A stretch of DNA of 64,000 bases. It comes from Jiangella aurantiaca. GTDB lineage: Bacteria > Actinomycetota > Actinomycetes > Jiangellales > Jiangellaceae. Of this stretch, positions 1 through 64,000 are shown one piece after another. Position 1 is the stretch's first letter. Each line of letters starts with the position of its first letter. The stretch covers positions 124,001-188,000 of the forward strand of contig NZ_SMLB01000001.1 in NCBI RefSeq assembly GCF_004349105.1, read 5' to 3'. The translations under genes were made by a program, and so were the position numbers. Below the pieces are notes generated by a model that did no database searches, was not told the origin of the DNA, and saw only the letters and a program-made list of their open reading frames with translations.

Positions 1-2
1 AG

Positions 3-50
3 CTGGTCGAGACGGTGCGCAAGCTCCAGGCCGAGCGGGCCGTCGGCTAA
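3..50 (+). CDS. 3' end of a truncated upstream gene
   Basis: Only the last 15 codons and a TAA stop are inside the window, so the gene runs off the left edge. The tail reads LVETVRKLQAERAVG, a charged helical C-terminus with no diagnostic motif. The near-perfect hairpin at 62-122 begins 12 bp after the stop and could end its transcript. The product cannot be named; the genes to the right suggest a surface-glycan locus. Confidence 0.5.
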   Translation: MVETVRKLQAERAVG

Positions 51-61
51 GAACCGGCCGT

Positions 62-125
62 CACGAGGATTACCCGAGCCTCAACACGCCTGCACCGTGT
101 TGAGGCTCGGGCAATCCTCGTGATG
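62..125. repeat. Palindromic copy (A) of the dispersed CATCAC repeat family; possible bidirectional terminator
   Basis: Positions 62-88 and 96-122 are inverted copies of each other (26 of 27 positions pair, one A/C mismatch) around a 7-nt loop, CCTGCAC. Read on the minus strand it begins CATCACGAGGATTGCCCGAG and matches the first ~40 nt of the copies at 33320 and 26964, but its second half is the reverse complement of its own first half. It sits between the plus-strand stop at 50 and the minus-strand stop at 149, where such a hairpin could terminate both transcripts. There is no U-tract. Confidence 0.8.
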
Positions 126-148
126 TAGAGCCCCGGGCTCACGTCTCA

Positions 149-1318
149 CTACGCCGTGCGGGCGAAGTAGGAGGCGTAGCCGGGGTCGATCCGGCCCGTC
201 CCGTCGACCTGCCGCCCGCCCGCCCGCAGCGCCGCGTCCACCGTCGCCGCGTCGCGGGCGATGCGGCGGACACCGAGGTCGTGGATGGCGTACCCGTCGT
301 CGCCGACATCCACGGTTGCCGCCGGGGCGTCCGACCGGTCCAGCCCGAGCGCCAGCAGGTCGGCCGGCGAGCCGAGCACCGTCGCCGCGGTCAGTGTGCG
401 GGCCGGCCGTTCGCCGCCCTCGCCGGCCGCACGCACCGTCGTGTCGAGCGCCGGCAGGAAGGTGCGCCGCATCAGGACGCCGCTCACCGGGCGCTGGCCG
501 TATCCGCGCCCGAGCACGAGGTCCTCGACGTGCTCCGGCGCGTAGCTCAGCCCGGCCACCGGCAGCGTGACGAGGTCGGTCTCGCAGGTCTCCAGCGCCT
601 GCCGCCGCTCCGCCGCACCGTCGGCGACCCGAACGGTCACCGCCGGCCACGTCTGCCGGCGCAGGTCGCGCAGCAGCGCGGCGTCGCCGGGCGCGACGAC
701 GGCGGTGACCGACGGCGGTGACGACGCGACGCCGGCGGCCGCGGTGGCCGCGCGCAGGGCGGCGCGGCGGGCCGCGACCGACCAGCGCTCGCGCCGGTAG
801 GGGTCGGCCAGCGTCGACGGCGTCAGCGTCGCCACCAGCTCGCCGAGCACCGGCCCGAGCAGCCGCCGGACCACCAGGGGGAGGTCCGGCGCGTACACCG
901 GGACGCCGCCGACCAGCAGCTGGCGCAGGAACCCGGCCAGTTCCACCGGGCCGGGCGCCGCGCCGAACGGCACCTGCACGCCGGCGTACGGGCGCAGCCG
1001 CGTCAGCGCCGTGGGGTCGAGGATCGCGGGCCGGCCGAGGTCGGCGAGCCGCGTGCGCCCGGCGTAGAGCCGCATCACGCCTGACGCCGTGGTGCGCAGT
1101 TGCGCGAGCGGCCGGGGCGGCGTGCCGGGGCCGTCGTCGTCGAACGCGTCGAACCCGGCGGGGGAGACCAGCGTGGTGTTCACCGCAGGCAGCGGCGCCG
1201 CGATGACGGCGCCGGCGGCGGCCCGCAGCGCGGCCGGGTCGAGTGCGGCCAGGCCGGTCCACTTCGGGACAAACGGCTCAGCGATCGGTGCTGGTGGGAG
1301 GTCGGTTTTGGTCGGCAT
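149..1318 (-). CDS. Glycosyltransferase-like protein, divergent GT-A fold
   Basis: This 389-aa soluble protein has no clear signal peptide. The second half (roughly residues 205-300) resembles a GT-A domain: a strand VTAVVAP, then LLRDLRRQTWPAVTVRVADG, the usual pattern of strand, helix, WP and a second strand. No DxD motif is visible where one is expected, so it may be a divergent or inactive glycosyltransferase. The ATG at 1318 was chosen over upstream options because it leaves a 77-bp divergent promoter space to the glycosyltransferase gene at 1396. Neighbours indicate surface-polysaccharide synthesis. The family assignment is an inference from fold-like motifs. Confidence 0.6.
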   Translation of the reverse strand: MPTKTDLPPAPIAEPFVPKWTGLAALDPAALRAAAGAVIAAPLPAVNTTLVSPAGFDAFDDDGPGTPPRPLAQLRTTASGVMRLYAGRTRLADLGRPAILDPTALTRLRPYAGVQVPFGAAPGPVELAGFLRQLLVGGVPVYAPDLPLVVRRLLGPVLGELVATLTPSTLADPYRRERWSVAARRAALRAATAAAGVASSPPSVTAVVAPGDAALLRDLRRQTWPAVTVRVADGAAERRQALETCETDLVTLPVAGLSYAPEHVEDLVLGRGYGQRPVSGVLMRRTFLPALDTTVRAAGEGGERPARTLTAATVLGSPADLLALGLDRSDAPAATVDVGDDGYAIHDLGVRRIARDAATVDAALRAGGRQVDGTGRIDPGYASYFARTA

Positions 1319-1395
1319 CACAGGGCCCGGTAGGTTCTCAGCGTGGCGCCGCCCGGAGAGCGGCGACCCCACACTACCCGGCTAGCGGAGGAACG

Positions 1396-2814
1396 ATGTC
1401 GCCCACGGCCCGGACACCGGTCGCCGTACCCCGTCAGGAGTGGAACACCGTCCAGGTGCCCGAGCTCGGGGCCTGGGCGCCGACCCTGACGGTGACGGTG
1501 GTGCTCCCGGCGAAGGACTGCCAGGACGAGCTGGACCTCACGCTGGCCGCCCTGGCGGCGCAGACCTACCCGGCCGAGCTGCTCGACGTCATCGTCGTCG
1601 ACGACGCGTCCGCGGAGCCGCTGCGGCTGCAGGCCGTCCACCCGGAGCGGACCCGTGTGCTGCGGCAGCCGCCCGGCGACGGTCATGGCTCCGGACGGGC
1701 GCGGCACGCCGGCGCCGAGGCGGCCACCGGCGACATCGTGCTGTTCCTCGACGCCGACATGGTCGCCACCCGCACGCACGTCGAGGCGCACGCCCGCTGG
1801 CACCACACCCTTGCCGACGCCGTCGTGCTCGGGCACAAGCTGTTCGTCGACTTCGACGACATCACCGCCGCCGACGTCCTCGCGGCAACCCGCGACGACA
1901 CCTTCGACCAGCTGCTCGACGGCCGGAAGCTGAAGAAGCACACCTGGCACGAGGACTTCATCCGCGAGGCCGGCCGGCTCACCACGTATGCCGACGACAC
2001 CTTCATCGCCGTGGTCGGCGCGAGCGTGTCCGTACCGCGGGCGCTGTACGCCGAGAGCGGCGGGTTCTCGACGTTCGGGCTGCGCGGCATCGTCGACACC
2101 GAGTTCGGCTACCGCATCTTCACCGCCGGCGCCGTCATCGTCCCGGAGCCGGCCGCCCGCAGCTACCACCAGGGCGCCCGCAACTTCGCCGTCCGCGGCG
2201 ACGAGATCAAGCGCGAGCGGTCCGGGCTGGCCGCCAACCACCTGCCGATCCCGCTGTTCCGCCCCTCCGACGTCGGCCGCATGTGGCAGGTGCCGATGGT
2301 GCACGCCGTCGTCGACGCCACCAGCGGGACGCCCGAGGAGGTCCAGGTCACCGTCGACAGCATCCTGGCCTCGGCCTACACCGACCTCGTCGTCACGGTG
2401 TCGCCGAGCAAGGAGCTGCCGCGCTGGATCGAGGACTACTTCGCCGCCGACGCCCGGGTGCGGTTCGCGCCCGAACCCGTCCGCACCGGTTTCCCGGCGC
2501 CGTTCTCGCTGGTCGTGCCGGCCGGCGTGGCCATCGGCCGGTCGGCGGTCGGGACGCTGCTGGCGCTGTCGGCGTCGGAGCAGGTGGGGCTGGTCCGGGC
2601 GACGGTATCCGACCAGCCCGGCCCGCCGGTCGAGCTGTGGGCCACCCGGGCGCTGCACCGCGCGCGCCGTCACGCCGGCGCCGACGGGCTTGACGAGACC
2701 GCGCGGCGGCTGTTCGGGGTGCACTGGGTCAGCGGCACGGAGATCGGCGTCCGGCCGGCGGTCGTCGGCGTCACCAAGCAGGGCATGCTGATCGAGGCGT
2801 CGGCCGCGGACTGA
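1396..2814 (+). CDS. Family 2 glycosyltransferase
   Basis: This 472-aa protein begins at ATG 1396, preceded by a strong GGAGGAA ribosome site. The N-terminal GT-A domain (about residues 30-290) shows TVTVVLPAKDCQDELDLTL, then VIVVDDAS, and the metal/nucleotide-sugar motif in VLFLDADM (DAD). A later FSTFGLRGIVDTEFGYR segment fits the acceptor/catalytic acid region (ED-like) of GT2 enzymes. The C-terminal ~150 residues look like a second, degenerate GT-A-like half without DxD. No membrane segments are evident, so it probably works at the cytoplasmic face on lipid-linked or nucleotide sugars. It is divergent from the gene at 149-1318. Confidence 0.8.
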   Translation: MSPTARTPVAVPRQEWNTVQVPELGAWAPTLTVTVVLPAKDCQDELDLTLAALAAQTYPAELLDVIVVDDASAEPLRLQAVHPERTRVLRQPPGDGHGSGRARHAGAEAATGDIVLFLDADMVATRTHVEAHARWHHTLADAVVLGHKLFVDFDDITAADVLAATRDDTFDQLLDGRKLKKHTWHEDFIREAGRLTTYADDTFIAVVGASVSVPRALYAESGGFSTFGLRGIVDTEFGYRIFTAGAVIVPEPAARSYHQGARNFAVRGDEIKRERSGLAANHLPIPLFRPSDVGRMWQVPMVHAVVDATSGTPEEVQVTVDSILASAYTDLVVTVSPSKELPRWIEDYFAADARVRFAPEPVRTGFPAPFSLVVPAGVAIGRSAVGTLLALSASEQVGLVRATVSDQPGPPVELWATRALHRARRHAGADGLDETARRLFGVHWVSGTEIGVRPAVVGVTKQGMLIEASAAD

Positions 2815-2851
2815 TCCGGGCTCGACGGCGGCTCCGGTTGCGCGGGGCCCG

Positions 2852-3901
2852 TCAGGCGCGGGTCGCGGTGAAGAACCGGGTGCGGCCGACCACCTCGTCG
2901 TCGGCGAGGCGGACGCCGTCGACGCTCTCGGCCAGCCAGTCGGCGGCGATGTCGGCCTCGTCCTGCCGCTGCGCGTCGTCGAGCGCGACGATGGCGCCGT
3001 CGTCGAGGGCGGCCGCGAGCAGCGGGAACGCCGGATACCGCGACCGCGGCCCGACGGCGCCGGGCGGCCCGTCGACGAACAGCAGGTCGATGCCGCGCAG
3101 GTCGGTCCACTGCGGCGCCGCGTACCAGTCGTGCTTCTCGCCGCCGACGGTGACCGGCTCGAGCGGCGCGAGCCGCACCTCGGCAACGTCGCCGAGGCCG
3201 TGCCGGGCCAGCGCCTCGCGGGTGCGCCTGGCATAGAGCTCGAGATGCTCCAGCGCGACGACGCGGCCCTTCCCGGCGCGCCGGCAGGCCAGCGCCAGCC
3301 AGACCGTCGAGCTGCCGCTCCCGCACTCGACGATCAGCGCGTCGGACGGCAGCCGCCGCACCAGCGAGGCCAGCCGGAGCACCGTCCGCGGCGACGCCGC
3401 GTAGCCGCCGAACGCCGGGACCTCGTCGTCGGCGCCGAGCATCGCGTACAGGTTGGCCAGCGCCGACAGCTCGGCCAGCTGCTGCTCGGTCAGGGTGGCG
3501 TGCACGTCGGCGCGGAGCTCGTCGTGCCGCGCGATGAGCTCGTCGTGCCGCACGGCGGCGTCGAGCCGTTGCGCCCCGATGATCGCGGCGAGCGGTCCGC
3601 CGCTGGGGTCGTTCTGCCGCTCCTCGACCGCCTGTACGGCCGTCGCGATGGCCTGGACCGACTCGGTGAGCGACTTGAGCTGCTTCTCGGTCTTGCGGGC
3701 GCGCTGCTCCGCCTCGCGCGCACTCGCCCCGACGACGACCAGCCCGACGAGCGTCAGCCCCAGCAGCAGGGCGAGCGCCGCCTGGGCGAGGCCACCGCCG
3801 GTGGCGACGATGACGACCGCCACCACGACGGCGGCGAAGGCGCCGAGCATGCCCAGCAGGGGCCAGCGGGAGCCGAGTAGCGCGCGTACCGCCCGTTGCA
3901 T
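2852..3901 (-). CDS. Membrane-anchored class I SAM-dependent methyltransferase
   Basis: This protein has 349 residues. Residues ~12-60 form two hydrophobic segments, followed by a charged heptad-like helix (~60-135, ARKTEKQLKSL onward). The methyltransferase domain (~150-349) has motif I as VECGSGSSTVWLALA and a post-motif acidic residue in VVALEHLE. An acidic strand LLFVDGPPG fits motif IV of the methyltransferase-24 type found in polysaccharide loci. The predicted layout is a membrane anchor, a coiled-coil spacer and a cytosolic catalytic head. It is likely co-directional with the GT4 gene ending at 3955. The acceptor, a sugar hydroxyl or a polymer end, is inferred from context only. Confidence 0.7.
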   Translation of the reverse strand: MQRAVRALLGSRWPLLGMLGAFAAVVVAVVIVATGGGLAQAALALLLGLTLVGLVVVGASAREAEQRARKTEKQLKSLTESVQAIATAVQAVEERQNDPSGGPLAAIIGAQRLDAAVRHDELIARHDELRADVHATLTEQQLAELSALANLYAMLGADDEVPAFGGYAASPRTVLRLASLVRRLPSDALIVECGSGSSTVWLALACRRAGKGRVVALEHLELYARRTREALARHGLGDVAEVRLAPLEPVTVGGEKHDWYAAPQWTDLRGIDLLFVDGPPGAVGPRSRYPAFPLLAAALDDGAIVALDDAQRQDEADIAADWLAESVDGVRLADDEVVGRTRFFTATRA

Positions 3902-3954
3902 CGAATCTCCGTCGTAGGTGTGGTCCGGAAAGGGGCAACTGTACCGACGCCGGG

Positions 3955-5040
3955 TCAGTGCGCGGTCGCGTGTGCCAGCTTCTCCAGCGAGTGGACGAAC
4001 AGGTCGGCGTCGGCGTCCCAGCTGTAGTGGGCGATGACGGCCGCCCGCCCGGCGTCGGCCATGCGCCGCCGCTCCGCGGGATCGGCCTTCAGCGCGCGCA
4101 CCGCCACCTCCGCCGCGTCGATGTCGCCGAACGGGACGATGGTGCCGCAGCGGTGCCGCATTATCAGCTCGGCCGACGCCGGGTTCGGCGTGCTGATGAC
4201 CGGCAGGCCGTGCGCCATGTACTCGACGATCTTGGTGGGCCGCGAGTGCGCGTAGTTCGGCTGCTCGTGCAGCAGGCTGAGTCCCGCGAGCGCGCCCGGC
4301 AGCATCGTCAGCGCCTCGTCGTTGGGGACGAAGCCGTGCCAGGTGACGACGCCCTCGGCCTGGGCGGCCTCGATGGCGGCCGCGCAGTCGGCGTCGGCCG
4401 GGCCGACCAGGTGCACCTGGATCTCCGGCGCCAGCCGGCGGGCCAGCTCGACGAGGTCGTGGCCGCCGCGGGGCGCCGTCAGCCGGCCGAGGTAGATGAC
4501 GCGGTCGTCGACCGGTGCGCTGACTTCCTCGGGGATGGCGACGCTGTTGCGGACGACGGTGTGCTGCTTGCGGAAGCGGTCGGCGTAGGACTCCTCGGCC
4601 AGCAGCAGCGGCATCCGGCGCTCCGCGTGGCGCTCGATCGCGCGGATCAGCGCCGCGCCCGCCGGGCGGCCCATCTTCGGCAGCCAGGCCTTCATCCGCA
4701 GCGCCGCGGCGGTGTCCTCGTGCACGTCCCAGACCAGGCCTGGGATGCGCAGGCCGATGCTGGCCAGCACCAGCTCGGGGTCGTGCATGAGGACGATGTC
4801 GTAGTCGCGGCCGTGCCGTTTCAGCAGCCGGCGGGCCGTGCGGACGGCGTTCAGCCGGTGCCGTCCGTGCGAGCGCGGGATGTCGATGACGGCCAGATCG
4901 GCCGGGATGGAGCGGCCGGTGTCGGTGAACGGCGCCGCCAGCGTGACGTCGTGCCCGGCCTCCCGCAGGGCGACGATCTGCCGGTGCCTGATGCGTGCGT
5001 CTTCCGGGTCGTGCACCACGGTGAGGACGAGGACGCGCAT
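3955..5040 (-). CDS. Family 4 glycosyltransferase
   Basis: The product is 361 aa from ATG 5040, the start that gives the canonical first strand MRVLVLTVVHDPEDARI; longer in-frame extensions look non-coding. The N-terminal Rossmann domain includes DIVLMHDPELV and VWDVHEDT. The C-terminal GT-B domain has RVIYLGRLTAPRGGHDLVEL, then VHLVGP, and the donor-binding signature KIVEYMAHGLPVISTP with a conserved Glu pattern. This is a typical retaining GT4 that transfers a hexose from a nucleotide sugar. It is probably cytoplasmic and takes part in assembling a surface polymer together with the methyltransferase immediately downstream. Confidence 0.85.
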   Translation of the reverse strand: MRVLVLTVVHDPEDARIRHRQIVALREAGHDVTLAAPFTDTGRSIPADLAVIDIPRSHGRHRLNAVRTARRLLKRHGRDYDIVLMHDPELVLASIGLRIPGLVWDVHEDTAAALRMKAWLPKMGRPAGAALIRAIERHAERRMPLLLAEESYADRFRKQHTVVRNSVAIPEEVSAPVDDRVIYLGRLTAPRGGHDLVELARRLAPEIQVHLVGPADADCAAAIEAAQAEGVVTWHGFVPNDEALTMLPGALAGLSLLHEQPNYAHSRPTKIVEYMAHGLPVISTPNPASAELIMRHRCGTIVPFGDIDAAEVAVRALKADPAERRRMADAGRAAVIAHYSWDADADLFVHSLEKLAHATAH

Positions 5041-5518
5041 GGCGCTAGCCAGTCCGCCCGCTGACCGTGAGCCGTACTCGCACGTCTGAATCCCCGGCTT
5101 CCCCATCGACAGTGCCACACTCGGATGACGCCCAGGCCCACCTGCCCGGTTGCACGATGAGCGTCCCCAGTTTCCTGCGCCCCCACATGCCCGTCAGCCG
5201 GCCGCACGGAAGGCGGCGCATCCTCGATGGATCCTACAGCAGCGTAGGTCCACGCCCCTGGGGTTGATTGTGTTGTGATGATTCATCTCTGGGCGGCTGG
5301 GGGGAGAGCACGCCGTGCACGTGCGTGCGGTCCTGGTCAGCATGATCCTGACGGCCTTGACCGTGCACGGGGCTCTGGCTGGATGCCTGGCCACGCAACC
5401 CGGTCCGCCACGGATGCCTCTTGCATCGGCATGGATCCTGGTCTAGCGCAGTCGCGATAGAGTCCCGGATGGATCAGTCGGTGTCGAGCACCGGCGTTGT
5501 GTCCCGAGCAGGAGAGTG
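5041..5518. other. Intergenic region between the GT4 gene and the aquaporin gene
   Basis: This 478-bp spacer separates two divergently oriented genes, so it must carry at least two promoters, but none matches a consensus well enough to mark. Its base composition is less GC-rich than the flanking glycosyltransferase genes. The only coding signal seen is the short lipobox-containing frame at 5315-5446, listed separately. Confidence 0.5.
5315..5446 (+). CDS. Possible 43-residue lipoprotein
   Basis: A GTG at 5315 follows GGGGAGA at a 7-nt spacing. The 43-codon frame starts VHVRAVLVSMILTALTV, a positively charged then hydrophobic stretch, and continues HGALAGC, a good lipobox with Cys24. After cleavage only ~20 residues would remain, so the product would be a tiny lipopeptide, or this is a truncated remnant of a longer lipoprotein gene. 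It lies just upstream of the aquaporin-like gene in the same direction. The ribosome site and lipobox are visible; expression and function are unknown. Confidence 0.35.
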   Translation: MHVRAVLVSMILTALTVHGALAGCLATQPGPPRMPLASAWILV

Positions 5519-6256
5519 GTGTCGTCAATGGTGAGCGGGTGGGTCCGGAACGCCGTCGCGGAGGCGTTCGGGGCGTTCGTCATCGTGTTCAGCACGGTGG
5601 TCGTCACGAACCTGGGGTGGACGCCGAGGGCGCTGATCTACGGCTTTGGCGTCGCTGGGCTCGTTGCGGCGCTGGGACATGTGTCCGGGGCGCACTTCAA
5701 CCCCGCCGTCACCGTGGCGATGTTCCTCGGCGGGCACATCAGCGGCCTAGGTGCAGCCATCTACTGCGTGGCCCAGGTGGCCGGCGGAGTCTTGGGCGGC
5801 TTCACGGTGCTCTGGACGACGAACGAGGCCGTCGTGGACAACGGAACTCCGGTCATCGCTGACGAGCCGGTGAACGTGTCGGTCGGTGGGGCCATCGCGA
5901 TCGAGGCCATCGCCACGATGGTCGTCGTCCTCATCGTGTTCGGAAGCATCGTCGATCGCCGAGCGCCCGTGTCGGTATACCCGTTCGCCATCGGCCTGGC
6001 CATCACGGCGGGCGTGATGGTGTCGGGCCCGCTGGCCGGCGGCGCGTTGAATCCGGTCCGGGGCTTCGGCGCGGCGGTCGCCGGTGGTGAGTGGAGCGGC
6101 TGGCCGGCCTGGCTGATCGGGCCGATGGCCGGCGGGTTGGCAGCGTGGGCGCTGTACGAGTTCGTGATCTCTGACCGGAACCCGCCGGCGAAGAGGAGGG
6201 GCATGGTGTTCTCCGAGCCGATGCCGCCGCCTCCCGGGCCATCGCTGCTTCCCTGA
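5519..6256 (+). CDS. Aquaporin / MIP-family channel with a variant second NPA box
   Basis: The ~245-aa integral membrane protein has six hydrophobic segments plus two half-helices, the MIP architecture. Loop B carries the classic motif in SGAHFNPAVTVAMFLGG. Loop E reads GGALNPVRGFGAAVAGG, so the second NPA is NPV, with the selectivity-filter Arg retained directly after it. The C-terminal tail is short and proline-rich. MIP channels conduct water or small neutral solutes such as glycerol. AGGAG at 5510-5514 could serve GTG 5519 or ATG 5528. It is the only transport-like gene in the glycan island. Confidence 0.85.
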   Translation: MSSMVSGWVRNAVAEAFGAFVIVFSTVVVTNLGWTPRALIYGFGVAGLVAALGHVSGAHFNPAVTVAMFLGGHISGLGAAIYCVAQVAGGVLGGFTVLWTTNEAVVDNGTPVIADEPVNVSVGGAIAIEAIATMVVVLIVFGSIVDRRAPVSVYPFAIGLAITAGVMVSGPLAGGALNPVRGFGAAVAGGEWSGWPAWLIGPMAGGLAAWALYEFVISDRNPPAKRRGMVFSEPMPPPPGPSLLP

Positions 6257-6367
6257 CGTCGAGGCCGGCGTCGGTGAACGGGCGTGGGCACGAGCGCCTG
6301 TCTAGAATGACCTGACCTGCCGGTAGTCCAGTACGGGCGGGCTGCCGCTCTCTACCAGGTGAGGTCG

Positions 6368-8512
6368 ATGCACAGGTCAACCGGAATGTACCCGGGACCG
6401 GTGCCGCCGCCTCCACCGCCGCCGGCGCGCGCTTCGACGAACGGCCGTCTCGAGAGCCAGGCAGCCGGTGGCCGCGAGCCCGCCTTCCGCGGGGACATCC
6501 AGGGACTGCGAGCTGTCGCGGTTCTGCTGGTGGTCGCCTATCACGCGGGGGTGCCGTTCCTCCCTGGCGGCTTCGTCGGGGTCGACGTCTTCTTCGTCAT
6601 CTCCGGCTTCCTCATCACCGGCGTCATCGACCGGGAGATCGGCCGCACGGGCACGATCAACCTGGCGCGCTTCTGGGCCCGACGAGTCCGGCGCATCCTC
6701 CCCGCGGCAGCGGTCGTCCTCGCCGCGGTCGCGGTGATGACGTTGCTCGTGCTCCCCGTGACGCGCTGGCCGTCGATCGCCTGGGATCTCGTGACCAGTT
6801 CGCTCTACGTCGTGAACTGGCGGTTCGCCGATCAGTCGACGAACTACATGGCGTACGAGGACGCCGCCAGCCCGCTCCAGCACTACTGGTCTCTGGCGGT
6901 CGAGGAGCAGTTCTACCTGATCTGGCCGTTGATGATGCTCGCAGTGCTGTGGCTACAGCGGCGCTATCGGCTCCCGCTCACGAAGGCGATGCTTTTCGGC
7001 GTGGCTGCCATCGGTGTGCCGTCGCTGGTCTGGTCGGTGTACGCCACCTGGACGGGCCCGGCCGCGGCATACTTCGTGTCGACCACACGTCTGTGGGAGC
7101 TGGCTGTCGGGGCTGCGCTCGCGGTCGTCGCCCATCGACTGGTTCGGCTGCCTGCCGCGGTGGCTCACTCGATCGGCGTCGCTGGTATGGCCGCGATCGT
7201 GGTCGCGGCGTGCACGTTCGACGAGACCACCCGCTTCCCAGGCATCGCCGCACTTCTTCCGACGGCCGGCGCCGCCGCCGTCCTGGCAGCTGGTGTCAGC
7301 CGGCGCCGTACGATCGCAGGGGCGGTCCTGGACACCCCGGTCCTGCGCGACATCGGAGCGATGTCGTACTCGCTCTACCTCTGGCATTGGCCGTTACTGG
7401 TCGGCGCCACGGCGCAGTGGGGAGGAGCCGACGGGGAGCTGTCGGTTGCGATGGGCCTGCTGGTCGTGGGCTTCTCCGCGGTCCCTGCTTGGCTCACCTA
7501 TCGGACCGTCGAGGCGCCACTGCACCGGTCGGTCCAGCTGGTGCGCTTCCCCCGCCGTGCCGCAGCGGTCGGTGCGGTGTGTACGGCCATCGGCCTCAGC
7601 GCGGCGATGATGGTCTCTATCGCCGCGCCGGTGTCGAACGCGCGAGCCGGCGGCCAAGACATCCTGGGTGCGGTCGCGCTCGACAGAGACCCGGCCGAGT
7701 ACGACCTTCCCGACGCGGTGGACGTGATCGTGCCCGACGTGCTCGACGCACCCGCCGACGTCGCGACCCTGGACGGCGAGCGTCGCTGCATCAGCGGTGT
7801 CGAGGGGACCGAGCTCGAGTCCTGCACCTACGGGCCTGACGAGGGCGACGTGACGGTCGCCATCGTCGGCGACTCAAAGATGCACCAATGGCTGCCAGCC
7901 TTGCGCCGTATCGCCGATGAACGCGGCTGGAGGATCATCACCTATCTCAAGAACGCCTGCCCGCTCGTGCGGGTCCCGATCGAGTACGACGGCGAGCCGA
8001 ACCGCGACTGCGCCGAGTACAACAGAGACCGCTATGAGGCGATCGTGGACGACGAGTCCATCGACTACGTGATCACCTCGCAGGCACAGTCGCACGCACT
8101 CCTGGATCGCGACGACACGACGGATCAGGAACTGACCGCGATGGCCGACGATCTCCGCAGGACCTGGAGCGAGCTCGAGGACGCCGGCCATGACGTCATC
8201 GTGATGATCGACAATCCCAGTCCGCCCTTCGACGTGGTCGAATGCGTCGCAGAGAACCGTGACCAGCTCGGCGAGTGCGCCTTCGACAAGGAAGCCGCAA
8301 TGGGCCAGGGCGGCCGGCCGGCACAGACCGCGGCACTGGACCGGATCGACGGAGTCGGCTCGGTCGACCTCGCCAACTACGTCTGTCCGGGTGACCAGTG
8401 TCCGCCGGTCATCGGCAACGTGCTCGTGTACCGGCGCGGCTCGCACATCAGCGCGACGTATGCCGACTCGCTGACCACCGCGATCGACGAGGGCGTGGCC
8501 GACGCTCTGTGA
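6368..8512 (+). CDS. O-acyltransferase (acyltransferase-3 family) fused to an SGNH domain
   Basis: The ~714-aa protein resembles OafA/OatA. After a proline-rich cytoplasmic leader, the acyltransferase-3 domain (~40-400) begins FRGDIQGLRAVAVLLVVAYH, with its catalytic-type His, followed by GGFVGVDVFFVISGFLITG and about ten membrane helices. The extracytoplasmic SGNH-like domain (~480-714) has block I as VAIVGDSKMHQWL, with the nucleophile-type Ser, and a final block VYRRGSHISATYADSL. In that block the usual D-x-x-H has Arg in place of Asp, so the triad is incomplete. It should acylate surface glycan on the outer face. The start could also be GTG 6359. The gene converges on the FkbM-GT gene, with 3 bp between the stops. 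Confidence 0.85.
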   Translation: MHRSTGMYPGPVPPPPPPPARASTNGRLESQAAGGREPAFRGDIQGLRAVAVLLVVAYHAGVPFLPGGFVGVDVFFVISGFLITGVIDREIGRTGTINLARFWARRVRRILPAAAVVLAAVAVMTLLVLPVTRWPSIAWDLVTSSLYVVNWRFADQSTNYMAYEDAASPLQHYWSLAVEEQFYLIWPLMMLAVLWLQRRYRLPLTKAMLFGVAAIGVPSLVWSVYATWTGPAAAYFVSTTRLWELAVGAALAVVAHRLVRLPAAVAHSIGVAGMAAIVVAACTFDETTRFPGIAALLPTAGAAAVLAAGVSRRRTIAGAVLDTPVLRDIGAMSYSLYLWHWPLLVGATAQWGGADGELSVAMGLLVVGFSAVPAWLTYRTVEAPLHRSVQLVRFPRRAAAVGAVCTAIGLSAAMMVSIAAPVSNARAGGQDILGAVALDRDPAEYDLPDAVDVIVPDVLDAPADVATLDGERRCISGVEGTELESCTYGPDEGDVTVAIVGDSKMHQWLPALRRIADERGWRIITYLKNACPLVRVPIEYDGEPNRDCAEYNRDRYEAIVDDESIDYVITSQAQSHALLDRDDTTDQELTAMADDLRRTWSELEDAGHDVIVMIDNPSPPFDVVECVAENRDQLGECAFDKEAAMGQGGRPAQTAALDRIDGVGSVDLANYVCPGDQCPPVIGNVLVYRRGSHISATYADSLTTAIDEGVADAL

Positions 8513-8515
8513 TCG

Positions 8516-11500
8516 TCACCGCTGGCGCAGCGACGAGTGCTTCGCGAGAGCCAGGAGCCGCACGTACATCTGAGTCGCCATGAGGCGGTGGCCATGGCTC
8601 TGCGCACCGAGTTGGCCGGCCCTGCTCTGGGCCCGCCAGAGCGTCGGGTCGCGGTAGAGGGCGGGGAGGACGGAACGGAGGTCCTCGGCGCGCTCGATCT
8701 GAATGGCGCTGAGGCCCAGGTAGGAAGAGAGCGATTGCTCCATTCGCTGATAGATGACCGGCACACCGAGCGCGGCGACCTCTATCGGAACCATCTCGAA
8801 CGTGACGTAGCGCAGCGGGTTGATCATCAGCCGCATCTTCGAGAGCCTCTCGGAGAAGTCGTCCCTGAGGTAGGGCAGGACGGTGATGCCGAGATCGCGT
8901 TCTTGCGCGGGTCGATACTGCTTCACCGCGAACAGCGGCGCCTCTGGAACCGTCTCGCGGATGATCTCGATCCACCGCTCCGCGGTGCCATCCGAGAACA
9001 GGTCGTCGTTGACGAGCTTGGCGATGTCGCCGAGGAAGATCCCCTCGGTTCCATGGAAGGTGGCATGCGGCGGATGCGGGACGTCGATCGTCTTCGGGAT
9101 CGCGACGATCGAGTCGGCGATCTCGGAAAGAGCAGGGATTTCCTTGATCTGGTCGGCGAAGACGAGCATCTTGATGCGGTCGCCGTACTGCTGGCGCCAT
9201 GCAGTCATCCGCTCGACCACAAACTTGGCGCGGCTGTCGGACATCGTCATCGAGAGGTTGATCAGGACCGCGGCTCCGCGGGAGGCATGCCTCTCGGCGA
9301 TCTGTTCGCACTGGTGGAAATCGGGTCGTCCGGGGTCGCCGGGATAGATCATGACGACCTGTGGCTGGAACCCGTCCAGATTCCACGCGTCGCCCGTTTC
9401 CAGGTCGAACAGGCGGACGTCGACGCCGAGCGGCCGGAGCATGTCGGCGGTGAGGTTGGTGGACTTCAGAATGCCGCCCTTCTTCCACCGAGTGGGATCA
9501 GTTCGGCCCACGATGGCCAGCGAGAGCGGCTCGCGCACGACGATCTCCTCCTGCCGGGCCAGCTTCCACGGCGCGCGCTCGCGGACGAGCCGGTTGGTCT
9601 GGGCGCGGACGTCGAAGGCGCCGTGGCCGCTCTTGGCCATCGACTCGGTCGAGATCGAGCGGTCGTCCTCCAACTCCAGGGGCCTGGCCCATCCCTTCTG
9701 ATGTGCCAGAACGACAAACGGAACCGACTGTTCTTGACCCTTCAGTGCGAAGAAGACGTCGGCCATGTTCGGCTTCGGGAAGTCGAAGAAGGACAGCGAC
9801 AGCGCGTCCGTGTGAAAAGCGGCGCAGCCGGTGCCCAGGATGTGCACGGGGACGTCTTCCGGGCGGTTGAACCGGAAGGAGAAGACCCGCCGGGATGCCT
9901 CGTTGTAGTAGTCCTCGAAGCCGTCCTTGACGATCGATCCGTGCCAGCCCACGGCGGCGCGGCGACCGTAGCGCTCGATGCCGTCGATGAGGTGGTCGAC
10001 ATAGAAGCCCGGATAGTCGATATCGTCGTCGACGGAGATGAAGTAGCCGTGGAACCCGTCGACGAACCTGAACTTGCCGCGGTCGCCGAGGTCGTCACCG
10101 GTGAAGACCCGGATCCGCGAGTCGCCACGCAAGAACGCAGGCGCCTCGTCGAACCGGTTGAGGTACACATACAGCTCGTCCACTTGGTCGTACAGCTTCT
10201 CGACGACGTGCTTGAGGCCCTCGACCCGCTCCGGGATCGAGGCCAGACCGGCGCGCACGATGTCGCGGCCCGTCGGCAGCGCTGGATGCAATTCCCGCAG
10301 ATTGCCGTAGCCGATGGCGGATGGGGGCGCCAGCACTGCCGGCGCCGTCGCTCGAGCCTTGGCCGGCGTCAGGGGACGCATGCCCTCGACTCCCGCCTCG
10401 CGCTTGGCATGCCGCCGCACCCAGGCTCTTCTCGACTCGATGTCGATGAGGTCGCGCCGCCTCCCGACCAGCATGCGCAGCAGACGTCCGGTCCGGACCG
10501 CTCGCGATCCGGCCAGACTCTTGTACGACTGCTGCCACAACCGGGATTCGGACTCCAGCCAACGGACACGATCGCGCAGGGGCGCTACCTGCTCCTCCAG
10601 CGCCGTCCGGGCGTCGACCGCCGCCGTCATCGCCTCCGTCTGCCAGGCCAGCCGGTCCATCAGCAACCGGATCTCGTTCCTGGTGGCCCGGGTGGCGGAG
10701 TCCGTCTTCGCCACATGGCGTTCGAGCGCGGAGCTCAGTCTCCCGATCAGGTCGTCGGCGGTCCCATGCAAGGACTCGTCGACACCGTTGACGAGGCGAA
10801 AGACGGCGGCCTCCAGCCCGGTCCGCATGTCTTCGGTTGCCTGGTGCATCGCCACTGGGACGTTCTCGAACGTTGCGTCGGACCGGTCGATGCGGCGACT
10901 CAGATGGTCCAGCCTCAGGTTCAAATGCTTGCCGAGCTGCCGGCTGCCGGTCACCACCACCATCTGACGCAGTGAGTCGATGGTCTCGGCGCCGAGGCTG
11001 GTCGCATGCACCCAGATGTAGTTGTCGCTGCGGCCCTCGATGTCGAGAAGCTCGTAGCCCAAGGGCGCCAGAACCTTCACGACGCGTTGGAATGCCGTCC
11101 CGTCGTGCGCCTCGACGCAGATGTGGGGGTGATCGCGCTCGAGGATGGACCGGCCGCCACCGAGGACATCCGCCTCGGATCCCTCAGTGTCGATCTTGAG
11201 GAGCCCCACCCGCTCGCCACGCTCCGGGATCTCATCGAGAGTGAGCGCCGAGAGTTCGCCGTCAGGGTCTGTGTCAACGGCGAAGGTGCCGGAGTTGCCG
11301 GCGATCCGTTGCGTCAGCCGCAGGCGCTGGTGCTCGCTCCACAGTGGGCGACGAACGACGCGCGTGCGCTCGCGTAGGTTGTTGAAGCCGAGGTTCGCCT
11401 CGAGGAGGTCTGCGTTACCGCTGTGCGGCTCCACAGCGACGACTGCGCGATCGAAGAACTCCGCGAAGAAGATCGTGTGGTTGCCGATGTTGGCGCCGAC

Positions 11501-11689
11501 ATCGACGATCAGGTGATCGGCGGGAATGGGAAGGTAGGAGAGCAGGTCGAGGACATCCGCCTCGTAGAAACCGCCAGTGGCTCGGATGCGCTCGAAGACG
11601 TAGTCACCTTCCGTCCCCATGATTGTCAACGTGCGGCCTCGCCCAGCGATCTGGGTGTCCGCTTTGCGTGATTGCGCCGTCTCCGGCAT
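8516..11689 (-). CDS. Three-domain surface-glycan enzyme: FkbM methyltransferase, coiled coil, GT-A and GT-B (paralog 1)
   Basis: This 1057-aa protein has three enzymatic modules. Residues ~35-215 are an FkbM methyltransferase (LIVDVGANIGNHTIFFAEFF, VEPHSGNADLLEANLG, LLKIDTEGSEADVL). Residues ~240-400 form a long charged coiled coil, then a linker. Residues ~470-700 form a GT-A-like domain (AGLASIPERVEGLKHVVEKL, DELYVYLNRFDE, and the metal motif in FISVDDDIDYP). Residues ~730-1040 form a GT-B-like half ending in EMVPIEVAALGVPVIYQRME, the nucleotide-sugar donor signature. It probably methylates and extends a polymer in one polypeptide. It is a tandem paralog of the gene at 11906-15136. Confidence 0.8.
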   Translation of the reverse strand: MPETAQSRKADTQIAGRGRTLTIMGTEGDYVFERIRATGGFYEADVLDLLSYLPIPADHLIVDVGANIGNHTIFFAEFFDRAVVAVEPHSGNADLLEANLGFNNLRERTRVVRRPLWSEHQRLRLTQRIAGNSGTFAVDTDPDGELSALTLDEIPERGERVGLLKIDTEGSEADVLGGGRSILERDHPHICVEAHDGTAFQRVVKVLAPLGYELLDIEGRSDNYIWVHATSLGAETIDSLRQMVVVTGSRQLGKHLNLRLDHLSRRIDRSDATFENVPVAMHQATEDMRTGLEAAVFRLVNGVDESLHGTADDLIGRLSSALERHVAKTDSATRATRNEIRLLMDRLAWQTEAMTAAVDARTALEEQVAPLRDRVRWLESESRLWQQSYKSLAGSRAVRTGRLLRMLVGRRRDLIDIESRRAWVRRHAKREAGVEGMRPLTPAKARATAPAVLAPPSAIGYGNLRELHPALPTGRDIVRAGLASIPERVEGLKHVVEKLYDQVDELYVYLNRFDEAPAFLRGDSRIRVFTGDDLGDRGKFRFVDGFHGYFISVDDDIDYPGFYVDHLIDGIERYGRRAAVGWHGSIVKDGFEDYYNEASRRVFSFRFNRPEDVPVHILGTGCAAFHTDALSLSFFDFPKPNMADVFFALKGQEQSVPFVVLAHQKGWARPLELEDDRSISTESMAKSGHGAFDVRAQTNRLVRERAPWKLARQEEIVVREPLSLAIVGRTDPTRWKKGGILKSTNLTADMLRPLGVDVRLFDLETGDAWNLDGFQPQVVMIYPGDPGRPDFHQCEQIAERHASRGAAVLINLSMTMSDSRAKFVVERMTAWRQQYGDRIKMLVFADQIKEIPALSEIADSIVAIPKTIDVPHPPHATFHGTEGIFLGDIAKLVNDDLFSDGTAERWIEIIRETVPEAPLFAVKQYRPAQERDLGITVLPYLRDDFSERLSKMRLMINPLRYVTFEMVPIEVAALGVPVIYQRMEQSLSSYLGLSAIQIERAEDLRSVLPALYRDPTLWRAQSRAGQLGAQSHGHRLMATQMYVRLLALAKHSSLRQR

Positions 11690-11845
11690 GAAATCCCCAC
11701 TTCTTCACCCACCAAAATACGGCAATGGATCCGCGTGAGAGCGGATGCATCGCCGCACGGACAATAGCGGACCTCATCCGTGTGTGCGCAAACCAATGAC
11801 CAAGAGTCGATCAGCTGGTCGCTGGCCGGGTGTCCGGGAACACGC

Positions 11846-11877
11846 ACGCCCGGCCGACGGTGACGTCGGCCGGGCGT
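11846..11877. terminator. Hairpin between the two FkbM-GT paralogs
   Basis: A perfect 14-bp stem (11846-11859 with 11864-11877; ACGCCCGGCCGACG on the left) closes a GTGA loop. It lies 29 nt beyond the stop of the upstream minus-strand paralog and upstream of the next start, the position expected for a terminator separating the two large genes. It has no U-run, as is common in high-GC actinobacteria. Confidence 0.65.
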
Positions 11878-11905
11878 ATGTGGTGATCGGGTTCTTGGTC
11901 GCAGG

Positions 11906-14900
11906 TCAGGAGGGCCGCGCGGGGATGGTGGCATGCCGCGCGAGAGCGGCGAGGCGGAGGTACATCTGGGATGCCATGAGCCGATAATCGAGGCTCTGGG
12001 CGCGGAGCTGGCCAGCGCGGCTCTGCGGGCGCCACAGCGTGGGGTCGCGGTAGAGCGCGGGCAAGACGTCCGCCAGGTCGTCAGGCGAGTCCACCTGGAC
12101 GGCGCTCATGCCGAGATAGGCTGAGAGCGAGTGCTCCATCCGCTGATAGATCACTGGGACGCCCATGGCGGCGACCTCCACGGGTACCATCTCGAAGGTC
12201 AGGTGCCGGATCGGGTTGACCATCAGGCGCATCCTCGACAGCTTCTCGGAGAAGTCGCCGGTGAGGAACGGCAGCACATTGACGCCGAGGTCGCGGTTGT
12301 CGTTTGGACGGTACTGGCGCACGGCGTACAACGGCGCTTCAGGCACCGCACTGCGGATCGCCTCGATCCAGCGCTCCACGGGCGCGCTTCCCAGCAACTC
12401 ATCGTTGACCAGCTTGGCGATGTCGCCGAGGAAGATGCCCTCGGTCTCGTGGAAGGCGGCATAGGGTGGATGAGGGACGTCGATCGTCTTGGGGACAGCC
12501 AGCATCAGGTCCCTGATCTCCGCGAATGCAGGGAAGTCCTGTACCTGCTCGGCGAAGACGAGCGCCTTGATCCGCTGCCCGTACTTCTGCCGCCACTCGG
12601 TCATGCGCTCGACGATGAACTTCTCGCGCCAATCCAAGCCGATCACGGACAGATTGATCAGCACCGCGGATCCGAGATCGGCGTGGTGCTCGGCAATCTT
12701 CTCGCACTGGTGAAAGTCGGGTCGCGCAGGATCGCCCGGGTAGATCATGACCACCTGCGGCCGGAATCCGCCGAGGTCCCACGGGTCGCCGGTCTCCAGG
12801 TCGAACAGGCGGACATCTACGCCCAACGGCCGGAGCATGTCGGCGGTCAGGTTGGTGGACTTGAGGATGCCACCCTTCTTCCAGCGGGCTCGATCAGTGC
12901 GGCCGACCACTGCCACCGAGAGTGGTTCTCGCACGGTCGCGGGTTGCACCGTGTTCAGCTTCCACGGGATGGACTTCGTTACCAGGCGGTTGGTCTCTGC
13001 GCGCACATCGAAGGCGCCGTGGCCGGTCTTGGCCATCGACTCCGTGGAGATGGATCGGTTGTCGGTCAGGTCCAACGGCGGGGCCCACCCCTTCTGGTGG
13101 GCCAGCACGACGAGTGGCACGGACTGCTCTTGCGCCTTCAACGCGAAGTAGACGTCTGCCATGTTGGGCTGCGGGAAGTCGCGGTATGACAGCGCGAGCG
13201 TATCGGTGTGGAACGCAGCGCATCCTGTGCCGAGGATGTGTACCGGCACATCCTTGGGCCGTCCGAACCGATACGAGAACACGCGGCGCGACTCGTCCGA
13301 GTAGTAGTCCTGGAAGCCGTCCTTGATGATCGATCCGTGCCAGCCGACTGCCGCGCGGCGGCCGTACCGCTCGATGCCGTCGATCAGGTGGTCGACGTAG
13401 AAGGTGGGGTAGTCGATGTCGTCGTCGGCCGCGATGAAGTAGCCCTCGAAGTCGTCGATGAAGCGGAACTTGCCGCGGTCGCCGAGATCGTCGCCGGTGA
13501 AGATACGGATGCGTGAATCTCCCCGCAGGAACTCGGGCGCCTCCTCGAAGCGGTTGAGGTAGACGAACAGCTCATCCACTTGCGAGTACAGCTTGCCGAC
13601 GACGTGCTTGAGTCCCTCGACGCGTTCGGGTATCGACGCGATGCCGACGCGGATGAGGTCCCGATTCGCGGGGACGGCCGGCCGCAGCTCATGCAGACCG
13701 CTGCGCTCCAGCTGGACTGCTGGGCGCACCATGAGGCGAGGTGGCGTGGACGGCGCCGGTGGAGCGGCCGGTGGGGTGCTGGCCTTGATCTGTGGCGGAT
13801 TGATCTTCGGCGCCTTGCCGGCCGGACCCGCTTGTCGTTTGGTCTGCCGCCGGACCCATTCCGCGCGGGCCTCGGGTGCCACCAGGTCGCGCCTTCGGCC
13901 CATCAGACGACGCAATGCGGCACCGAAACGGACGCCCCGCGATCGCGCTACGACGGCGTAGGAGTCCTGCCATAGTCGCTTCTCGGTCTCCAGCCACCTG
14001 ATCCGGTCCATCGCCTGGTTCAGTGCCGCCTGTAGCTGAGCCCGCTCCTTGCCGAGCGACGTCATCGCATCGCCCTGTGCGGCCAGCTTCGTCAGCAGCT
14101 TCCGAATCTCATGCTGCGTGGCGAGGCCGTTTGTGACCAAGCCGCTCACCTCACGCGACAACCGCTCGGCGACCATGCTGCTGAAGTCGGTAAGGACGTC
14201 GCTTTTGACCTCGTGCAGGACGCCGTTGACGTCGCCGATCAGGCGGTCCGACGTCTGCGCCAGGTCGGCCGTGAGCCTCTCCGACGTCTGGAGGAGCGCC
14301 GCCTGGGCGGCATCGAGCCCTTCGTCGGACCGCTCCAACCTGCGGCTGAGTCCGTCGATACGTCGGTCGACCTGCTGGCGGAGCCGCCTATTGCCGGCCA
14401 TGACGCTGAGCTGGCGAAGCGACGCGACTCCGCCGGCCTCTGACGAGTCGGGATGCGCCCAGATGTAGTTGCTGCTCCGGCCCTCGATATCGAGCAGCTC
14501 GTATCTGAGCGGGCCGAGAATCTCGGCAATGTCGCGGAACGCGGTGCCGTTGTGGGCCTCCACGCACACGAATGGGTGATCCCGCTCGAGGACCTGGCGC
14601 CCTGCCTTGAGGATCAGGCCCTCGGATCCCTCCGTGTCGATTTTGATCAGGCCGACGCGTTCGCCGTCGATCAGCAGCTCGTCGAGCGTGAGGCCTTCTA
14701 GCTCGCCGCTGGCGCTCTCAGCGGCGGCGAACGTGCCCGAGTTGCCGTCGATGTGCTGCAACAAGGTGAGCCGCTCCCGGCCGCTCCAGAGCGGCTGACG
14801 CACAACACGTGCTCGTCCGCGCAGGTTGTTGATTCCGAGGTTGGCCTCGAGCAGGTCGGCGTTATCACCCTGGGGCTCGACCGCCACGACCGGGCGATCA

Positions 14901-15136
14901 AGGAACTCTGCGAAGTAGACGGAGTGGTTGCCAATGTTCGCGCCGACGTCGACCACGACACGGTCCGCCCTGATGGGGAGGTGTGCGAGCGTCTCGAGGA
15001 CGTCGGACTCGTAGAAGGCGCCGGTTGCTCGGATCCGCTCGAACACGTACTCACCGGCGTTGCCGATGATCGTGAGCTCTCGTTCCCGCCCGCGGACGCG
15101 TGTGTCGGCTTTGGTTGCTTGTTGTGCGTCGTGCAC
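11906..15136 (-). CDS. Three-domain surface-glycan enzyme: FkbM methyltransferase, coiled coil, GT-A and GT-B (paralog 2)
   Basis: The product is 1076 aa from GTG 15136, preceded by AAGGGGA. Domain order is the same as in its tandem neighbour: FkbM methyltransferase (~40-220: VVVDVGANIGNHSVYFAEFL, VEPQGDNADLLEANLG, LIKIDTEGSEGLIL), a longer coiled coil (~240-400), a Pro/Ala-rich linker (~430-480), GT-A (~490-720, with AADDDIDYPTFYVDHLIDG) and GT-B (~745-1060, with EMVPVEVAAMGVPVIYQRME). The catalytic blocks are nearly identical to paralog 1; coiled coil and linker diverge. This pattern points to an old local duplication with both copies kept active, perhaps for different acceptors. Confidence 0.8.
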   Translation of the reverse strand: MHDAQQATKADTRVRGRERELTIIGNAGEYVFERIRATGAFYESDVLETLAHLPIRADRVVVDVGANIGNHSVYFAEFLDRPVVAVEPQGDNADLLEANLGINNLRGRARVVRQPLWSGRERLTLLQHIDGNSGTFAAAESASGELEGLTLDELLIDGERVGLIKIDTEGSEGLILKAGRQVLERDHPFVCVEAHNGTAFRDIAEILGPLRYELLDIEGRSSNYIWAHPDSSEAGGVASLRQLSVMAGNRRLRQQVDRRIDGLSRRLERSDEGLDAAQAALLQTSERLTADLAQTSDRLIGDVNGVLHEVKSDVLTDFSSMVAERLSREVSGLVTNGLATQHEIRKLLTKLAAQGDAMTSLGKERAQLQAALNQAMDRIRWLETEKRLWQDSYAVVARSRGVRFGAALRRLMGRRRDLVAPEARAEWVRRQTKRQAGPAGKAPKINPPQIKASTPPAAPPAPSTPPRLMVRPAVQLERSGLHELRPAVPANRDLIRVGIASIPERVEGLKHVVGKLYSQVDELFVYLNRFEEAPEFLRGDSRIRIFTGDDLGDRGKFRFIDDFEGYFIAADDDIDYPTFYVDHLIDGIERYGRRAAVGWHGSIIKDGFQDYYSDESRRVFSYRFGRPKDVPVHILGTGCAAFHTDTLALSYRDFPQPNMADVYFALKAQEQSVPLVVLAHQKGWAPPLDLTDNRSISTESMAKTGHGAFDVRAETNRLVTKSIPWKLNTVQPATVREPLSVAVVGRTDRARWKKGGILKSTNLTADMLRPLGVDVRLFDLETGDPWDLGGFRPQVVMIYPGDPARPDFHQCEKIAEHHADLGSAVLINLSVIGLDWREKFIVERMTEWRQKYGQRIKALVFAEQVQDFPAFAEIRDLMLAVPKTIDVPHPPYAAFHETEGIFLGDIAKLVNDELLGSAPVERWIEAIRSAVPEAPLYAVRQYRPNDNRDLGVNVLPFLTGDFSEKLSRMRLMVNPIRHLTFEMVPVEVAAMGVPVIYQRMEHSLSAYLGMSAVQVDSPDDLADVLPALYRDPTLWRPQSRAGQLRAQSLDYRLMASQMYLRLAALARHATIPARPS

Positions 15137-15712
15137 TTGGTTCCCCTTGGCGGCCTGCGACCCGTTGTGTCATGGAGCGCGTTCGGGCTAGAACGTACAC
15201 TGGCTGTGCGGAAATCGCCGAACCGGCGCTACTGCCGAACTTGTCGCGCTCTGCCGCAATTCAGGGCGCGGAGCCGGTAGGTCCAACCTCTGGCGATAGG
15301 TACACGCATTGTGCGGGTGGCGCGTGACGCGTCGTGGAGCGCCATCTGAGGCAGGCACCGCCCGGCCCTGACGGTGGCGTCCAGGGCCTCCGCCAGGCCT
15401 CTGCACGTGCTCGGCCAGCGATCTGCCGGTGGCGGCAGACCGCTGCGGGTGGGTGCCCGAATACGCCGCGCTGCTCTTGCCTAGCCGGATCCCGTAACGG
15501 CCGATGCGGATCGACCCATGCGAATTCCCGTGGTGTGACCATCGGTTTTGCGCTTCCGTTGTGCCTTGTGGACGAGGGTGCCCCGGCGTCCGATGACTCC
15601 GCTAGAGTCCTGCTTGCTGGGGGCTCGTCGGTCAGCAACGGGCACGGATGACCACGGCACGTCCACGCATGTGCCGGAGACCCTGCCTACTGCCGACGAC
15701 AAGGAGCAAGCG
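15137..15712. other. Intergenic region between the FkbM-GT gene and the 639-aa protein gene
   Basis: This 576-bp spacer lies between divergent genes and should hold promoters for both. A short inverted repeat, TCTGCCG-GTGG-CGGCAGA, lies near 15421-15438. A TAGAGT hexamer at 15603-15608 could be a -10 element for the gene at 15713, but no good -35 is at the right distance. No convincing small gene was found. Confidence 0.45.
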
Positions 15713-17632
15713 ATGAGACCAGACGAGGGCGGCGGCGAGTACACGTCCATCGACGTCGACGCGCTGGGTCAGGCGGTCGACGACCTCGGGGCGACGCTGA
15801 CCGGGCTGACCGACCACATCAGCGGCCTGGAGTCCGACTTCGGCTACTTCGGCGTCGACAAGTCCAACCTCAACAAGCTGCTCGAGGCGAAGAGCGACCT
15901 CGAGAGCATCATGCCCGACATGCGCCGCCGGCACAGCCTGGCCGTGCAGTTGCTGGCCCAGCAGCAGACCAACGGCTGGGCCGGCGACGGCGTCCTGACG
16001 GTGCAGGGCACTGACATCCTCAACGACGACTTCGACTCCGTCGAGGACGCCCAGAACGCCGGCCGCGAGCTCGCCGAACAGGTCAACAACGGCGACGGCG
16101 AGGTCCCGCCGGAGGTCTACGAGCAGCTCGAGCGGTACGGCCATGACCCCGACTTCGCCGAGGCGTTCATCAACAACCTCAGCCCGGAGTCGCGCGGCTT
16201 CCTGCTCATCGACGCGGACAACCAGGCCACCGCGTACGGCGACGAAGCCAACCCCGAGCCGCAGCTGGCGGTGGCCACCGTGTTCGCGACGGCCAGCTTC
16301 CGCATCGATTACAACGCGGAGTTCATCGGCGGCATCAACCAGGCGCTGCTCGACAAGGGCCTGCACCCCGACGGCATCCGCATCGTCGACCGCATCAGCG
16401 CGCTCACCCAGCACGGCAGCTGGGACCACGGCTCGCTCGTGGCGTTCTCCGAGGCCGCGTTGCACGGCGATCAGGACACCATCGGCACGGTGCGGGACTG
16501 GGCGGCGGTCTACAACGGCCTGGCGCGCAACCCTCGGGCCAGCGCGGAGTACATGGCCGAGCACCGCGACGACGTCTGGGAGCAGATGCAGGTCATCGGC
16601 CCGGTGACCAGCGAGGAGGACTTCCAGGCCGCGTTCGCCGCGTTCCTGCACTCAGCGACCATCGACTCCCGCGCCATCTACGCGCGGCTGGGGCTGAACG
16701 ACGAGAACCAGGCCAACCTCGCCGAGCAGAACGCCGCCTTCGTGATCGAGAAGGTCGGCACGCTGGAGGAGCCGTTCCCGTTCTTCGACGCCTACCGGGT
16801 GGTGTTCACCGACATCACCGAGGAGTACTGGGACGACCTCGCCTACAGCATGTCCCAGCCGGCCGGCGTCAGTGACAACCCGGACCGCGACGGCATCGAG
16901 GTCAACGCCGATGCCTGGCAGAAGTTCGTCACCGAGGGCATGCGCAACCCCGAGTGCGCGGCCCGCCTGCACGAGATGATGAGCACCTGGTACCACGACT
17001 ACATCGACTCCGCCGCCGGCTCCCGAAACGGCAACGAGCACTACTGGGACGACATGATGGCGCTGAACATGGCCGGCATGTTCTCCGAGTCGTGGGAGAC
17101 CGTGCTGGGCGAGATCGAGGCCGACGAGGCGGCCCGCGAGGCGTTCATCGGGTCGCTGGTCGACGCCGGGTTCAACCTGATCCCGCCGGACCCGCAGGCC
17201 ATCATCGACATGGGCAAGGAACAGTTCATCGGCGCGCTCAAGAACACCATCACGTCGGCCATCGTCGGCGCGACGCAGGGCGAGGGCCCGCCTGAGCTCG
17301 ACTACAGCTTCCACGGCACCCACCACACGTGGGTCGCCACCGCCGTGGCCGAGTTCAACGCGATCAACGGCGACGGCCGGCCGTTCCCCACGTACAACGA
17401 CGGCGACGTCACGTGGGAGGCCGACCCGCACTTCTACGAGGAGCTGTACGGCGGCGACTTCACCGACGGCGACACGATCATCCCGCCGTACGACGACAAG
17501 GGGAACCAGAACCCGGACTTCCCTTGGGACGACCCGAACGCGCTGCACGCGTTCAACCAGTGGCTGCAGGACCCGGCCATGCAGGTCTACCTGGGTGAGA
17601 ACAAGCCGGGCATCTTCACCACGCCACGCTGA
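15713..17632 (+). CDS. 639-aa protein, possibly type VII secretion-associated
   Basis: ATG 15713 follows an AAGGAG site at 15701-15706; upstream in-frame sequence is not needed. The product is acidic, with no signal peptide and no membrane helix. Residues ~10-95 are helical and WXG100-like in pattern (VDALGQAVDDLGATLTGLTD ... MRRRHSLAVQLLAQQ). The rest is mostly helical, with repeated Trp/Tyr-rich motifs such as EHYWDDMMALNMAGMFSESW and a Pro/Asp-rich C-terminus. The layout resembles large actinobacterial WXG/DUF6571-type proteins, but that match is an impression only. The nearby WxG-like gene (18988) and propeller lipoprotein (17693) support a secretion or cell-surface role. No catalytic motif was recognised. 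Confidence 0.65.
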   Translation: MRPDEGGGEYTSIDVDALGQAVDDLGATLTGLTDHISGLESDFGYFGVDKSNLNKLLEAKSDLESIMPDMRRRHSLAVQLLAQQQTNGWAGDGVLTVQGTDILNDDFDSVEDAQNAGRELAEQVNNGDGEVPPEVYEQLERYGHDPDFAEAFINNLSPESRGFLLIDADNQATAYGDEANPEPQLAVATVFATASFRIDYNAEFIGGINQALLDKGLHPDGIRIVDRISALTQHGSWDHGSLVAFSEAALHGDQDTIGTVRDWAAVYNGLARNPRASAEYMAEHRDDVWEQMQVIGPVTSEEDFQAAFAAFLHSATIDSRAIYARLGLNDENQANLAEQNAAFVIEKVGTLEEPFPFFDAYRVVFTDITEEYWDDLAYSMSQPAGVSDNPDRDGIEVNADAWQKFVTEGMRNPECAARLHEMMSTWYHDYIDSAAGSRNGNEHYWDDMMALNMAGMFSESWETVLGEIEADEAAREAFIGSLVDAGFNLIPPDPQAIIDMGKEQFIGALKNTITSAIVGATQGEGPPELDYSFHGTHHTWVATAVAEFNAINGDGRPFPTYNDGDVTWEADPHFYEELYGGDFTDGDTIIPPYDDKGNQNPDFPWDDPNALHAFNQWLQDPAMQVYLGENKPGIFTTPR

Positions 17633-17641
17633 TCACCCGCA

Positions 17642-17670
17642 GTGCGGCGCCGGGCGAACCGGCGCCGCAC
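17642..17670. terminator. Bidirectional hairpin between convergent genes
   Basis: A perfect 12-bp stem (17642-17653 and 17659-17670, GTGCGGCGCCGG on the left) encloses a GCGAA loop. It sits 9 bp after the plus-strand stop at 17632 and 22 bp from the minus-strand stop at 17693, so it can serve both convergent transcripts. Confidence 0.75.
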
Positions 17671-17692
17671 GACCGCGCGGCCGCACGCCGGC

Positions 17693-18898
17693 TCAGTCCG
17701 GCACGTCGACGAGGACGATGATGTCGGCGTCCTCGCCGGAGGCGCCGACGGCGATGGTGTCGTCGTCCAGCCAGGTCGCCGGGCCGCCGAACACCGCCGC
17801 GACCGACGCCTCGCCGCCCGGGCTCACATACAGGGTGGGGATCGCAGTCTGCTCGTTGCCGGCCGCGGCGTCGGCGATCGCCTGCGCGGCGTCGCTGCCG
17901 TCCGCGACCCGCCAAGCGTAGGCGTTCTCGTCCCAGCCGTCGATCGGGCCGGTGCCGGCGAGGATGCCGCCGTCGGCGTTGACGGCGAGCGTGAGCAGCG
18001 GGACTCCCGGCCGATACGAGACACTCAGCGCGCCGACGGACTCGCTGAACGGCCCGTCCTCGGTCGCCGGGGGCACCGAGCCGTCGGGCGAGCCCAGCAC
18101 CACCGTGGCGCTGCCGTCGTCGATCGTGTAGACGCTCTGCGGCGTCTGGACCACCACCTGCTCGCCGGGGCCGGCGGCGATCGCCGTCTGGGTGAACAGC
18201 AGCAGCTCGGCGGTGTCGGTGCCGTCGGGGAAGTACGCCGCGGCGGTCTCGTCGTCGGTGGTGTCGTCGTCGGCGTCGGGGTTCGGCTGCCCGGCGACCG
18301 TGGTCAGCGAGCCGTCGCCGTCGACGCGGCGCAGCAGGTAGCCGGCGTCCGGCCCGGCCGGATCGACCCGCTCGGTGAACAGCAGCCGGCCCTCGGAGTC
18401 GATCGCGATGTCGCCGACGTAGCCGAGCTCGGCCTCGCTGGCCGGCTCGCCGTCGGGCGTCTCCGGACCGGATTCGCCGCCGCTGTCGCCGGCCGGCACG
18501 CCGACCGCGGGCTGCAGCTCCCCGTCGACGAGCTCGAGCACGACGGCCTCGCCGTCATCCTGCCCGGCCTGGTCGAGCAGCACGTACACCGTGCCGTCGG
18601 GCGCCGCGGCGATCTCCTGCACCGCGCCGCTGTCCAGCTGCAGCTGGGTGGAGCGCACCGTCCCCTCGGAGTCCACCTCGACGAGGACGTCGGAGCCGGT
18701 GACGCCCCACAGGGTGCCGTCGCCGTCGGAGGTGAGGCGGACGATCGAGAACGGGAGCGCGGCGTCGGCGCCGGTCCCGTCGGGCTGGTCGCCACCGCCC
18801 GCCAGCAGCCGGACCTCGACGCCGTCGTCGTCCGACGAACACGCGGTCAGGGTGGCCAGGGCGATGATGACTCCGATGACCGCTCTGCTGGTCCGCAC
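17693..18898 (-). CDS. Lipoprotein with NHL/beta-propeller-like repeats
   Basis: GTG 18898 starts a 401-aa protein whose first residues, VRTSRAVIGVIIALATLTAC, form a lipoprotein signal with lipobox LTAC; upstream in-frame sequence would spoil the signal. The mature part is acidic and consists of repeated blade-like units (DGDGTLWGVTG, PDGTVYVLLD, SEGRLLFTERVD, ADGGILAGTG, PGGEASVAAVFG), as in NHL or SMP-30-type propellers. A low-complexity Asp/Gly/Glu segment lies in the middle. It should be anchored on the outer face of the membrane as a binding or scaffold domain; no active site is visible. It is divergent from the WxG-like gene at 18988, with 89 bp between starts. Confidence 0.75.
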   Translation of the reverse strand: MRTSRAVIGVIIALATLTACSSDDDGVEVRLLAGGGDQPDGTGADAALPFSIVRLTSDGDGTLWGVTGSDVLVEVDSEGTVRSTQLQLDSGAVQEIAAAPDGTVYVLLDQAGQDDGEAVVLELVDGELQPAVGVPAGDSGGESGPETPDGEPASEAELGYVGDIAIDSEGRLLFTERVDPAGPDAGYLLRRVDGDGSLTTVAGQPNPDADDDTTDDETAAAYFPDGTDTAELLLFTQTAIAAGPGEQVVVQTPQSVYTIDDGSATVVLGSPDGSVPPATEDGPFSESVGALSVSYRPGVPLLTLAVNADGGILAGTGPIDGWDENAYAWRVADGSDAAQAIADAAAGNEQTAIPTLYVSPGGEASVAAVFGGPATWLDDDTIAVGASGEDADIIVLVDVPD

Positions 18899-18987
18899 GT
18901 ATTCATCCCATCGTCGGCGTCGGTCGGGCGTTCGCAGCCGCCATGCTAGCCTCACTGAAACCGTGACCGAACCATAAGTAGGTAGTG

Positions 18988-19290
18988 ATGAGCGACGAAG
19001 TGCCCAACCCGTTCATCTCCGCGATGGAGGGTCTGAAGACCCGTACCTCCAACGCCGTCGAGGACACCCCGAACATGGACGCGCCGACGCAGGCCATCGG
19101 CGACGGACCGGCATGGACCGGCAGCAAGGCCCGGCAGCTCCATGACGACTACCTGGCGCCCAACGCCCAGCCGGTCAAGACCGCGCTGAACGGGCTGGTC
19201 GGCGACGTCGAGGAGAAGATCGCCACGCTCGACCCCACGGTCCCCGAAGGCACCGCGAGGGCGATGCGGTACGACCTGCAGATGCGCTGA
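18988..19290 (+). CDS. Small WxG-like protein, possible type VII secretion substrate
   Basis: The product is 100 aa. A W-T-G turn in GPAWTGSKARQLHDDYLAPN separates two predicted helices, the hallmark of WXG100/ESX-like small proteins, although here the motif falls at residue ~43 after an unusually long, polar N-terminus. There is no signal peptide. The ATG at 18988 overlaps an alternative GTG at 18985. It shares a promoter region with the divergent propeller lipoprotein. No EccC-type ATPase or other ESX core gene lies in the window, so the secretion route would have to be encoded elsewhere. Confidence 0.65.
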   Translation: MSDEVPNPFISAMEGLKTRTSNAVEDTPNMDAPTQAIGDGPAWTGSKARQLHDDYLAPNAQPVKTALNGLVGDVEEKIATLDPTVPEGTARAMRYDLQMR

Positions 19291-19307
19291 CCATCGGACG
19301 CCACCGC

Positions 19308-19859
19308 TCAGGCCCGCGGGGCGAGCGAGGCCAGCAGCAGCCGCTCGGTCCGGCCGAGGCCGTCCAGGCCCACGACCACCGAGGCGGTGCTGCGGTACGT
19401 CGCGAAGACGGTTCCCAGCGTCGTGCGCACGTAGTCGTCCCAGGACTGCGTCTCGTGCCGCCAGTCGTCGGCCGGCAGCAGCAGCTCCGCCGGGTAGCCG
19501 TAGGTGCGCGCCGCGGCGAGCTCGGGCACGTCCATGACGATCACCGGCCGGAAGCCGGCGGTGAGCACCTGCAGCTCGGCCACCTCGTCGACGACCGACC
19601 GCACCCGCTCCGCCGGCAGGCCGAGGAGCAGCACGACGACGACCGGTAGCCGCTCCGTGCCGACGCCGGCCAGCAGCCGGCCGGCGGTGACGTCGAGCGG
19701 TGTGTGCTGTTTGGAGTCGACGGCGAACAGCCGGTGCACGACGGCGCGGGCGGTGGCGCTGTCGCGGATGCGCGGCACGACGGTGCGCCGGGCGTAGCGG
19801 TAGCCGGGGATGCGTCGTACGTGGCGCATGACGCGGCGCGGCTTGCGGCGGTCGGCCAT
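19308..19859 (-). CDS. 183-aa protein of unknown function, partner of the double glycosyltransferase
   Basis: The gene starts at ATG 19859, only 2 bp after the stop of the upstream glycosyltransferase, so the two are translationally linked; an AAGGACAGG site lies in the end of the upstream gene. The N-terminus is strongly basic (MADRRKPRRVMRHVRRIPGY). The rest has alternating strands and helices with LPVVVVLLLGLPAERVRSVV and RPVIVMDVPELAAARTYGYP, a Rossmann-like pattern that could be half of a glycosyltransferase fold. No catalytic motif is recognised. A role in the same glycan step as its neighbour is inferred. Confidence 0.65.
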   Translation of the reverse strand: MADRRKPRRVMRHVRRIPGYRYARRTVVPRIRDSATARAVVHRLFAVDSKQHTPLDVTAGRLLAGVGTERLPVVVVLLLGLPAERVRSVVDEVAELQVLTAGFRPVIVMDVPELAAARTYGYPAELLLPADDWRHETQSWDDYVRTTLGTVFATYRSTASVVVGLDGLGRTERLLLASLAPRA

Positions 19860-19861
19860 GG

Positions 19862-22060
19862 TCAGTCCTGTCCTTCGACGGCGAGACCGGTGAGGATGCG
19901 GGCGGCCTCCACGGCGCCGTTGCCGGGGTCGGCGTCGGAGACGTGCTTCACCATCGGCTCGCCCCGCTCCAGCAGGTCGGCCAGCAGCGGCGTCGCCTGG
20001 TCGACGGTGACGACCTCGAGCGTGTGCGCCCAGCCCTGCGCGGCCGCGTAGCGGGACCGCGCCTCCTGGTCGTCCAGCGCGGTGGAGCGGTTCGGCACGA
20101 ACAGCGTGGGGACGCCGAAGCGGAGCAGCTCGTGGAAGCTGTTGTAGCCGGTGGCGCTGACGGCGAGGTCGAACGCGCGGTAGCGGCGCGACAGTGGGAA
20201 GTCGCGCACCACGTGCACGTCGTCGAGACGGCCCTGGCCGGCCGCGATCTCGGGCTGCGTCACGCACACCTCGACGCCGAGGTCGCGCAGCGCGGCCACG
20301 ACGGCGCCGAGGTCGCCGCTGGTGTCGTTGATGTTGCCCGCGCCGAGCGAGACCAGCGCCAAGGGCACCGACGGGTCGAGGCCGAGGAACGCGCGGGCCT
20401 CGGCGCGGGTGTCGAGGTCGTCGCGGTCCAGCAGCGTGACCGGGCCGACGCGGGTCGCCTGGGCCTGGGCCGTGACGCCCTGGTCGGCCGGCGCGGCGAA
20501 CTCGCCCGGCTCGATGACGAGGTCGAACCAGGTCGACTTCGCCAGCTGCTCGCGGTTCATGCCTGCCCGCCACATGCCCCGTCGCGACCAGACCCAGCCG
20601 ATGCCCGGGTACGCCTTGCGGACCAGCCCGAGCCCCTCGTACGGCCAGGTGCCGTCGAAGACGACGACCGCCGGGTGTATCCGCTCGATGGTGGCCGACA
20701 GCCGGGCGGCGAAGTACGCGTGCCAGCGGGCCGGCTCCAGGCCGGTCGCGGACGCCGACGGCACGTACTCGTACGGGTGCCCGAACCGCCCGACCACCGG
20801 CGCAGCCTGCGACAGCGAGAAGAAGTGCGGCTCGACCGTTGGCGCGCACCGCTGCGCGTACGCCAGCAGCCGGGTGAGGTGGCCCATGCCGGCGCCGTTG
20901 CTGCTGACGAACAGCGCCCGCGGCGGCCGCTCGGTGCTCGCCCGCGCCGGGCCGGCGGAGGGCGGAGCGGACGGCGACGGCGTCGCGCTGGGCGCGCCGA
21001 TGAGCCGCTCCAGCCGGGCGACGTGCGCCTCGTGGCCGTACCGCTCCCGCGCGGTACGCCGGGCCCGTTCGACCTGGGCGTCATAGGCGGCGCGGTCGGC
21101 GTACAGGGCCTCGACGACGCGGCGGAGGTCGTGCGGCTCGGCGTAGACGGCGGCGTCGCCGAAGACCGGTTCGAAGTGCGGCGGCAGGATCGCCGGGACG
21201 CCGGTGGCCAGCGCCTCGAGGATGGTCCGGCCGAACGCCTCGACCCAGCGCGGGTTGTGGAAGTAGACGAAGAAGTCGAGGGAGGCGAGGAAGTCGCGCG
21301 GCGGCATCGCGCCGAACTCGAACACCTCCCAGCTCTCCGGCAGGTCGCCGAGCAGGTGCTCCACCGGCCCGGCGCCGCCCAGCACGCGCACCGTCCACGA
21401 CCCGTCGACGGGGTAGACGGCGCGCAGGGTGGCGGCGTCGGCGGGCCACTTCTGCGGCGACGAGCGGCTGTGCCGCCCGATGACGGGGCGGGTGCTGCGC
21501 GGGCCCGTGCCGGCCGGCCGGTCGACCGCCCAGGCGTCGACATCGATGATGTTGACCCAGTCGGTCTCGGCCAGCGTGTGCGCCGGTACCCGGCCGGCGA
21601 TGGCCTGTCGCACCAGCGGGCCGATCGGCGCCCACAGCGGCTCGCGGCCGAACCGGTGCTTCGCGATCTCGTGCACCGCCTCGGGCCGGTAGTGCTCGTG
21701 CCCGTCGATGTCGTACGGCGCGGCGTTGGCGACGATGACGACGTGGTCCGCCTCGACCGGCGGCAGTTGCTCCGCGGCGTGCTGCAGGACCGCCGGGTGG
21801 CGGACCACGACCACCTTCGCCCGCACCGGCGCCCGGCCGACCAGCAGGTGTGCCCGGCCGGCCTCGACGGCCCGGCGGATCAGCCGGTTCACCGGCGACA
21901 CCTTGGCGACCAACGGCCCGTTGAGGCTGATCAGCCCGGTCGTGTAGCCGGCCCGGGCCTGCGCCGTGATCTCCTCGGCGATGCTGTGCGAGGTGCCGCC
22001 GGGGAAGCGGAGGTCCGAGACGTCGAGGACGTCGACAGTGCGGGTGCCTGGAGCGGGCAT
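19862..22060 (-). CDS. Fused double glycosyltransferase (GT4-like + MurG/GT28-like)
   Basis: The ~732-aa protein has two complete GT-B-like halves. Residues ~10-370 resemble GT4: TVDVLDVSDLRFPGGTSHSI (GG loop), then WVEAFGRTILEALATGVPAI, the donor-binding E-x7-E-like signature. A Ser/Pro/Ala linker (~370-390) follows. Residues ~390-732 resemble a MurG/GT28 or macroside-type enzyme: ALFVSSNGAGMGHLTRLLAY (glycine loop), LALVSLGAGN and SATGYNSFHELLRFGVPTL near the C-terminus. Such fusions suggest two consecutive sugar additions. The start could also be GTG 22078. The 183-aa gene follows directly, and a long non-coding spacer precedes it. Confidence 0.8.
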   Translation of the reverse strand: MPAPGTRTVDVLDVSDLRFPGGTSHSIAEEITAQARAGYTTGLISLNGPLVAKVSPVNRLIRRAVEAGRAHLLVGRAPVRAKVVVVRHPAVLQHAAEQLPPVEADHVVIVANAAPYDIDGHEHYRPEAVHEIAKHRFGREPLWAPIGPLVRQAIAGRVPAHTLAETDWVNIIDVDAWAVDRPAGTGPRSTRPVIGRHSRSSPQKWPADAATLRAVYPVDGSWTVRVLGGAGPVEHLLGDLPESWEVFEFGAMPPRDFLASLDFFVYFHNPRWVEAFGRTILEALATGVPAILPPHFEPVFGDAAVYAEPHDLRRVVEALYADRAAYDAQVERARRTARERYGHEAHVARLERLIGAPSATPSPSAPPSAGPARASTERPPRALFVSSNGAGMGHLTRLLAYAQRCAPTVEPHFFSLSQAAPVVGRFGHPYEYVPSASATGLEPARWHAYFAARLSATIERIHPAVVVFDGTWPYEGLGLVRKAYPGIGWVWSRRGMWRAGMNREQLAKSTWFDLVIEPGEFAAPADQGVTAQAQATRVGPVTLLDRDDLDTRAEARAFLGLDPSVPLALVSLGAGNINDTSGDLGAVVAALRDLGVEVCVTQPEIAAGQGRLDDVHVVRDFPLSRRYRAFDLAVSATGYNSFHELLRFGVPTLFVPNRSTALDDQEARSRYAAAQGWAHTLEVVTVDQATPLLADLLERGEPMVKHVSDADPGNGAVEAARILTGLAVEGQD

Positions 22061-22876
22061 GGTTCCAGATCGTGCCACACCCGCGGGCTGGTGCCGATTC
22101 CGGCGGTGGCGGCGGGCGACCTCACGCCCGCTTCGGGCATCTTCGTGGGTACACGGCCGTGTTCATCGCTGGCTCTTCTGCTGCTTCCGTGGGCCGGTTC
22201 GGACCGTTCGCCGTTCCATTCTCTTGCCGCGACCGCCCGCCTCAAGTCCGCTACCGGGTCGCTTCGCGACGACGGATGCGGACTTGACCCGCGGGCACGC
22301 GGCTAAGAACGGGCAGCTATCAGGGGGACGGGGCGAGTCTGGGCACACCTGGAGGTGCCGTGGCGTGCACACCTGCCGCCTGTGGACAGCCATGATCATC
22401 AAGGATCGCCTACATCACCAGGATTTCTGCAGCCTCACCACGATTGCAGGCGTAGTGATGCTCCAGAAAACCTCATGATGGCCCGCCAAACGCGGCGAAA
22501 TCTCACGCGGCCAAGACAATCGGGCAGCAGGGGGACGGCGAGCGCCACGAACCGCCTGGCCAACGCCGCGAACCATCGCGAACGCGCCGGTCCACCGACG
22601 ACGCCGAACAACCCACCCGCGACGCCCCGATCGTCGTCATCCACCACGGGCGAACCACCGGTGAGAAGGACCCATGGAAGCAGCAGAAGCGCCTCATCGC
22701 TCCACTTCAGCCCGGGCTCTTCTGGAGATTCCCGTGATGGAACCCGAGAACCCGACCACGGTCGACGGCCGCTCCTGCGCTCAGTGATCGGCAGTGGGCC
22801 GAAGTGCGCGCGCGGGCCGCCCAGGCGCGGCCGTCGGCCGACTGAGACGGCGGGGGTGGCGGCGGCCGGCCGCGGC
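22061..22876. other. Long non-coding spacer with repeat copy B
   Basis: This ~816-bp stretch separates the end of the glycan island from the TIGR03089 gene. It contains repeat copy B (22413-22507) and beyond it a segment to ~22590 that resembles the flank of copy D. At 22621-22737 there is a short open stretch (API VVIHHGRTTGEKDPW pattern) that may be a remnant of a small oxidoreductase gene. No intact gene with convincing codon bias is seen. Confidence 0.55.
22413..22507 (+). repeat. Dispersed repeat copy B with extended flank
   Basis: The 48-nt core (22413-22460) starts CATCACCAGGATT and ends GCAGGCGTAGTGATG. It matches copy D at 41 of 48 positions by eye. The next 47 nt (22461-22507, including CCTCATGATGGCCC and AAATCTCACG) match the equivalent flank of D at about 35 of 47. 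Its right part also matches copy C, including CTCCAGAAAAC just outside the core. Confidence 0.8.
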
Positions 22877-23608
22877 TCAGGCGACGGCCGCCGTCACCCG
22901 TTCGGCGTCGACCCGGGCGGCCCGGCCGGCCGGGTCCTCGTGCCGGACCAGCACCGCCGACCCGCCCACCACCAGCGGCACCAGCAGGGCGTCGACCAGT
23001 GCCGTGCCGAGGTCGTCGGTGGCGACCAGCAGCCGGCCGCCCGGGCCGGCGCCCAGCTGCTCGGCACGCTGCCGGGCGTGGTCGGCCAGGCCGCCGAGCG
23101 TGTGCACGACGCCGCCCCGCTCGAGCGCCGGCTCGGCGTCGTCGGGCGGGGAGAGCGGCACGAAGTGGTCGGGATAGCCGGGTACCTCGACGGCGTAGTC
23201 GGTGACGCCGGGCGGCAGCGGCTCGGTGAACCGGCCGCCCAGCGGCCGCAGCGCCAGCCCGACCACCTCCGGCGCGCCGCCCGCCGCCGAGGCGACGGCG
23301 GCCGGGCCGGCGACCGCGACCTGGACGTCGTCATCGTCGCCCAGCACCACGCAGACGCCGGCGGACCAGCAGGCGGCCGCCCACGCCAGGGCCTGCCAGT
23401 GCGCCGGCAACCGCAGCGCGACCCGTTCGCCGGGCTCGGCGCCCAGCCCGCCGGTGAGGAACCCGGCGGTCTTGGCGACCCAGTTGTCGAACGTTGTGGT
23501 GGACAGCTCGACGCGCTCGGCGGTGGCGTCGTCGTAGAACGTGAGGAACGGCCGCGCACCGTCGTGCCGGACGGCGGTGCGCAGCAGCTCTGCCGGGGTC
23601 TCACTCAT
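22877..23608 (-). CDS. TIGR03089 family protein (truncated acyl-CoA-synthetase-like)
   Basis: The product is 243 aa from ATG 23608 (MSETPAELLRTAVRHDGARP). It resembles only the N-terminal part of an AMP-binding acyl-CoA synthetase: RPFLTFYDDATAERVELSTT, a helix WVAKTAGFLTGGLGAEPGER, VALRLPAHWQALAWAAACWS, and a later DHARQRAEQLG segment. The ATP-binding and adenylation signatures are absent. This matches the actinobacterial family TIGR03089, whose role is unknown. It is divergent from the DNA glycosylase gene at 23712, with ~100 bp between them. Confidence 0.8.
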   Translation of the reverse strand: MSETPAELLRTAVRHDGARPFLTFYDDATAERVELSTTTFDNWVAKTAGFLTGGLGAEPGERVALRLPAHWQALAWAAACWSAGVCVVLGDDDDVQVAVAGPAAVASAAGGAPEVVGLALRPLGGRFTEPLPPGVTDYAVEVPGYPDHFVPLSPPDDAEPALERGGVVHTLGGLADHARQRAEQLGAGPGGRLLVATDDLGTALVDALLVPLVVGGSAVLVRHEDPAGRAARVDAERVTAAVA

Positions 23609-23711
23609 GCGCACAGCCTACGGCGACCGCCCGCCGCCCGTCTGAGCAGCAGACCGGCGCCGACCTGCGTCGTTGGGGTTGTCAGCGCAGCATGCTTGAC
23701 TGGGTGGCGTG

Positions 23712-24614
23712 ATGGAGCGGACGTGGCGGCCGCGGCGCCCGGTCGACGTCCGGGCGACGCTCGCGGCGCACCAGCGCGGCCCGTACGACCCCGCGTTCCA
23801 GGTCGACGCCCGCGGGCGCGTGTGGCGCACCTGCCGGCCCGGTGGCGAGCCGGCGACGGTGTGCGTGGCGGCCGCGCGCGGCGAGGTCACGGCGAGGGCG
23901 TGGGGTCGCGGCGCCGAGGCCGCGCTCGACGCCGTCCCGCTCTGGCTCGGCGACGCCGACGACCCCGACGACTTCCGGCCGCAGCACCCGGTGCTGGCCG
24001 ACGCGTTCAGCCGATTCCCGGGCACGCTGATCGGGCGCACCGGGCTGGTCATGGAGGCGCTGGTGCCGGCCATCCTGGAGCAGAAGGTCACCGGCACCGA
24101 GGCGTACCGCGGCTGGATGCGGCTGCTGCGCAGGTTCGGCGATCCGGCGCCCGGCCCCGCGCCCGACCGCATGCGCGTCGTCCCGCCGGCCGATGCCTGG
24201 GCCCGCATCCCGTCGTGGGAGTACCACCGCGCCGGCGTCGGGCCGCAGCGTTCGCGCACGCTCGTCACCGCCGGCCGGCACGTGGCGCGGCTCGAGGAGA
24301 TCGCCGGCCTGGCGTCCGACGAGGCAGACAAGCGGCTGCGAGCCATCCCCGGCATCGGCGTCTGGACGTCGGCCGAGGTCCGCCAGCGCGTCCTCGGCGA
24401 CGCCGACGCCGTCTCCGTCGGCGACTACGGCCTCCCGCACGCCGTCGCCTACGCGCTGACGGGGTCGCGGCGGGGGTCCGACGAGCTGATGCTGGAGCTG
24501 CTCGAGCCGTACCGCGGCCACCGTCATCGCGCCTGCGTCCTGCTGCTGCGAGCCGGCGCCACCCCGCCCCGGCGCGGCCCGCGCGCCCCTGTGCGCGACT
24601 TCCGCCACATGTGA
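23712..24614 (+). CDS. AlkA-like DNA-3-methyladenine glycosylase (HhH-GPD)
   Basis: This ~300-aa protein of the HhH-GPD superfamily excises alkylated purines to start base-excision repair. The N-terminal domain (~1-100) is AlkA-like beta-rich. ALVPAILEQKVTGTEAYRGW marks the start of the catalytic domain. The helix-hairpin-helix is LRAIPGIGVWTSAEV, and the catalytic Asp lies in DADAVSVGDYGLPHAVAYAL. No Fe-S Cys cluster is present, consistent with AlkA rather than MutY/Nth. The GTG at 23709 is an alternative start. The gene converges on fbiB; a small GGCCGC/GCGGCC hairpin at 24629-24647 lies between the stops. Confidence 0.85.
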   Translation: MERTWRPRRPVDVRATLAAHQRGPYDPAFQVDARGRVWRTCRPGGEPATVCVAAARGEVTARAWGRGAEAALDAVPLWLGDADDPDDFRPQHPVLADAFSRFPGTLIGRTGLVMEALVPAILEQKVTGTEAYRGWMRLLRRFGDPAPGPAPDRMRVVPPADAWARIPSWEYHRAGVGPQRSRTLVTAGRHVARLEEIAGLASDEADKRLRAIPGIGVWTSAEVRQRVLGDADAVSVGDYGLPHAVAYALTGSRRGSDELMLELLEPYRGHRHRACVLLLRAGATPPRRGPRAPVRDFRHM

Positions 24615-24653
24615 CGGTCGTCAGCGCAGGCCGCGTACCAGGCGGCCGGTGCC

Positions 24654-25892
24654 TCACAGCGTGACGGTGACGGTGGCGACGTCGACGGGCGGGTGGTCGG
24701 CGGCCGGTTCGGCGGCGTGACCGATGGCGACCGCGCCGATCGGTGTCCAGCCGACCGGGAGGTCCAGCGCGGCTGTCGCCGCCGAGAGGGCGGGGTCGGG
24801 GAAGAGCCAGGCCGACGCGAGACGCTCGGTGCCGAGCGCGATCAGCAGGTTCTCGACCGCCGCGCCCAGGCCGAGCAGCGCGTCGGAGCCGTTGACGAGG
24901 CAGGGCACGACGACGTACGGCGCCGTGCCCAGCAGCCCGGCCCCGTCCAGCGCCGAGGCCAGCCGCCGCCGGGCCCCGTCTGACTCCAGCAGCACGAACC
25001 GCCAGGGCGGCGTGTCGATCGGCCACGGCGCGGAGAACGCGGCCGCCACGGCCTGCCGGACCACGCCGGGGTCGACCGGCGCCGGCGTGAACGACAGCGC
25101 CGTCCGCCGGGCCTGGACGGCGGCGCGCATCGCCTCGGGGGTGCCGAGCCGGAAGCGGTCCTCGGCGCTCGGCCGGATCAGCGCCGCGACGCCGGGGTCG
25201 TCCTCGTCCGGCCCCAGCAGCAGGTGCGGCAGCCCGCGCACGACGGCTCCAGGTACGCCGGACAGCTTGGCGCGGACCAGCTCCGAGGCCGCCGCCAGCT
25301 CGTCGGCCAGCGCGACGACGGTGACGCCGAGGTCGTTGCCGTAGGCGTCGGTGCTGCCGCGCAGGTCGTCGATGGCGCGGATGCCGGCCGAGCCGACGGC
25401 GAAGTCGGTGACGCCGTTGCGCCAGACCCGGCCCGCGGTGTCGGTGATCACGACGCCGATCCGCGCGCCGAACCGCTTGGCCAGCCCGTCGCGCAGCGCC
25501 CGCGCGGACCCGTCGGGGTCCATGGGCAGCAGCACGACCGACCCGAGCTCGACGTTCGACGCGTCGACACCGGCGGCGGCCATGACGAAGCCGTGCCGGG
25601 TCTCGACGATGCGGGTCCGCCCGCGCGGCGTCGTCCACTCCGAGATGGTCCGGACCGCCTCGGCGTCGATGGCCTCGTCGCGGTCGATGCCGGTCCGGAC
25701 GCGGCCCTCGGCCTTGCTGACGATCTTGCTCGTGACGATGACGATGTCTCCGTCACGCAGCACGCCGCCGGGCGCGGCATCGTCGCCGGGTGGGGCCGCC
25801 TCGAGCGCCGTCGCCAGGATCTCGACCAGGTCGTCGCCCGGCCGGATCTCCGGGATCCCGGGCACCCCGAACGCCTCGTAGCGAGCGCTCAC
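24654..25892 (-). CDS. fbiB: FbiB: coenzyme F420 gamma-glutamyl ligase / FMN domain
   Basis: The 412-aa protein has two domains, as in actinobacterial FbiB. Residues ~1-240 are the CofE-type ligase that adds glutamates to F420-0: GVPGIPEIRPGDDLVEILA, DGDIVIVTSKIVSKAEGR, ITDTAGRVWRNGVTDFAVGS and ALADELAAASEL. Residues ~245-412 are nitroreductase-like (AVQARRTALSFTPAPVDPGV, then IDTPPWRFVLLES), the part that binds flavin and completes the cofactor. The start is GTG 25892, overlapping the fbiA stop by 4 nt (GTGA), so the two genes are translationally coupled. Confidence 0.95.
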   Translation of the reverse strand: MSARYEAFGVPGIPEIRPGDDLVEILATALEAAPPGDDAAPGGVLRDGDIVIVTSKIVSKAEGRVRTGIDRDEAIDAEAVRTISEWTTPRGRTRIVETRHGFVMAAAGVDASNVELGSVVLLPMDPDGSARALRDGLAKRFGARIGVVITDTAGRVWRNGVTDFAVGSAGIRAIDDLRGSTDAYGNDLGVTVVALADELAAASELVRAKLSGVPGAVVRGLPHLLLGPDEDDPGVAALIRPSAEDRFRLGTPEAMRAAVQARRTALSFTPAPVDPGVVRQAVAAAFSAPWPIDTPPWRFVLLESDGARRRLASALDGAGLLGTAPYVVVPCLVNGSDALLGLGAAVENLLIALGTERLASAWLFPDPALSAATAALDLPVGWTPIGAVAIGHAAEPAADHPPVDVATVTVTL

Positions 25893-26869
25893 CGGGCCCG
25901 CACCTCCTCGGCGAGATCCAGCGCCGCGCGCGACATGGCGGCGGCCGCGTCCGGGTCGGTCATCCACAGCGGGACGGCGATGCAGCGCACGCCGGCCGCC
26001 TCGATCTGCTGGACGGCGTCCGCGTCGACGGTGTCGACCAGCCAGCCGTCCAGCAGGTCGGCGAACAGCTCGGCCACTCCGGCCGCCGTCGTCGGGACCC
26101 CGATCGCCTTCAGCGCGGCGTCGGCCATACCTCGAACAGGTGAACCCCCGATGATCGGTGAGAGCCCGACCACGGGCGCAGCGGCTGCCTTGACCGCGTC
26201 GCGCACATCCGGCACGGCGAGGATCGGGCCGATGCTCACGACCGGGTTCGAAGGCGGCAGCAAGATCACGTCGGCCGCGGAGATCGCGTCGAGGACGCCC
26301 GGCGCCGGCACGGCCTGGTCGGCGCCGACGAGCACGATCCGCCGGGCGGGGACCTCGGCGTGCAGCCGGACCCACCACTCTTGGAAATGGATCGCCTTCT
26401 CCGCCGGGCCGTCGCCATCGCCGTCGGCCGGCACGACCACGTGCGTCTCGACCCGGTCGTCGGTCATCGGCAGCAGCCGGACGCCCGGCCGCCAGCGGTC
26501 GCACAGGGCCTCGGTGACGGCGGACAGCGGATAGCCGGCGCCCAGCATCTGGGTGCGGAGAAGGTGGGTGGCGAGGTCGCGGTCGCCGAGTGTGAACCAT
26601 TGCGCCTCGGCGCCGTACGCGGCCAGCTCCTCCGCGACGGCGAACGTCTCGCCGGATCGGCCCCAGCCCTGTGACTCCTCGATGCCGTCGCCGAGCGTGT
26701 ACATGACGGTGTCGAGGTCGGGGCTCACGTGCAGCCCGTGCAGTGTGATGTCGTCGGCGGTGTTCCCGATGACGGTGACCTCGGCGTCCGGCACGGCCCG
26801 CAGCAGCCCCCGCAGGAACCTGGAGCCCCCGATTCCGCCGGCCAGAGCGGTGATCCTCAGCACAGCCAC
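25889..26869 (-). CDS. fbiA: FbiA: phospholactate-type transferase of F420 biosynthesis
   Basis: The ~326-aa CofD/FbiA protein makes (dehydro-)F420-0 from the Fo deazaflavin. Near the start it carries LRITALAGGIGGSRFLRGLL, then NTADDITLHGLHVSPDLDTV (metal/substrate loop), LGDRDLATHL, and VILLPPSNPVVSIGPIL followed by GLSPIIGGSPVRGMA, all family signatures. The start is uncertain: GTG 26869 fits a GGGG site, while GTG 26863 or ATG 26887 are possible. It is followed at once by fbiB and is divergent from whiB2, the arrangement also found in mycobacteria. Confidence 0.93.
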   Translation of the reverse strand: MAVLRITALAGGIGGSRFLRGLLRAVPDAEVTVIGNTADDITLHGLHVSPDLDTVMYTLGDGIEESQGWGRSGETFAVAEELAAYGAEAQWFTLGDRDLATHLLRTQMLGAGYPLSAVTEALCDRWRPGVRLLPMTDDRVETHVVVPADGDGDGPAEKAIHFQEWWVRLHAEVPARRIVLVGADQAVPAPGVLDAISAADVILLPPSNPVVSIGPILAVPDVRDAVKAAAAPVVGLSPIIGGSPVRGMADAALKAIGVPTTAAGVAELFADLLDGWLVDTVDADAVQQIEAAGVRCIAVPLWMTDPDAAAAMSRAALDLAEEVRAR

Positions 26870-26963
26870 GACCGTACCCCGTGCCATCCGCCCGGCCGGT
26901 CCGCGCCCGGTCCGCGAGACGCGTTCCGCCGCGATCCGGGGCACGTCACAACGTTTTCTGGAG

Positions 26964-27011
26964 CATCACTACGCCTGCAATCGTGTCGACGCTCGGGCAA
27001 TCGTGGTGATG
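26964..27011 (-). repeat. Dispersed repeat copy C
   Basis: Read on the minus strand this 48-nt unit starts CATCACCACGATTGCCCGAG and ends GCAGGCGTAGTGATG. It differs from copy D at about 6 of 48 positions. The minus-strand flank CTCCAGAAAAC matches copy B. It lies in the divergent spacer between fbiA and whiB2, which holds no gene over ~450 bp (26870-27320). Confidence 0.8.
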
Positions 27012-27193
27012 GGTCGGCCAGCCGCCGGGCCGCATCGGATGATCGGCCGTCTGGCGTGCTGCGCGGCCAACCGCTTATGCTCCCGCCTCGACCCGCCCCA
27101 TGGCTGTCGCGACGAAGCGTCAGCGGGCGGGTCGGGTCGTGCGCCACGGCGGAGCGCCGGCGAACGAAACGGAGATCTTTAGCACGGTTCCGC

Positions 27194-27222
27194 TTGACGC
27201 GCACGTATTGCATTCATGTAAT
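27194..27222 (+). promoter_or_regulatory. Probable promoter of whiB2
   Basis: TTGACG (27194-27199) and TGTAAT (27217-27222) are separated by exactly 17 bp, close to the -35/-10 pattern of a housekeeping sigma factor. The start codon of whiB2 is ~98 nt downstream, giving a leader of about 90 nt. The surrounding AT-rich stretch (TATTGCATTCATGTAATTT) stands out from the high-GC background. Confidence 0.5.
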
Positions 27223-27320
27223 TTCGAACGTGTCGTTCAGTGGACTCGCGGCTTCGACCACCGCGAGACCGCTTCGGGGGCCGGCTCTGAGCCGGAGAAC
27301 CAGGTCGAAGGAGGCGAGCC

Positions 27321-27584
27321 ATGACCGAGTGGGACGAGATTGACCTGCTCTGGGGCGAAGCCGAAGAGATGAGTTGGCAAGAGCGGGCGCTGTGCGCCCA
27401 GACTGATCCGGAGGCGTTCTTCCCTGAGAAGGGCGGGTCCACCCGAGAGGCCAAGCGAGTGTGCCTCGGCTGCGAGGTCCAGGCGGAATGCCTGGAGTAC
27501 GCACTGGCGCACGACGAGCGGTTCGGCATCTGGGGCGGGCTGTCCGAGCGGGAACGGCGGAAGCTCAAGAAACGGGCGGTTTGA
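27321..27584 (+). CDS. whiB2: WhiB-family Fe-S transcription factor (WhiB2/WhmD type)
   Basis: The 87-aa protein starts at ATG 27321 after AAGGAGG. The four [4Fe-4S] ligands are Cys25, Cys48, Cys51 and Cys57 (C-x22-C-x2-C-x5-C). The sigma-contact turn GIWGG follows at ~69-73, then a basic tail (ERERRKLKKR). The N-terminal acidic/Trp-rich segment fits the WhiB2/WhmD group, which controls septation and differentiation in actinobacteria. The position next to fbiA and upstream of the manB region is the conserved whiB2 locus. A consensus-like promoter lies at 27194-27222. Confidence 0.93.
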   Translation: MTEWDEIDLLWGEAEEMSWQERALCAQTDPEAFFPEKGGSTREAKRVCLGCEVQAECLEYALAHDERFGIWGGLSERERRKLKKRAV

Positions 27585-27668
27585 CGGTCGCCCGGCCGGT
27601 CGCCGTCGAGCTGAACTCTGCCGTTCTCAGGTTCAGCGCGTAAGGTTGGCGGCTGGCGCACGGGGTTG

Positions 27669-27694
27669 CCCGGCCGAGGCACGCTTCGGCCGGG
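27669..27694 (+). terminator. Hairpin downstream of whiB2
   Basis: A 9-bp stem (CCCGGCCGA, 27669-27677, with TCGGCCGGG, 27686-27694) closes an 8-nt loop between the whiB2 stop (27584) and the next start (27746). It could terminate whiB2 or attenuate read-through. There is no U-tract. Confidence 0.45.
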
Positions 27695-27745
27695 GCCGCC
27701 AGCTCTCGTGTGCTCGCAGACCGACCGCTGGAACGACGACGAGGC

Positions 27746-30700
27746 ATGGCACCGGACCCCTTGACCGCAATCGACAACGGCAGCACGACGCCCAGCGTCT
27801 ATTCCGACCCGGGCATCGGCGCGGATGCCGCCCTTGACGCGTTCGCCGGTGACGTCGGCGAACCTGAGCCGGTCGACCCCACGGCGCTGCTCACGCACGA
27901 CGTGACGGCCGTCATCGTCGCGCACGACGGCAGCCGGTTCGTCCACCGCACGCTCGAGGCGGTGGCGGCGCTGCGCCGCATGCCCGAGCGCATCGTCGCC
28001 GTCGACACCGGCAGCCGCGACGAGACCGAGCAGGTCCTGACGTCCACCCTCGGCGCGCCCTCGGTGGTGTCGATGCCCCGCTCGACGGGGTTCGGCGCGG
28101 CCGTCGCGGCCGGTGTCGCCGCCGGCGACGAGATGGCGCATGCCATGCAGGGGAGCGGCGGCCTGCGCCGGTCCGACCAGACCCGCTGGATCTGGGTGCT
28201 GCACGACGACAGCGCCCCGGCGCCGGACGCGCTGGCCCGGCTGCTCGAGACCGCGATCCGCCGCCCCGACGCCGGCATCATCGGGCCGAAGGTGCTGGAC
28301 TGGCGTGAGGGCCGGCAGCTGCTGGAGATCGGCCTGACGGTCACCGGCGGCGGCCGCCGGCACACCGGCCTGGACCGCCGCGAGTACGACCAGGGCCAGC
28401 ACGACACCACGAAGAACGTCCTCGCCGTCGGCAGCGCGGGCATGCTGATCCGCCGCGACGTCTGGGACGAGCTGGGCGGATTCGACCCGCGGCTCACCAT
28501 CTTCCGCGACGACCTCGACCTCGGCTGGCGCGCCAACGAGGCCGGCTACCCGGTCGTCGTCTGCCCCGAGGCGGTCGTCTACCACGCCGAGGCGGCCGCG
28601 CACGGACGGCGCCGGCTGGGCGCCACCCGCGACCGGCCGCACCTGGCCGACCGCCGCAACGCCCTCTACGTCCTGCTGGCCAACACACCGGCCCGGTCGC
28701 TGCTGTTCGTGCTGCTCCGCGTGTTGGTGATGGGCCTCGGCCGGTCCTTGACCTTCCTCGTCGGCAAGCAGCCGGCGCTGGCCGGCGAGGAACTGGTGGC
28801 GCTGCTGTCGGTCATCGGACGCCCCGACGTGCTGATCCGGGCCCGGGCGCGACGCCGGCGGACCCGCCGCAAGGCGCCGTCGCAGCTGCGCTCGCTGTTC
28901 CCGCCGCGTGGGCAGCAGCTGCGGCACGCCGGCGAGAACGTCCTGGGCATGCTCACCGGGTCGGGCGGCGGCGCGGGCCACGACGTCTCCGGCGGACGGC
29001 GCGCGGTCAGCTCCGACGGCGGCGACGACGACGCGCCGGCCGGCGACGACGCGTGGATCCTGCGCTTCCTGCTGCACCCCGCCGTGCTGATGACGGCCGT
29101 GCTGGTCGTGGTCACGCTGGTGACGGCGCGCGACCTCATCGGCTCCGGCCGGCTGTTCGGCGGTGCGCTGCTGCCCGCGCCCGCGGCCGCCGGCGACCTC
29201 TGGGCCGTCTACACCGAGTCGTGGCACGGCGCTGGGCTGGGCAGCCCGTCGGCGACACCGCCGTACCTCGGCGTCGTCGCGCTGGCCGGCACGCTGGTCC
29301 GCAACGCCTCGCTCGCCGTCGACCTGCTGCTGATCGGCTCGGTGCCGCTGGCCGGCCTGACGATGTACCTACTGGTCCGTCGCCTGGTGCAGACGAAGCT
29401 GCTGCGCGTCTGGGTGTCGGCCAGCTACGCGCTGCTGCCCGCCGTCACCGGCGCCATCGCGGCCGGCCGGCTGGGCACCGCCGTCGCCACCGTGCTGACG
29501 CCGCTGCTGGTGCTCGCGGTCATGCGCACGCTCGGCACGCCGGGCCGCCCGGGACCGGGCCGGGCCGCGTGGAGCGCCGGCCTGCTGCTCGCCGTGATCT
29601 CCGCGTTCGTGCCGCTGGCCTGGATCATCGCGCTGGCGCTGGCGATCGTGGCGGCCGCGACGGTGTTCCGCGACCGCCGCTCGCTGCTGCGGCTCGGCGT
29701 CCTGCTGGCGGTGACGCCGGTGGTGCTGATCCCGTGGACCGGCAGCCTGATCAGCCGGCCGATGCTGCTGGTCACCGAGGCCGGCGTGCCGGGGCCGGGG
29801 CTGTCCGACCCGGAGCTGGCGCCGTGGTCGGTGCTCCTGCAGAACCCCGGCGGCCCCGGCAGCGGCCCGATCTGGCTCGGCGCCGGCCTCCTGACCGCCG
29901 CCTGGATCTCGCTGTTCCGCCCCGTCCGCCGGCTGGCCATCGCGACCGCCTGGGTGGTCGTGGGCGTGGCGCTGGTCGCGGGCATCGTGCTGTCGCGGCT
30001 GGCCGTCAGCGGCCCGACCCTGGAGACCCCGGTCGCCGGCTGGCCCGGGTACGCGACGGTCCTGGTGGCCGGCGGCCTGCTGGCCGCCACCGCGATCGGC
30101 GCCGAGGGCGCCCGGGAACGGCTGTCGCGGGCCAGCTTCGGCTGGCGTCAGCCGCTCGCCGTCATCCTCGCCGGAGTGGCCGGCCTGGCGCCGCTCGTGG
30201 CGGCGGGATGGTGGGTCGCGCGCGGCGCCGGCGACCCGATCGAGCGCCGCGATCCCTCGATCCTGCCCGCCTACGTCGCCGACGAGGCGGCCCGTCCCGA
30301 GCGGGTCCGCACGCTGGTGCTCAACCGCGCCGACGACGGCCGCATCACCTACGCGCTGCTGCGCCAGTCCGGCCCCCGGCTGGGCGACGCCGAGACCAGC
30401 CCGCCGCCGGAGGAGTACGGCCCGCTCGACGAGGTCGTCGCCGATGTCGTCTCGGGCCGCGGCGGTGCCGACGGCGCCCGGCTGGCCGAGTTCGCGGTGC
30501 GCTACCTCTACCTGCCGCGGCCGTACGACCCCGACCTCGCCGACACCCTCGACACCGTGCCCGGCCTCGTCCGCAGCAGCGCGCCGGAGGGCGCGGCGAT
30601 GTGGCAGATCGACCAGCCGGTCGCGCGGGTGTGGATCGCCGCCCCGCCGGCCGACGACGGTGAGCTCGCACCGATGGCCGACGAGAACTCCGAGGTCGTC

Positions 30701-31729
30701 ACCATCCCCAGCGAGGAGGTCGACGCCGCCGGCAGCCTGCCCGAGGGCCCCGAGGGCCGCATGGTCGTGTTGTCCGAGCTGGCCGACTCCGGCTGGACGG
30801 CCCGCCTCAACGGCACTGAGCTGGAGCCGACGACGTACGGCGGCTGGGCGCAGGCGTTCACGCTGCCCACGCAGGCCGGCGAGCTGACCGTCGAGTACGA
30901 GGGCAACCGGCGCGCGTTCTGGCTCTGGTTCCAGCTCGGCGCGGTCGTGGTCGCCGTCGTCCTGGCGCTGCCCGGCATCCGGCGCGAGCGCGGCGCCGTC
31001 GACGACGCCGCCGATCTCGATCCGGAGGACTCCTCGCCGCAGCTGCCGCTGGCCCCGGTCCCGGTGGGCGCGGGTGCCGGCGAGGCCGCGCCGGTGGCCG
31101 CCCGGGGCGGCCGTCGCCGCGGCTCCGGGCGCGGCGCCGAGCCGTCGCCGTCGCCGCGGCCCGCACCGACCCCCGAGCCGCAGCCGGCGCCGACGTCGGA
31201 GCCCGAGCCCGCGACGGTCGCCGACGCCGGCGGCCCGGCCTGGGTGCCCGGCGAGCGCAGCCTCGGCGAGCGGCTGCGCGGCGGTTCGCGGGCAGAGCCG
31301 GCGACACGCCGCCGGGCGGCCCGGGAGCCGGAGCCGGCCGCCGACACGACCGGGTTCTTCGACCCCGCGCCCGAACCGCCGCCGCGCGGACGCGGCACGC
31401 GGAAGCGAGCCGCGCGCGCACCCGAGCCCGTCGCCCCGGAGACCGTCGATCCGCTGACCGATCCCGCCTTCGCCGAGCCGGCGCGACAGCCGGCGGAGCA
31501 GCCGCCGCACGCCGTCGGCGAGTGGGACCCGTTCGCCCGCGCCGGCGTCGACCAGGACGCGCCCCGGGCATCGATCACCGATGCCTACCAGGGCCGCCGG
31601 GCCGGCCGGGCGGCCGACGAGACGTCCGAGACGAGTGGCACCGACGCCGGTGGCCGCACCCGCCGCGCGCCCGGTAAGCGGGCCGCGGGCAAGCGGGCGA
31701 AGGGCCGGCGGCAGGAGGACGAGCAGTGA
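27746..31729 (+). CDS. Giant membrane glycosyltransferase, family 2
   Basis: The product is ~1327 aa. Residues ~50-330 form a GT2 GT-A domain (DVTAVIVAHDGSRFVHRTLE, VDTGSRDET, metal motif in WIWVLHDDSAPAPD, then FDPRLTIFRDDLDLGWR). Then come a basic linker, about ten hydrophobic helices (~450-820), an extracytoplasmic domain (~860-1080), a last TM helix (FWLWFQLGAVVVAVVLALPG) and a long Pro/Glu/Ala-rich, Arg-containing C-terminal tail (~1120-1327) that is low complexity. This large GT next to whiB2 is a conserved actinobacterial gene. The DUF5719 gene overlaps its stop. GTG 27710 is an alternative start. Confidence 0.88.
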   Translation: MAPDPLTAIDNGSTTPSVYSDPGIGADAALDAFAGDVGEPEPVDPTALLTHDVTAVIVAHDGSRFVHRTLEAVAALRRMPERIVAVDTGSRDETEQVLTSTLGAPSVVSMPRSTGFGAAVAAGVAAGDEMAHAMQGSGGLRRSDQTRWIWVLHDDSAPAPDALARLLETAIRRPDAGIIGPKVLDWREGRQLLEIGLTVTGGGRRHTGLDRREYDQGQHDTTKNVLAVGSAGMLIRRDVWDELGGFDPRLTIFRDDLDLGWRANEAGYPVVVCPEAVVYHAEAAAHGRRRLGATRDRPHLADRRNALYVLLANTPARSLLFVLLRVLVMGLGRSLTFLVGKQPALAGEELVALLSVIGRPDVLIRARARRRRTRRKAPSQLRSLFPPRGQQLRHAGENVLGMLTGSGGGAGHDVSGGRRAVSSDGGDDDAPAGDDAWILRFLLHPAVLMTAVLVVVTLVTARDLIGSGRLFGGALLPAPAAAGDLWAVYTESWHGAGLGSPSATPPYLGVVALAGTLVRNASLAVDLLLIGSVPLAGLTMYLLVRRLVQTKLLRVWVSASYALLPAVTGAIAAGRLGTAVATVLTPLLVLAVMRTLGTPGRPGPGRAAWSAGLLLAVISAFVPLAWIIALALAIVAAATVFRDRRSLLRLGVLLAVTPVVLIPWTGSLISRPMLLVTEAGVPGPGLSDPELAPWSVLLQNPGGPGSGPIWLGAGLLTAAWISLFRPVRRLAIATAWVVVGVALVAGIVLSRLAVSGPTLETPVAGWPGYATVLVAGGLLAATAIGAEGARERLSRASFGWRQPLAVILAGVAGLAPLVAAGWWVARGAGDPIERRDPSILPAYVADEAARPERVRTLVLNRADDGRITYALLRQSGPRLGDAETSPPPEEYGPLDEVVADVVSGRGGADGARLAEFAVRYLYLPRPYDPDLADTLDTVPGLVRSSAPEGAAMWQIDQPVARVWIAAPPADDGELAPMADENSEVVTIPSEEVDAAGSLPEGPEGRMVVLSELADSGWTARLNGTELEPTTYGGWAQAFTLPTQAGELTVEYEGNRRAFWLWFQLGAVVVAVVLALPGIRRERGAVDDAADLDPEDSSPQLPLAPVPVGAGAGEAAPVAARGGRRRGSGRGAEPSPSPRPAPTPEPQPAPTSEPEPATVADAGGPAWVPGERSLGERLRGGSRAEPATRRRAAREPEPAADTTGFFDPAPEPPPRGRGTRKRAARAPEPVAPETVDPLTDPAFAEPARQPAEQPPHAVGEWDPFARAGVDQDAPRASITDAYQGRRAGRAADETSETSGTDAGGRTRRAPGKRAAGKRAKGRRQEDEQ

Positions 31730-33258
31730 TCAGCGCACGATGGGCCGGTCTCGCGGCCGGCGCCGGGGTGGCCGTCGTCGTCGGCGGTGCGACGCTCATC
31801 GGCCCGCCCGACTCGATCGTCGACGACCATCCGGAGGTCAGCGAGCCGGTGGTCCGGTCATCGCTGGTGTGCCCGTACGTCGACGGCGAGGAGGCCGGCA
31901 GCGCCGAGCTCGGCGTGCTGGCGCTGCCCGGCGTCGAGGTCGCCGAGGAGACCGGCGGCGAGCAGCCGCCGATCACCGTCCAGGCGCTGGCACTGCCGCC
32001 GGACCCGGAGGACCCCGAGGCCACCGGCGACCCCGCCGAGGAGGCCGCGACCGAGCCGCTGGTCAGCATCGCCGACCGCGGCGTCCCGACGGTCACGCCG
32101 GTCGAGACCGCGGCCGGCACGTCGTACGCCGTCACCGGTCAGGGTGCGCTGGCGCCCGGGCTGGCGGCCGAGCAGTCGCTGATCCTGCAGGAGGTCGACC
32201 TGCGCGGCATCAGCACGGCGACCTGTACCGCCCCCCGCCGCGAGCACTGGTTCGTCGGCGCCTCGGCCGAGGTGGGGCGGCGTGGCCGGCTGGTCCTGTC
32301 CAACCCGACCGACGTGCCCGCCGTCGTCGACGTGGAGCTGTGGGACGAGGCCGGCGTCATCGACGCGCCCGGCACACAGGACGTCGGCGTGCCGGCCCGC
32401 AGCCAGCGGATCCTGCTGCTGGACGCACTGGCGGCCGGCTCGGTGACCACGGCCGTGCACGTGCAGTCCAGCCAGGGCCGGGTGACGGCCGCGCTCGAGG
32501 TGCGCGAGACCGAGGAGATCACGCCCCAGGGCATGACGTACGTCCCGGCCGCGGTCGCGCCGCGTCGCGACCTGTGGATCCCGGGCGTGCCGGGGTCGGG
32601 CCAGCGCAGCCTGCGCATCGTCGCGCCAGGCGACACAGACGCGATCGTGTCGCTGCAGATCCTCGGCGCCGACGGCGCCTACAGCCCGGTCGACCAGGAC
32701 GTCATCACCGTCACCGCGGGCACCGTCGCCGACATCCCGCTGGACACCGGCACCGACCCGGCCGGCATCCGGCTGCAGAGCGACGAGCCGATCACCGGGT
32801 CCGTCCGGGTCGTGCAGGCGACGGACGGTGGCCAGCCCGACGTCGCCTACACATCCGCCTCGGAACCGCTCACTGGCCCGACTCCGGCGCTGCTCAGCCG
32901 CTCGGCGTCCGGCATCGCCAGCACGCTGCTGATCAGCTCCGCCGTCTCGACGACGGCACGGGTCACCGTGCAGACGCTGGCCGCCGACGGCACCGTCGCC
33001 GAGGAGCAGCCGCTGGAGCTGCCGGCCGGCGCGACCGTCCCGGTGCCGCTGACCCCCGCGGGCGACGTCCCGAACGCGACCGTCGTGGTCGTGCCGGAGG
33101 CGCCCGGCTCGGTGGTGGCGGCACGGCAGATCAGCGCCACCGACGACGACGGCGCACTGCTGGACCTGATGCCGCTGATCTCGCCGACGATCGAGGTGAA
33201 CGTGCCCGAGGTGGTCGGGGAGCTGCCAGACGTCCCCGAGCCGGCCGAGTCCCCCTGA
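31726..33258 (+). CDS. DUF5719 family exported protein
   Basis: This 510-aa protein begins at GTG 31726, overlapping the glycosyltransferase stop by 4 nt. An N-terminal hydrophobic segment (WAGLAAGAGVAVVVGGATLI) serves as anchor or signal. The rest is extracytoplasmic and built of repeated Ig-like beta units (RGRLVLSNPTDVPAVVDVEL, then RSLRIVAPGDTDAIVSLQIL, then TARVTVQTLAADGTVAEE). It matches the DUF5719 family by position and repeat pattern. No enzymatic motif is seen. Coupling to the giant glycosyltransferase suggests both act in one envelope process. Confidence 0.85.
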   Translation: MISARWAGLAAGAGVAVVVGGATLIGPPDSIVDDHPEVSEPVVRSSLVCPYVDGEEAGSAELGVLALPGVEVAEETGGEQPPITVQALALPPDPEDPEATGDPAEEAATEPLVSIADRGVPTVTPVETAAGTSYAVTGQGALAPGLAAEQSLILQEVDLRGISTATCTAPRREHWFVGASAEVGRRGRLVLSNPTDVPAVVDVELWDEAGVIDAPGTQDVGVPARSQRILLLDALAAGSVTTAVHVQSSQGRVTAALEVRETEEITPQGMTYVPAAVAPRRDLWIPGVPGSGQRSLRIVAPGDTDAIVSLQILGADGAYSPVDQDVITVTAGTVADIPLDTGTDPAGIRLQSDEPITGSVRVVQATDGGQPDVAYTSASEPLTGPTPALLSRSASGIASTLLISSAVSTTARVTVQTLAADGTVAEEQPLELPAGATVPVPLTPAGDVPNATVVVVPEAPGSVVAARQISATDDDGALLDLMPLISPTIEVNVPEVVGELPDVPEPAESP

Positions 33259-33319
33259 CGGCCGTGATCATGTTCGGCTCGGCCGGCCCCTGCGCTGGGT
33301 GAACCGTGCGCTCGGTACA

Positions 33320-33414
33320 CATCACCAGGATTACCCGAGCCTCAACACGATTACAGGCGTGGTGATGCGTCGGGAAGCCTCATGATGGCCCCGAGAACGC
33401 CGGCAAATCTCACG
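33320..33414 (+). repeat. Dispersed repeat copy D with extended flank
   Basis: The core at 33320-33367 starts CATCACCAGGATTACCCGAG and ends CAGGCGTGGTGATG; the outer 7 nt are inverted (CATCACC/GGTGATG). The following flank (33368-33414) matches copy B, and looser similarity (CTGGCCAACGCGGCGAAC) continues to ~33502. It fills the 314-bp spacer between the DUF5719 gene and the convergent zincin-like gene, which contains nothing else recognisable. Confidence 0.8.
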
Positions 33415-33572
33415 ACGTGGACACCGCACCGCTCAACGTCCACCCGAACCGGCGCCTGGCCGACCGCCACCCCTGGCCAACGCGGCGAACTCGCGCGAAC
33501 CAGATGCGACCGACCTCATCTTCGCTGGCGGCGGGTGAGCACGGCGAGGGGCCGTGATCACGGAACGGAGGG

Positions 33573-34034
33573 TCAGGGGAGGTCGTGACCGCCGTAGGCG
33601 GGGTCGATCTCTTCCGGCTCGACGCCGAACAGCTCGGCCACCTGCTCGGTGACGACGTCGCCGACCAGGGCGCGCAGCTTGGCGGGGTCAGTGGCGCGGG
33701 TCTCGACCGGGCGGCGGAACACGACGACCCGGGCCGGCAGAGCGCCGGTGCCGGCATAGGCGCGGGCCAGCGGCACCCAGCTGCGGTCCCAGTCGTCCAG
33801 GGCGGGGACGTCCTCGACGGCGAACTCGACCTTGGCCAGCTGGTCCTGCCAGCGCCGGTCGAGCCGCTCGACGGCGGCGATGACGAGGTCGTCGAACCGC
33901 TGCGCCCGCGACACCGCCAGGGGTGAGCCGGCCGGGGCCAGCGGCCCGCGCATGCCACGCCCGTGCCGGTCACGGCGTACCCGCGGCAGGGTCACCCCGG
34001 ACGGCGTGTCGGGACCGGGCGCACGGCGGCTCAT
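33573..34034 (-). CDS. Zincin-like metallopeptidase family protein, zinc site degenerate
   Basis: This 153-aa protein (ATG 34034) belongs by size, sequence and position to the short zincin family (PF06262 type) encoded near DUF3499 genes in actinobacteria. Core: SRAQRFDDLVIAAVERLDRR, FAVEDVPALDDWD, RVVVFRRPVETRA, and LVGDVVTEQVAELFGVEPEE. In active members the last segment holds an HExxH zinc site; here it reads T-E-Q-V-A, so both His ligands are missing while the Glu remains. It is therefore probably not a protease and may act as a binding protein. It is divergent from the DUF3499 gene. Confidence 0.75.
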   Translation of the reverse strand: MSRRAPGPDTPSGVTLPRVRRDRHGRGMRGPLAPAGSPLAVSRAQRFDDLVIAAVERLDRRWQDQLAKVEFAVEDVPALDDWDRSWVPLARAYAGTGALPARVVVFRRPVETRATDPAKLRALVGDVVTEQVAELFGVEPEEIDPAYGGHDLP

Positions 34035-34160
34035 TCTGAGCACAGTACCCGTAAGCCGACCGCATGGTCCCAGACGGCGGCGAGTCCCACAAGGGAATGG
34101 GGAATCGCGTGTTTGGCGTGCCGTGCCCGGACGACACCGCCCAGACGTTAGCCTTCCCCT

Positions 34161-34520
34161 GTGAGTCCGATGCGTCGCTGTTCTCGATCAGCCTGTCCGC
34201 GGACTGCTGTGGCGACGCTGACCTACGTCTACGCCGATTCCACCGCCGTGCTCGGCCCGCTCGCGACCTATGCTGAGCCGCACAGTTACGACCTCTGCGC
34301 CGAGCACTCCGAGCGGCTGGTCGCGCCGCGCGGCTGGGAGGTCATCCGGCTGGCGCCGGACCCTGCCGCGCTCGGCCCCAGCAACGACGACCTGCTCGCG
34401 CTCGCCGACGCCGTCCGCGAGGCCGGTCGCCGGCCCGAGCCCGCCCCCGCGCCGCCGATCGCCGGCGAGGGCGGCCGCCGCCGCGGGCACCTGCGCGCGC
34501 TGCCCGATCCCGACGCCTGA
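34161..34520 (+). CDS. DUF3499 family protein
   Basis: The 119-aa protein begins at GTG 34161. It shows the strongly conserved block of DUF3499: MRRCSRSACPRTAVATLTYV, then YADSTAVLGPLATYAEPHSY, DLCAEHSERLVAPRGWEVIR. Cys residues near the N-terminus (C-x4-C) and a later Cys/His pair (DLCAEH) suggest a small metal-binding fold. The C-terminal third is a variable Pro/Ala/Arg-rich tail. It is co-directional with manB, in the order seen in Streptomyces and Mycobacterium. Function unknown. Confidence 0.9.
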   Translation: MSPMRRCSRSACPRTAVATLTYVYADSTAVLGPLATYAEPHSYDLCAEHSERLVAPRGWEVIRLAPDPAALGPSNDDLLALADAVREAGRRPEPAPAPPIAGEGGRRRGHLRALPDPDA

Positions 34521-34622
34521 GCGCCGTCACCGGCTGTTCCTCAGGGCGCTTTCGGGGCGATGACAATGAAGCCCGAGCCTGGGCACCGACGACGGCACAA
34601 CCGCCCCCACCGACCCGGCGTA

Positions 34623-34662
34623 CTCCCGCTCTGCGAGGCATGCATGCCTGGTGAAGCGGGAG
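34623..34662. promoter_or_regulatory. Nested inverted repeats upstream of manB
   Basis: An outer inverted repeat (CTCCCGCT at 34623-34630, AGCGGGAG at 34655-34662) encloses a perfect 14-bp palindrome, AGGCATGCATGCCT, at 34636-34649. The element ends 50 bp before the manB start codon. It could be a regulator-binding site or a structured 5' leader; the palindrome is unusually AT-rich for the region. Confidence 0.4.
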
Positions 34663-34712
34663 CTCGCCTATGCGTGGCCCCTTGGCCGGCCGCCGCAAGG
34701 TAGGGTCGCCCC

Positions 34713-36098
34713 GTGCGTGACCTCGCCCCGATCCTCAAGGCCTACGACATCCGCGGCGTGGTGCCCGACGAGCTCGACGACGAGACCGCCCGGGCCATCG
34801 GCTGGGCCGCGGCGCACGTGCTGGCGGGCGGCACCGGCGCGCTGGTGGTCGGGCACGACATGCGCCCGACGTCGCCGCGGCTGGCGGCGGCGTTCGCCGA
34901 CGGCGTCACCGCGGCCGGCGTCGACGTCGTCATGGCCGGGCTGACGAGCACCGACCAGCTGTACTACGCCAGCGGTGCGCTCGGCCTGCCCGGCGCGATG
35001 TTCACCGCCAGCCACAACCCGGCCCGCTACAACGGCATCAAGCTGTGCCGCGCCGAGGCGGCGCCGGTCGGTTACGCCACCGGGCTCGCCGAGATCGAGG
35101 CGCTCATCGGCGACGGCGTCGACTCGCCCGTCGCGGCCCGCGGCCGGGTCGAGCACCGCGACACCTTGCACGACTACGCGGCGCACCTGCACGGCCTCGT
35201 CCCGCTCGACGGCGGCCGGCCGCTCACCGTCGTCGTCGACGCCGGCAACGGCATGGCCGGGCACACGGTGCCGACGGTCCTCGACCTGCCCGGGCTGACC
35301 GTCGTCCCGTTGTACTTCGAGCTCGACGGCACGTTTCCGAACCACGAGGCGAACCCCATCGACCCCGCCAACCTCGTCGACCTGCAGGCGGCCGTCCGCA
35401 AGCACGGCGCCGACCTCGGGCTCGCCTTCGACGGCGACGCCGACCGCTGCTTCGTCGTCGACGAGCGGGGCGAGCCGGTGTCGCCGTCGGCACTGACCGC
35501 GCTGATCGCCGTCCGCGAGCTGGAGCGCTCGCCGGGCGCGCGCGTCGTGCACAACCTCATCACCTCGAAGGCGGTGCCCGAGATCATCGCCGAGCACGGC
35601 GGCACCCCCGTGCGCACCCGCGTCGGACACTCGCTGATCAAGCAGACCATGGCCGAGACCGGCGCCGTCTTCGGCGGCGAGCACTCCGGGCACTTCTACT
35701 TCCGCGACTTCTGGCGGGCCGACTCCGGCATGCTCGCCGCGCTGCACACGCTGGCCGCGCTCCGCGCCGACGACGCCGGCCGGCCGCTGTCGCACCTGCT
35801 GGCGCCGTACGAGCGGTACGTCGCGTCCGGCGAGATCAACAGCACCGTCGACGACGCCGAAGCGGTCACCGCACGGGTCGAGGAGGCGTTCGGCAAGGCG
35901 CCCGACGTCGTCACCGACCGCCTCGACGGCCTCACCGTCGAGTTCACCGGCACGCCGATGTGGTGGTTCAACCTGCGCCCATCCAACACGGAGCCGCTGC
36001 TGCGGCTCAACGTCGAGGGCGCCGACCGCGCCGTCATGGAACGGGTGCGCGACGACGTCCTGCGGGTGGTCCGCGGGACGGGGGAGGGGGCCGCATGA
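34713..36098 (+). CDS. manB: Phosphomannomutase / phosphoglucomutase
   Basis: This 461-aa alpha-D-phosphohexomutase interconverts mannose-6-P and mannose-1-P (possibly also glucose phosphates), feeding GDP-mannose synthesis. Motifs: N-terminal KAYDIRGVVPDELDDETARA; catalytic phosphoserine loop FTASHNPARYNGIKLC; metal loop FDGDADRCFVVDERGE; sugar-specificity loop GGEHSGHFYFRDFW; phosphate-binding loop RPSNTEPLLRLNVEG. All are intact and the length is typical. GTG 34713 gives the standard N-terminus. The stop overlaps the Trm112-like start (ATGA), so the genes are coupled. Confidence 0.94.
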   Translation: MRDLAPILKAYDIRGVVPDELDDETARAIGWAAAHVLAGGTGALVVGHDMRPTSPRLAAAFADGVTAAGVDVVMAGLTSTDQLYYASGALGLPGAMFTASHNPARYNGIKLCRAEAAPVGYATGLAEIEALIGDGVDSPVAARGRVEHRDTLHDYAAHLHGLVPLDGGRPLTVVVDAGNGMAGHTVPTVLDLPGLTVVPLYFELDGTFPNHEANPIDPANLVDLQAAVRKHGADLGLAFDGDADRCFVVDERGEPVSPSALTALIAVRELERSPGARVVHNLITSKAVPEIIAEHGGTPVRTRVGHSLIKQTMAETGAVFGGEHSGHFYFRDFWRADSGMLAALHTLAALRADDAGRPLSHLLAPYERYVASGEINSTVDDAEAVTARVEEAFGKAPDVVTDRLDGLTVEFTGTPMWWFNLRPSNTEPLLRLNVEGADRAVMERVRDDVLRVVRGTGEGAA

Positions 36099-36265
36099 GG
36101 CTCGATCCGACGCTGCTGCAGGTCATCGCCTGCCCGGTGTGTCACAGCGCACTGGAGCCCGACGACGCCGCCGGCGAGCTGCTGTGCACCGGCTGCCCGC
36201 GGGCCTACCCTGTGCGCGACGATATCCCCGTGCTGCTGGCCGACCAGGCCCGCACCCGCTCCTAA
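36095..36265 (+). CDS. Trm112 family protein
   Basis: This 56-aa zinc-ribbon protein overlaps the manB stop by 4 nt, with a GGGAGGGGG site upstream. The signature is MRLDPTLLQVIACPVCHSAL with C-x2-C, then LLCTGCPRAYPVRDDIPVLL with a second C-x2-C, giving four Cys for zinc. Trm112-like proteins activate or stabilise methyltransferases. In actinobacteria this gene always sits between manB and the SIS gene, but its partner is unknown. Confidence 0.92.
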   Translation: MRLDPTLLQVIACPVCHSALEPDDAAGELLCTGCPRAYPVRDDIPVLLADQARTRS

Positions 36266-36282
36266 CCAGAGAGTCACCAGCA

Positions 36283-37299
36283 GTGTTCTTCGACGGCTCG
36301 CTCGACGACCCGAATGCGTTGAGCGTCATCGATCCGGTCCTGCGCGACATCGCCGGCTGGGGCGCCCAGGTGCGCCGTGCCGACGGCGCGGCGGCCGAGG
36401 CCCTTGCCGCGCTCACGCCGGGAGACCGGCCGCGCGCGGTCGTCGCCGGCGGCCCCGACGGCCGGCTGTTCCGGGCCGTGCTCGAATCGGTCTGCCCGGT
36501 CCCGTTCGTCGCCTGGCCGCACAGCGGGCTGCCCGGCTGGGCCGGGCCGCTCGACCTCGTCGTCGTGGTCTGCCGCGACGGCCACGGCGACGACGAGATC
36601 TCCGCCGTCGCCGAGGCCCGCCGCCGCGGCTGCGCGCTGCTCGTCGCGGCGCCCGAGGGCACACCGCTGCAGCAGGCGGCGTCCGGCCGCGGGACGACGT
36701 TCCTGCCGGCCGGCAGCGCCGACCCGACCGCGCTCGCCGTCCCCGTCCTGCACGCGCTGCACATCATGGGTCTGGGCCCGCAGGTCGAGGCCGAGCCGGT
36801 CGCGGCCGCCCTCGACGACGTCGCCAAGCGGTGCGGCCCGAGCATCCCCGCCGACGCCAACCCGGCCAAGGAGCTGGCCCTCGCCATCGCCGACGACATC
36901 CCCGTCGTCTGGGGCGGGTCGGTGCTGGCCGCCCGCGCCGCCCGCCGGGTCGCGGAGGCGCTGCGCTCGGCCAGCGGCCGGCCCGTGCTGTCCGGCGAGG
37001 CCGACCAGCTCGTGCCGATCCTCGAGGGCGCACCGGAGCCCGACCTGTTCGCCGACCCCTTCGAGGACGGCGGTTCGGCGGCGCTGCGCCCGGCCCTCGT
37101 CATCCTCGACGACGGCGCCGACAGCCCAGCCGCCCTCGCCGGTCGCGCCCGCCTCGACGCCGCCGCCGAGAGCGGATCGGTGCGGGTGCAGGAGGTGCGG
37201 GCCACCGAGGGCCCGGACATCGGCCGGTTCGCGGCGCTGCTGGCCACCGGCCGGTTCGCCGCCGCCTACCTCGCGCTCGGCCTCGGCCGCCCGGCCTGA
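36283..37299 (+). CDS. SIS domain protein (sugar-phosphate isomerase-like)
   Basis: This 338-aa protein (GTG 36283) corresponds to the conserved manB-manA locus SIS protein. It has two phosphoglucose-isomerase-like halves: residues ~1-160 (PRAVVAGGPDGRLFRAVLES, DLVVVVCRDGHGDDEISAVA, RRGCALLVAAPEGTPLQQAA) and ~190-338 (NPAKELALAIADDIPVVWGG). The Ser/Gly-rich phosphate loops are only partly kept, so it may bind rather than isomerise sugar phosphates. It lies between manB/Trm112 and manA, which suggests a role in mannose-6-P supply. The stop is 3 bp from the convergent VapC stop. Confidence 0.85.
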   Translation: MFFDGSLDDPNALSVIDPVLRDIAGWGAQVRRADGAAAEALAALTPGDRPRAVVAGGPDGRLFRAVLESVCPVPFVAWPHSGLPGWAGPLDLVVVVCRDGHGDDEISAVAEARRRGCALLVAAPEGTPLQQAASGRGTTFLPAGSADPTALAVPVLHALHIMGLGPQVEAEPVAAALDDVAKRCGPSIPADANPAKELALAIADDIPVVWGGSVLAARAARRVAEALRSASGRPVLSGEADQLVPILEGAPEPDLFADPFEDGGSAALRPALVILDDGADSPAALAGRARLDAAAESGSVRVQEVRATEGPDIGRFAALLATGRFAAAYLALGLGRPA

Positions 37300-37302
37300 C
37301 GG

Positions 37303-37680
37303 TCAGCGCAGCAGGCGGATCTCGGCGCCGGCGTCCAGGCCGGACCACGCACGATCGGCGGTCAGCGCGGGCACGCCGAGGCGTCCTGCTAGGGCGAGGC
37401 AGCAGCGATCCCCGAGGGAGAGTCCGGCTGAGCGGGTCGCTGGGTACAGCTTGGCGGCTCGTATGGCGTCGTCCTCGGTCAACGGTTGGACGGTCACGCC
37501 GAGAACGATGAGCAACGGACCCTGCCGATCCGGATCTCCGCCGTGGAAGGCGATCTTCTGCATGGTCTCCGACCAGTTGACCGCACTCATATGGGCCTCG
37601 TGGAGCAGCGGTGGCACGGACTCGTGGCCGGTCTCGGCATAGAGGTACGCCAGAAGTGCCGACGTGTCGAGGACGATCAC
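37303..37680 (-). CDS. vapC: PIN-domain toxin, VapC type
   Basis: The 125-aa PIN-domain protein is a predicted ribonuclease. It has the four acidic positions of the active site: Asp5 in MIVLDTSALLAYLY, a Glu in VNWSETMQKIA, Asp in GLSLGDRCCLALAGRLG, and Asp in ALTADRAWSGLD. The length is normal. It overlaps the antitoxin gene by 4 nt and is translated after it. It interrupts the otherwise conserved SIS-manA pair, on the opposite strand. RNA target unknown. Confidence 0.9.
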   Translation of the reverse strand: MIVLDTSALLAYLYAETGHESVPPLLHEAHMSAVNWSETMQKIAFHGGDPDRQGPLLIVLGVTVQPLTEDDAIRAAKLYPATRSAGLSLGDRCCLALAGRLGVPALTADRAWSGLDAGAEIRLLR

Positions 37681-37961
37681 CGGTCGGCTGCCGGTGGGAG
37701 GTCCTCGTCCGTCTGCTCCGCCGCTGCCTGTGCGCGGCGGTCGGCGATCAGCTCGTCGACCACGCTGCCCGACGTCGTACGCGACTCCAGCGCCTCGCGT
37801 TGGAGCCGCGCCGCCAGATGAGCTCGTTCTTCGAGGATGAGCCTGCCGTCCTCGACGTAGGCCACGAGTGGAGTGCCGGGACGGAACTCGAGCTCTTGCC
37901 GGAGCTGTGCCGGGATGAGCACACGCCCCTGCTCGTTGACAGATATCGTCGCATGTGTCAT
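37677..37961 (-). CDS. vapB: AbrB/SpoVT-type antitoxin, VapB
   Basis: This 94-aa antitoxin has an N-terminal swapped-hairpin AbrB domain (MTHATISVNEQGRVLIPAQL, then RQELEFRPGTPLVAYVEDGR) that binds its own promoter. The acidic, helical C-terminus (ESRTTSGSVVDELIADRRAQ) would wrap the VapC active site. It precedes vapC in a coupled operon. Autoregulation is expected at the ~70-bp spacer toward manA (37962-38031), which contains TATCTGACA-like near-repeats around 37940-37980. Confidence 0.9.
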   Translation of the reverse strand: MTHATISVNEQGRVLIPAQLRQELEFRPGTPLVAYVEDGRLILEERAHLAARLQREALESRTTSGSVVDELIADRRAQAAAEQTDEDLPPAADR

Positions 37962-38031
37962 GTCGTCAGGATATCTGACACGGCGTGACCGGTCGCTGTG
38001 CGTCAGGCGGGGTCAATTAGGCTGTCGGCTC

Positions 38032-39198
38032 GTGGCCGTGCTTCTCGAGAACCCGGTGCGTTCCTATGCATGGGGTTCGCCCACCGTCATCCCCGAACTG
38101 CTCGGCCGTGCACCGTCGGGGCAGCCGGAGGCGGAGCTGTGGGTCGGCGCGCATCCGGGATCGCCGTCGACGGTGGCGGGCGACGGGCGCAGCCTCGCCG
38201 AGGTCATCGAGGCCGACCCGGCCGGGACGCTCGGCGACGCCGTCGTGCGCCGGTTCGGGCCGCGGCTGCCGTTCCTGCTGAAGGTGCTCGCCGTCGAGCG
38301 GCCGCTGTCGATCCAGGTGCATCCGACGATCGAGCAGGCCGTCGAGGGGTACGCCGGCGAGGACGCCGCCGGCCTCGCGCTCGACGACCCGCGCCGCTCG
38401 TACCACGACCGCAACCACAAGCCCGAGATGGCGGTCGCCGTCACCCGGTTCGAGGCGCTGGTCGGCTTCGACGACCCGGCCGCGGTCGCGGCGTCGCTGG
38501 AAGAGAGCGAGCACCCCGACCTCGTGGGCGCCGCCGCCGTCCTGCGCGACGGTGAAGGACTGGAGCGGCTGGTCCGCCGCTGGCTCACCCTCGACGCCGG
38601 CACGGCCGCGCAGATCGTCACGGCGCTGACGGCGGAGGCGTCGGCTCGGCGTGCGGACCCGCGGTTCGGGCTGGTGCACCGGCTCGCCGAGGTGTATCCG
38701 CACGACCGCGGGCTGCTGCTGGCCCTGCTGCTGCGCCACCACGTGCTGGCGCCCGGCGAGGCGGTGTTCGTCCCGGCCGGCGTCCCCCACGCCTACCTGT
38801 CCGGCGTCGCCGTCGAGCCGCAGGCCAGCTCCGACAACACGCTACGCGCCGGGCTGACGCCCAAGCACGTCGACGTCGCCGAGGTGCTGCGAATCCTGCG
38901 CCACCAGCCGGGCGGCGCCGTGCCGGTGACCCCAGTCCCGGCCGGCCCGGGCGTGGAGCTGTACCCCGTCCCCGGAATCGACGAGCTCAGCCTCAGCCGG
39001 GTGCGGCTCACCGGCGACGCCGCCGTGCCGGTGCCCGGGCCGCGGCTGGTCCTCGTCGTCGACGGGACGGCGGCCGTCGACGGCGTCAGGCTCGCGCGCG
39101 GCAGGGCCGCGTTCGTCCCCGCCGCCGAACCGGACGCGACGCTCGCCGGCGACGGCGTGGCGTTCACCCTCACCACCGCGCTCGACCAGGCACGATAG
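38032..39198 (+). CDS. manA: Mannose-6-phosphate isomerase, class I
   Basis: The ~388-aa zinc enzyme converts fructose-6-P and mannose-6-P and supplies mannose to the phosphomannomutase. Signatures: LLENPVRSYAWGSPTVIPEL; ELWVGAHPGSPS; LPFLLKVLAVERPLSIQVHP, with a zinc His; YHDRNHKPEMAVAVTRFEAL with the His/Glu ligands; and FVPAGVPHAYLSGVAVEPQA, the C-terminal cupin motif. GTG 38032 or GTG 38038 may start it. Normally adjacent to the SIS gene, it is here displaced by vapBC. Confidence 0.93.
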   Translation: MAVLLENPVRSYAWGSPTVIPELLGRAPSGQPEAELWVGAHPGSPSTVAGDGRSLAEVIEADPAGTLGDAVVRRFGPRLPFLLKVLAVERPLSIQVHPTIEQAVEGYAGEDAAGLALDDPRRSYHDRNHKPEMAVAVTRFEALVGFDDPAAVAASLEESEHPDLVGAAAVLRDGEGLERLVRRWLTLDAGTAAQIVTALTAEASARRADPRFGLVHRLAEVYPHDRGLLLALLLRHHVLAPGEAVFVPAGVPHAYLSGVAVEPQASSDNTLRAGLTPKHVDVAEVLRILRHQPGGAVPVTPVPAGPGVELYPVPGIDELSLSRVRLTGDAAVPVPGPRLVLVVDGTAAVDGVRLARGRAAFVPAAEPDATLAGDGVAFTLTTALDQAR

Positions 39199-39240
39199 TC
39201 CTCGATCATGCACGTACCGAAGCGAAGGAAACCCTGACCC

Positions 39241-40191
39241 ATGGCCACTGAAGGTGGGACCAAGGCGGTCGTTGCGGCCCTGCTGGCGAACACCGGCATC
39301 GCGATCACCAAGTTCATCGCGTTCGCGCTGACCGGGGCCTCGTCGATGCTGGCCGAGGCGGTGCACTCCGTCGCCGACGCCGGCAACCAGGTGCTGCTGC
39401 TGGTCGGCGGCCGGCGGGCGCGGCGTAAGGCGACGCCGGAGCACCCGTTCGGCTATGGCCGGGTGCGCTACGTGTTCGCGTTCATCGTGTCGATCGTGCT
39501 GTTCAGCCTCGGTGGCGTGTTCGCGCTGTACGAGGCGTACCACAAGTACGAGGAGGTGCACGCCGGCCACCCGAACGAGCTGCTGGAGAGCCAGTGGTGG
39601 TGGGTGCCGATCGCCGTGCTGGTCGCCGCGATCATCATGGAGTCGTTCTCGCTGCGCACCGCGATCATCGAGTCCAACCACGTGCGCCAGGGCCGGTCGT
39701 GGGTGCAGTTCGTCCGCCGGGCCAAGTCGCCGGAGCTGCCGGTCATCCTGCTCGAGGACATCGGCGCGCTGCTCGGCCTGGTGTTCGCGCTCATCGGCGT
39801 CGGCCTGGCGCTGCTCACCGACAACGCCTACTGGGACGTCGCCGGCACCGCGGCCATCGGCATGCTCCTGGTCGTGATCGCTGCGATCCTGGCCGTCGAG
39901 ATGTCCAGCCTGCTCATCGGCGAGGGCGCGGCCGAGGACAACGTCGAGAAGATCCTCTCCGCCGCCGCCGCCGGCGACGACATCGGCCGCGTCATCCACC
40001 TGCGCACCCTCTACACCGGTCCGGAGGAGCTGCTGGTCGCGGCCAAGCTGGCCGTCCGCACCGACCAGACCGGCGAGCAGATCGCCGCCGCCATCAACGC
40101 CGCCGAGGCACGCATCCGGACGGCGCTGCCGGAGGCGACGCACATCTTCCTCGAGCCCGACATCGACCGCGCCGCGACGCCCGCACCGTAG
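39241..40191 (+). CDS. Cation diffusion facilitator transporter
   Basis: This 316-aa CDF-family divalent-cation/proton antiporter has six TM helices. TM2 carries the metal-binding pair in SMLAEAVHSVADAGNQVLLL (H-x3-D), and TM5 the second site in ILLEDIGALLGLVFALIGV. EHPFGYGRVRYVFAFIVSI is the conserved loop. The C-terminal cytoplasmic domain (~205-316) is ferredoxin-like (EELLVAAKLAVRTDQ). Zinc, manganese or iron are the usual substrates; the ion is not determined here. The gene lies between manA and ahcY, as in Streptomyces. Confidence 0.9.
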   Translation: MATEGGTKAVVAALLANTGIAITKFIAFALTGASSMLAEAVHSVADAGNQVLLLVGGRRARRKATPEHPFGYGRVRYVFAFIVSIVLFSLGGVFALYEAYHKYEEVHAGHPNELLESQWWWVPIAVLVAAIIMESFSLRTAIIESNHVRQGRSWVQFVRRAKSPELPVILLEDIGALLGLVFALIGVGLALLTDNAYWDVAGTAAIGMLLVVIAAILAVEMSSLLIGEGAAEDNVEKILSAAAAGDDIGRVIHLRTLYTGPEELLVAAKLAVRTDQTGEQIAAAINAAEARIRTALPEATHIFLEPDIDRAATPAP

Positions 40192-40193
40192 CG

Positions 40194-40330
40194 TAAACTC
40201 GCAGGAGACCATGCCGGCGCAGGTGATGCCGCGGACCCAGACGGGTCGCGCCGGGTCGGACGACTGATCGGTGCCGCCTCGTCGTGCCCACGTCCGACCC
40301 CTGACCGCCATCCGTGAGAGGAACCGTTCC
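40194..40330 (+). promoter_or_regulatory. Structured 5' leader of ahcY
   Basis: The ~137-nt leader can form mutually exclusive stems. GACCC (40234-40238) can pair with GGGTC at 40243-40247 or with GGGTC at 40253-40257. The latter is also part of a 10-bp stem, GGGTCGGACG (40253-40262) with CGTCCGACCC (40291-40300). The ribosome site AGAGGA (40317-40322) lies 8 nt before the ATG. The conserved core of the known SAH riboswitch is not recognised, so any regulatory role is inference. Confidence 0.35.
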
Positions 40331-41779
<1,449 letters not shown>

Positions 41780-41783
41780 CGCG

Positions 41784-42659
41784 TCACGCGCGGCGGACGA
41801 GGCGGACGTTGCGGGCGTAGGCCCGGAAGCCGATCGCCTCGTACGCCGCCCGCGCCGCCGGCCGGTCGTCGTCGCCGCGGGCGCACACCCGGGCATGCTT
41901 CGCGCCCAGCCGTGCGGCGGCCCGCAGCGCGGCCTGCGACGCCGCCGCCGCCAGGCCCCGGCGACGGTGCCGAGGGTCGGTGCCGACGGGCTCCAGCACG
42001 GCGACGCCGCTGGCGACGTCGAGCCAGGCCAGGGCGGACGCCGCCGGCGTGCCGTCCGGGGCAAGGACCAGCCAGTCCAGCTCCGGCCGGTACGACGGCG
42101 TGCGCATGACGCCGCGGTAGTCGGCGCCGGACATCGTGACGGGACGGCCCGGCAGCGAGAACGCGGCCCGGTGCACGGCCGCCCGGAGCCCGGCGTCGGC
42201 CGGTCCGGACACCGGCCGCAGCGTGTACCCGTCCGGCAGCGGTGCGGCGTCCGGCAGGCCGGCCAGCGGGCGGCGCAGGTGGACGAAGAACGCGCCATCG
42301 TCCTGGCGCTGGTAGCCATGCCGGCCCAGCTCTTCGATCAGCCCGGTCTCGGCGTCGAGCACCGTCACCGAGCGGTCGCCGGACCACGCCACGATCCGCG
42401 CCGTCAGCGCGAGATGCTCCGGGTCGAGCTGCAGGTCCAGCCGGCCCCCGCGCGCCCACGCCCACGCGACCACCCGGTCGCCGTGCCGCCAGTGGGCGAG
42501 CCGGTGGGCCGGGCCCGGGCGGCCGTGCTCGCACCAGAACCACGCCAGCTCGCCCGGGTGCCAGCGACGTGACCAGCTCCACAACCGCCCCGCCAGCTCC
42601 TGCATCGCGGCCGGCTGCGCCGGGCCCGCGTCGTCGACCCGGCGGTATCCGGCGGTCAC
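41784..42659 (-). CDS. Double GNAT acetyltransferase, MshD-like
   Basis: The product is 291 aa from GTG 42659 (VTAGYRRVDDAGPAQPAAMQ), overlapping the RDD gene stop by 4 nt. The C-terminal GNAT domain (~130-291) has the acetyl-CoA loop in VLEPVGTDPRHRRRGLAAAA (motif A) and ends in ARAAYEAIGFRAYARNVRLV, as in mycothiol synthase and related two-domain GNATs. The N-terminal half is a degenerate GNAT. The substrate cannot be read from sequence. It is probably co-transcribed with the RDD protein. Confidence 0.75.
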   Translation of the reverse strand: MTAGYRRVDDAGPAQPAAMQELAGRLWSWSRRWHPGELAWFWCEHGRPGPAHRLAHWRHGDRVVAWAWARGGRLDLQLDPEHLALTARIVAWSGDRSVTVLDAETGLIEELGRHGYQRQDDGAFFVHLRRPLAGLPDAAPLPDGYTLRPVSGPADAGLRAAVHRAAFSLPGRPVTMSGADYRGVMRTPSYRPELDWLVLAPDGTPAASALAWLDVASGVAVLEPVGTDPRHRRRGLAAAASQAALRAAARLGAKHARVCARGDDDRPAARAAYEAIGFRAYARNVRLVRRA

Positions 42660-43540
42660 GACGGCGGGGCGAAGCCGCCGTCGTTGCGGTACGGGGCCGA
42701 GGGCTCGGACGGTGCCGGCGACGGCTGCGCGGACGGCTGGGTGGGCGGCGGCTGTGGCGACGGCGGCTGGACCGGCGGCGGCTGGACCGGCGGCGGCCCG
42801 CCGTAGCGGAGGGCGTCGCGCCGGCGGCGTTCGGCGAGCACGGCCGCGAGGTAGTCCCACGGCTGCAGGCCGGGCGGGGGCGGCGGGCTGACCACGGCGG
42901 CCACCTCGTTCGCGAGATCGACGGCCAGCCGGGTGCGCACCTCCGGCGCCAGCTGCGGTGCCCGGGCCAGCAGCGACCGGGCGGCCATGGCGAGCCGGTC
43001 CGGCAGCCGAGACAGCTCCAGAGACGCGGCCCAGCCGGCCAGTCGTGGGTCGAGGACGGGCGGCGGCGCGGCCGTCGACGGGATCCGCTCCCGGATGACG
43101 ACGGTGCCGGCCAGCACGTCGCCGATGCGCTTGTCGCGCGAGTTCAGCAGCGAGCAGACCATCGCGCCGACGCCGAGCGTGAGCACGAAGTCGGCGAACA
43201 CCCCGGCCAGTGCGCGGACGAGGGCGTGCCGGAACCGGATCGGGCCGCCGTCGTCGCGGACCACCCGCAACCCGGCCGCCGCCTTGCCGACCGACTTGCC
43301 GCGCGTCAGCGTCTCGACCGTCGTCGGGATGACGACCAGCAGGAACACCGTCCCGCCGATGACCAGCGCGGCCGCCAGCGCCTCGTCGACGCCCGGCGCC
43401 ACCTGGCTGAACAGCAGCAGCAACGCGAAACCCAGGACCGCGAGGATCAGCGCGTCGAGCAGCAGGGCGAGCGCGCGCGACGGCAGCTTGGCCAGCCGCA
43501 GCTCCAGTGGGACGGCCTCGCCGGTCACCAGGTCGCTCAC
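42656..43540 (-). CDS. RDD family membrane protein
   Basis: This ~294-aa membrane protein starts at GTG 43540 (VSDLVTGEAVPLELRLAKLP). The RDD domain (~10-170) has the Arg-Asp pattern in LPSRALALLLDALILAVLGF and a later DVLAGTVVIRERIP, with three to four TM helices. The C-terminal ~90 residues are cytoplasmic and Pro-rich (PPPVQPPSPQPPPTQPS). RDD proteins are poorly characterised; here it belongs to the conserved MoxR/SpoIIM/DUF58 envelope cluster. It is divergent from the SpoIIM-like gene with a ~107-bp spacer. Confidence 0.85.
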   Translation of the reverse strand: MSDLVTGEAVPLELRLAKLPSRALALLLDALILAVLGFALLLLFSQVAPGVDEALAAALVIGGTVFLLVVIPTTVETLTRGKSVGKAAAGLRVVRDDGGPIRFRHALVRALAGVFADFVLTLGVGAMVCSLLNSRDKRIGDVLAGTVVIRERIPSTAAPPPVLDPRLAGWAASLELSRLPDRLAMAARSLLARAPQLAPEVRTRLAVDLANEVAAVVSPPPPPGLQPWDYLAAVLAERRRRDALRYGGPPPVQPPPVQPPSPQPPPTQPSAQPSPAPSEPSAPYRNDGGFAPPS

Positions 43541-43647
43541 CCGGCTGGTTTCCTTTCCCTTGTGGGACTCGCCGCCGCCTGGGACCCTGCGGTCGGCCAT
43601 GTGGTTAGTCTGCCTCACGGGGCGCCGACGACGGGAAGGGAGCCCAC

Positions 43648-44649
43648 GTGGACCTCGACGCGTTCGTCGCCGCGCACCGCGCCGAGTGGGACCGCCTCGA
43701 GCAGCTGGTCCGCCGCCGCGGCAGGCTGACCGGTCCGGAGACGGACGAGCTGGTCGCGCTGTATCGGGCGGCGTCCACGCACCTGTCCACGCTGCGCTCG
43801 GCCGCGCCCGACCCCGTCCTGCTCGGGCGGCTGTCGGCGCTGGTGGCCCGGGCGCGCACGGCGATCGCCGGCGCCCACGACCCCGGCTGGCGCGACGTCG
43901 TCCGCTTCCTCACCGTCGGCTTCCCGGCGGCGGTCTACCTCAACCGGCGTTGGTGGATCGGCGCGGCCCTCGCTTTCGCCGTCGTCTCCGTCGCCGTCGC
44001 CTGGTGGGTGGCCGCCAACCCGAGCGTGCAGGCGTCCATCGGCGCGCCCGAGGAGATCCGCCAGCTGGTCGAGCACGACTTCGAGGACTACTACTCGGAG
44101 AACCCCGCCGGCTCGTTCGCCGCGCGGGTGTGGGTGAACAACGCCTGGGTGGCGGCGGCCTGCCTTGCGCTCGGCGTCTTCCTCGGCATCCCGGTCGTCT
44201 ACGTGCTCTGGACGAACGCCGTCAACGTCGCGGCGTCGGCCGGGCTGATGGCCGCGGCCGGCCGGCTGGACGTGTTCTTCGGCCTGATCACCCCGCACGG
44301 CCTGCTCGAGCTGACCGCGGTGTTCGTTGCGGCCGGCGCCGGCCTGCGGCTGGGCTGGACGGTCGTCGACCCTGGTCCGCGCAGCCGCGGCGAGGCGCTG
44401 GCCGAGACCGGCCGGGCGACGCTCGGCATGGCGCTCGGGCTGGCCGGCGTGCTGCTGGTCTCCGGCGTCATCGAGGCTTTCGTGACGCCGTCCGGCCTGC
44501 CGACGTGGGGCCGCATCGCCATCGGCGTGCTCGCGGAGGTGCTGTTCCTCGCCTACGTCTGGGTGTACGGACGGCGGGCGGTGCTGGCCGGCGAGGTCGG
44601 CGACATCGACCGCTCCGCCCGCGCCGACACCCTCCCCGTCGCCGGCTGA
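43648..44649 (+). CDS. Stage II sporulation protein M-like membrane protein
   Basis: The 333-aa protein has an N-terminal cytoplasmic helical domain (VDLDAFVAAHRAEWDRLEQL, LSTLRSAAPDPVLLGRLSAL) and about six TM helices. It contains FAARVWVNNAWVAAACLALG and FFGLITPHGLLELTAVFVAA; NN and HGxxE are SpoIIM family motifs. In this group of actinobacteria the protein is not necessarily a sporulation factor; it accompanies MoxR, DUF58 and RDD genes. It converges on the DUF58 gene, with 12 bp between the stops. Confidence 0.85.
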   Translation: MDLDAFVAAHRAEWDRLEQLVRRRGRLTGPETDELVALYRAASTHLSTLRSAAPDPVLLGRLSALVARARTAIAGAHDPGWRDVVRFLTVGFPAAVYLNRRWWIGAALAFAVVSVAVAWWVAANPSVQASIGAPEEIRQLVEHDFEDYYSENPAGSFAARVWVNNAWVAAACLALGVFLGIPVVYVLWTNAVNVAASAGLMAAAGRLDVFFGLITPHGLLELTAVFVAAGAGLRLGWTVVDPGPRSRGEALAETGRATLGMALGLAGVLLVSGVIEAFVTPSGLPTWGRIAIGVLAEVLFLAYVWVYGRRAVLAGEVGDIDRSARADTLPVAG

Positions 44650-44661
44650 CCCGGGGTCGGG

Positions 44662-45957
44662 TCAGAGGCGGCCGGCGGCCTTGAGCTCCAGGTAGGCGTC
44701 GGCGACGGCGGGCGGGAGGTCGGCGGGCGGCTGGTCGACGACGTGGGCGCCGCGGCGGGCGAGCAGCTCGGCCAGCTGGGCGCGGGCGAGGCGGTCGTGC
44801 TCGGCGGCGGCCGCGGCGTAGACGGCGTCGGAGTCGCCCCGGCCGGCCGCCAGCTCCGCCAGCCGCGGGTCGGCCACGGACGCGACCATGACGGTGTGCC
44901 GCCGGGTCAGCCGGCCGATGACCGGCAGCAGCCCCAGCTCGACGGCGCTGGAGTCCAGCCCGGTGACGATGACGACCAGCGCGTGCTGCCGGGCCCGGGT
45001 CAGGATCTCGGCGGTGAGCTGCCGGTAGTCGGTCTCCAGCAGCTCCGGCTCCAGCACCGCCAGCGCGCCGACCATCCGGCGCAGCACGTCGGTGGCCTCC
45101 AGCCGGCCGACATCGGCGCGGACCTGACGGTCGAACGCGAGCAGATCGACGCGGTCGCCCGCGCGCGCGGCCAGCGTGCCGAGCAGCAGGGCGGTGTCGA
45201 TGGCGGCGTCCAGCCGCGGCTCGTCGCCGACCCGGCCCGCGGACGTGCGGCCGGTGTCGAGGACGATCAGCACGTGCCGGTCGCGCTCGGGCCGCCACGT
45301 CCGCACTACGACGCCGCCGTGCCGGGCGGTCGCCCGCCAGTCGATGGACCGGACGTCGTCGCCGCGGACGTACTCGCGCAGCGAGTCGAACTCCGTGCCC
45401 TGGCCGCGGATCCGCACCGCCGAGCGGCCGTCGATCTCGCGCAGCCGGGCCAGCCGCGACGGCAGGTGCCGGCGGGCGTGGAACGGCGGCAGCACCCGGA
45501 CGGTCCAGGGGACGGCGTGCGACCCTTGCCGCCCGGCCAGCCCGAGCGGCCCGAGGCTGCGCACCGTCACCCGGTCCGCGGTCCGGTCGCCGCGCCGGGT
45601 GGGCTGCAGCACCGTCTCGACCAGACGCCGCTCGCCGGCGGGGAGGCCGACGTGGACGCGGTCGGCGACGGCACCGGCGGACGGCGGCCAGGCGTCGCGC
45701 AGCACGCCGCGGACCCGGCGCCGGCCGGCGTTGCGGACGCTCAGCCGCACCGTCGCCGACGTGCCGAGCCGGGCGGTGCGGTCGCCGTCGCGCGACAGCC
45801 GCAGCGCCCGCGGCGAGCCGGCCAGCACGACGTCGGCCAGCGCCAGCGCCAGCACGAAGCCCGTCACCGTCAGCACACCGGCCCACGACGGCGCGGCTGC
45901 CGCCACGACGACCGCGCCGATGGCCGCCAGTGCCGCGGCCCGCCCCGTCAGGACCAT
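44662..45957 (-). CDS. DUF58 domain protein
   Basis: The product is 431 aa. Two N-terminal hydrophobic helices ([39 protein letters not shown]) are followed by a beta-rich region and the DUF58 core [20 protein letters not shown] (residues ~210-250) with [16 protein letters not shown] von Willebrand A-like domain follows ([12 protein letters not shown]), with a partial MIDAS D-x-S/T pattern. DUF58 proteins work with MoxR ATPases as chaperone-like pairs. ATG 45957 shares one base with the moxR stop, the last gene of a five-gene coupled operon. Confidence 0.85.
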
Positions 45958-46967
45958 CAGCGCGGGACGGGGACCGTGGCCAGCACCGTCTCGAGCACGG
46001 AGTCGGCGGTGACGCCTTCCATCTCCGCCTCGGGCCGCAGCGTCAGCCGGTGCCGCAGCGTCGGCCGGGCCAGCGCCTTGACGTCGTCGGGTGTGACGAA
46101 CCCGCGCCCGGACAGCCAAGCCCACGCACGCGCCGTCTTCAGCAGCGCTGTCGCACCGCGCGGCGAGACGCCCAGCTGCACCGACGGCGACGTGCGGGTG
46201 GCCCGGCAGACGTCGACGATGTAGCCGAGCACGTCGGGCTCGACCCGGACGCCGGTGACGGCGGCGCGTGCGGCCGCGAGCTCGGCCGGGCCGGCGACCG
46301 CCTGGACGCCGGCCGCGGCGAGGTCGCGCGGGTCGAAGCCGTCGGCGTGCCGGCGCAGCACCGCGATCTCGTCGTCGCGCTCGGACACCGTCACGGTGAG
46401 CTTGAGCAGGAAGCGGTCCAGCTGCGCCTCGGGCAGCGGGTAGGTGCCCTCGTACTCGACCGGGTTCTGGGTGGCGGCGACGAGGAACGGGTCGGGCAGG
46501 GCGCGCGGCTGGCCGTCGACGGAGACCTGCCGCTCCTCCATCGCCTCCAGTAGGGCGGCCTGGGTCTTCGGCGGCGTGCGGTTGATCTCGTCGGCGAGCA
46601 GCAGGTTGGTGAAGACCGGGCCCTCGACGAAGGAGAACTCCGCCGTCCGGGCGTCGTACACCAGCGAGCCGGTGATGTCGCCGGGCATGAGGTCGGGGGT
46701 GAACTGGACCCGCTTGGTCTCGACCCGCAGCGTCGCCGCGAGCGCCCGGACCAGCAGCGTCTTCGCGACGCCGGGCACGCCCTCGAGGAGCACGTGGCCG
46801 CGGCAGAGCAACCCGATGACGAGGCCGGTGACCACGGCGTCCTGCCCGACGACGGCCTTCGCGACCTCCTGGCGGACGGCGGTGAGCGCGGCCCGCGCGT
46901 GCTCGCCGCCGTCGGCGGGCACGGGGCTGGGCGGCGGTGGGCTCTGCTCGGTGGACGCGTCGGTCAC
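45957..46967 (-). CDS. MoxR-family AAA+ ATPase
   Basis: The 336-aa AAA+ ATPase has Walker A ([20 protein letters not shown]), Walker B ([20 protein letters not shown]), sensor 1 ([20 protein letters not shown]), an Arg finger region ([11 protein letters not shown]) and sensor 2 ([18 protein letters not shown]). It probably acts with the downstream DUF58 protein as a metal-insertion or folding chaperone. It overlaps the upstream DUF4350 stop by 4 nt and the downstream DUF58 start by 1 nt. The N-terminus is Pro/Ser-rich. Confidence 0.9.
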
Positions 46968-48184
46968 GATGGACGGGGATCCTTTCCGGTGGGCGACGTG
47001 CCGGTGGCCCGGGGGACACCGGCATTCTCCAGGGCGTCGAGGTCGTCGGCCAGCCGCACCAGGGCGGCGTCGTCGGCCGGCGGCGGGCCGGTCAGCAGCG
47101 CGGCGATCTTCACGGCCGGGCGGCCGGTGCGGGTGGCGAGCGTGGTGACCAGAGTGTCGACGGCGTCCGGCCCCAGCTCACCGGCATGTAGATGCGCCGT
47201 CGCGGCCAGCCGGCGGATCGCCGCTGTGCGCAGCAGCATCGCGGCGTGCTCGCGGGACCGGCCGCGGCGGTACAGCCGGGCCCGGCCCTCGGTGGTCTCG
47301 CTGGCGCGGACGACGACCGGGAGCGGCTCCGTCACCAGCCGGCCCAGCCGCCGGGCCCGCCACGCCGCCGCCAGCAGCGCGGCGATCGCCAGCTGCCAGG
47401 CGCCGGCCCGGACCCAGCCAGGTAGCTGGTCGGTGAACGCGGCCGGTGCGTCGGCGCCCTGCTCCGGGATCGGCCGGTACCAGACCAGCCGCTCCGTCTG
47501 GCCGAGCAGCCCCAGCGCGAGCGCGGCGTTGCCGTCGTCGTCGAGGTGCTCGTTGGTCAGCGGGTCGGCGGTGCCGAGCAGGACGACCTGGCTGCCGGCC
47601 TCGGTGGCGGTCACCGCCAGCGACGGCTCGCCGTCGACGGGGTAGCAGGTGGCGCCCTCGGACCGGCTCACGTCGCCGCTGTACCCGAGTCCGCCCAGCC
47701 GCACCGACCCGGCCCGCTCCGCGACCGGCAGCTCGCAGCCGGGCTCCACCGAGCCGGGCTCGTCGACCAGGACGGCGGACAGCCCGGGCGCGTAGTCCGG
47801 AACCCGGAGCTCCGGCGCCACCAGCACCAGACGCGCGCCGGTGTCGATGAGTCGATCGATCTGCCCGCTGGTCAGCAGGTCCGGCACCGTCACCAGGACG
47901 GTGTCGTGCGGGCCCGCGGCCGCGACGGCGTCGGCGCCGGCCCGCACCGGGGTGATGTCGACGCCCTGGTCGGCCAGCAGCCGCGCCAGCGCCCGCGCGC
48001 CCGGGTTGTCGACGCCCTCGGGATCGAGGTAGCCGCGGCCGGCCCGGCTCTGCACGATGCCCAGGATCACGGCCGTGAGCAGCAGCAACACGACGACCGC
48101 GAGCGGCCGGCGCCAGCGCCGCCAGACGTCGGCGCCGGTGGGGTCGAGCGGCCGGGACTCTGGCGCCGTGGTCGTGGTACTCAC
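46964..48184 (-). CDS. DUF4350 membrane protein
   Basis: This 406-aa protein has a TM helix near the N-terminus (PLAVVVLLLLTAVILGIVQS) and another at ~275-295. Between them lies a DUF4350-like domain: GVDNPGARALARLLADQGVD, HDTVLVTVPDLLTSGQIDRL and RLVLVAPELRV, an ABC-type gliding-like fold. The C-terminal cytoplasmic part is helical with basic stretches (RRGRSREHAAMLLRTAAIRR). It precedes MoxR in the operon; in mycobacteria a similar protein lies next to moxR2. Molecular role unknown. Confidence 0.8.
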   Translation of the reverse strand: MSTTTTAPESRPLDPTGADVWRRWRRPLAVVVLLLLTAVILGIVQSRAGRGYLDPEGVDNPGARALARLLADQGVDITPVRAGADAVAAAGPHDTVLVTVPDLLTSGQIDRLIDTGARLVLVAPELRVPDYAPGLSAVLVDEPGSVEPGCELPVAERAGSVRLGGLGYSGDVSRSEGATCYPVDGEPSLAVTATEAGSQVVLLGTADPLTNEHLDDDGNAALALGLLGQTERLVWYRPIPEQGADAPAAFTDQLPGWVRAGAWQLAIAALLAAAWRARRLGRLVTEPLPVVVRASETTEGRARLYRRGRSREHAAMLLRTAAIRRLAATAHLHAGELGPDAVDTLVTTLATRTGRPAVKIAALLTGPPPADDAALVRLADDLDALENAGVPRATGTSPTGKDPRPS

Positions 48185-48846
48185 CGGGGGACCGCCAGGA
48201 CGGGGCCGTCGCCGGCGTGCTCGGGCCGGGGCTTCGCCGCGGCCACGGAGTGGTCGAGGTCGCGCAGCAGCCGGTCGTCGGCCTTCGTCCCCGCCGCGCC
48301 GCCGTAGCGGACGCCGTCGAACAGCCGGGCGCCGGCCTGCATGCCGCCGGTCGGGCGCGGGAGCTCGCCGAGGACGGCGGTGGCCTCGCGGGCCGCCTCG
48401 TCGGCGGTGCGGCCGGCCCGCGGGTCGAGGACGCCGCGTTCCTCCAGCCCGGCGACGACGGCGCGGAACCGCTCGACGACGGCCGTGGTCCAGTCGCCGC
48501 GGGCGGCGGCGTCGTCGGCCGCGGCACGGTACTCGGCGGCGCTGCGCGGACGGTCGGGCAGGACGGCGCCAACGCGGTCGGCGGCGCGGCGGGCGAGCGG
48601 CCCGGCCCGCAGGATGACGAAGGCGGCGAACGCGACCGCGATGGCCACGACGATGGCCAGTCCGAGCTGGCTGGACAGCGTGCCGGTGGCGGCGTCGAGG
48701 ATCCGGTCGACCTGCTCGGCGAGCCAGCGCAGCACCCTCGTGAGGATCGGGGTGTCGCGCTCGTAGGACGGGTTCGAGAGCTCCTCCCGCGCGAGGTCGC
48801 GGGCCTCGTCGCGGCCGAGGTCGACCGGAACCGACGCCGCGATCAC
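48181..48846 (-). CDS. DUF4129 membrane protein
   Basis: The 221-aa product comes from GTG 48846, overlapping the preceding gene's stop. A cytoplasmic N-terminus (VPVDLGRDEARDLAREELSN) is followed by one TM helix (LGLAIVVAIAVAFAAFVILR) and a helical DUF4129 domain (SAAEYRAAADDAAARGDWTT, AVVERFRAVVAGLEERGVLD, GRTADEAAREATAVL). Such proteins accompany transglutaminase/DUF58/MoxR systems. The stop overlaps the DUF4350 start by 4 nt. No catalytic residues are seen. Confidence 0.8.
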   Translation of the reverse strand: MIAASVPVDLGRDEARDLAREELSNPSYERDTPILTRVLRWLAEQVDRILDAATGTLSSQLGLAIVVAIAVAFAAFVILRAGPLARRAADRVGAVLPDRPRSAAEYRAAADDAAARGDWTTAVVERFRAVVAGLEERGVLDPRAGRTADEAAREATAVLGELPRPTGGMQAGARLFDGVRYGGAAGTKADDRLLRDLDHSVAAAKPRPEHAGDGPVLAVPR

Positions 48847-50264
48847 GGCGAGCCCGGTGGCGCTCCGGTGCCGCCGCGGCCGTGCAGGTCGACGCCGGCC
48901 GCCCGGGCCAGCTCGATGTCGAGGCCCTCGCGGCGGATGCGCCGGTCGATGTACAGCAGGGCCGTGGCGGCCGCGGCGAACGGCGCCGTGATGGTGGCCG
49001 AGATCATGCCGGCCAGCGTGTTCAGCACGTACCACGTGACGGGGTCGTCGGCCGCGTTGGTGCCGAGCATCGACGGGACCCCGAACGGCACCGCCACGAC
49101 CTGCGCGATGAGCGTCGTGATGACCACGATCAGCGTCAGGATGCCGAACACCCGCCACCACGACCGGTGGACGAGCGCCGCGGACCGCCGCAGCGACTCG
49201 CGGATGCGGATCGGCCGCACTACGCCGTCGACCGTCGTCGTCTCGAGCATGAGGGCCGGCGTGGAGAGCGCATAGCGCGAGTACAGCCAGATCGTCACGG
49301 GGACCGCGGCCAGCCCTCCCAGCAGCAACGCCAGAGCCGCACCGGTCACCCCGCCGGCCGCCGCCAGGCCGACGGCGAGCACCAGTACCGCGATGATCGG
49401 GCTGAAGTAGATGAGGGTGTAGAGGAACGTCAGTCCGAGCAGCCGCGGCAGCCGGCCCTTGGACTCGCGCCACGCCTCGCCGATGCTGAGGTCGCGGCCC
49501 AGCACCGCCTGCCCGACGACCACCGTCAGCACGCCGGTCAGGAACACCGTCGCGATGACGGTCACCAGCCAGCCGAGCAGCGCCGCCGGGATGCCCCGGG
49601 CCAGCGAGTCCAGCGCCTCGGCGTCGGACATGCCGAGGTCGGGCTCGGTGATCGCCTCGCCGAACACCGAGGCCAGCACCGCCGCCGACATGATCTGCGT
49701 CGCCGCCGCCACGACGGCGGACAGGCCGAGCATGGCGGCGAGGTTGCGGCGGATGGTCGTGATGGCGCCGTCGAGGATCTCGGTGACCCCGAGCGGGCGC
49801 AGCGGGATGACCCCCGGCTTCACGTCGGGCGCCTGCCAGGAGGAGCCGGGGACGGAGGACCATGCGCCGTAGCCCTGGCCGTACCCGGGGCCGCCGGTCT
49901 GGCCGCCCGGGCCGCCGGGACCGCTGTACGTGGGTCCGCCGGGCCGGTCCCAGCCACCCTGCTGGCCGGCGGACGGCTGCTGCCAGCCCTGCTGGCCGCT
50001 GGACTGGTCCCGACCGCCGTCCGGACCCCAGCCGCCGGCGCTCCACCCGCCGTCCTGACCGCTCGGTGCATCGCCGCCCGGAGCGCTCGCGCCCGCTCCG
50101 CTGCCCGGCCGCTGCGTCCAGCCGGGCTGCTGCGGCGACCAGCCCGGATACGGCGGCGGCGCCGGTGCGCCCCCACCTGCCGGGGCCGCGTCGTCACGCC
50201 GCGACGCGTCGTCGTCGCGCGCCGCGTCGTCGTCCGGCGGAGGCGACCCCGCGATCCCGGACAT
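48843..50264 (-). CDS. Multispanning membrane protein, GPDPase-membrane-domain-like
   Basis: The product is 473 aa from ATG 50264 (MSGIAGSPPPDDDAARDDDA) with a GAAGGGA ribosome site. The first ~150 residues are low-complexity, rich in Gly/Pro/Gln/Trp (GWQQPSAGQQGGWDRPGG). Residues ~165-440 contain about six TM helices with PLRPLGVTEILDGAITTIRR and LLYIDRRIRREGLDIELARA, features of the glycerophosphodiester phosphodiesterase membrane-domain family. It is the first gene of the five-gene coupled operon and is divergent from mtrA. Confidence 0.75.
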   Translation of the reverse strand: MSGIAGSPPPDDDAARDDDASRRDDAAPAGGGAPAPPPYPGWSPQQPGWTQRPGSGAGASAPGGDAPSGQDGGWSAGGWGPDGGRDQSSGQQGWQQPSAGQQGGWDRPGGPTYSGPGGPGGQTGGPGYGQGYGAWSSVPGSSWQAPDVKPGVIPLRPLGVTEILDGAITTIRRNLAAMLGLSAVVAAATQIMSAAVLASVFGEAITEPDLGMSDAEALDSLARGIPAALLGWLVTVIATVFLTGVLTVVVGQAVLGRDLSIGEAWRESKGRLPRLLGLTFLYTLIYFSPIIAVLVLAVGLAAAGGVTGAALALLLGGLAAVPVTIWLYSRYALSTPALMLETTTVDGVVRPIRIRESLRRSAALVHRSWWRVFGILTLIVVITTLIAQVVAVPFGVPSMLGTNAADDPVTWYVLNTLAGMISATITAPFAAAATALLYIDRRIRREGLDIELARAAGVDLHGRGGTGAPPGSP

Positions 50265-50496
50265 CGGGCTCCCTTCTCCGGCGCCGGCCGGCCGTTGCAG
50301 CCGATCCGGCGCATGCTCTGCACGCCCCGAAGGCGCTGTGGCCGATCGCCGTCGCGTGCCCCGCAACCCGCGGACACGCCGGTCTCACCTCAATCCTGTC
50401 ACGTCCCGCGGACATCGCTCAGACGAGCTATCGGCGCGTCCCGGCGGCACGCTGGCGAGCGACTTTTTCACTCTGAGGCCTTTTCGGTGTCACGAT

Positions 50497-51180
50497 ATGG
50501 ACATGAAGGGACGTGTGCTCATCGTCGATGACGACACCGCGTTGGCGGAGATGCTGGGGATCGTGCTGCGTGGTGAGGGCTACGAGCACGCCATCATCAC
50601 CCGTGGCGATGACGTGCTGCCGGCCTTCCGTGAGTTCAAGCCGGACCTCGTGCTGCTCGACCTGATGCTGCCCGGCCGCGACGGCATCGACGTGTGCAAG
50701 GAGATCCGCGCCGAGTCCGGCGTGCCCATCGTCATGCTCACCGCCAAGAGCGACACCGTCGACATCGTCGTGGGCCTCGAGTCCGGCGCCGACGACTACG
50801 TCGTCAAGCCGTTCAAGCCGAAGGAGCTGGTCGCGCGCGTGCGCGCCCGGCTCCGCCGCACCGACGACCCCAAGCCCGAGACGCTGCAGGTCGGCGACGT
50901 CGTCATCGACGTGGCCGGGCACTCGGTCAAACGCGACGGCCAGCCGATCTCGTTGACGCCGTTGGAGTTCGACCTGCTCGCCTGCCTGGCCCGCCGCCCC
51001 TGGCAGGTGTTCACCCGCGAGGAGCTGCTCGAGAAGGTGTGGGGCTACCGCCACGCCACTGACACCCGGCTGGTCAACGTGCACGTCCAGCGGCTGCGTT
51101 CCAAGATCGAGCACGACCCCGAACGTCCCGAGATCGTCGTGACCGTCCGTGGTGTGGGGTACAAGGCCGGTCCTGGGTGA
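50497..51180 (+). CDS. mtrA: Response regulator MtrA
   Basis: This 227-aa OmpR-family regulator has a receiver domain (~1-120) with acidic triad Asp11-Asp12-Asp13, phosphoacceptor Asp55 (LVLLDLMLPGRDGIDVCKEI), Thr/Lys switch (VMLTAKSDTVD) and VKPFKPKELVARVRARL. The C-terminal winged helix (~130-227) has PLEFDLLACLARRPWQVFTR and DTRLVNVHVQRLRSKIE. MtrA controls cell division and envelope genes in actinobacteria. ATG 50497 or 50503 is the start. It is followed by mtrB at a 4-bp gap. Confidence 0.96.
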   Translation: MDMKGRVLIVDDDTALAEMLGIVLRGEGYEHAIITRGDDVLPAFREFKPDLVLLDLMLPGRDGIDVCKEIRAESGVPIVMLTAKSDTVDIVVGLESGADDYVVKPFKPKELVARVRARLRRTDDPKPETLQVGDVVIDVAGHSVKRDGQPISLTPLEFDLLACLARRPWQVFTREELLEKVWGYRHATDTRLVNVHVQRLRSKIEHDPERPEIVVTVRGVGYKAGPG

Positions 51181-51184
51181 TCGG

Positions 51185-52996
51185 GTGATCGGTCCCGTCG
51201 GCGGCGACGGCGCGCGGGCGGCAGCGGCGGGCGCGGGCGCCGAAGCGCTGTCGCGGTTCCTGCCGCGCCTGGCCCAGTGGGCGATGCGGCCGTGGCGGCT
51301 GGTCCGGGGCGCATGGCGGCGCTCCATCCAGCTGCGGGTCATCACGGCGACGCTCGCGCTGTCGCTGGTCGTCGTGTCGCTGCTGGGCGTGACGTTGTCG
51401 CGGCAGATCACCGACGGGCTGCTGCAGGCGCACGCCGAGGCGGCCGTGGCCGACGCCGCCGCGGGCGTCGACAGCGCCCAGCGCACCCTCGCGGTGTCCG
51501 ACGCGCCGCCCGACGAGCTGCGGCAGACCATCACCCGCATCGTCGAGACGCTCGCCGCCAGCGGCAACACGTCCGCCGCGAGCGACCCGCTCTACGAGAT
51601 CGTCGTGCTCGGCGACGAGGGCGCCCGGACCTACCGCTCCGGCGTCAGCCCGCGGAGCGTCCCCGACTCCCTGCGCGAGCGGGTCGCCGACGAGGAGCGG
51701 ATCTTCCGCACGTACACGTCGATCCACTACCTCGACGGCCGCGAGGTGCCGGGCCTGGCGGTCGGCGGGCAGATCACCGACCCGTACGGCGGCGACTACG
51801 AGCTGTACTACCTGTTCCCGCTCACCGAGCAGCAGCAGACCGTCGACCTGGTGCTGACGGCGCTGGCGACGGCCGGCGTGCTGCTGATCATGCTGCTGTG
51901 CGCGCTGGCCTGGCTGGTCGCGCGGCAGGTGGTGACGCCGGTGCGGCTGGCGGCGCGGATCGCGGAGCGGTTCTCCGCCGGCAACCTCGCCGAGCGCATG
52001 GCCGTCCGCGGCCGCGACGACCTCGCCCGGCTGGCCATGAGCTTCAACCAGATGGCGGCCAGCCTGCAGCATCAGATCGGCCAGCTCGAGGACCTGTCCA
52101 GGATGCAGCAGCAGTTCGTCTCCGATGTCTCGCACGAGCTGCGCACGCCGCTGACGACGGTGCGGATGGCCGCCGACGTGCTGTACGAGTCGCGCGGCCA
52201 GTTCGACCCCACCGTCGAGCGCTCGGTCGAGCTGCTGCAGGCCCAGCTGGACCGGTTCGAGGCGCTGCTCACCGACCTGCTGGAGATCAGCCGGTTCGAC
52301 GCCGGCGCCGCCGCGCTGAACGCCGGCCGGTACGACGTCCGCGACATCGTGCACAAGGTGGTCGACGCCGCCACGCCGCTGGCCGTCGAGAAGGGCAGCG
52401 AGCTGGTCGTCGACGTGCCGGTCGAGCCGGCCATGGCCGAGGTCGACGACCGGCGCATCGAGCGCATCGTCCGCAACCTCGTCGTCAACGCCGTCGAGCA
52501 CGGCGAGGGCCACGACGTCCGCGTCACCGTGGCCGCCGACGACCACGCCGTCGCCGTCGCCGTCCGCGACCACGGCGTCGGCCTGAAGCCGGGGGAGTCG
52601 TCGCTGGTCTTCCACCGGTTCTGGCGCGCCGACCCGGCCCGGGCGCGCACCACCGGCGGCACCGGCCTCGGGCTGTCCATCGCGCTGGAGGACGCGCGGC
52701 TGCACGGCGGCTGGCTGCAAGCGTGGGGGGAGCCCGGCGAGGGGTCGCAGTTCCGGCTGACGCTGCCGCGGCTGGCCGGCGACGACCTGCGCTCGTCGCC
52801 GCTGGCGCTGGTCCCCGACGACGTCGGCGACGGCGGGCTGGTGGACGCCGGCTCGATCGGGGAGCCGTACCGCCGCATCCTGCCGTCCCGCGCCGAGCCG
52901 GACGACGCGTCGTCGCCGGTCTCGTCCGCCGCGCCTCCCGAAGAGGCGCCGGCCGCGCCGGCCGCGTCGGCGGAGGAGGTGGGGCGGCGTGCGTAG
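51185..52996 (+). CDS. mtrB: Sensor histidine kinase MtrB
   Basis: The product is ~603 aa. TM1 (VITATLALSLVVVSLLGVTL) and TM2 (LATAGVLLIMLLCALAWLVA) flank an extracytoplasmic sensor of ~165 residues. HAMP follows (~235-290), then the H-box FVSDVSHELRTPLTTVRMAA with the phosphorylated His, N-box RIVRNLVVNAVEHGEGHDVR, and G-boxes RDHGVGL and GGTGLGLSIALEDARLHGG. An Ala/Pro-rich tail ends it. GTG 51185 follows the mtrA stop after 4 bp. The stop overlaps lpqB by 8 nt. Confidence 0.96.
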   Translation: MIGPVGGDGARAAAAGAGAEALSRFLPRLAQWAMRPWRLVRGAWRRSIQLRVITATLALSLVVVSLLGVTLSRQITDGLLQAHAEAAVADAAAGVDSAQRTLAVSDAPPDELRQTITRIVETLAASGNTSAASDPLYEIVVLGDEGARTYRSGVSPRSVPDSLRERVADEERIFRTYTSIHYLDGREVPGLAVGGQITDPYGGDYELYYLFPLTEQQQTVDLVLTALATAGVLLIMLLCALAWLVARQVVTPVRLAARIAERFSAGNLAERMAVRGRDDLARLAMSFNQMAASLQHQIGQLEDLSRMQQQFVSDVSHELRTPLTTVRMAADVLYESRGQFDPTVERSVELLQAQLDRFEALLTDLLEISRFDAGAAALNAGRYDVRDIVHKVVDAATPLAVEKGSELVVDVPVEPAMAEVDDRRIERIVRNLVVNAVEHGEGHDVRVTVAADDHAVAVAVRDHGVGLKPGESSLVFHRFWRADPARARTTGGTGLGLSIALEDARLHGGWLQAWGEPGEGSQFRLTLPRLAGDDLRSSPLALVPDDVGDGGLVDAGSIGEPYRRILPSRAEPDDASSPVSSAAPPEEAPAAPAASAEEVGRRA

Positions 52997-54743
52997 CCGC
53001 GTCGTCCTCACCGTCGCCGTGCTGGCCACAGCCGCCGTCGTCGCCGGGTGCAGCGAGATCCCGACGTCCGGCCCGGTGGTCGACGCCGGCTCGCCGCAGC
53101 CGGACGACCAGAGCCGCTACATCGAGGTCATCGAGGCGCCGCCGCGGCCGGGGATGACGCCGTTGCAGATCGTCGACGGCTTCATCGAGGCGATGGCCTC
53201 GTACCAGCCCGGCTACGAGACCGCCCGCGAGTACCTCACCGAGGAGGCCGCCGCGGAGTGGGACCCGTCTGCCCGGGTCGGGGTGTACTACGAGGCCAAG
53301 CCGGCCCTCGAGCAGCTCAGCGAGAACACCGTCCACGTGCGGACGACGCCGCGCGGCGAGGTGGGCGCCGACGGCGCGTTCCGCGAGGGCGTCCGGCCGA
53401 CGGTGGCGCCGGCGTTCGACCTGCAGCTGGAGCAGGTCGACGGCGAGTGGCGCATCGCCAACCCGGCGCCGGGCATCCTGATCTCGGACTTCAGTTTCGA
53501 GCGCGAGTACCAGGCGCGCAACGTGTACTTCTTCGATCCGGGCTTCGAGGTGCTGGTGCCCGACGTCGTGTACCTGCCGCGGACCGCCAATGACGCGACG
53601 GCGACGCTGCTGGCCCGCAAGGTGCTGGGCGGACCGACGGAATGGCTCGCGCCGGCCGTCGCGACGGCGTTCCGCCCCGAGACCGAGCTCGGCGTCGACG
53701 CCGTCCCCGTCCGCAACGGCGTCGCGACCATCGAGCTGAGCGATGACGCCGCGCTGGCCGGGCCGGAGGAGCGGGAGCGCATGGTCGCCCAGCTGGCCTG
53801 GACGCTCGGCGTGCTGCCTGAGGTCGAGCGGGTCGAGGTGCTGGCGAACAACCTGCCGCTGATCCAGGGCGACCCGCTGTCGCCGCACGACCCGCCGCTG
53901 AGCGCGTACGACCCGGCCGTGCTCCCGTCCGGCACGCCGCTGTACGCGATCGGCGAGACCGGCGTCGTGTCAGTGTCCGACGGTGAGCCGGCCCCCGTCC
54001 CCGGGCCGCTGGGCGAGCAGGCCGACGCGCTCGAGGTGGCGGTGAACCTGGCCGCCAACCGCGGCGTCGTGATCAGTGGCGACAGGACGACCATACGGGT
54101 GGCGTCGTTCGGCGAGGACGAGCCGCTCGACACCCTCTACCAGGGCGTCCACCTCACCTCGCCGGCCTGGGACCGCACCGGCCTCGTCTGGGTCGTCGAC
54201 CACGGCGTCGAAGGCCACGGCATCGTCGTCATCCGCCCCGACGGCCAGCCCGTCGCCGTCAGCGCTCCCGACCTCGCCGGCATGGACGTCGAGCGCCTCG
54301 CGGTTTCACCTGACGGCACCCGGGTCGCGCTGATCGTCGACGGCGAGGCGATGGTCGCCAACGTCATCCGCGACGCCGACAGCGACGCGACGATCCTCAT
54401 CGACCAGCCGCGGCCCATCGGCCCCGGCGGCGCTGCCCGCGACGTCGCGTGGAGCTCGTCCAGCCCGTCCTGGAGCGCCGCCGACACCGTCGTCATCCTG
54501 CTCGAGACCGAGTCGACGACAGAGTCGACCACCGAGGAGACGACGGTGGAGCCGTACTACGCGGCGCTGTCCGGCCAGGAGACGCTTCCGCGCGGCGGCC
54601 TGCCGGCTGGGGACGCGGTCCGGGTGGGGGCGGCATCCGGCCTGCCCGTCGTCCTCGAGTCCGACGGCGTGCTGTACGTGCAGCGGTCGAGCAACGCGTG
54701 GACGGAGATCGGCCCGGCCCGCAGCCCGGCCTACCCCGGCTGA
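52989..54743 (+). CDS. lpqB: Lipoprotein LpqB
   Basis: The 584-aa MtrB-associated lipoprotein starts at GTG 52989 with signal VRSRVVLTVAVLATAAVVAG and lipobox VAGC. The mature protein has an N-terminal GerMN-like region (~190-290, DATATLLARKVLGGPTEWLA; ERVEVLANNLPL) and a C-terminal beta-propeller (LAVSPDGTRVALIVDGEAMV; SSPSWSAADTVVILLE). A Thr/Glu-rich insert (TESTTESTTEETTVE) is a local oddity. LpqB modulates MtrA phosphorylation and division in mycobacteria. Overlap with mtrB indicates one operon. Confidence 0.94.
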   Translation: MRSRVVLTVAVLATAAVVAGCSEIPTSGPVVDAGSPQPDDQSRYIEVIEAPPRPGMTPLQIVDGFIEAMASYQPGYETAREYLTEEAAAEWDPSARVGVYYEAKPALEQLSENTVHVRTTPRGEVGADGAFREGVRPTVAPAFDLQLEQVDGEWRIANPAPGILISDFSFEREYQARNVYFFDPGFEVLVPDVVYLPRTANDATATLLARKVLGGPTEWLAPAVATAFRPETELGVDAVPVRNGVATIELSDDAALAGPEERERMVAQLAWTLGVLPEVERVEVLANNLPLIQGDPLSPHDPPLSAYDPAVLPSGTPLYAIGETGVVSVSDGEPAPVPGPLGEQADALEVAVNLAANRGVVISGDRTTIRVASFGEDEPLDTLYQGVHLTSPAWDRTGLVWVVDHGVEGHGIVVIRPDGQPVAVSAPDLAGMDVERLAVSPDGTRVALIVDGEAMVANVIRDADSDATILIDQPRPIGPGGAARDVAWSSSSPSWSAADTVVILLETESTTESTTEETTVEPYYAALSGQETLPRGGLPAGDAVRVGAASGLPVVLESDGVLYVQRSSNAWTEIGPARSPAYPG

Positions 54744-54813
54744 CGTCTGCCGCATCGGCGCTGGCCGGTGGGTGGCGGGGGACCTTGTCGGACCGATGGT
54801 GCATGCTGGCTCC

Positions 54814-55590
54814 ATGATCGTTTCCGCCGACTCCGCCGAGCGGGCCGGTCCCGCCGCGCCGGCCGGGCGGCGCGGGCTCACCCGCCTGCGCCAGGCGGTC
54901 GCCCGCCTTGGGCACGCGGCCGCCGACCTCGCGCTCGGCAGCGTCTGCGCCGGCTGCGGCGAGCATGCCGGCCTACTCTGCCCGTCCTGCCGAGCCGCGC
55001 TGCTCGGCCCGGCGTCGCGCGTGCTGTCGATCCCCGGCCGGCCCGACCTCCCGCTGGCCGGAGCCGCGACCTACGCCGACACCGTCCGAGCGGCCATCAT
55101 CGAGCACAAGGAGCACGGCCGCCTGCCGCTGGCGGGTCCGCTCGGCGACGCCCTCGCGGTCGCCGTCACCGCGCTGCTCGCGGCCGGCGCCCCCTGCCGT
55201 GTCGCGGCTCACGGCGACCGGCCGGTGGTGCTGGTCCCCGTGCCGTCGGCGCCCTCTGCGGTGCGCCGTCGAGGGCACGACCCCGTCCTCCGATCGGCCC
55301 GCCGGGCCGCCGCGACCCTCCACAGGTCCGGCCAGCGGACGACCGTCGTCGCCGGGTTGCGGCACGGGCGCCGGATCGCCGACCAGGCCGGTCTGGACCG
55401 CCGCGAACGCGAGAACAATCTGCACGGCTCTCTCGTCGCCACCAGGGCCGTGGGCCGCCGGGCGGCCGGCTGCTGCGTGGTCGTCGTCGACGACATCGTG
55501 ACCACTGGCGCAACGTTGCGCGAGAGCGCCCGGGCGCTCGAGGCGGCGGGCCTGCGTCCATGCGGAGCGGCGGTGATCGCTGTGGTGTGA
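54814..55590 (+). CDS. ComF family phosphoribosyltransferase-like protein
   Basis: This ~258-aa ComF-type protein has N-terminal zinc finger pairs (VCAGCGEHAGLLCPSCRAAL), a helical middle (AAIIEHKEHGRLPLAGPLGD) and the PRT loop CVVVVDDIVTTGATLRESAR. VLVPVPSAPSAVRRRGHDPV precedes the PRPP-like site; RRERENNLHGSL is the ComF signature. ComF proteins assist DNA uptake elsewhere; in actinobacteria the role is unclear. Starts at GTG 54772 and ATG 54796 are also possible. Confidence 0.88.
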   Translation: MIVSADSAERAGPAAPAGRRGLTRLRQAVARLGHAAADLALGSVCAGCGEHAGLLCPSCRAALLGPASRVLSIPGRPDLPLAGAATYADTVRAAIIEHKEHGRLPLAGPLGDALAVAVTALLAAGAPCRVAAHGDRPVVLVPVPSAPSAVRRRGHDPVLRSARRAAATLHRSGQRTTVVAGLRHGRRIADQAGLDRRERENNLHGSLVATRAVGRRAAGCCVVVVDDIVTTGATLRESARALEAAGLRPCGAAVIAVV

Positions 55591-55774
55591 CGTCGGCCTC
55601 GCGTAGCAGAAATCGGGGGGATCCACGTGTACGGAAGGCGACGAACGGCTAACGTTTGTGCATGGCACCCATTGTCGATCCTCGAACTCACGAGGAGGGC
55701 CGGGTGCGACTCCCGGTCATCTGAGCGCGCGGGTGCTGCTCGACAGTCTGACCACGACGACCGGGAGGTTTCGA

Positions 55775-56431
55775 GTGGACATTGTCATCAAGGGCCGTCA
55801 CACGACCGTGCCGGAGCGGTTCCGTAGCCACGTCGCGGAGAAGCTCTCCAAACTCGACAAGATCGCTCACAAGGTCATCCGGGTGGACGTCGAGGTCACG
55901 GCCGAAGCCAATCCACGACAGACCGACCGTTCCGAACGGGTCGAGCTGACCCTGCACTCCAAGGGCCCGGTCATCCGGGCCGAGGCGGCCGCCGCCGACC
56001 GGTACGCCGCGCTCGACCTCGCCACCGACAAGCTCGTCGCGCGGCTGCGCAAGGCCGCCGACCGCCGCCGCGTCCACCGGGGCAGCCGCACGCCCATCTC
56101 CGTCGCCGCCGCCACCGCCGGGCTCGACGGCGCCTCCACCATCCCGGCCCAGCCGACGCCGGCGCCCGCGCCGCCCGCCGTCACGCCCGCCGCCACTGCC
56201 GTCACCGCGGTCGAGGAGCCGCTCGACGCCTACGCCGTCCCCGACTCCGGCCCCATGGTGGTCCGCGAGAAGACGCACCGCGCCGAGCCGATGACGCTCG
56301 ACCAGGCGCTCTACGAGATGGAGCTGGTCGGCCACGACTTCTACCTGTACGTCGACGCCGAGTCCAAGATGCCGAGCGTCGTCTACCGGCGCCGCGGCTA
56401 CGACTACGGCGTCATCAGGCTCGACGTCTGA
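55775..56431 (+). CDS. hpf: Long-form ribosome hibernation promoting factor
   Basis: The 218-aa product begins at GTG 55775 (VDIVIKGRHTTVPERFRSHV) with GGGAGG at 55763-55768. The N-terminal RaiA/YfiA domain (~1-100: DVEVTAEANPRQTDRSERVE; DKLVARLRKAADRRRVHRG) binds the 30S decoding site. A Pro/Ala linker (~115-150) follows, then the C-terminal dimerisation domain (THRAEPMTLDQALYEMELVG, HDFYLYVDAESKMPSVVYRR) that forms 100S dimers. It is followed by a clear terminator. Confidence 0.95.
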   Translation: MDIVIKGRHTTVPERFRSHVAEKLSKLDKIAHKVIRVDVEVTAEANPRQTDRSERVELTLHSKGPVIRAEAAAADRYAALDLATDKLVARLRKAADRRRVHRGSRTPISVAAATAGLDGASTIPAQPTPAPAPPAVTPAATAVTAVEEPLDAYAVPDSGPMVVREKTHRAEPMTLDQALYEMELVGHDFYLYVDAESKMPSVVYRRRGYDYGVIRLDV

Positions 56432-56442
56432 CCCGTCCCACC

Positions 56443-56477
56443 TCATCGGCACGTCCTCACGGAGGGCGTGCCGATGA
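56443..56477 (+). terminator. Terminator after hpf
   Basis: The stem pairs 56443-56456 with 56464-56477 (CATCGGCACG with CGTGCCGATG, plus inner TCC/GGG and an outer T-A), around a 7-nt loop TCACGGA. It begins 12 nt after the hpf stop and ends the mtrA-to-hpf run of genes. Confidence 0.75.
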
Positions 56478-56657
56478 TCGTCTCCGGCCGCCCGACCATC
56501 GGCCTCGTCGTAAGTCGGGTGATGCAAAGATCACGAACTCTCTCCAGTCGACATACGCACGGGACCGAGGCCCGAGGACCCAGGGGACCTTCGGCCACCT
56601 AGAGCCCGTCGGTTTTGCATAACCCTCCTTGTCGGTGCCCGCTGATAACTTCGCGGC

Positions 56658-57875
56658 ATGGCCCGACGAGAGAAGCTGACGAACGCCGCGGCACGGCGCG
56701 TGGCGCTCGCTGCCCAGGGGTTCGCCGACCCGCGGCCGCCGAGCCCCGACCGGCGCGCCATCCGCCGTGTCGTCGACCGCCTCGGCGTGGTGCAGATCGA
56801 CTCCGTCAACGTGCTCTCGCGCTCGCACTACCTGCCGTTCTTCAGCCGCCTCGGCCCCTATCCGCGCGCCGAGCTCGACCGCGCCGCCAACAAGTCGCCG
56901 CGCATGCTGTTCGAGTACTGGGCGCACGAGGCGTCGCTGCTGCCCGTCCGCACTCAGCCGTACCTGCGGGGGCGCATGGCCAGGGCCGACAAGCTCGCCT
57001 GGGGCGGCATCCGGCGCCTGGCCCGCGAGAAGCCGGAGTTCGTGGCCTGGGTCCTCGACGAGGTGAAGCGGCTCGGCCCCATCACCGCCGGGGAGATCGA
57101 GCACGACGCCCCACGCGACAAGAGCAACTGGGGCTGGAACTGGTCCGACGTCAAGACGGCGCTCGAGTTCCTGTTCTGGTCCGGCGAGGTCACGTCGGCC
57201 GGTCGCAACGGTTCGTTCGCCCGGCGCTACGACATCCCGGAGCGGGTGCTGCCCCGCGAGGTCCTCGCCGTTCCCACACCGACGCCCGAGGAGTCGCACC
57301 GCGAGCTCATCCGCATCGCCGCCCGCGCCCACGGCGTCGGGTCCGAGCAGTGCCTGCGCGACTACTTCCGCCTCTCCGTCGACGCCGCCAAGACGGCCAT
57401 CGCCGACCTGGTCGACGCCGGTGAGCTGCTGCCGATCACCGTCGAGGACTGGAAACGGCCCGCTTACCTTCACCGCGACGCCCGGGTGCCCCGCCGGCTC
57501 GACGCCCGGGCGCTGCTGAGCCCGTTCGACTCGCTGATCTGGGAACGCGCCCGCACCGAGGCGCTGTTCGGCTTCCGGTACCGGCTGGAGATCTACGTCC
57601 CGCCGGCCAAGCGCGTGCACGGCTACTACGTCCTGCCGTTCCTGCTCGGCGACCAGCTCGTGGCCCGGGTCGACCTCAAGGCCGACCGGCAGGGCGACGT
57701 CCTGCTGGTGCAGTCCGCGTGGGGCGAGCCCGGCTCACCGGCCGACACCCCGGACGAACTCGCCGACGAGTTGGTGTCGCTGGCCGGCTGGCTCGGCCTC
57801 TCCGGCGTGACGACCACCGGCCGCGGCGACCTCGCCGCACCGCTTCAGGAGGCCCTGCACCGCGCCGCCGCCTGA
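56658..57875 (+). CDS. YcaQ-like winged-helix DNA glycosylase family protein
   Basis: This 405-aa protein resembles the HTH_42/YcaQ family, whose Escherichia coli member removes DNA interstrand crosslinks. It shows [20 protein letters not shown], then [33 protein letters not shown], and winged-helix repeats ([28 protein letters not shown]-like). The C-terminal [20 protein letters not shown] is typical. QIDSVN and WAHEASL are conserved family blocks. It is located between hpf and secA, as in Streptomyces. Confidence 0.88.
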
Positions 57876-57903
57876 CCCGTTCGCCGGCCGGCGGCTCACC
57901 CCG

Positions 57904-59034
57904 TCAGGGCAGCGGGTCGTCGGACAGCAGGTCGTACCAAAGCAGGTCGAGGACGACGCCGCCGCGGATCCGCTCGCCCGCCCGCTCCACGCCGTACGGC
58001 CGGAAGCCGGCCCGCTCGATCACCTTGCGCGACGCGTCGTTGCCGGTCACGTGCGCGATCACCAAGCGCCGCAGCCCCAGTCCGCCGGACGACACCGGCC
58101 CGAAGGCGTGCCGCACCATCAGCCCGACCGCCTCGGTCGCCACGCCGCGCCCCCGCGCCGCCGGGTGCACCCAGTAACCGATCTCGGCGCCGCCGTCATG
58201 CGACAGCAGGCCCATCAGCGAAAACGCCCCGATCGCCGGTCCGCCCTCCGGCAGCGCCGCCGCCCAGTGGACGCCCCGCCCGGCGGCCGCCTCCTCCTCG
58301 CGGTCGCGGATGTAGGCGCGCGCGATCTCCTTGGTGTACGGCGACGGCAGCCCGCCCAGCCAGTGCTGCGTGACGGGGTCGTTGCAGGCCTCGGCGACGG
58401 CGTCGGCGTCGGAGGCGGCGAACCGGCGCAGCACCACCCCCGAGCCGGGTAACGTCGGGATGTCCAGCCACGGCGACGCCGGGCGCATCGGCTCGCCGGC
58501 CGCCAGCGTCGCCACCCAGATGTCCTCGCGGATGCCGCGCCGCGCGACGCCACCGCGGATCTTGCCCTCGACACGGAACCCGCACGACCACGCGACCCGC
58601 CGCGAGGGCCAGTTGCCCACCGACGCCCGCCAGTGCAGATGCGTGAGGCCGAGGCCGATGTCGGCGAAGGCGTACTCGGCGACCAGCCGGACCGCCCGCG
58701 AGGCCAGCCGGCTCCCGCGTGCCTCCGGGGCCAGCCAGAAGCCGACCTCGGCGGCGCCGTCGCCCTCGACGTGCAGGCCGATCATCCCCAGCACGAGGCG
58801 GTCCTCCGGCGAGCGGATCGCCCAGGTGAGGTTCTTCTCCGTCTCCCAGCCGGTGCGGACGACGTCCTCGACGAAGCCTTTCGCGTGGTCGTGGGTGTAC
58901 GGCGACGGCAGCGTGGTCCAGCGTTGGATCTCGGGGTCCTGGCACAGCTCGGTGATGCGGTCGATGTCGGCCGCCACCGGCACCGCGAGCAGCAGGCGCT
59001 CGCCGCGGAGCTCGAACGGTTGCACGTCCTGCAT
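57904..59034 (-). CDS. Double GNAT acetyltransferase (RimJ-like)
   Basis: The product is 376 aa from ATG 59034 (MQDVQPFELRGERLLLAVPV) with a GGCAGG site. It carries two RimJ/RimL-type GNAT domains in tandem: ~1-185 (AEVGFWLAPEARGSRLASRA acetyl-CoA loop; GNWPSRRVAWSCGFRVEGKI) and ~190-376 (AEIGYWVHPAARGRGVATEA; GNDASRKVIERAGFRPYGVE). Both acetyl-CoA loops look intact. The acceptor is likely a protein N-terminus or a small amine, but this is not determinable. It is divergent from secA. Confidence 0.85.
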   Translation of the reverse strand: MQDVQPFELRGERLLLAVPVAADIDRITELCQDPEIQRWTTLPSPYTHDHAKGFVEDVVRTGWETEKNLTWAIRSPEDRLVLGMIGLHVEGDGAAEVGFWLAPEARGSRLASRAVRLVAEYAFADIGLGLTHLHWRASVGNWPSRRVAWSCGFRVEGKIRGGVARRGIREDIWVATLAAGEPMRPASPWLDIPTLPGSGVVLRRFAASDADAVAEACNDPVTQHWLGGLPSPYTKEIARAYIRDREEEAAAGRGVHWAAALPEGGPAIGAFSLMGLLSHDGGAEIGYWVHPAARGRGVATEAVGLMVRHAFGPVSSGGLGLRRLVIAHVTGNDASRKVIERAGFRPYGVERAGERIRGGVVLDLLWYDLLSDDPLP

Positions 59035-59172
59035 CCTGCCCGCTGCCGCGCTTCGAGGTCGAGTCGTTATCTTTTCCGTGACCCGACGTACCATGGACCG
59101 ACGGAGCCTCTGTATCTCAGGAGCCACCGGGCGCAACGAACGCCCAAGCCCGCTGCATAGGAGTTGACCCGC

Positions 59173-62067
<2,895 letters not shown>

Positions 62068-62199
62068 CCGTTGTTGCCGGAATGTCGCCCGCATACGGCT
62101 TCCGTCCGCTATCGTCCATTGTGACGTTCGGTGATGCCGAGTGTCACAATCCCCGGACGGCGGATGGGAGGAGCGGCTGCTACCGGCCGTGCAGCGCTC

Positions 62200-63165
62200 A
62201 TGAACCAGACCTCGACCACCCACCCCCAGCGATCCCCCCGCTCCATCGCCCGAACGGCCGTCACGCTCAGCGTGGCGGCCGTCGTGCTGGTGGGGGCGGC
62301 CCTCGGCGCGGCGGCGGACGCGTCGGCGACAGAGCCGGCGGAGGCTGCGGACGACGCGCCGCCGGCCGTCATCTCCTTGGGCGACTCGTACTCGTCCGGC
62401 CTGGGTGCCGGCGGTTACCTCGACGACTGCGACCGCACGCCACAGGCGTGGAACAACCTGGTCTTCGGCAATGCCGTGACCGACCGGACGCTGCTGGCCT
62501 GCTCCGGCGCGGCGATTCCCGAAGTGATGCAGCAGGTGCGGCAGCTGGCCGGGATCCCCGGCGCCGGCGACCGGCTGATCACCGTCACGGTGGGCGGCAA
62601 CGACGCCGGTTTCGCCGACGAGCTGGTCAACTGCTTGGTGTCGTTCGTGTCCTGCACCCGCCGTGAGGCCGACCTGACCGCACTCATCACCAGCCTGCGC
62701 CAGCCACTCGTCCAGCTCTACGACGCGGTCCAGGCGGCCGCGCCGGGCGACGAGGTGATCGTCGGCGGGTATCCGATGCTCGTCCCCGACCCGGCGGTGC
62801 GCAGCGACTGCCCGGCGCTGACCGGCCTGCTGTCGACGTCCGAGCGGCAGATGATCCGCCGGCTGGGTGCGCTGCTCAACGACGTCATCGACGACGCTGC
62901 CGCCGAAGCCGGCGTCGAGTCGGCGTCAGACGAGGTCGCCGCCGTGTTCGATGGTCACGAGGCGTGCGCCAACACACCCGGCGACTGGCTCTACGGGCTG
63001 AAGATCTCGTGGACCGACTCGACCGAGCCGACCACCGCGAGCGCGTCGCCGTATCAGCCGCAGTGGGACATCGTGTCGTCCTTCGTGCGCGACTCCTTCC
63101 ATCCGACAGGGAACGGCCAGGCGGGTTACGCGGTCGCGTTCGAGGAGGCCTGGGCCTCGCGCTGA
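62200..63165 (+). CDS. Secreted SGNH/GDSL esterase
   Basis: The 321-aa protein from ATG 62200 has a Sec signal peptide (RTAVTLSVAAVVLVGAALGA then ADASA cleavage). The SGNH hydrolase blocks are complete: I, AVISLGDSYSSGLGAGGYL (nucleophile Ser); II, Gly near LLACSGAAIP; III, ITVTVGGNDAGFADEL (Asn); V, RDSFHPTGNGQAGYA (D-x-x-H pattern). Cys pairs suggest disulfides, as in Streptomyces secreted lipases. It probably hydrolyses lipid esters outside the cell. Its 3' end overlaps the convergent gene by 40 bp. Confidence 0.88.
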   Translation: MNQTSTTHPQRSPRSIARTAVTLSVAAVVLVGAALGAAADASATEPAEAADDAPPAVISLGDSYSSGLGAGGYLDDCDRTPQAWNNLVFGNAVTDRTLLACSGAAIPEVMQQVRQLAGIPGAGDRLITVTVGGNDAGFADELVNCLVSFVSCTRREADLTALITSLRQPLVQLYDAVQAAAPGDEVIVGGYPMLVPDPAVRSDCPALTGLLSTSERQMIRRLGALLNDVIDDAAAEAGVESASDEVAAVFDGHEACANTPGDWLYGLKISWTDSTEPTTASASPYQPQWDIVSSFVRDSFHPTGNGQAGYAVAFEEAWASR

Positions 63166-63944
63166 CCCCGGGCGGCACCCGGGACGCCGGGACGGCCGAG
63201 GCCGCGGGCGGCGGCGCGGTTGCTTCGGCGGTTGGTGCGGCGGGCCGGGTTGGGCTCCACGAGGTCGAAGGCGGTGCACAACCACCGGCCGTCGTCGGCC
63301 TCGAGGCGGACGGCCACGGCCCGCGTCGCCCGCCCCAGCTGCACGACGACGCTCGCCTCGGCCACGGAGGCGGTGACGCGGCAGACCCGTAGCGCCCGGA
63401 TCCGTGGCCGTTCGGCGGGCGCCGCCTCCGGGGCGCCGGCCCGGCGGGTCAGCTCGCGATAGACCGGTTCGGCGGTCCAGCGCACCAGCTGCTGCACCGG
63501 GCGGCGGCCATGCAGGCACTCCAGCGCCGACCGCGCCAGCCGGGCGGTCCACCGGCGCGGATCGGGAAGCTCGTCCGCGTCGGAACTGGCTCGTCGCCTC
63601 CGCGCCGAAGTAGGTGCTGGCACTGAGGCGCGCGCGAGCGGCGGGCCGGGAGTGGCGGCATGAGGCTCGGGCCCGGGGTAGCGCAGCCACAGACTGTCCG
63701 TCACTGCCGGTTCACCGGCGATGATCGGCCGCAGCTGGTCGTCGAACGCGGCGTCGGGCTCCAGGCCGAGCGGCAGCGTCCCCTGGATCGGCGTCCCCGG
63801 GGCGGGCGCCCCACCTAGCGGCCACGGTTCGCCGCGGGGCAGGACGATGCCGAGCTCGTCGTCGAAGGGCGGCTCCGTGACCGGCACCGGCAACCGGCGC
63901 ACGCGGCTCACGTACTGTTCGGGCGGCGCGGACGTGGCGGTCAT
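63126..63944 (-). CDS. Rv3235 family protein
   Basis: The 272-aa protein starts at ATG 63944 after AGGAGG. The N-terminal half is Pro/Arg-rich and variable. The C-terminal half (~120-230) has the conserved Rv3235-family helix-strand pattern: LARSALECLHGRRPVQQLVR, then VYRELTRRAG, RALRVCRVTASVAEASVVVQ, AVAVRLEADDGRWLCTAFDL. It is cytosolic, function unknown, and is found downstream of secA across actinobacteria. The 3' end runs 40 bp into the SGNH esterase gene on the other strand; a stop nearer to 63165 is not available. Confidence 0.88.
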   Translation of the reverse strand: MTATSAPPEQYVSRVRRLPVPVTEPPFDDELGIVLPRGEPWPLGGAPAPGTPIQGTLPLGLEPDAAFDDQLRPIIAGEPAVTDSLWLRYPGPEPHAATPGPPLARASVPAPTSARRRRASSDADELPDPRRWTARLARSALECLHGRRPVQQLVRWTAEPVYRELTRRAGAPEAAPAERPRIRALRVCRVTASVAEASVVVQLGRATRAVAVRLEADDGRWLCTAFDLVEPNPARRTNRRSNRAAARGLGRPGVPGAARGQREAQASSNATA

Positions 63945-64000
63945 CGAGGCCTCCTGGGTGGGCGGGGTCGTGCGGCGTCACGAGCATCGAATCCACCGGG

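Follow-up and report, generated by a model that had tools for sequence, protein, structure and literature searches.

Among the closest described systems is WsaE of Geobacillus stearothermophilus, an S-layer glycan enzyme in which an N-terminal O-methyltransferase is joined to two glycosyltransferase (GT) domains. In that system the terminal repeat carries a methyl cap, export is by Wzm/Wzt and rml genes lie in the locus (PMC2943079). ORF6 of Klebsiella pneumoniae O7 is arranged as a methyltransferase, a coiled coil and two GT modules, and for Klebsiella O12 WbbB and O3/O9 WbdD/WbdA a coiled-coil ruler is described that carries a terminator at its distal end, together with a two-GT polymerase (PMC11231755).

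Here we discuss two adjacent genes, A and B, in a 64,000-nucleotide stretch of the Jiangella aurantiaca genome (contig NZ_SMLB01000001.1, positions 124,001 to 188,000; hereafter the window). We give a probability of roughly 0.5 to the reading that A and B are each a one-chain polysaccharide assembly machine, combining a polymerase, a methyl terminator and a coil that acts as a ruler. Support for it comes from the GT-A relationship, the GT-B fold, the coil, the Sinorhizobium meliloti loci and the polysaccharide genes of the host, set out below, and from the resemblance to WsaE, WbbB and O7 ORF6.

The gene pair and its domains

The first-pass annotation had described two adjacent proteins of more than 1000 residues in which an FkbM methyltransferase is followed by a coiled coil, then a GT-A (with a DDDID motif) and a GT-B. 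We find both open reading frames and this domain order (Table 1). The gene caller places the start of A at 11620; we set this start aside and kept 11689, because similarity to B begins upstream of 11620.

Table 1. Features of the A/B region and of nearby genes; positions refer to the window
Feature	Position	Strand	Remarks
Gene A	8516-11689	-	1057 aa; FkbM, coiled coil, linker, GT45-like GT-A, GT4-like GT-B
FkbM domain of A	10997-11611	-	aa 27-231; PF05050 60.1 bits, TIGR01444 81.9 bits
Coiled-coil region of A	10505-10996	-	aa 232-395; weaker heptads, 2 Pro
KfiA/PmHS2-like GT-A of A	9554-10279	-	aa 471-712; DDDID; fold match
GT4-like GT-B of A	8540-9553	-	aa 713-1050; fold match; Thr963 at first Glu of EX7E
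Gene B	11906-15136	-	1076 aa; domain order as in A, 65% identity to A
FkbM domain of B	14444-15058	-	PF05050 50.1 bits, TIGR01444 79.4 bits
Coiled-coil region of B	13940-14443	-	heptad periodicity
KfiA/PmHS2-like GT-A of B	12950-13675	-	phmmer matches to 8viw, 8vh7, 5z8b
GT4-like GT-B of B	11936-12949	-	72.5% identity to GT-B of A; PF13692 26.4 bits
Terminator-like hairpin 3' of B	11845-11878	-	15-bp stem, without T run; z -4.45 vs 200 shuffles
AT3-SGNH acyltransferase	6359-8512	+	convergent; left edge of pair; PF01757 and PF19040
Conserved gene	15671-17632	+	right edge of pair; without Pfam match
GT2	1396-2814	+	nearby glycan gene
Methyltransf_24	2852-3850	-	nearby glycan gene
GT4	3955-5118	-	nearby glycan gene
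AMP-binding-domain gene	22877-23608		7.7 kb from pair

It had also been claimed that the catalytic blocks are nearly identical while the coil differs. The coil does differ (38% identity), but the catalytic domains share only 68–81% (FkbM 67.8%, GT-A 80.6%, GT-B 72.5%), within an overall identity of 65%. For the main domains dS is about 0.9–1.25 and third-position identity 0.29–0.67, which rules out a recent duplication or gene conversion. That the genes were duplicated and kept, as had been suggested, agrees with a dN/dS of 0.13–0.21 across the three catalytic domains. Of the separate terminators proposed for the two genes, we recover a terminator-like hairpin 3' of B and nothing comparable 3' of A (z 0.63); a scan requiring a T run found no match in the A/B region.

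The methyltransferase profile scores exceed the curated cut-offs (22.7 bits for PF05050, 37.7 bits for TIGR01444), making A and B members of the FkbM family, a broad family named after a polyketide O-methyltransferase. The SAM-binding motif is retained in both.

By sequence and predicted fold, the GT-A domain is a relative of the alpha-GlcNAc transferases KfiA and heparosan synthase, which we take to be CAZy family GT45. In phmmer searches the GT-A of B matches the solved heparosan synthase (8viw, 8vh7) at E 1.6e-27 and KfiA (5z8b) at E 1.2e-20, and the predicted GT-A fold of A reaches Z 29.7 to 8viw and 24.9 to 5z8b. The DDDID motif is intact in both proteins. The domain probably transfers GlcNAc.

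The C-terminal part scores 23.9 and 26.4 bits in the two proteins, below the PF13692 cut-off of 27 bits. A profile search of the PDB with the GT-B gave no significant match (the best GT-B entry, 3c4q, had an E of 1.5), and hhalign of the GT-B alignment against the neighbouring GT4 returned a probability of 1.0%. The predicted GT-B fold of A matches PimA (2gej) at Z 17.7 (rmsd 3.5, 286 residues) and further GT-B entries at Z 15–17. It is on this predicted fold that we assign the C-terminal domain to a divergent GT4-like GT-B fold. EX7E is a motif of GT4 retaining glycosyltransferases. Its first Glu is replaced by Thr in all five members aligned, the second being retained, so activity of the GT-B is not assured.

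Structure prediction had been suggested as a check on the first-pass annotation, and in our model of A the middle and C-terminal regions are both GT folds, so the outcome named there as refuting the annotation did not arise. The underlying alignment used 27 of 44 loci (L031 twice) and did not include the S. meliloti protein; only four rows spanned the GT-B. L051 had been dropped beforehand from 45 loci as a duplicate of L050, and 17 short, redundant or weak loci were omitted (L043, L044, L046, L047, L060-L065, L068, L070-L075). A single-sequence AlphaFold model of full-length A was discarded (mean pLDDT 39).

In the coil of B, 127 of 163 residues lie in heptad windows, a value matched by none of 300 shuffles; for A it is 64 of 163, matched by 4 of 300. 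The weaker coil of A counts against the one-chain reading, as does a scan for amphipathic helices: where the coil ends (aa 375-393), a helix of strong amphipathicity ranked among the top six in A, but not in B, P0003, L048 or L031. Domain order, coil periodicity and the model put a candidate terminator domain on one side of the coil and the GTs on the other, as in proteins of the WbbB, O7 ORF6 and WbdD type.

Genomic setting and relatives

The genes at the left and right edges of the pair adjoin directly in two congeners (G008 and G009); the flank comparison took in the four of six congeners with a near-full-length right-edge gene (G008, G009, G010 and G015; not G006 and G013). The pair was not found in the 21 other genomes of the family searched, and every other gene in the window has a higher GC3 than A and B. 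Together, these three observations suggest that the pair was acquired.

The host polysaccharide island holds rmlA/B/C/D-type genes, a UDP-sugar dehydrogenase and a UDP-GlcNAc 2-epimerase. A Wzm/Wzt-like pair lies about 52 kb from A/B on the same contig, which carries one of the 21 ABC2_membrane matches in the genome. Neither PF01943 nor PF13440, which cover two Wzx families, matched on the island contig (C14). This disfavours Wzx/Wzy export, a Wzx of another family being possible.

A scan of genome contigs with A alone returned no relatives. A search with the GT45 and GT-B alignment returned 17 loci; because it takes two motifs of GT45 as its patterns, it can overlook relatives in which these motifs have changed. 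Searching viral contigs with the GT-B only gave a single match, the phage contig already found. Full-length relatives with the architecture of A/B (31% identity) occur on three S. meliloti pSymB plasmids (NZ_CP123006.1, NZ_CP021820.1 and NZ_CP065022.1), at one place each. On both plasmids examined (L028, L030) the fusion directly follows KpsM-, KpsT- and KpsE-type genes. Export in S. meliloti is of the KpsMTE type, for which we know of no methyl-terminated example; this counts against the one-chain reading.

Other strains fill this slot differently. The protein of S. meliloti LMB1 retains FkbM, coil and GT45 and has a GT2 instead of the GT-B, and LMB1 KpsMTE are 85–97% identical to those of the fusion-bearing strains. 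If the repeat is determined by the second GT, with the remainder as a common terminator, such a swap is to be expected; it points to a modular exchange of the GT that determines the repeat. S. meliloti ABS7 has individual genes for GT and FkbM in the place of the fusion; its permease, ATPase and RkpR share 96, 92 and 81% identity with their counterparts next to the fusion. At the ABS7 locus, FkbM and the GTs thus do without being fused, which counts against the one-chain reading. In Lysobacter there is a longer version of the fusion, and about 6 kb upstream lies a Wzt-like ATPase that is truncated by the end of the locus.

A proposed one-chain machine and its alternatives

If A and B are one-chain assembly machines, the KfiA-like alpha-GlcNAc transferase and the GT4-like transferase would alternate, lengthening a polymer of two-sugar repeats on a membrane carrier. 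That the two GTs make one repeat seems to us slightly the better bet; the donor and acceptor sugars and the processivity are what we infer. The N-terminal FkbM domain would O-methylate the growing end, and the chain would stop. We put such a methyl cap, in preference to internal methylation, at a little under even odds. The coiled coil would space the methyltransferase from the polymerase, limiting capping to chains above a minimum length, a ruler role that we propose more tentatively still. A Wzm/Wzt-type ABC exporter would then move the finished chain out; the pair 52 kb away could be that exporter, or it may serve another polymer. A and B, which diverge most in the coil, may make different chain lengths or use different acceptors.

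One could also argue that nothing is polymerised or measured. The two GTs would then attach a short branch, or an oligosaccharide of fixed size, to a polymer, glycolipid or protein that other enzymes produce, and the branch would be methylated by FkbM. About one chance in three seems right to us, and the relatives speak on both sides. In the Rhizobium proteins L038-L040, the stretch that separates FkbM from GT45 is shorter than about 45 residues, so the pairing needs no ruler. By contrast, P0001-P0003 and L048, the four full-length members tested, all have a long coil. On the 51.4 kb phage contig the full-length relative is flanked by tail-fibre and lysis genes, a position that would suit a lone gene for altering the surface, and in Jiangella a backbone could come from the many other GT genes of the island. 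Decoration fits less well with S. meliloti, where the fusion comes straight after the export genes and the content of the slot varies among strains.

It is improbable that A and B each supply half of a single machine, forming a hetero-oligomer through their coils and having one spent domain each. Coils often oligomerise, and the Lysobacter protein has kept a degenerate second GT45 (DAAID). Nevertheless, A and B each retain the GT-A and SAM-binding motifs, dN/dS is low in all three catalytic domains, and relatives occur singly: at one place per S. meliloti plasmid, and as one copy within the 14.9 kb examined of the phage contig. Least probable is a small-molecule or lipid pathway in which A and B glycosylate and methylate a secondary metabolite. 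An AMP-binding-domain gene nearby and the breadth of the FkbM family speak for it; neighbours of the nucleotide-sugar, GT, AT3 and exporter kind and relatives located in capsule loci speak against it.

If the one-chain reading is correct, the few proteins that assemble a glycan in one chain would gain two kinds of part: an FkbM methyltransferase that ends the chain and, as polymerase module, a GlcNAc transferase of the heparosan-synthase type. With its diverged coils, the tandem pair would be well suited to showing whether chain length in an actinobacterium is set by the sequence and length of the coil. The GT-A is clearly kin to enzymes of heparin-backbone synthesis, and a polymerase with a built-in stop might become a tool for heparosan-like polymers of defined length. 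In its widest form the proposal is unlikely, but worth stating: a self-contained actinobacterial synthase with a length ruler for a methyl-capped alpha-GlcNAc (heparosan-like) polymer, present as two tandem copies that make chains of two lengths through their diverged coils, and encoded by a single swappable surface-type gene that crosses phyla, including on a phage able to change its host's coat.

Comparison with known systems

The first-pass annotation had read the pair as an assembly enzyme for a methylated surface glycan not described for this lineage. A multi-domain enzyme that assembles such a glycan is still the best reading, and GT folds are modelled, but the principle has already been characterised in WsaE and O7 ORF6. 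Nor is the fusion peculiar to the Jiangella lineage, because S. meliloti capsule loci also carry it, there as a single copy directly 3' of capsule-export genes rather than as a tandem pair. In the open-access literature, to which our search was confined, we found no description of an FkbM and KfiA-like fusion of the A/B type.

The GT-A of A/B shares the DDDI-YP, G-HG and LGTG motifs with E. coli K5 KfiA and Pasteurella multocida heparosan synthase 2 (5z8b, 8vh7, 8viw). The partner GT of that GT-A is KfiC or a GT2 module, whereas in A/B it is GT4-like, and we know of no FkbM domain or coil in the KfiA or heparosan synthase chains.

The likeness to the methylating systems is one of described architecture. 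Like WsaE, A and B combine an N-terminal methyltransferase with a pair of GTs in a single chain, and the host is Gram-positive too; both GTs of WsaE are rhamnosyltransferases, however, and a third GT, WsaF, is needed (PMC2943079). O7 ORF6 has the same order of methyltransferase, coil and two GT modules as A/B, but its methyltransferase is a methyltransferase-kinase that sets a methylphosphate cap, both its GTs are GT2 and a third GT is separate. As described in PMC11231755, WbbB caps with Kdo rather than with methyl as we propose for A/B, and in the WbdD system, unlike in A/B, the polymerase is a separate protein.

Architecture and predicted folds of the two fusions

Genes A and B lie head to tail on the same strand, 216 bp apart, in a window of high GC content (72.6%). 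The FkbM match is clear in both, and the VDVGANIGNH motif of FkbM and the DDDID motif of GT-A are unbroken in both. When B was compared with the PDB (phmmer, E ≤ 0.001) three distinct sequences matched, every one from GlcNAc-transferring enzymes: two of Pasteurella heparosan synthase 2 (E 1.6e-27, query 495-738) and one of E. coli K5 KfiA (E 1.2e-20).

The first-pass annotation had proposed that the middle and C-terminal regions are glycosyltransferases, and the predicted folds agree. We modelled the C-terminal 593 residues of A with AlphaFold (30-row alignment; mean pLDDT 78, pTM 0.57). Both regions are glycosyltransferase folds in the model: in VIA-align, residues 4-253 superpose on heparosan synthase 2 (Z 29.7, rmsd 2.2, 235 residues) and residues 11-212 on KfiA (Z 24.9), and the stretch 258-563 matches GT-B enzymes, with PimA at Z 17.7 (rmsd 3.5, 286 residues) and many more at about Z 15-16. 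The GT-B half is the poorer one, with many ten-residue blocks at pLDDT 55-85 and only four GT-B rows in its alignment. EX7E is a GT4 motif. Its first Glu is replaced by Thr in all five aligned members and the second is retained; judged by this alignment, the GT-B half deviates from the GT4 motif.

The catalytic blocks had been called almost identical, but per-domain alignment of A and B gives just 67.8% (FkbM), 80.6% (GT-A) and 72.5% (GT-B) identity. The coil and linker do differ more, at 37.8% and 48.6%, below every catalytic domain. dN/dS is 0.19 for FkbM, 0.74 for the coil, 0.13 for GT-A, 0.21 for GT-B and 0.12 for the linker, the last not usable since linker dS is saturated (4.1). These comparisons indicate that the catalytic domains are under selection and, with dS near 1, that the duplication is old.

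Separate terminators had also been suggested. A 15-bp hairpin follows B, and A may therefore have its own promoter, although a scan for promoters detected no sigma-70-type site. Nothing resembling a terminator turned up downstream of A; the stop codons of A and of the convergent acyltransferase gene are 3 bp apart.

Coordinates of the fusion genes, their relatives and other genes discussed
Feature	Location	Strand	Remark
Gene A	window 8516-11689	minus	
Gene B	window 11906-15136	minus	
Right-hand flanking gene	window 15671-17632	plus	
732-aa protein gene	window 19862-22060		
Permease/ATPase pair	C14 (contig carrying the window) 78449-80105		resembles Wzm/Wzt and TagH, under curated NCBIfam cut-offs
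LMB1 FkbM-coil-GT45-GT2 gene	L029 11584-14922		S. meliloti
Full-length FkbM-coil-GT45-GT-B gene	L048 6825-9743		phage contig IMGVR_UViG_2916000859
1913-aa protein gene	L031 6809-12550		Lysobacter
1545-aa protein gene	L042 6974-11611		archaeal MAG

Origin and surroundings of the pair in Jiangella

None of the 21 other family genomes yielded a full-length relative. The family searches (E ≤ 0.001; 22 genomes, two of them less than 90% complete) matched 7 and 12 genomes, outside the window's own genome over the FkbM part only. At the phylum level (E ≤ 1e-30) 3 of 396 genomes matched: the window's own in full, one over GT-A only (G118) and one over FkbM only (G069). The class search (E ≤ 1e-25) returned the window's own genome as sole match among 393.

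Of 12 genus genomes, 7, the window's own among them, carry the right-hand flanking gene conserved at close to its full length. Four congeners were examined, and the pair is absent from this site in all of them: the acyltransferase gene directly adjoins the right-hand gene in G008 (190 bp) and G009 (175 bp), and an aquaporin-like gene precedes the right-hand gene in G010 and G015. Similarity between the window and G009 ends at about 8475 and restarts at about 15596. Among the 39 window genes longer than 600 bp (mean GC3 0.943, sd 0.034), B (0.846) and A (0.853, full length) have the lowest GC3. The acyltransferase gene is next (0.861); hence the stretch as a whole, acyltransferase included, may be foreign. 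The right-hand gene encodes a conserved 653-aa protein without Pfam match, present in three tandem copies in G008.

Upstream on the same contig lies a polysaccharide island. It includes genes of the rmlA, rmlB, rmlC and rmlD types and codes for a UDP-sugar dehydrogenase, a UDP-GlcNAc 2-epimerase, a DegT aminotransferase and several glycosyltransferases. The Wzm/Wzt-like pair is about 52 kb from A and B; flippase families PF01943 and PF13440 have no match on this contig, only on others. Genes adjoining the pair encode GT2, methyltransferase, GT4, aquaporin and AT3-SGNH proteins. The 732-aa protein, whose sole match is a GT28 C-terminal domain (28.7 bits, cut-off 22), is probably another long glycosyltransferase; a gene adjoining it has no Pfam match.

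Relatives in Sinorhizobium, phage and other genomes

The fusion is not peculiar to the Jiangella lineage: full-length copies occur on three S. meliloti pSymB plasmids and a phage contig. Searching 72,556 plasmids with B (tblastn) matched nine records, and the three covering at least 80% of B are these pSymB plasmids. The S. meliloti fusion is 31% identical to B; the copies in L028 and L030, the two plasmids examined, are 99.9% identical to each other and preceded by KpsM-, KpsT- and KpsE-type genes. In strain LMB1 the counterparts of these genes (97, 93 and 85% identical) are followed by an opposite-facing GT2 gene and then an FkbM-coil-GT45-GT2 protein; GT2 in place of GT-B suggests a natural module swap. 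In strain ABS7 identity to the L028 proteins is 96% for the permease, 92% for the ATPase and 81% for RkpR; separate GT2, GT, GT2, methyltransferase and FkbM genes occupy the slot beyond RkpR. Altered K antigen and phage resistance are reported for field isolates in which a stretch of pSymB that includes rkp-3 and carries strain-specific methyl- and glycosyltransferase genes had been replaced (PMC5429615).

The phage copy is 59% identical to the S. meliloti fusion and lies between tail-fibre genes and an endolysin/chitinase gene (14.9 kb of the 51.4-kb contig covered), making it a candidate coat-altering gene. A tblastn search of 50,697 phage records yielded no full-length copy: B hit 1 record and the S. 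meliloti protein hit 17, with query coverage of 21% or less.

The Lysobacter psychrotolerans version has the order FkbM-coil-GT2-GT45-degenerate GT45-GT-B. Its second GT45-like copy, with DAAID replacing DDDID, is apparently kept yet inactive. A UDP-sugar dehydrogenase gene immediately precedes the fusion gene, AT3-SGNH lies downstream, and a Wzt-like ATPase about 6 kb upstream is truncated where the locus ends. In blastp against B, 43 of 44 related ORFs gave a match, which took in FkbM as well in 6 and the entire GT-B in 2; the ORFs were found via GT45 motifs and include near-duplicates, so these counts are not frequencies. On these alignments, FkbM and GT45 co-occur repeatedly and the GT-B of A and B is rarer. 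The Poseidoniales archaeal protein holds a GT45-like domain and two GT2 stretches.

A proposed mechanism and its known counterparts

We infer that the FkbM domain would act as chain terminator and the GT45 and GT4-like domains as polymerase, every step of this function being deduced. The main doubt concerns the methyl group as cap, because Rhizobium FkbM-GT45 proteins lack a long coil and the GT-B motif is unusual. The chief rival, a decorating role for A and B, is a serious if somewhat doubtful possibility. The terminator-polymerase reading offers a clear, testable mechanism.

The fusion is real, and its domain combination is new as far as the open-access literature searched shows. A multi-domain assembly enzyme is the likeliest reading, in that the plan fits WbbB, ORF6 and WsaE, but the principle was already known from them (PMC11231755; PMC2943079). 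According to the accounts cited, K. pneumoniae O12 WbbB is a single protein that serves as polymerase, as ruler and as terminator, and O7 ORF6 comprises a methyltransferase-kinase, coil and two glycosyltransferases (PMC11231755); A and B share this order, with a candidate terminator, a coil and two glycosyltransferases. Geobacillus WsaE is described as having a chain-capping N-terminal methyltransferase and two glycosyltransferases (PMC2943079), and A and B likewise begin with a methyltransferase, FkbM, ahead of two glycosyltransferases. A and B would thus be their own version of the plan, with FkbM as candidate terminator and a GT45/GT4-like polymerase.
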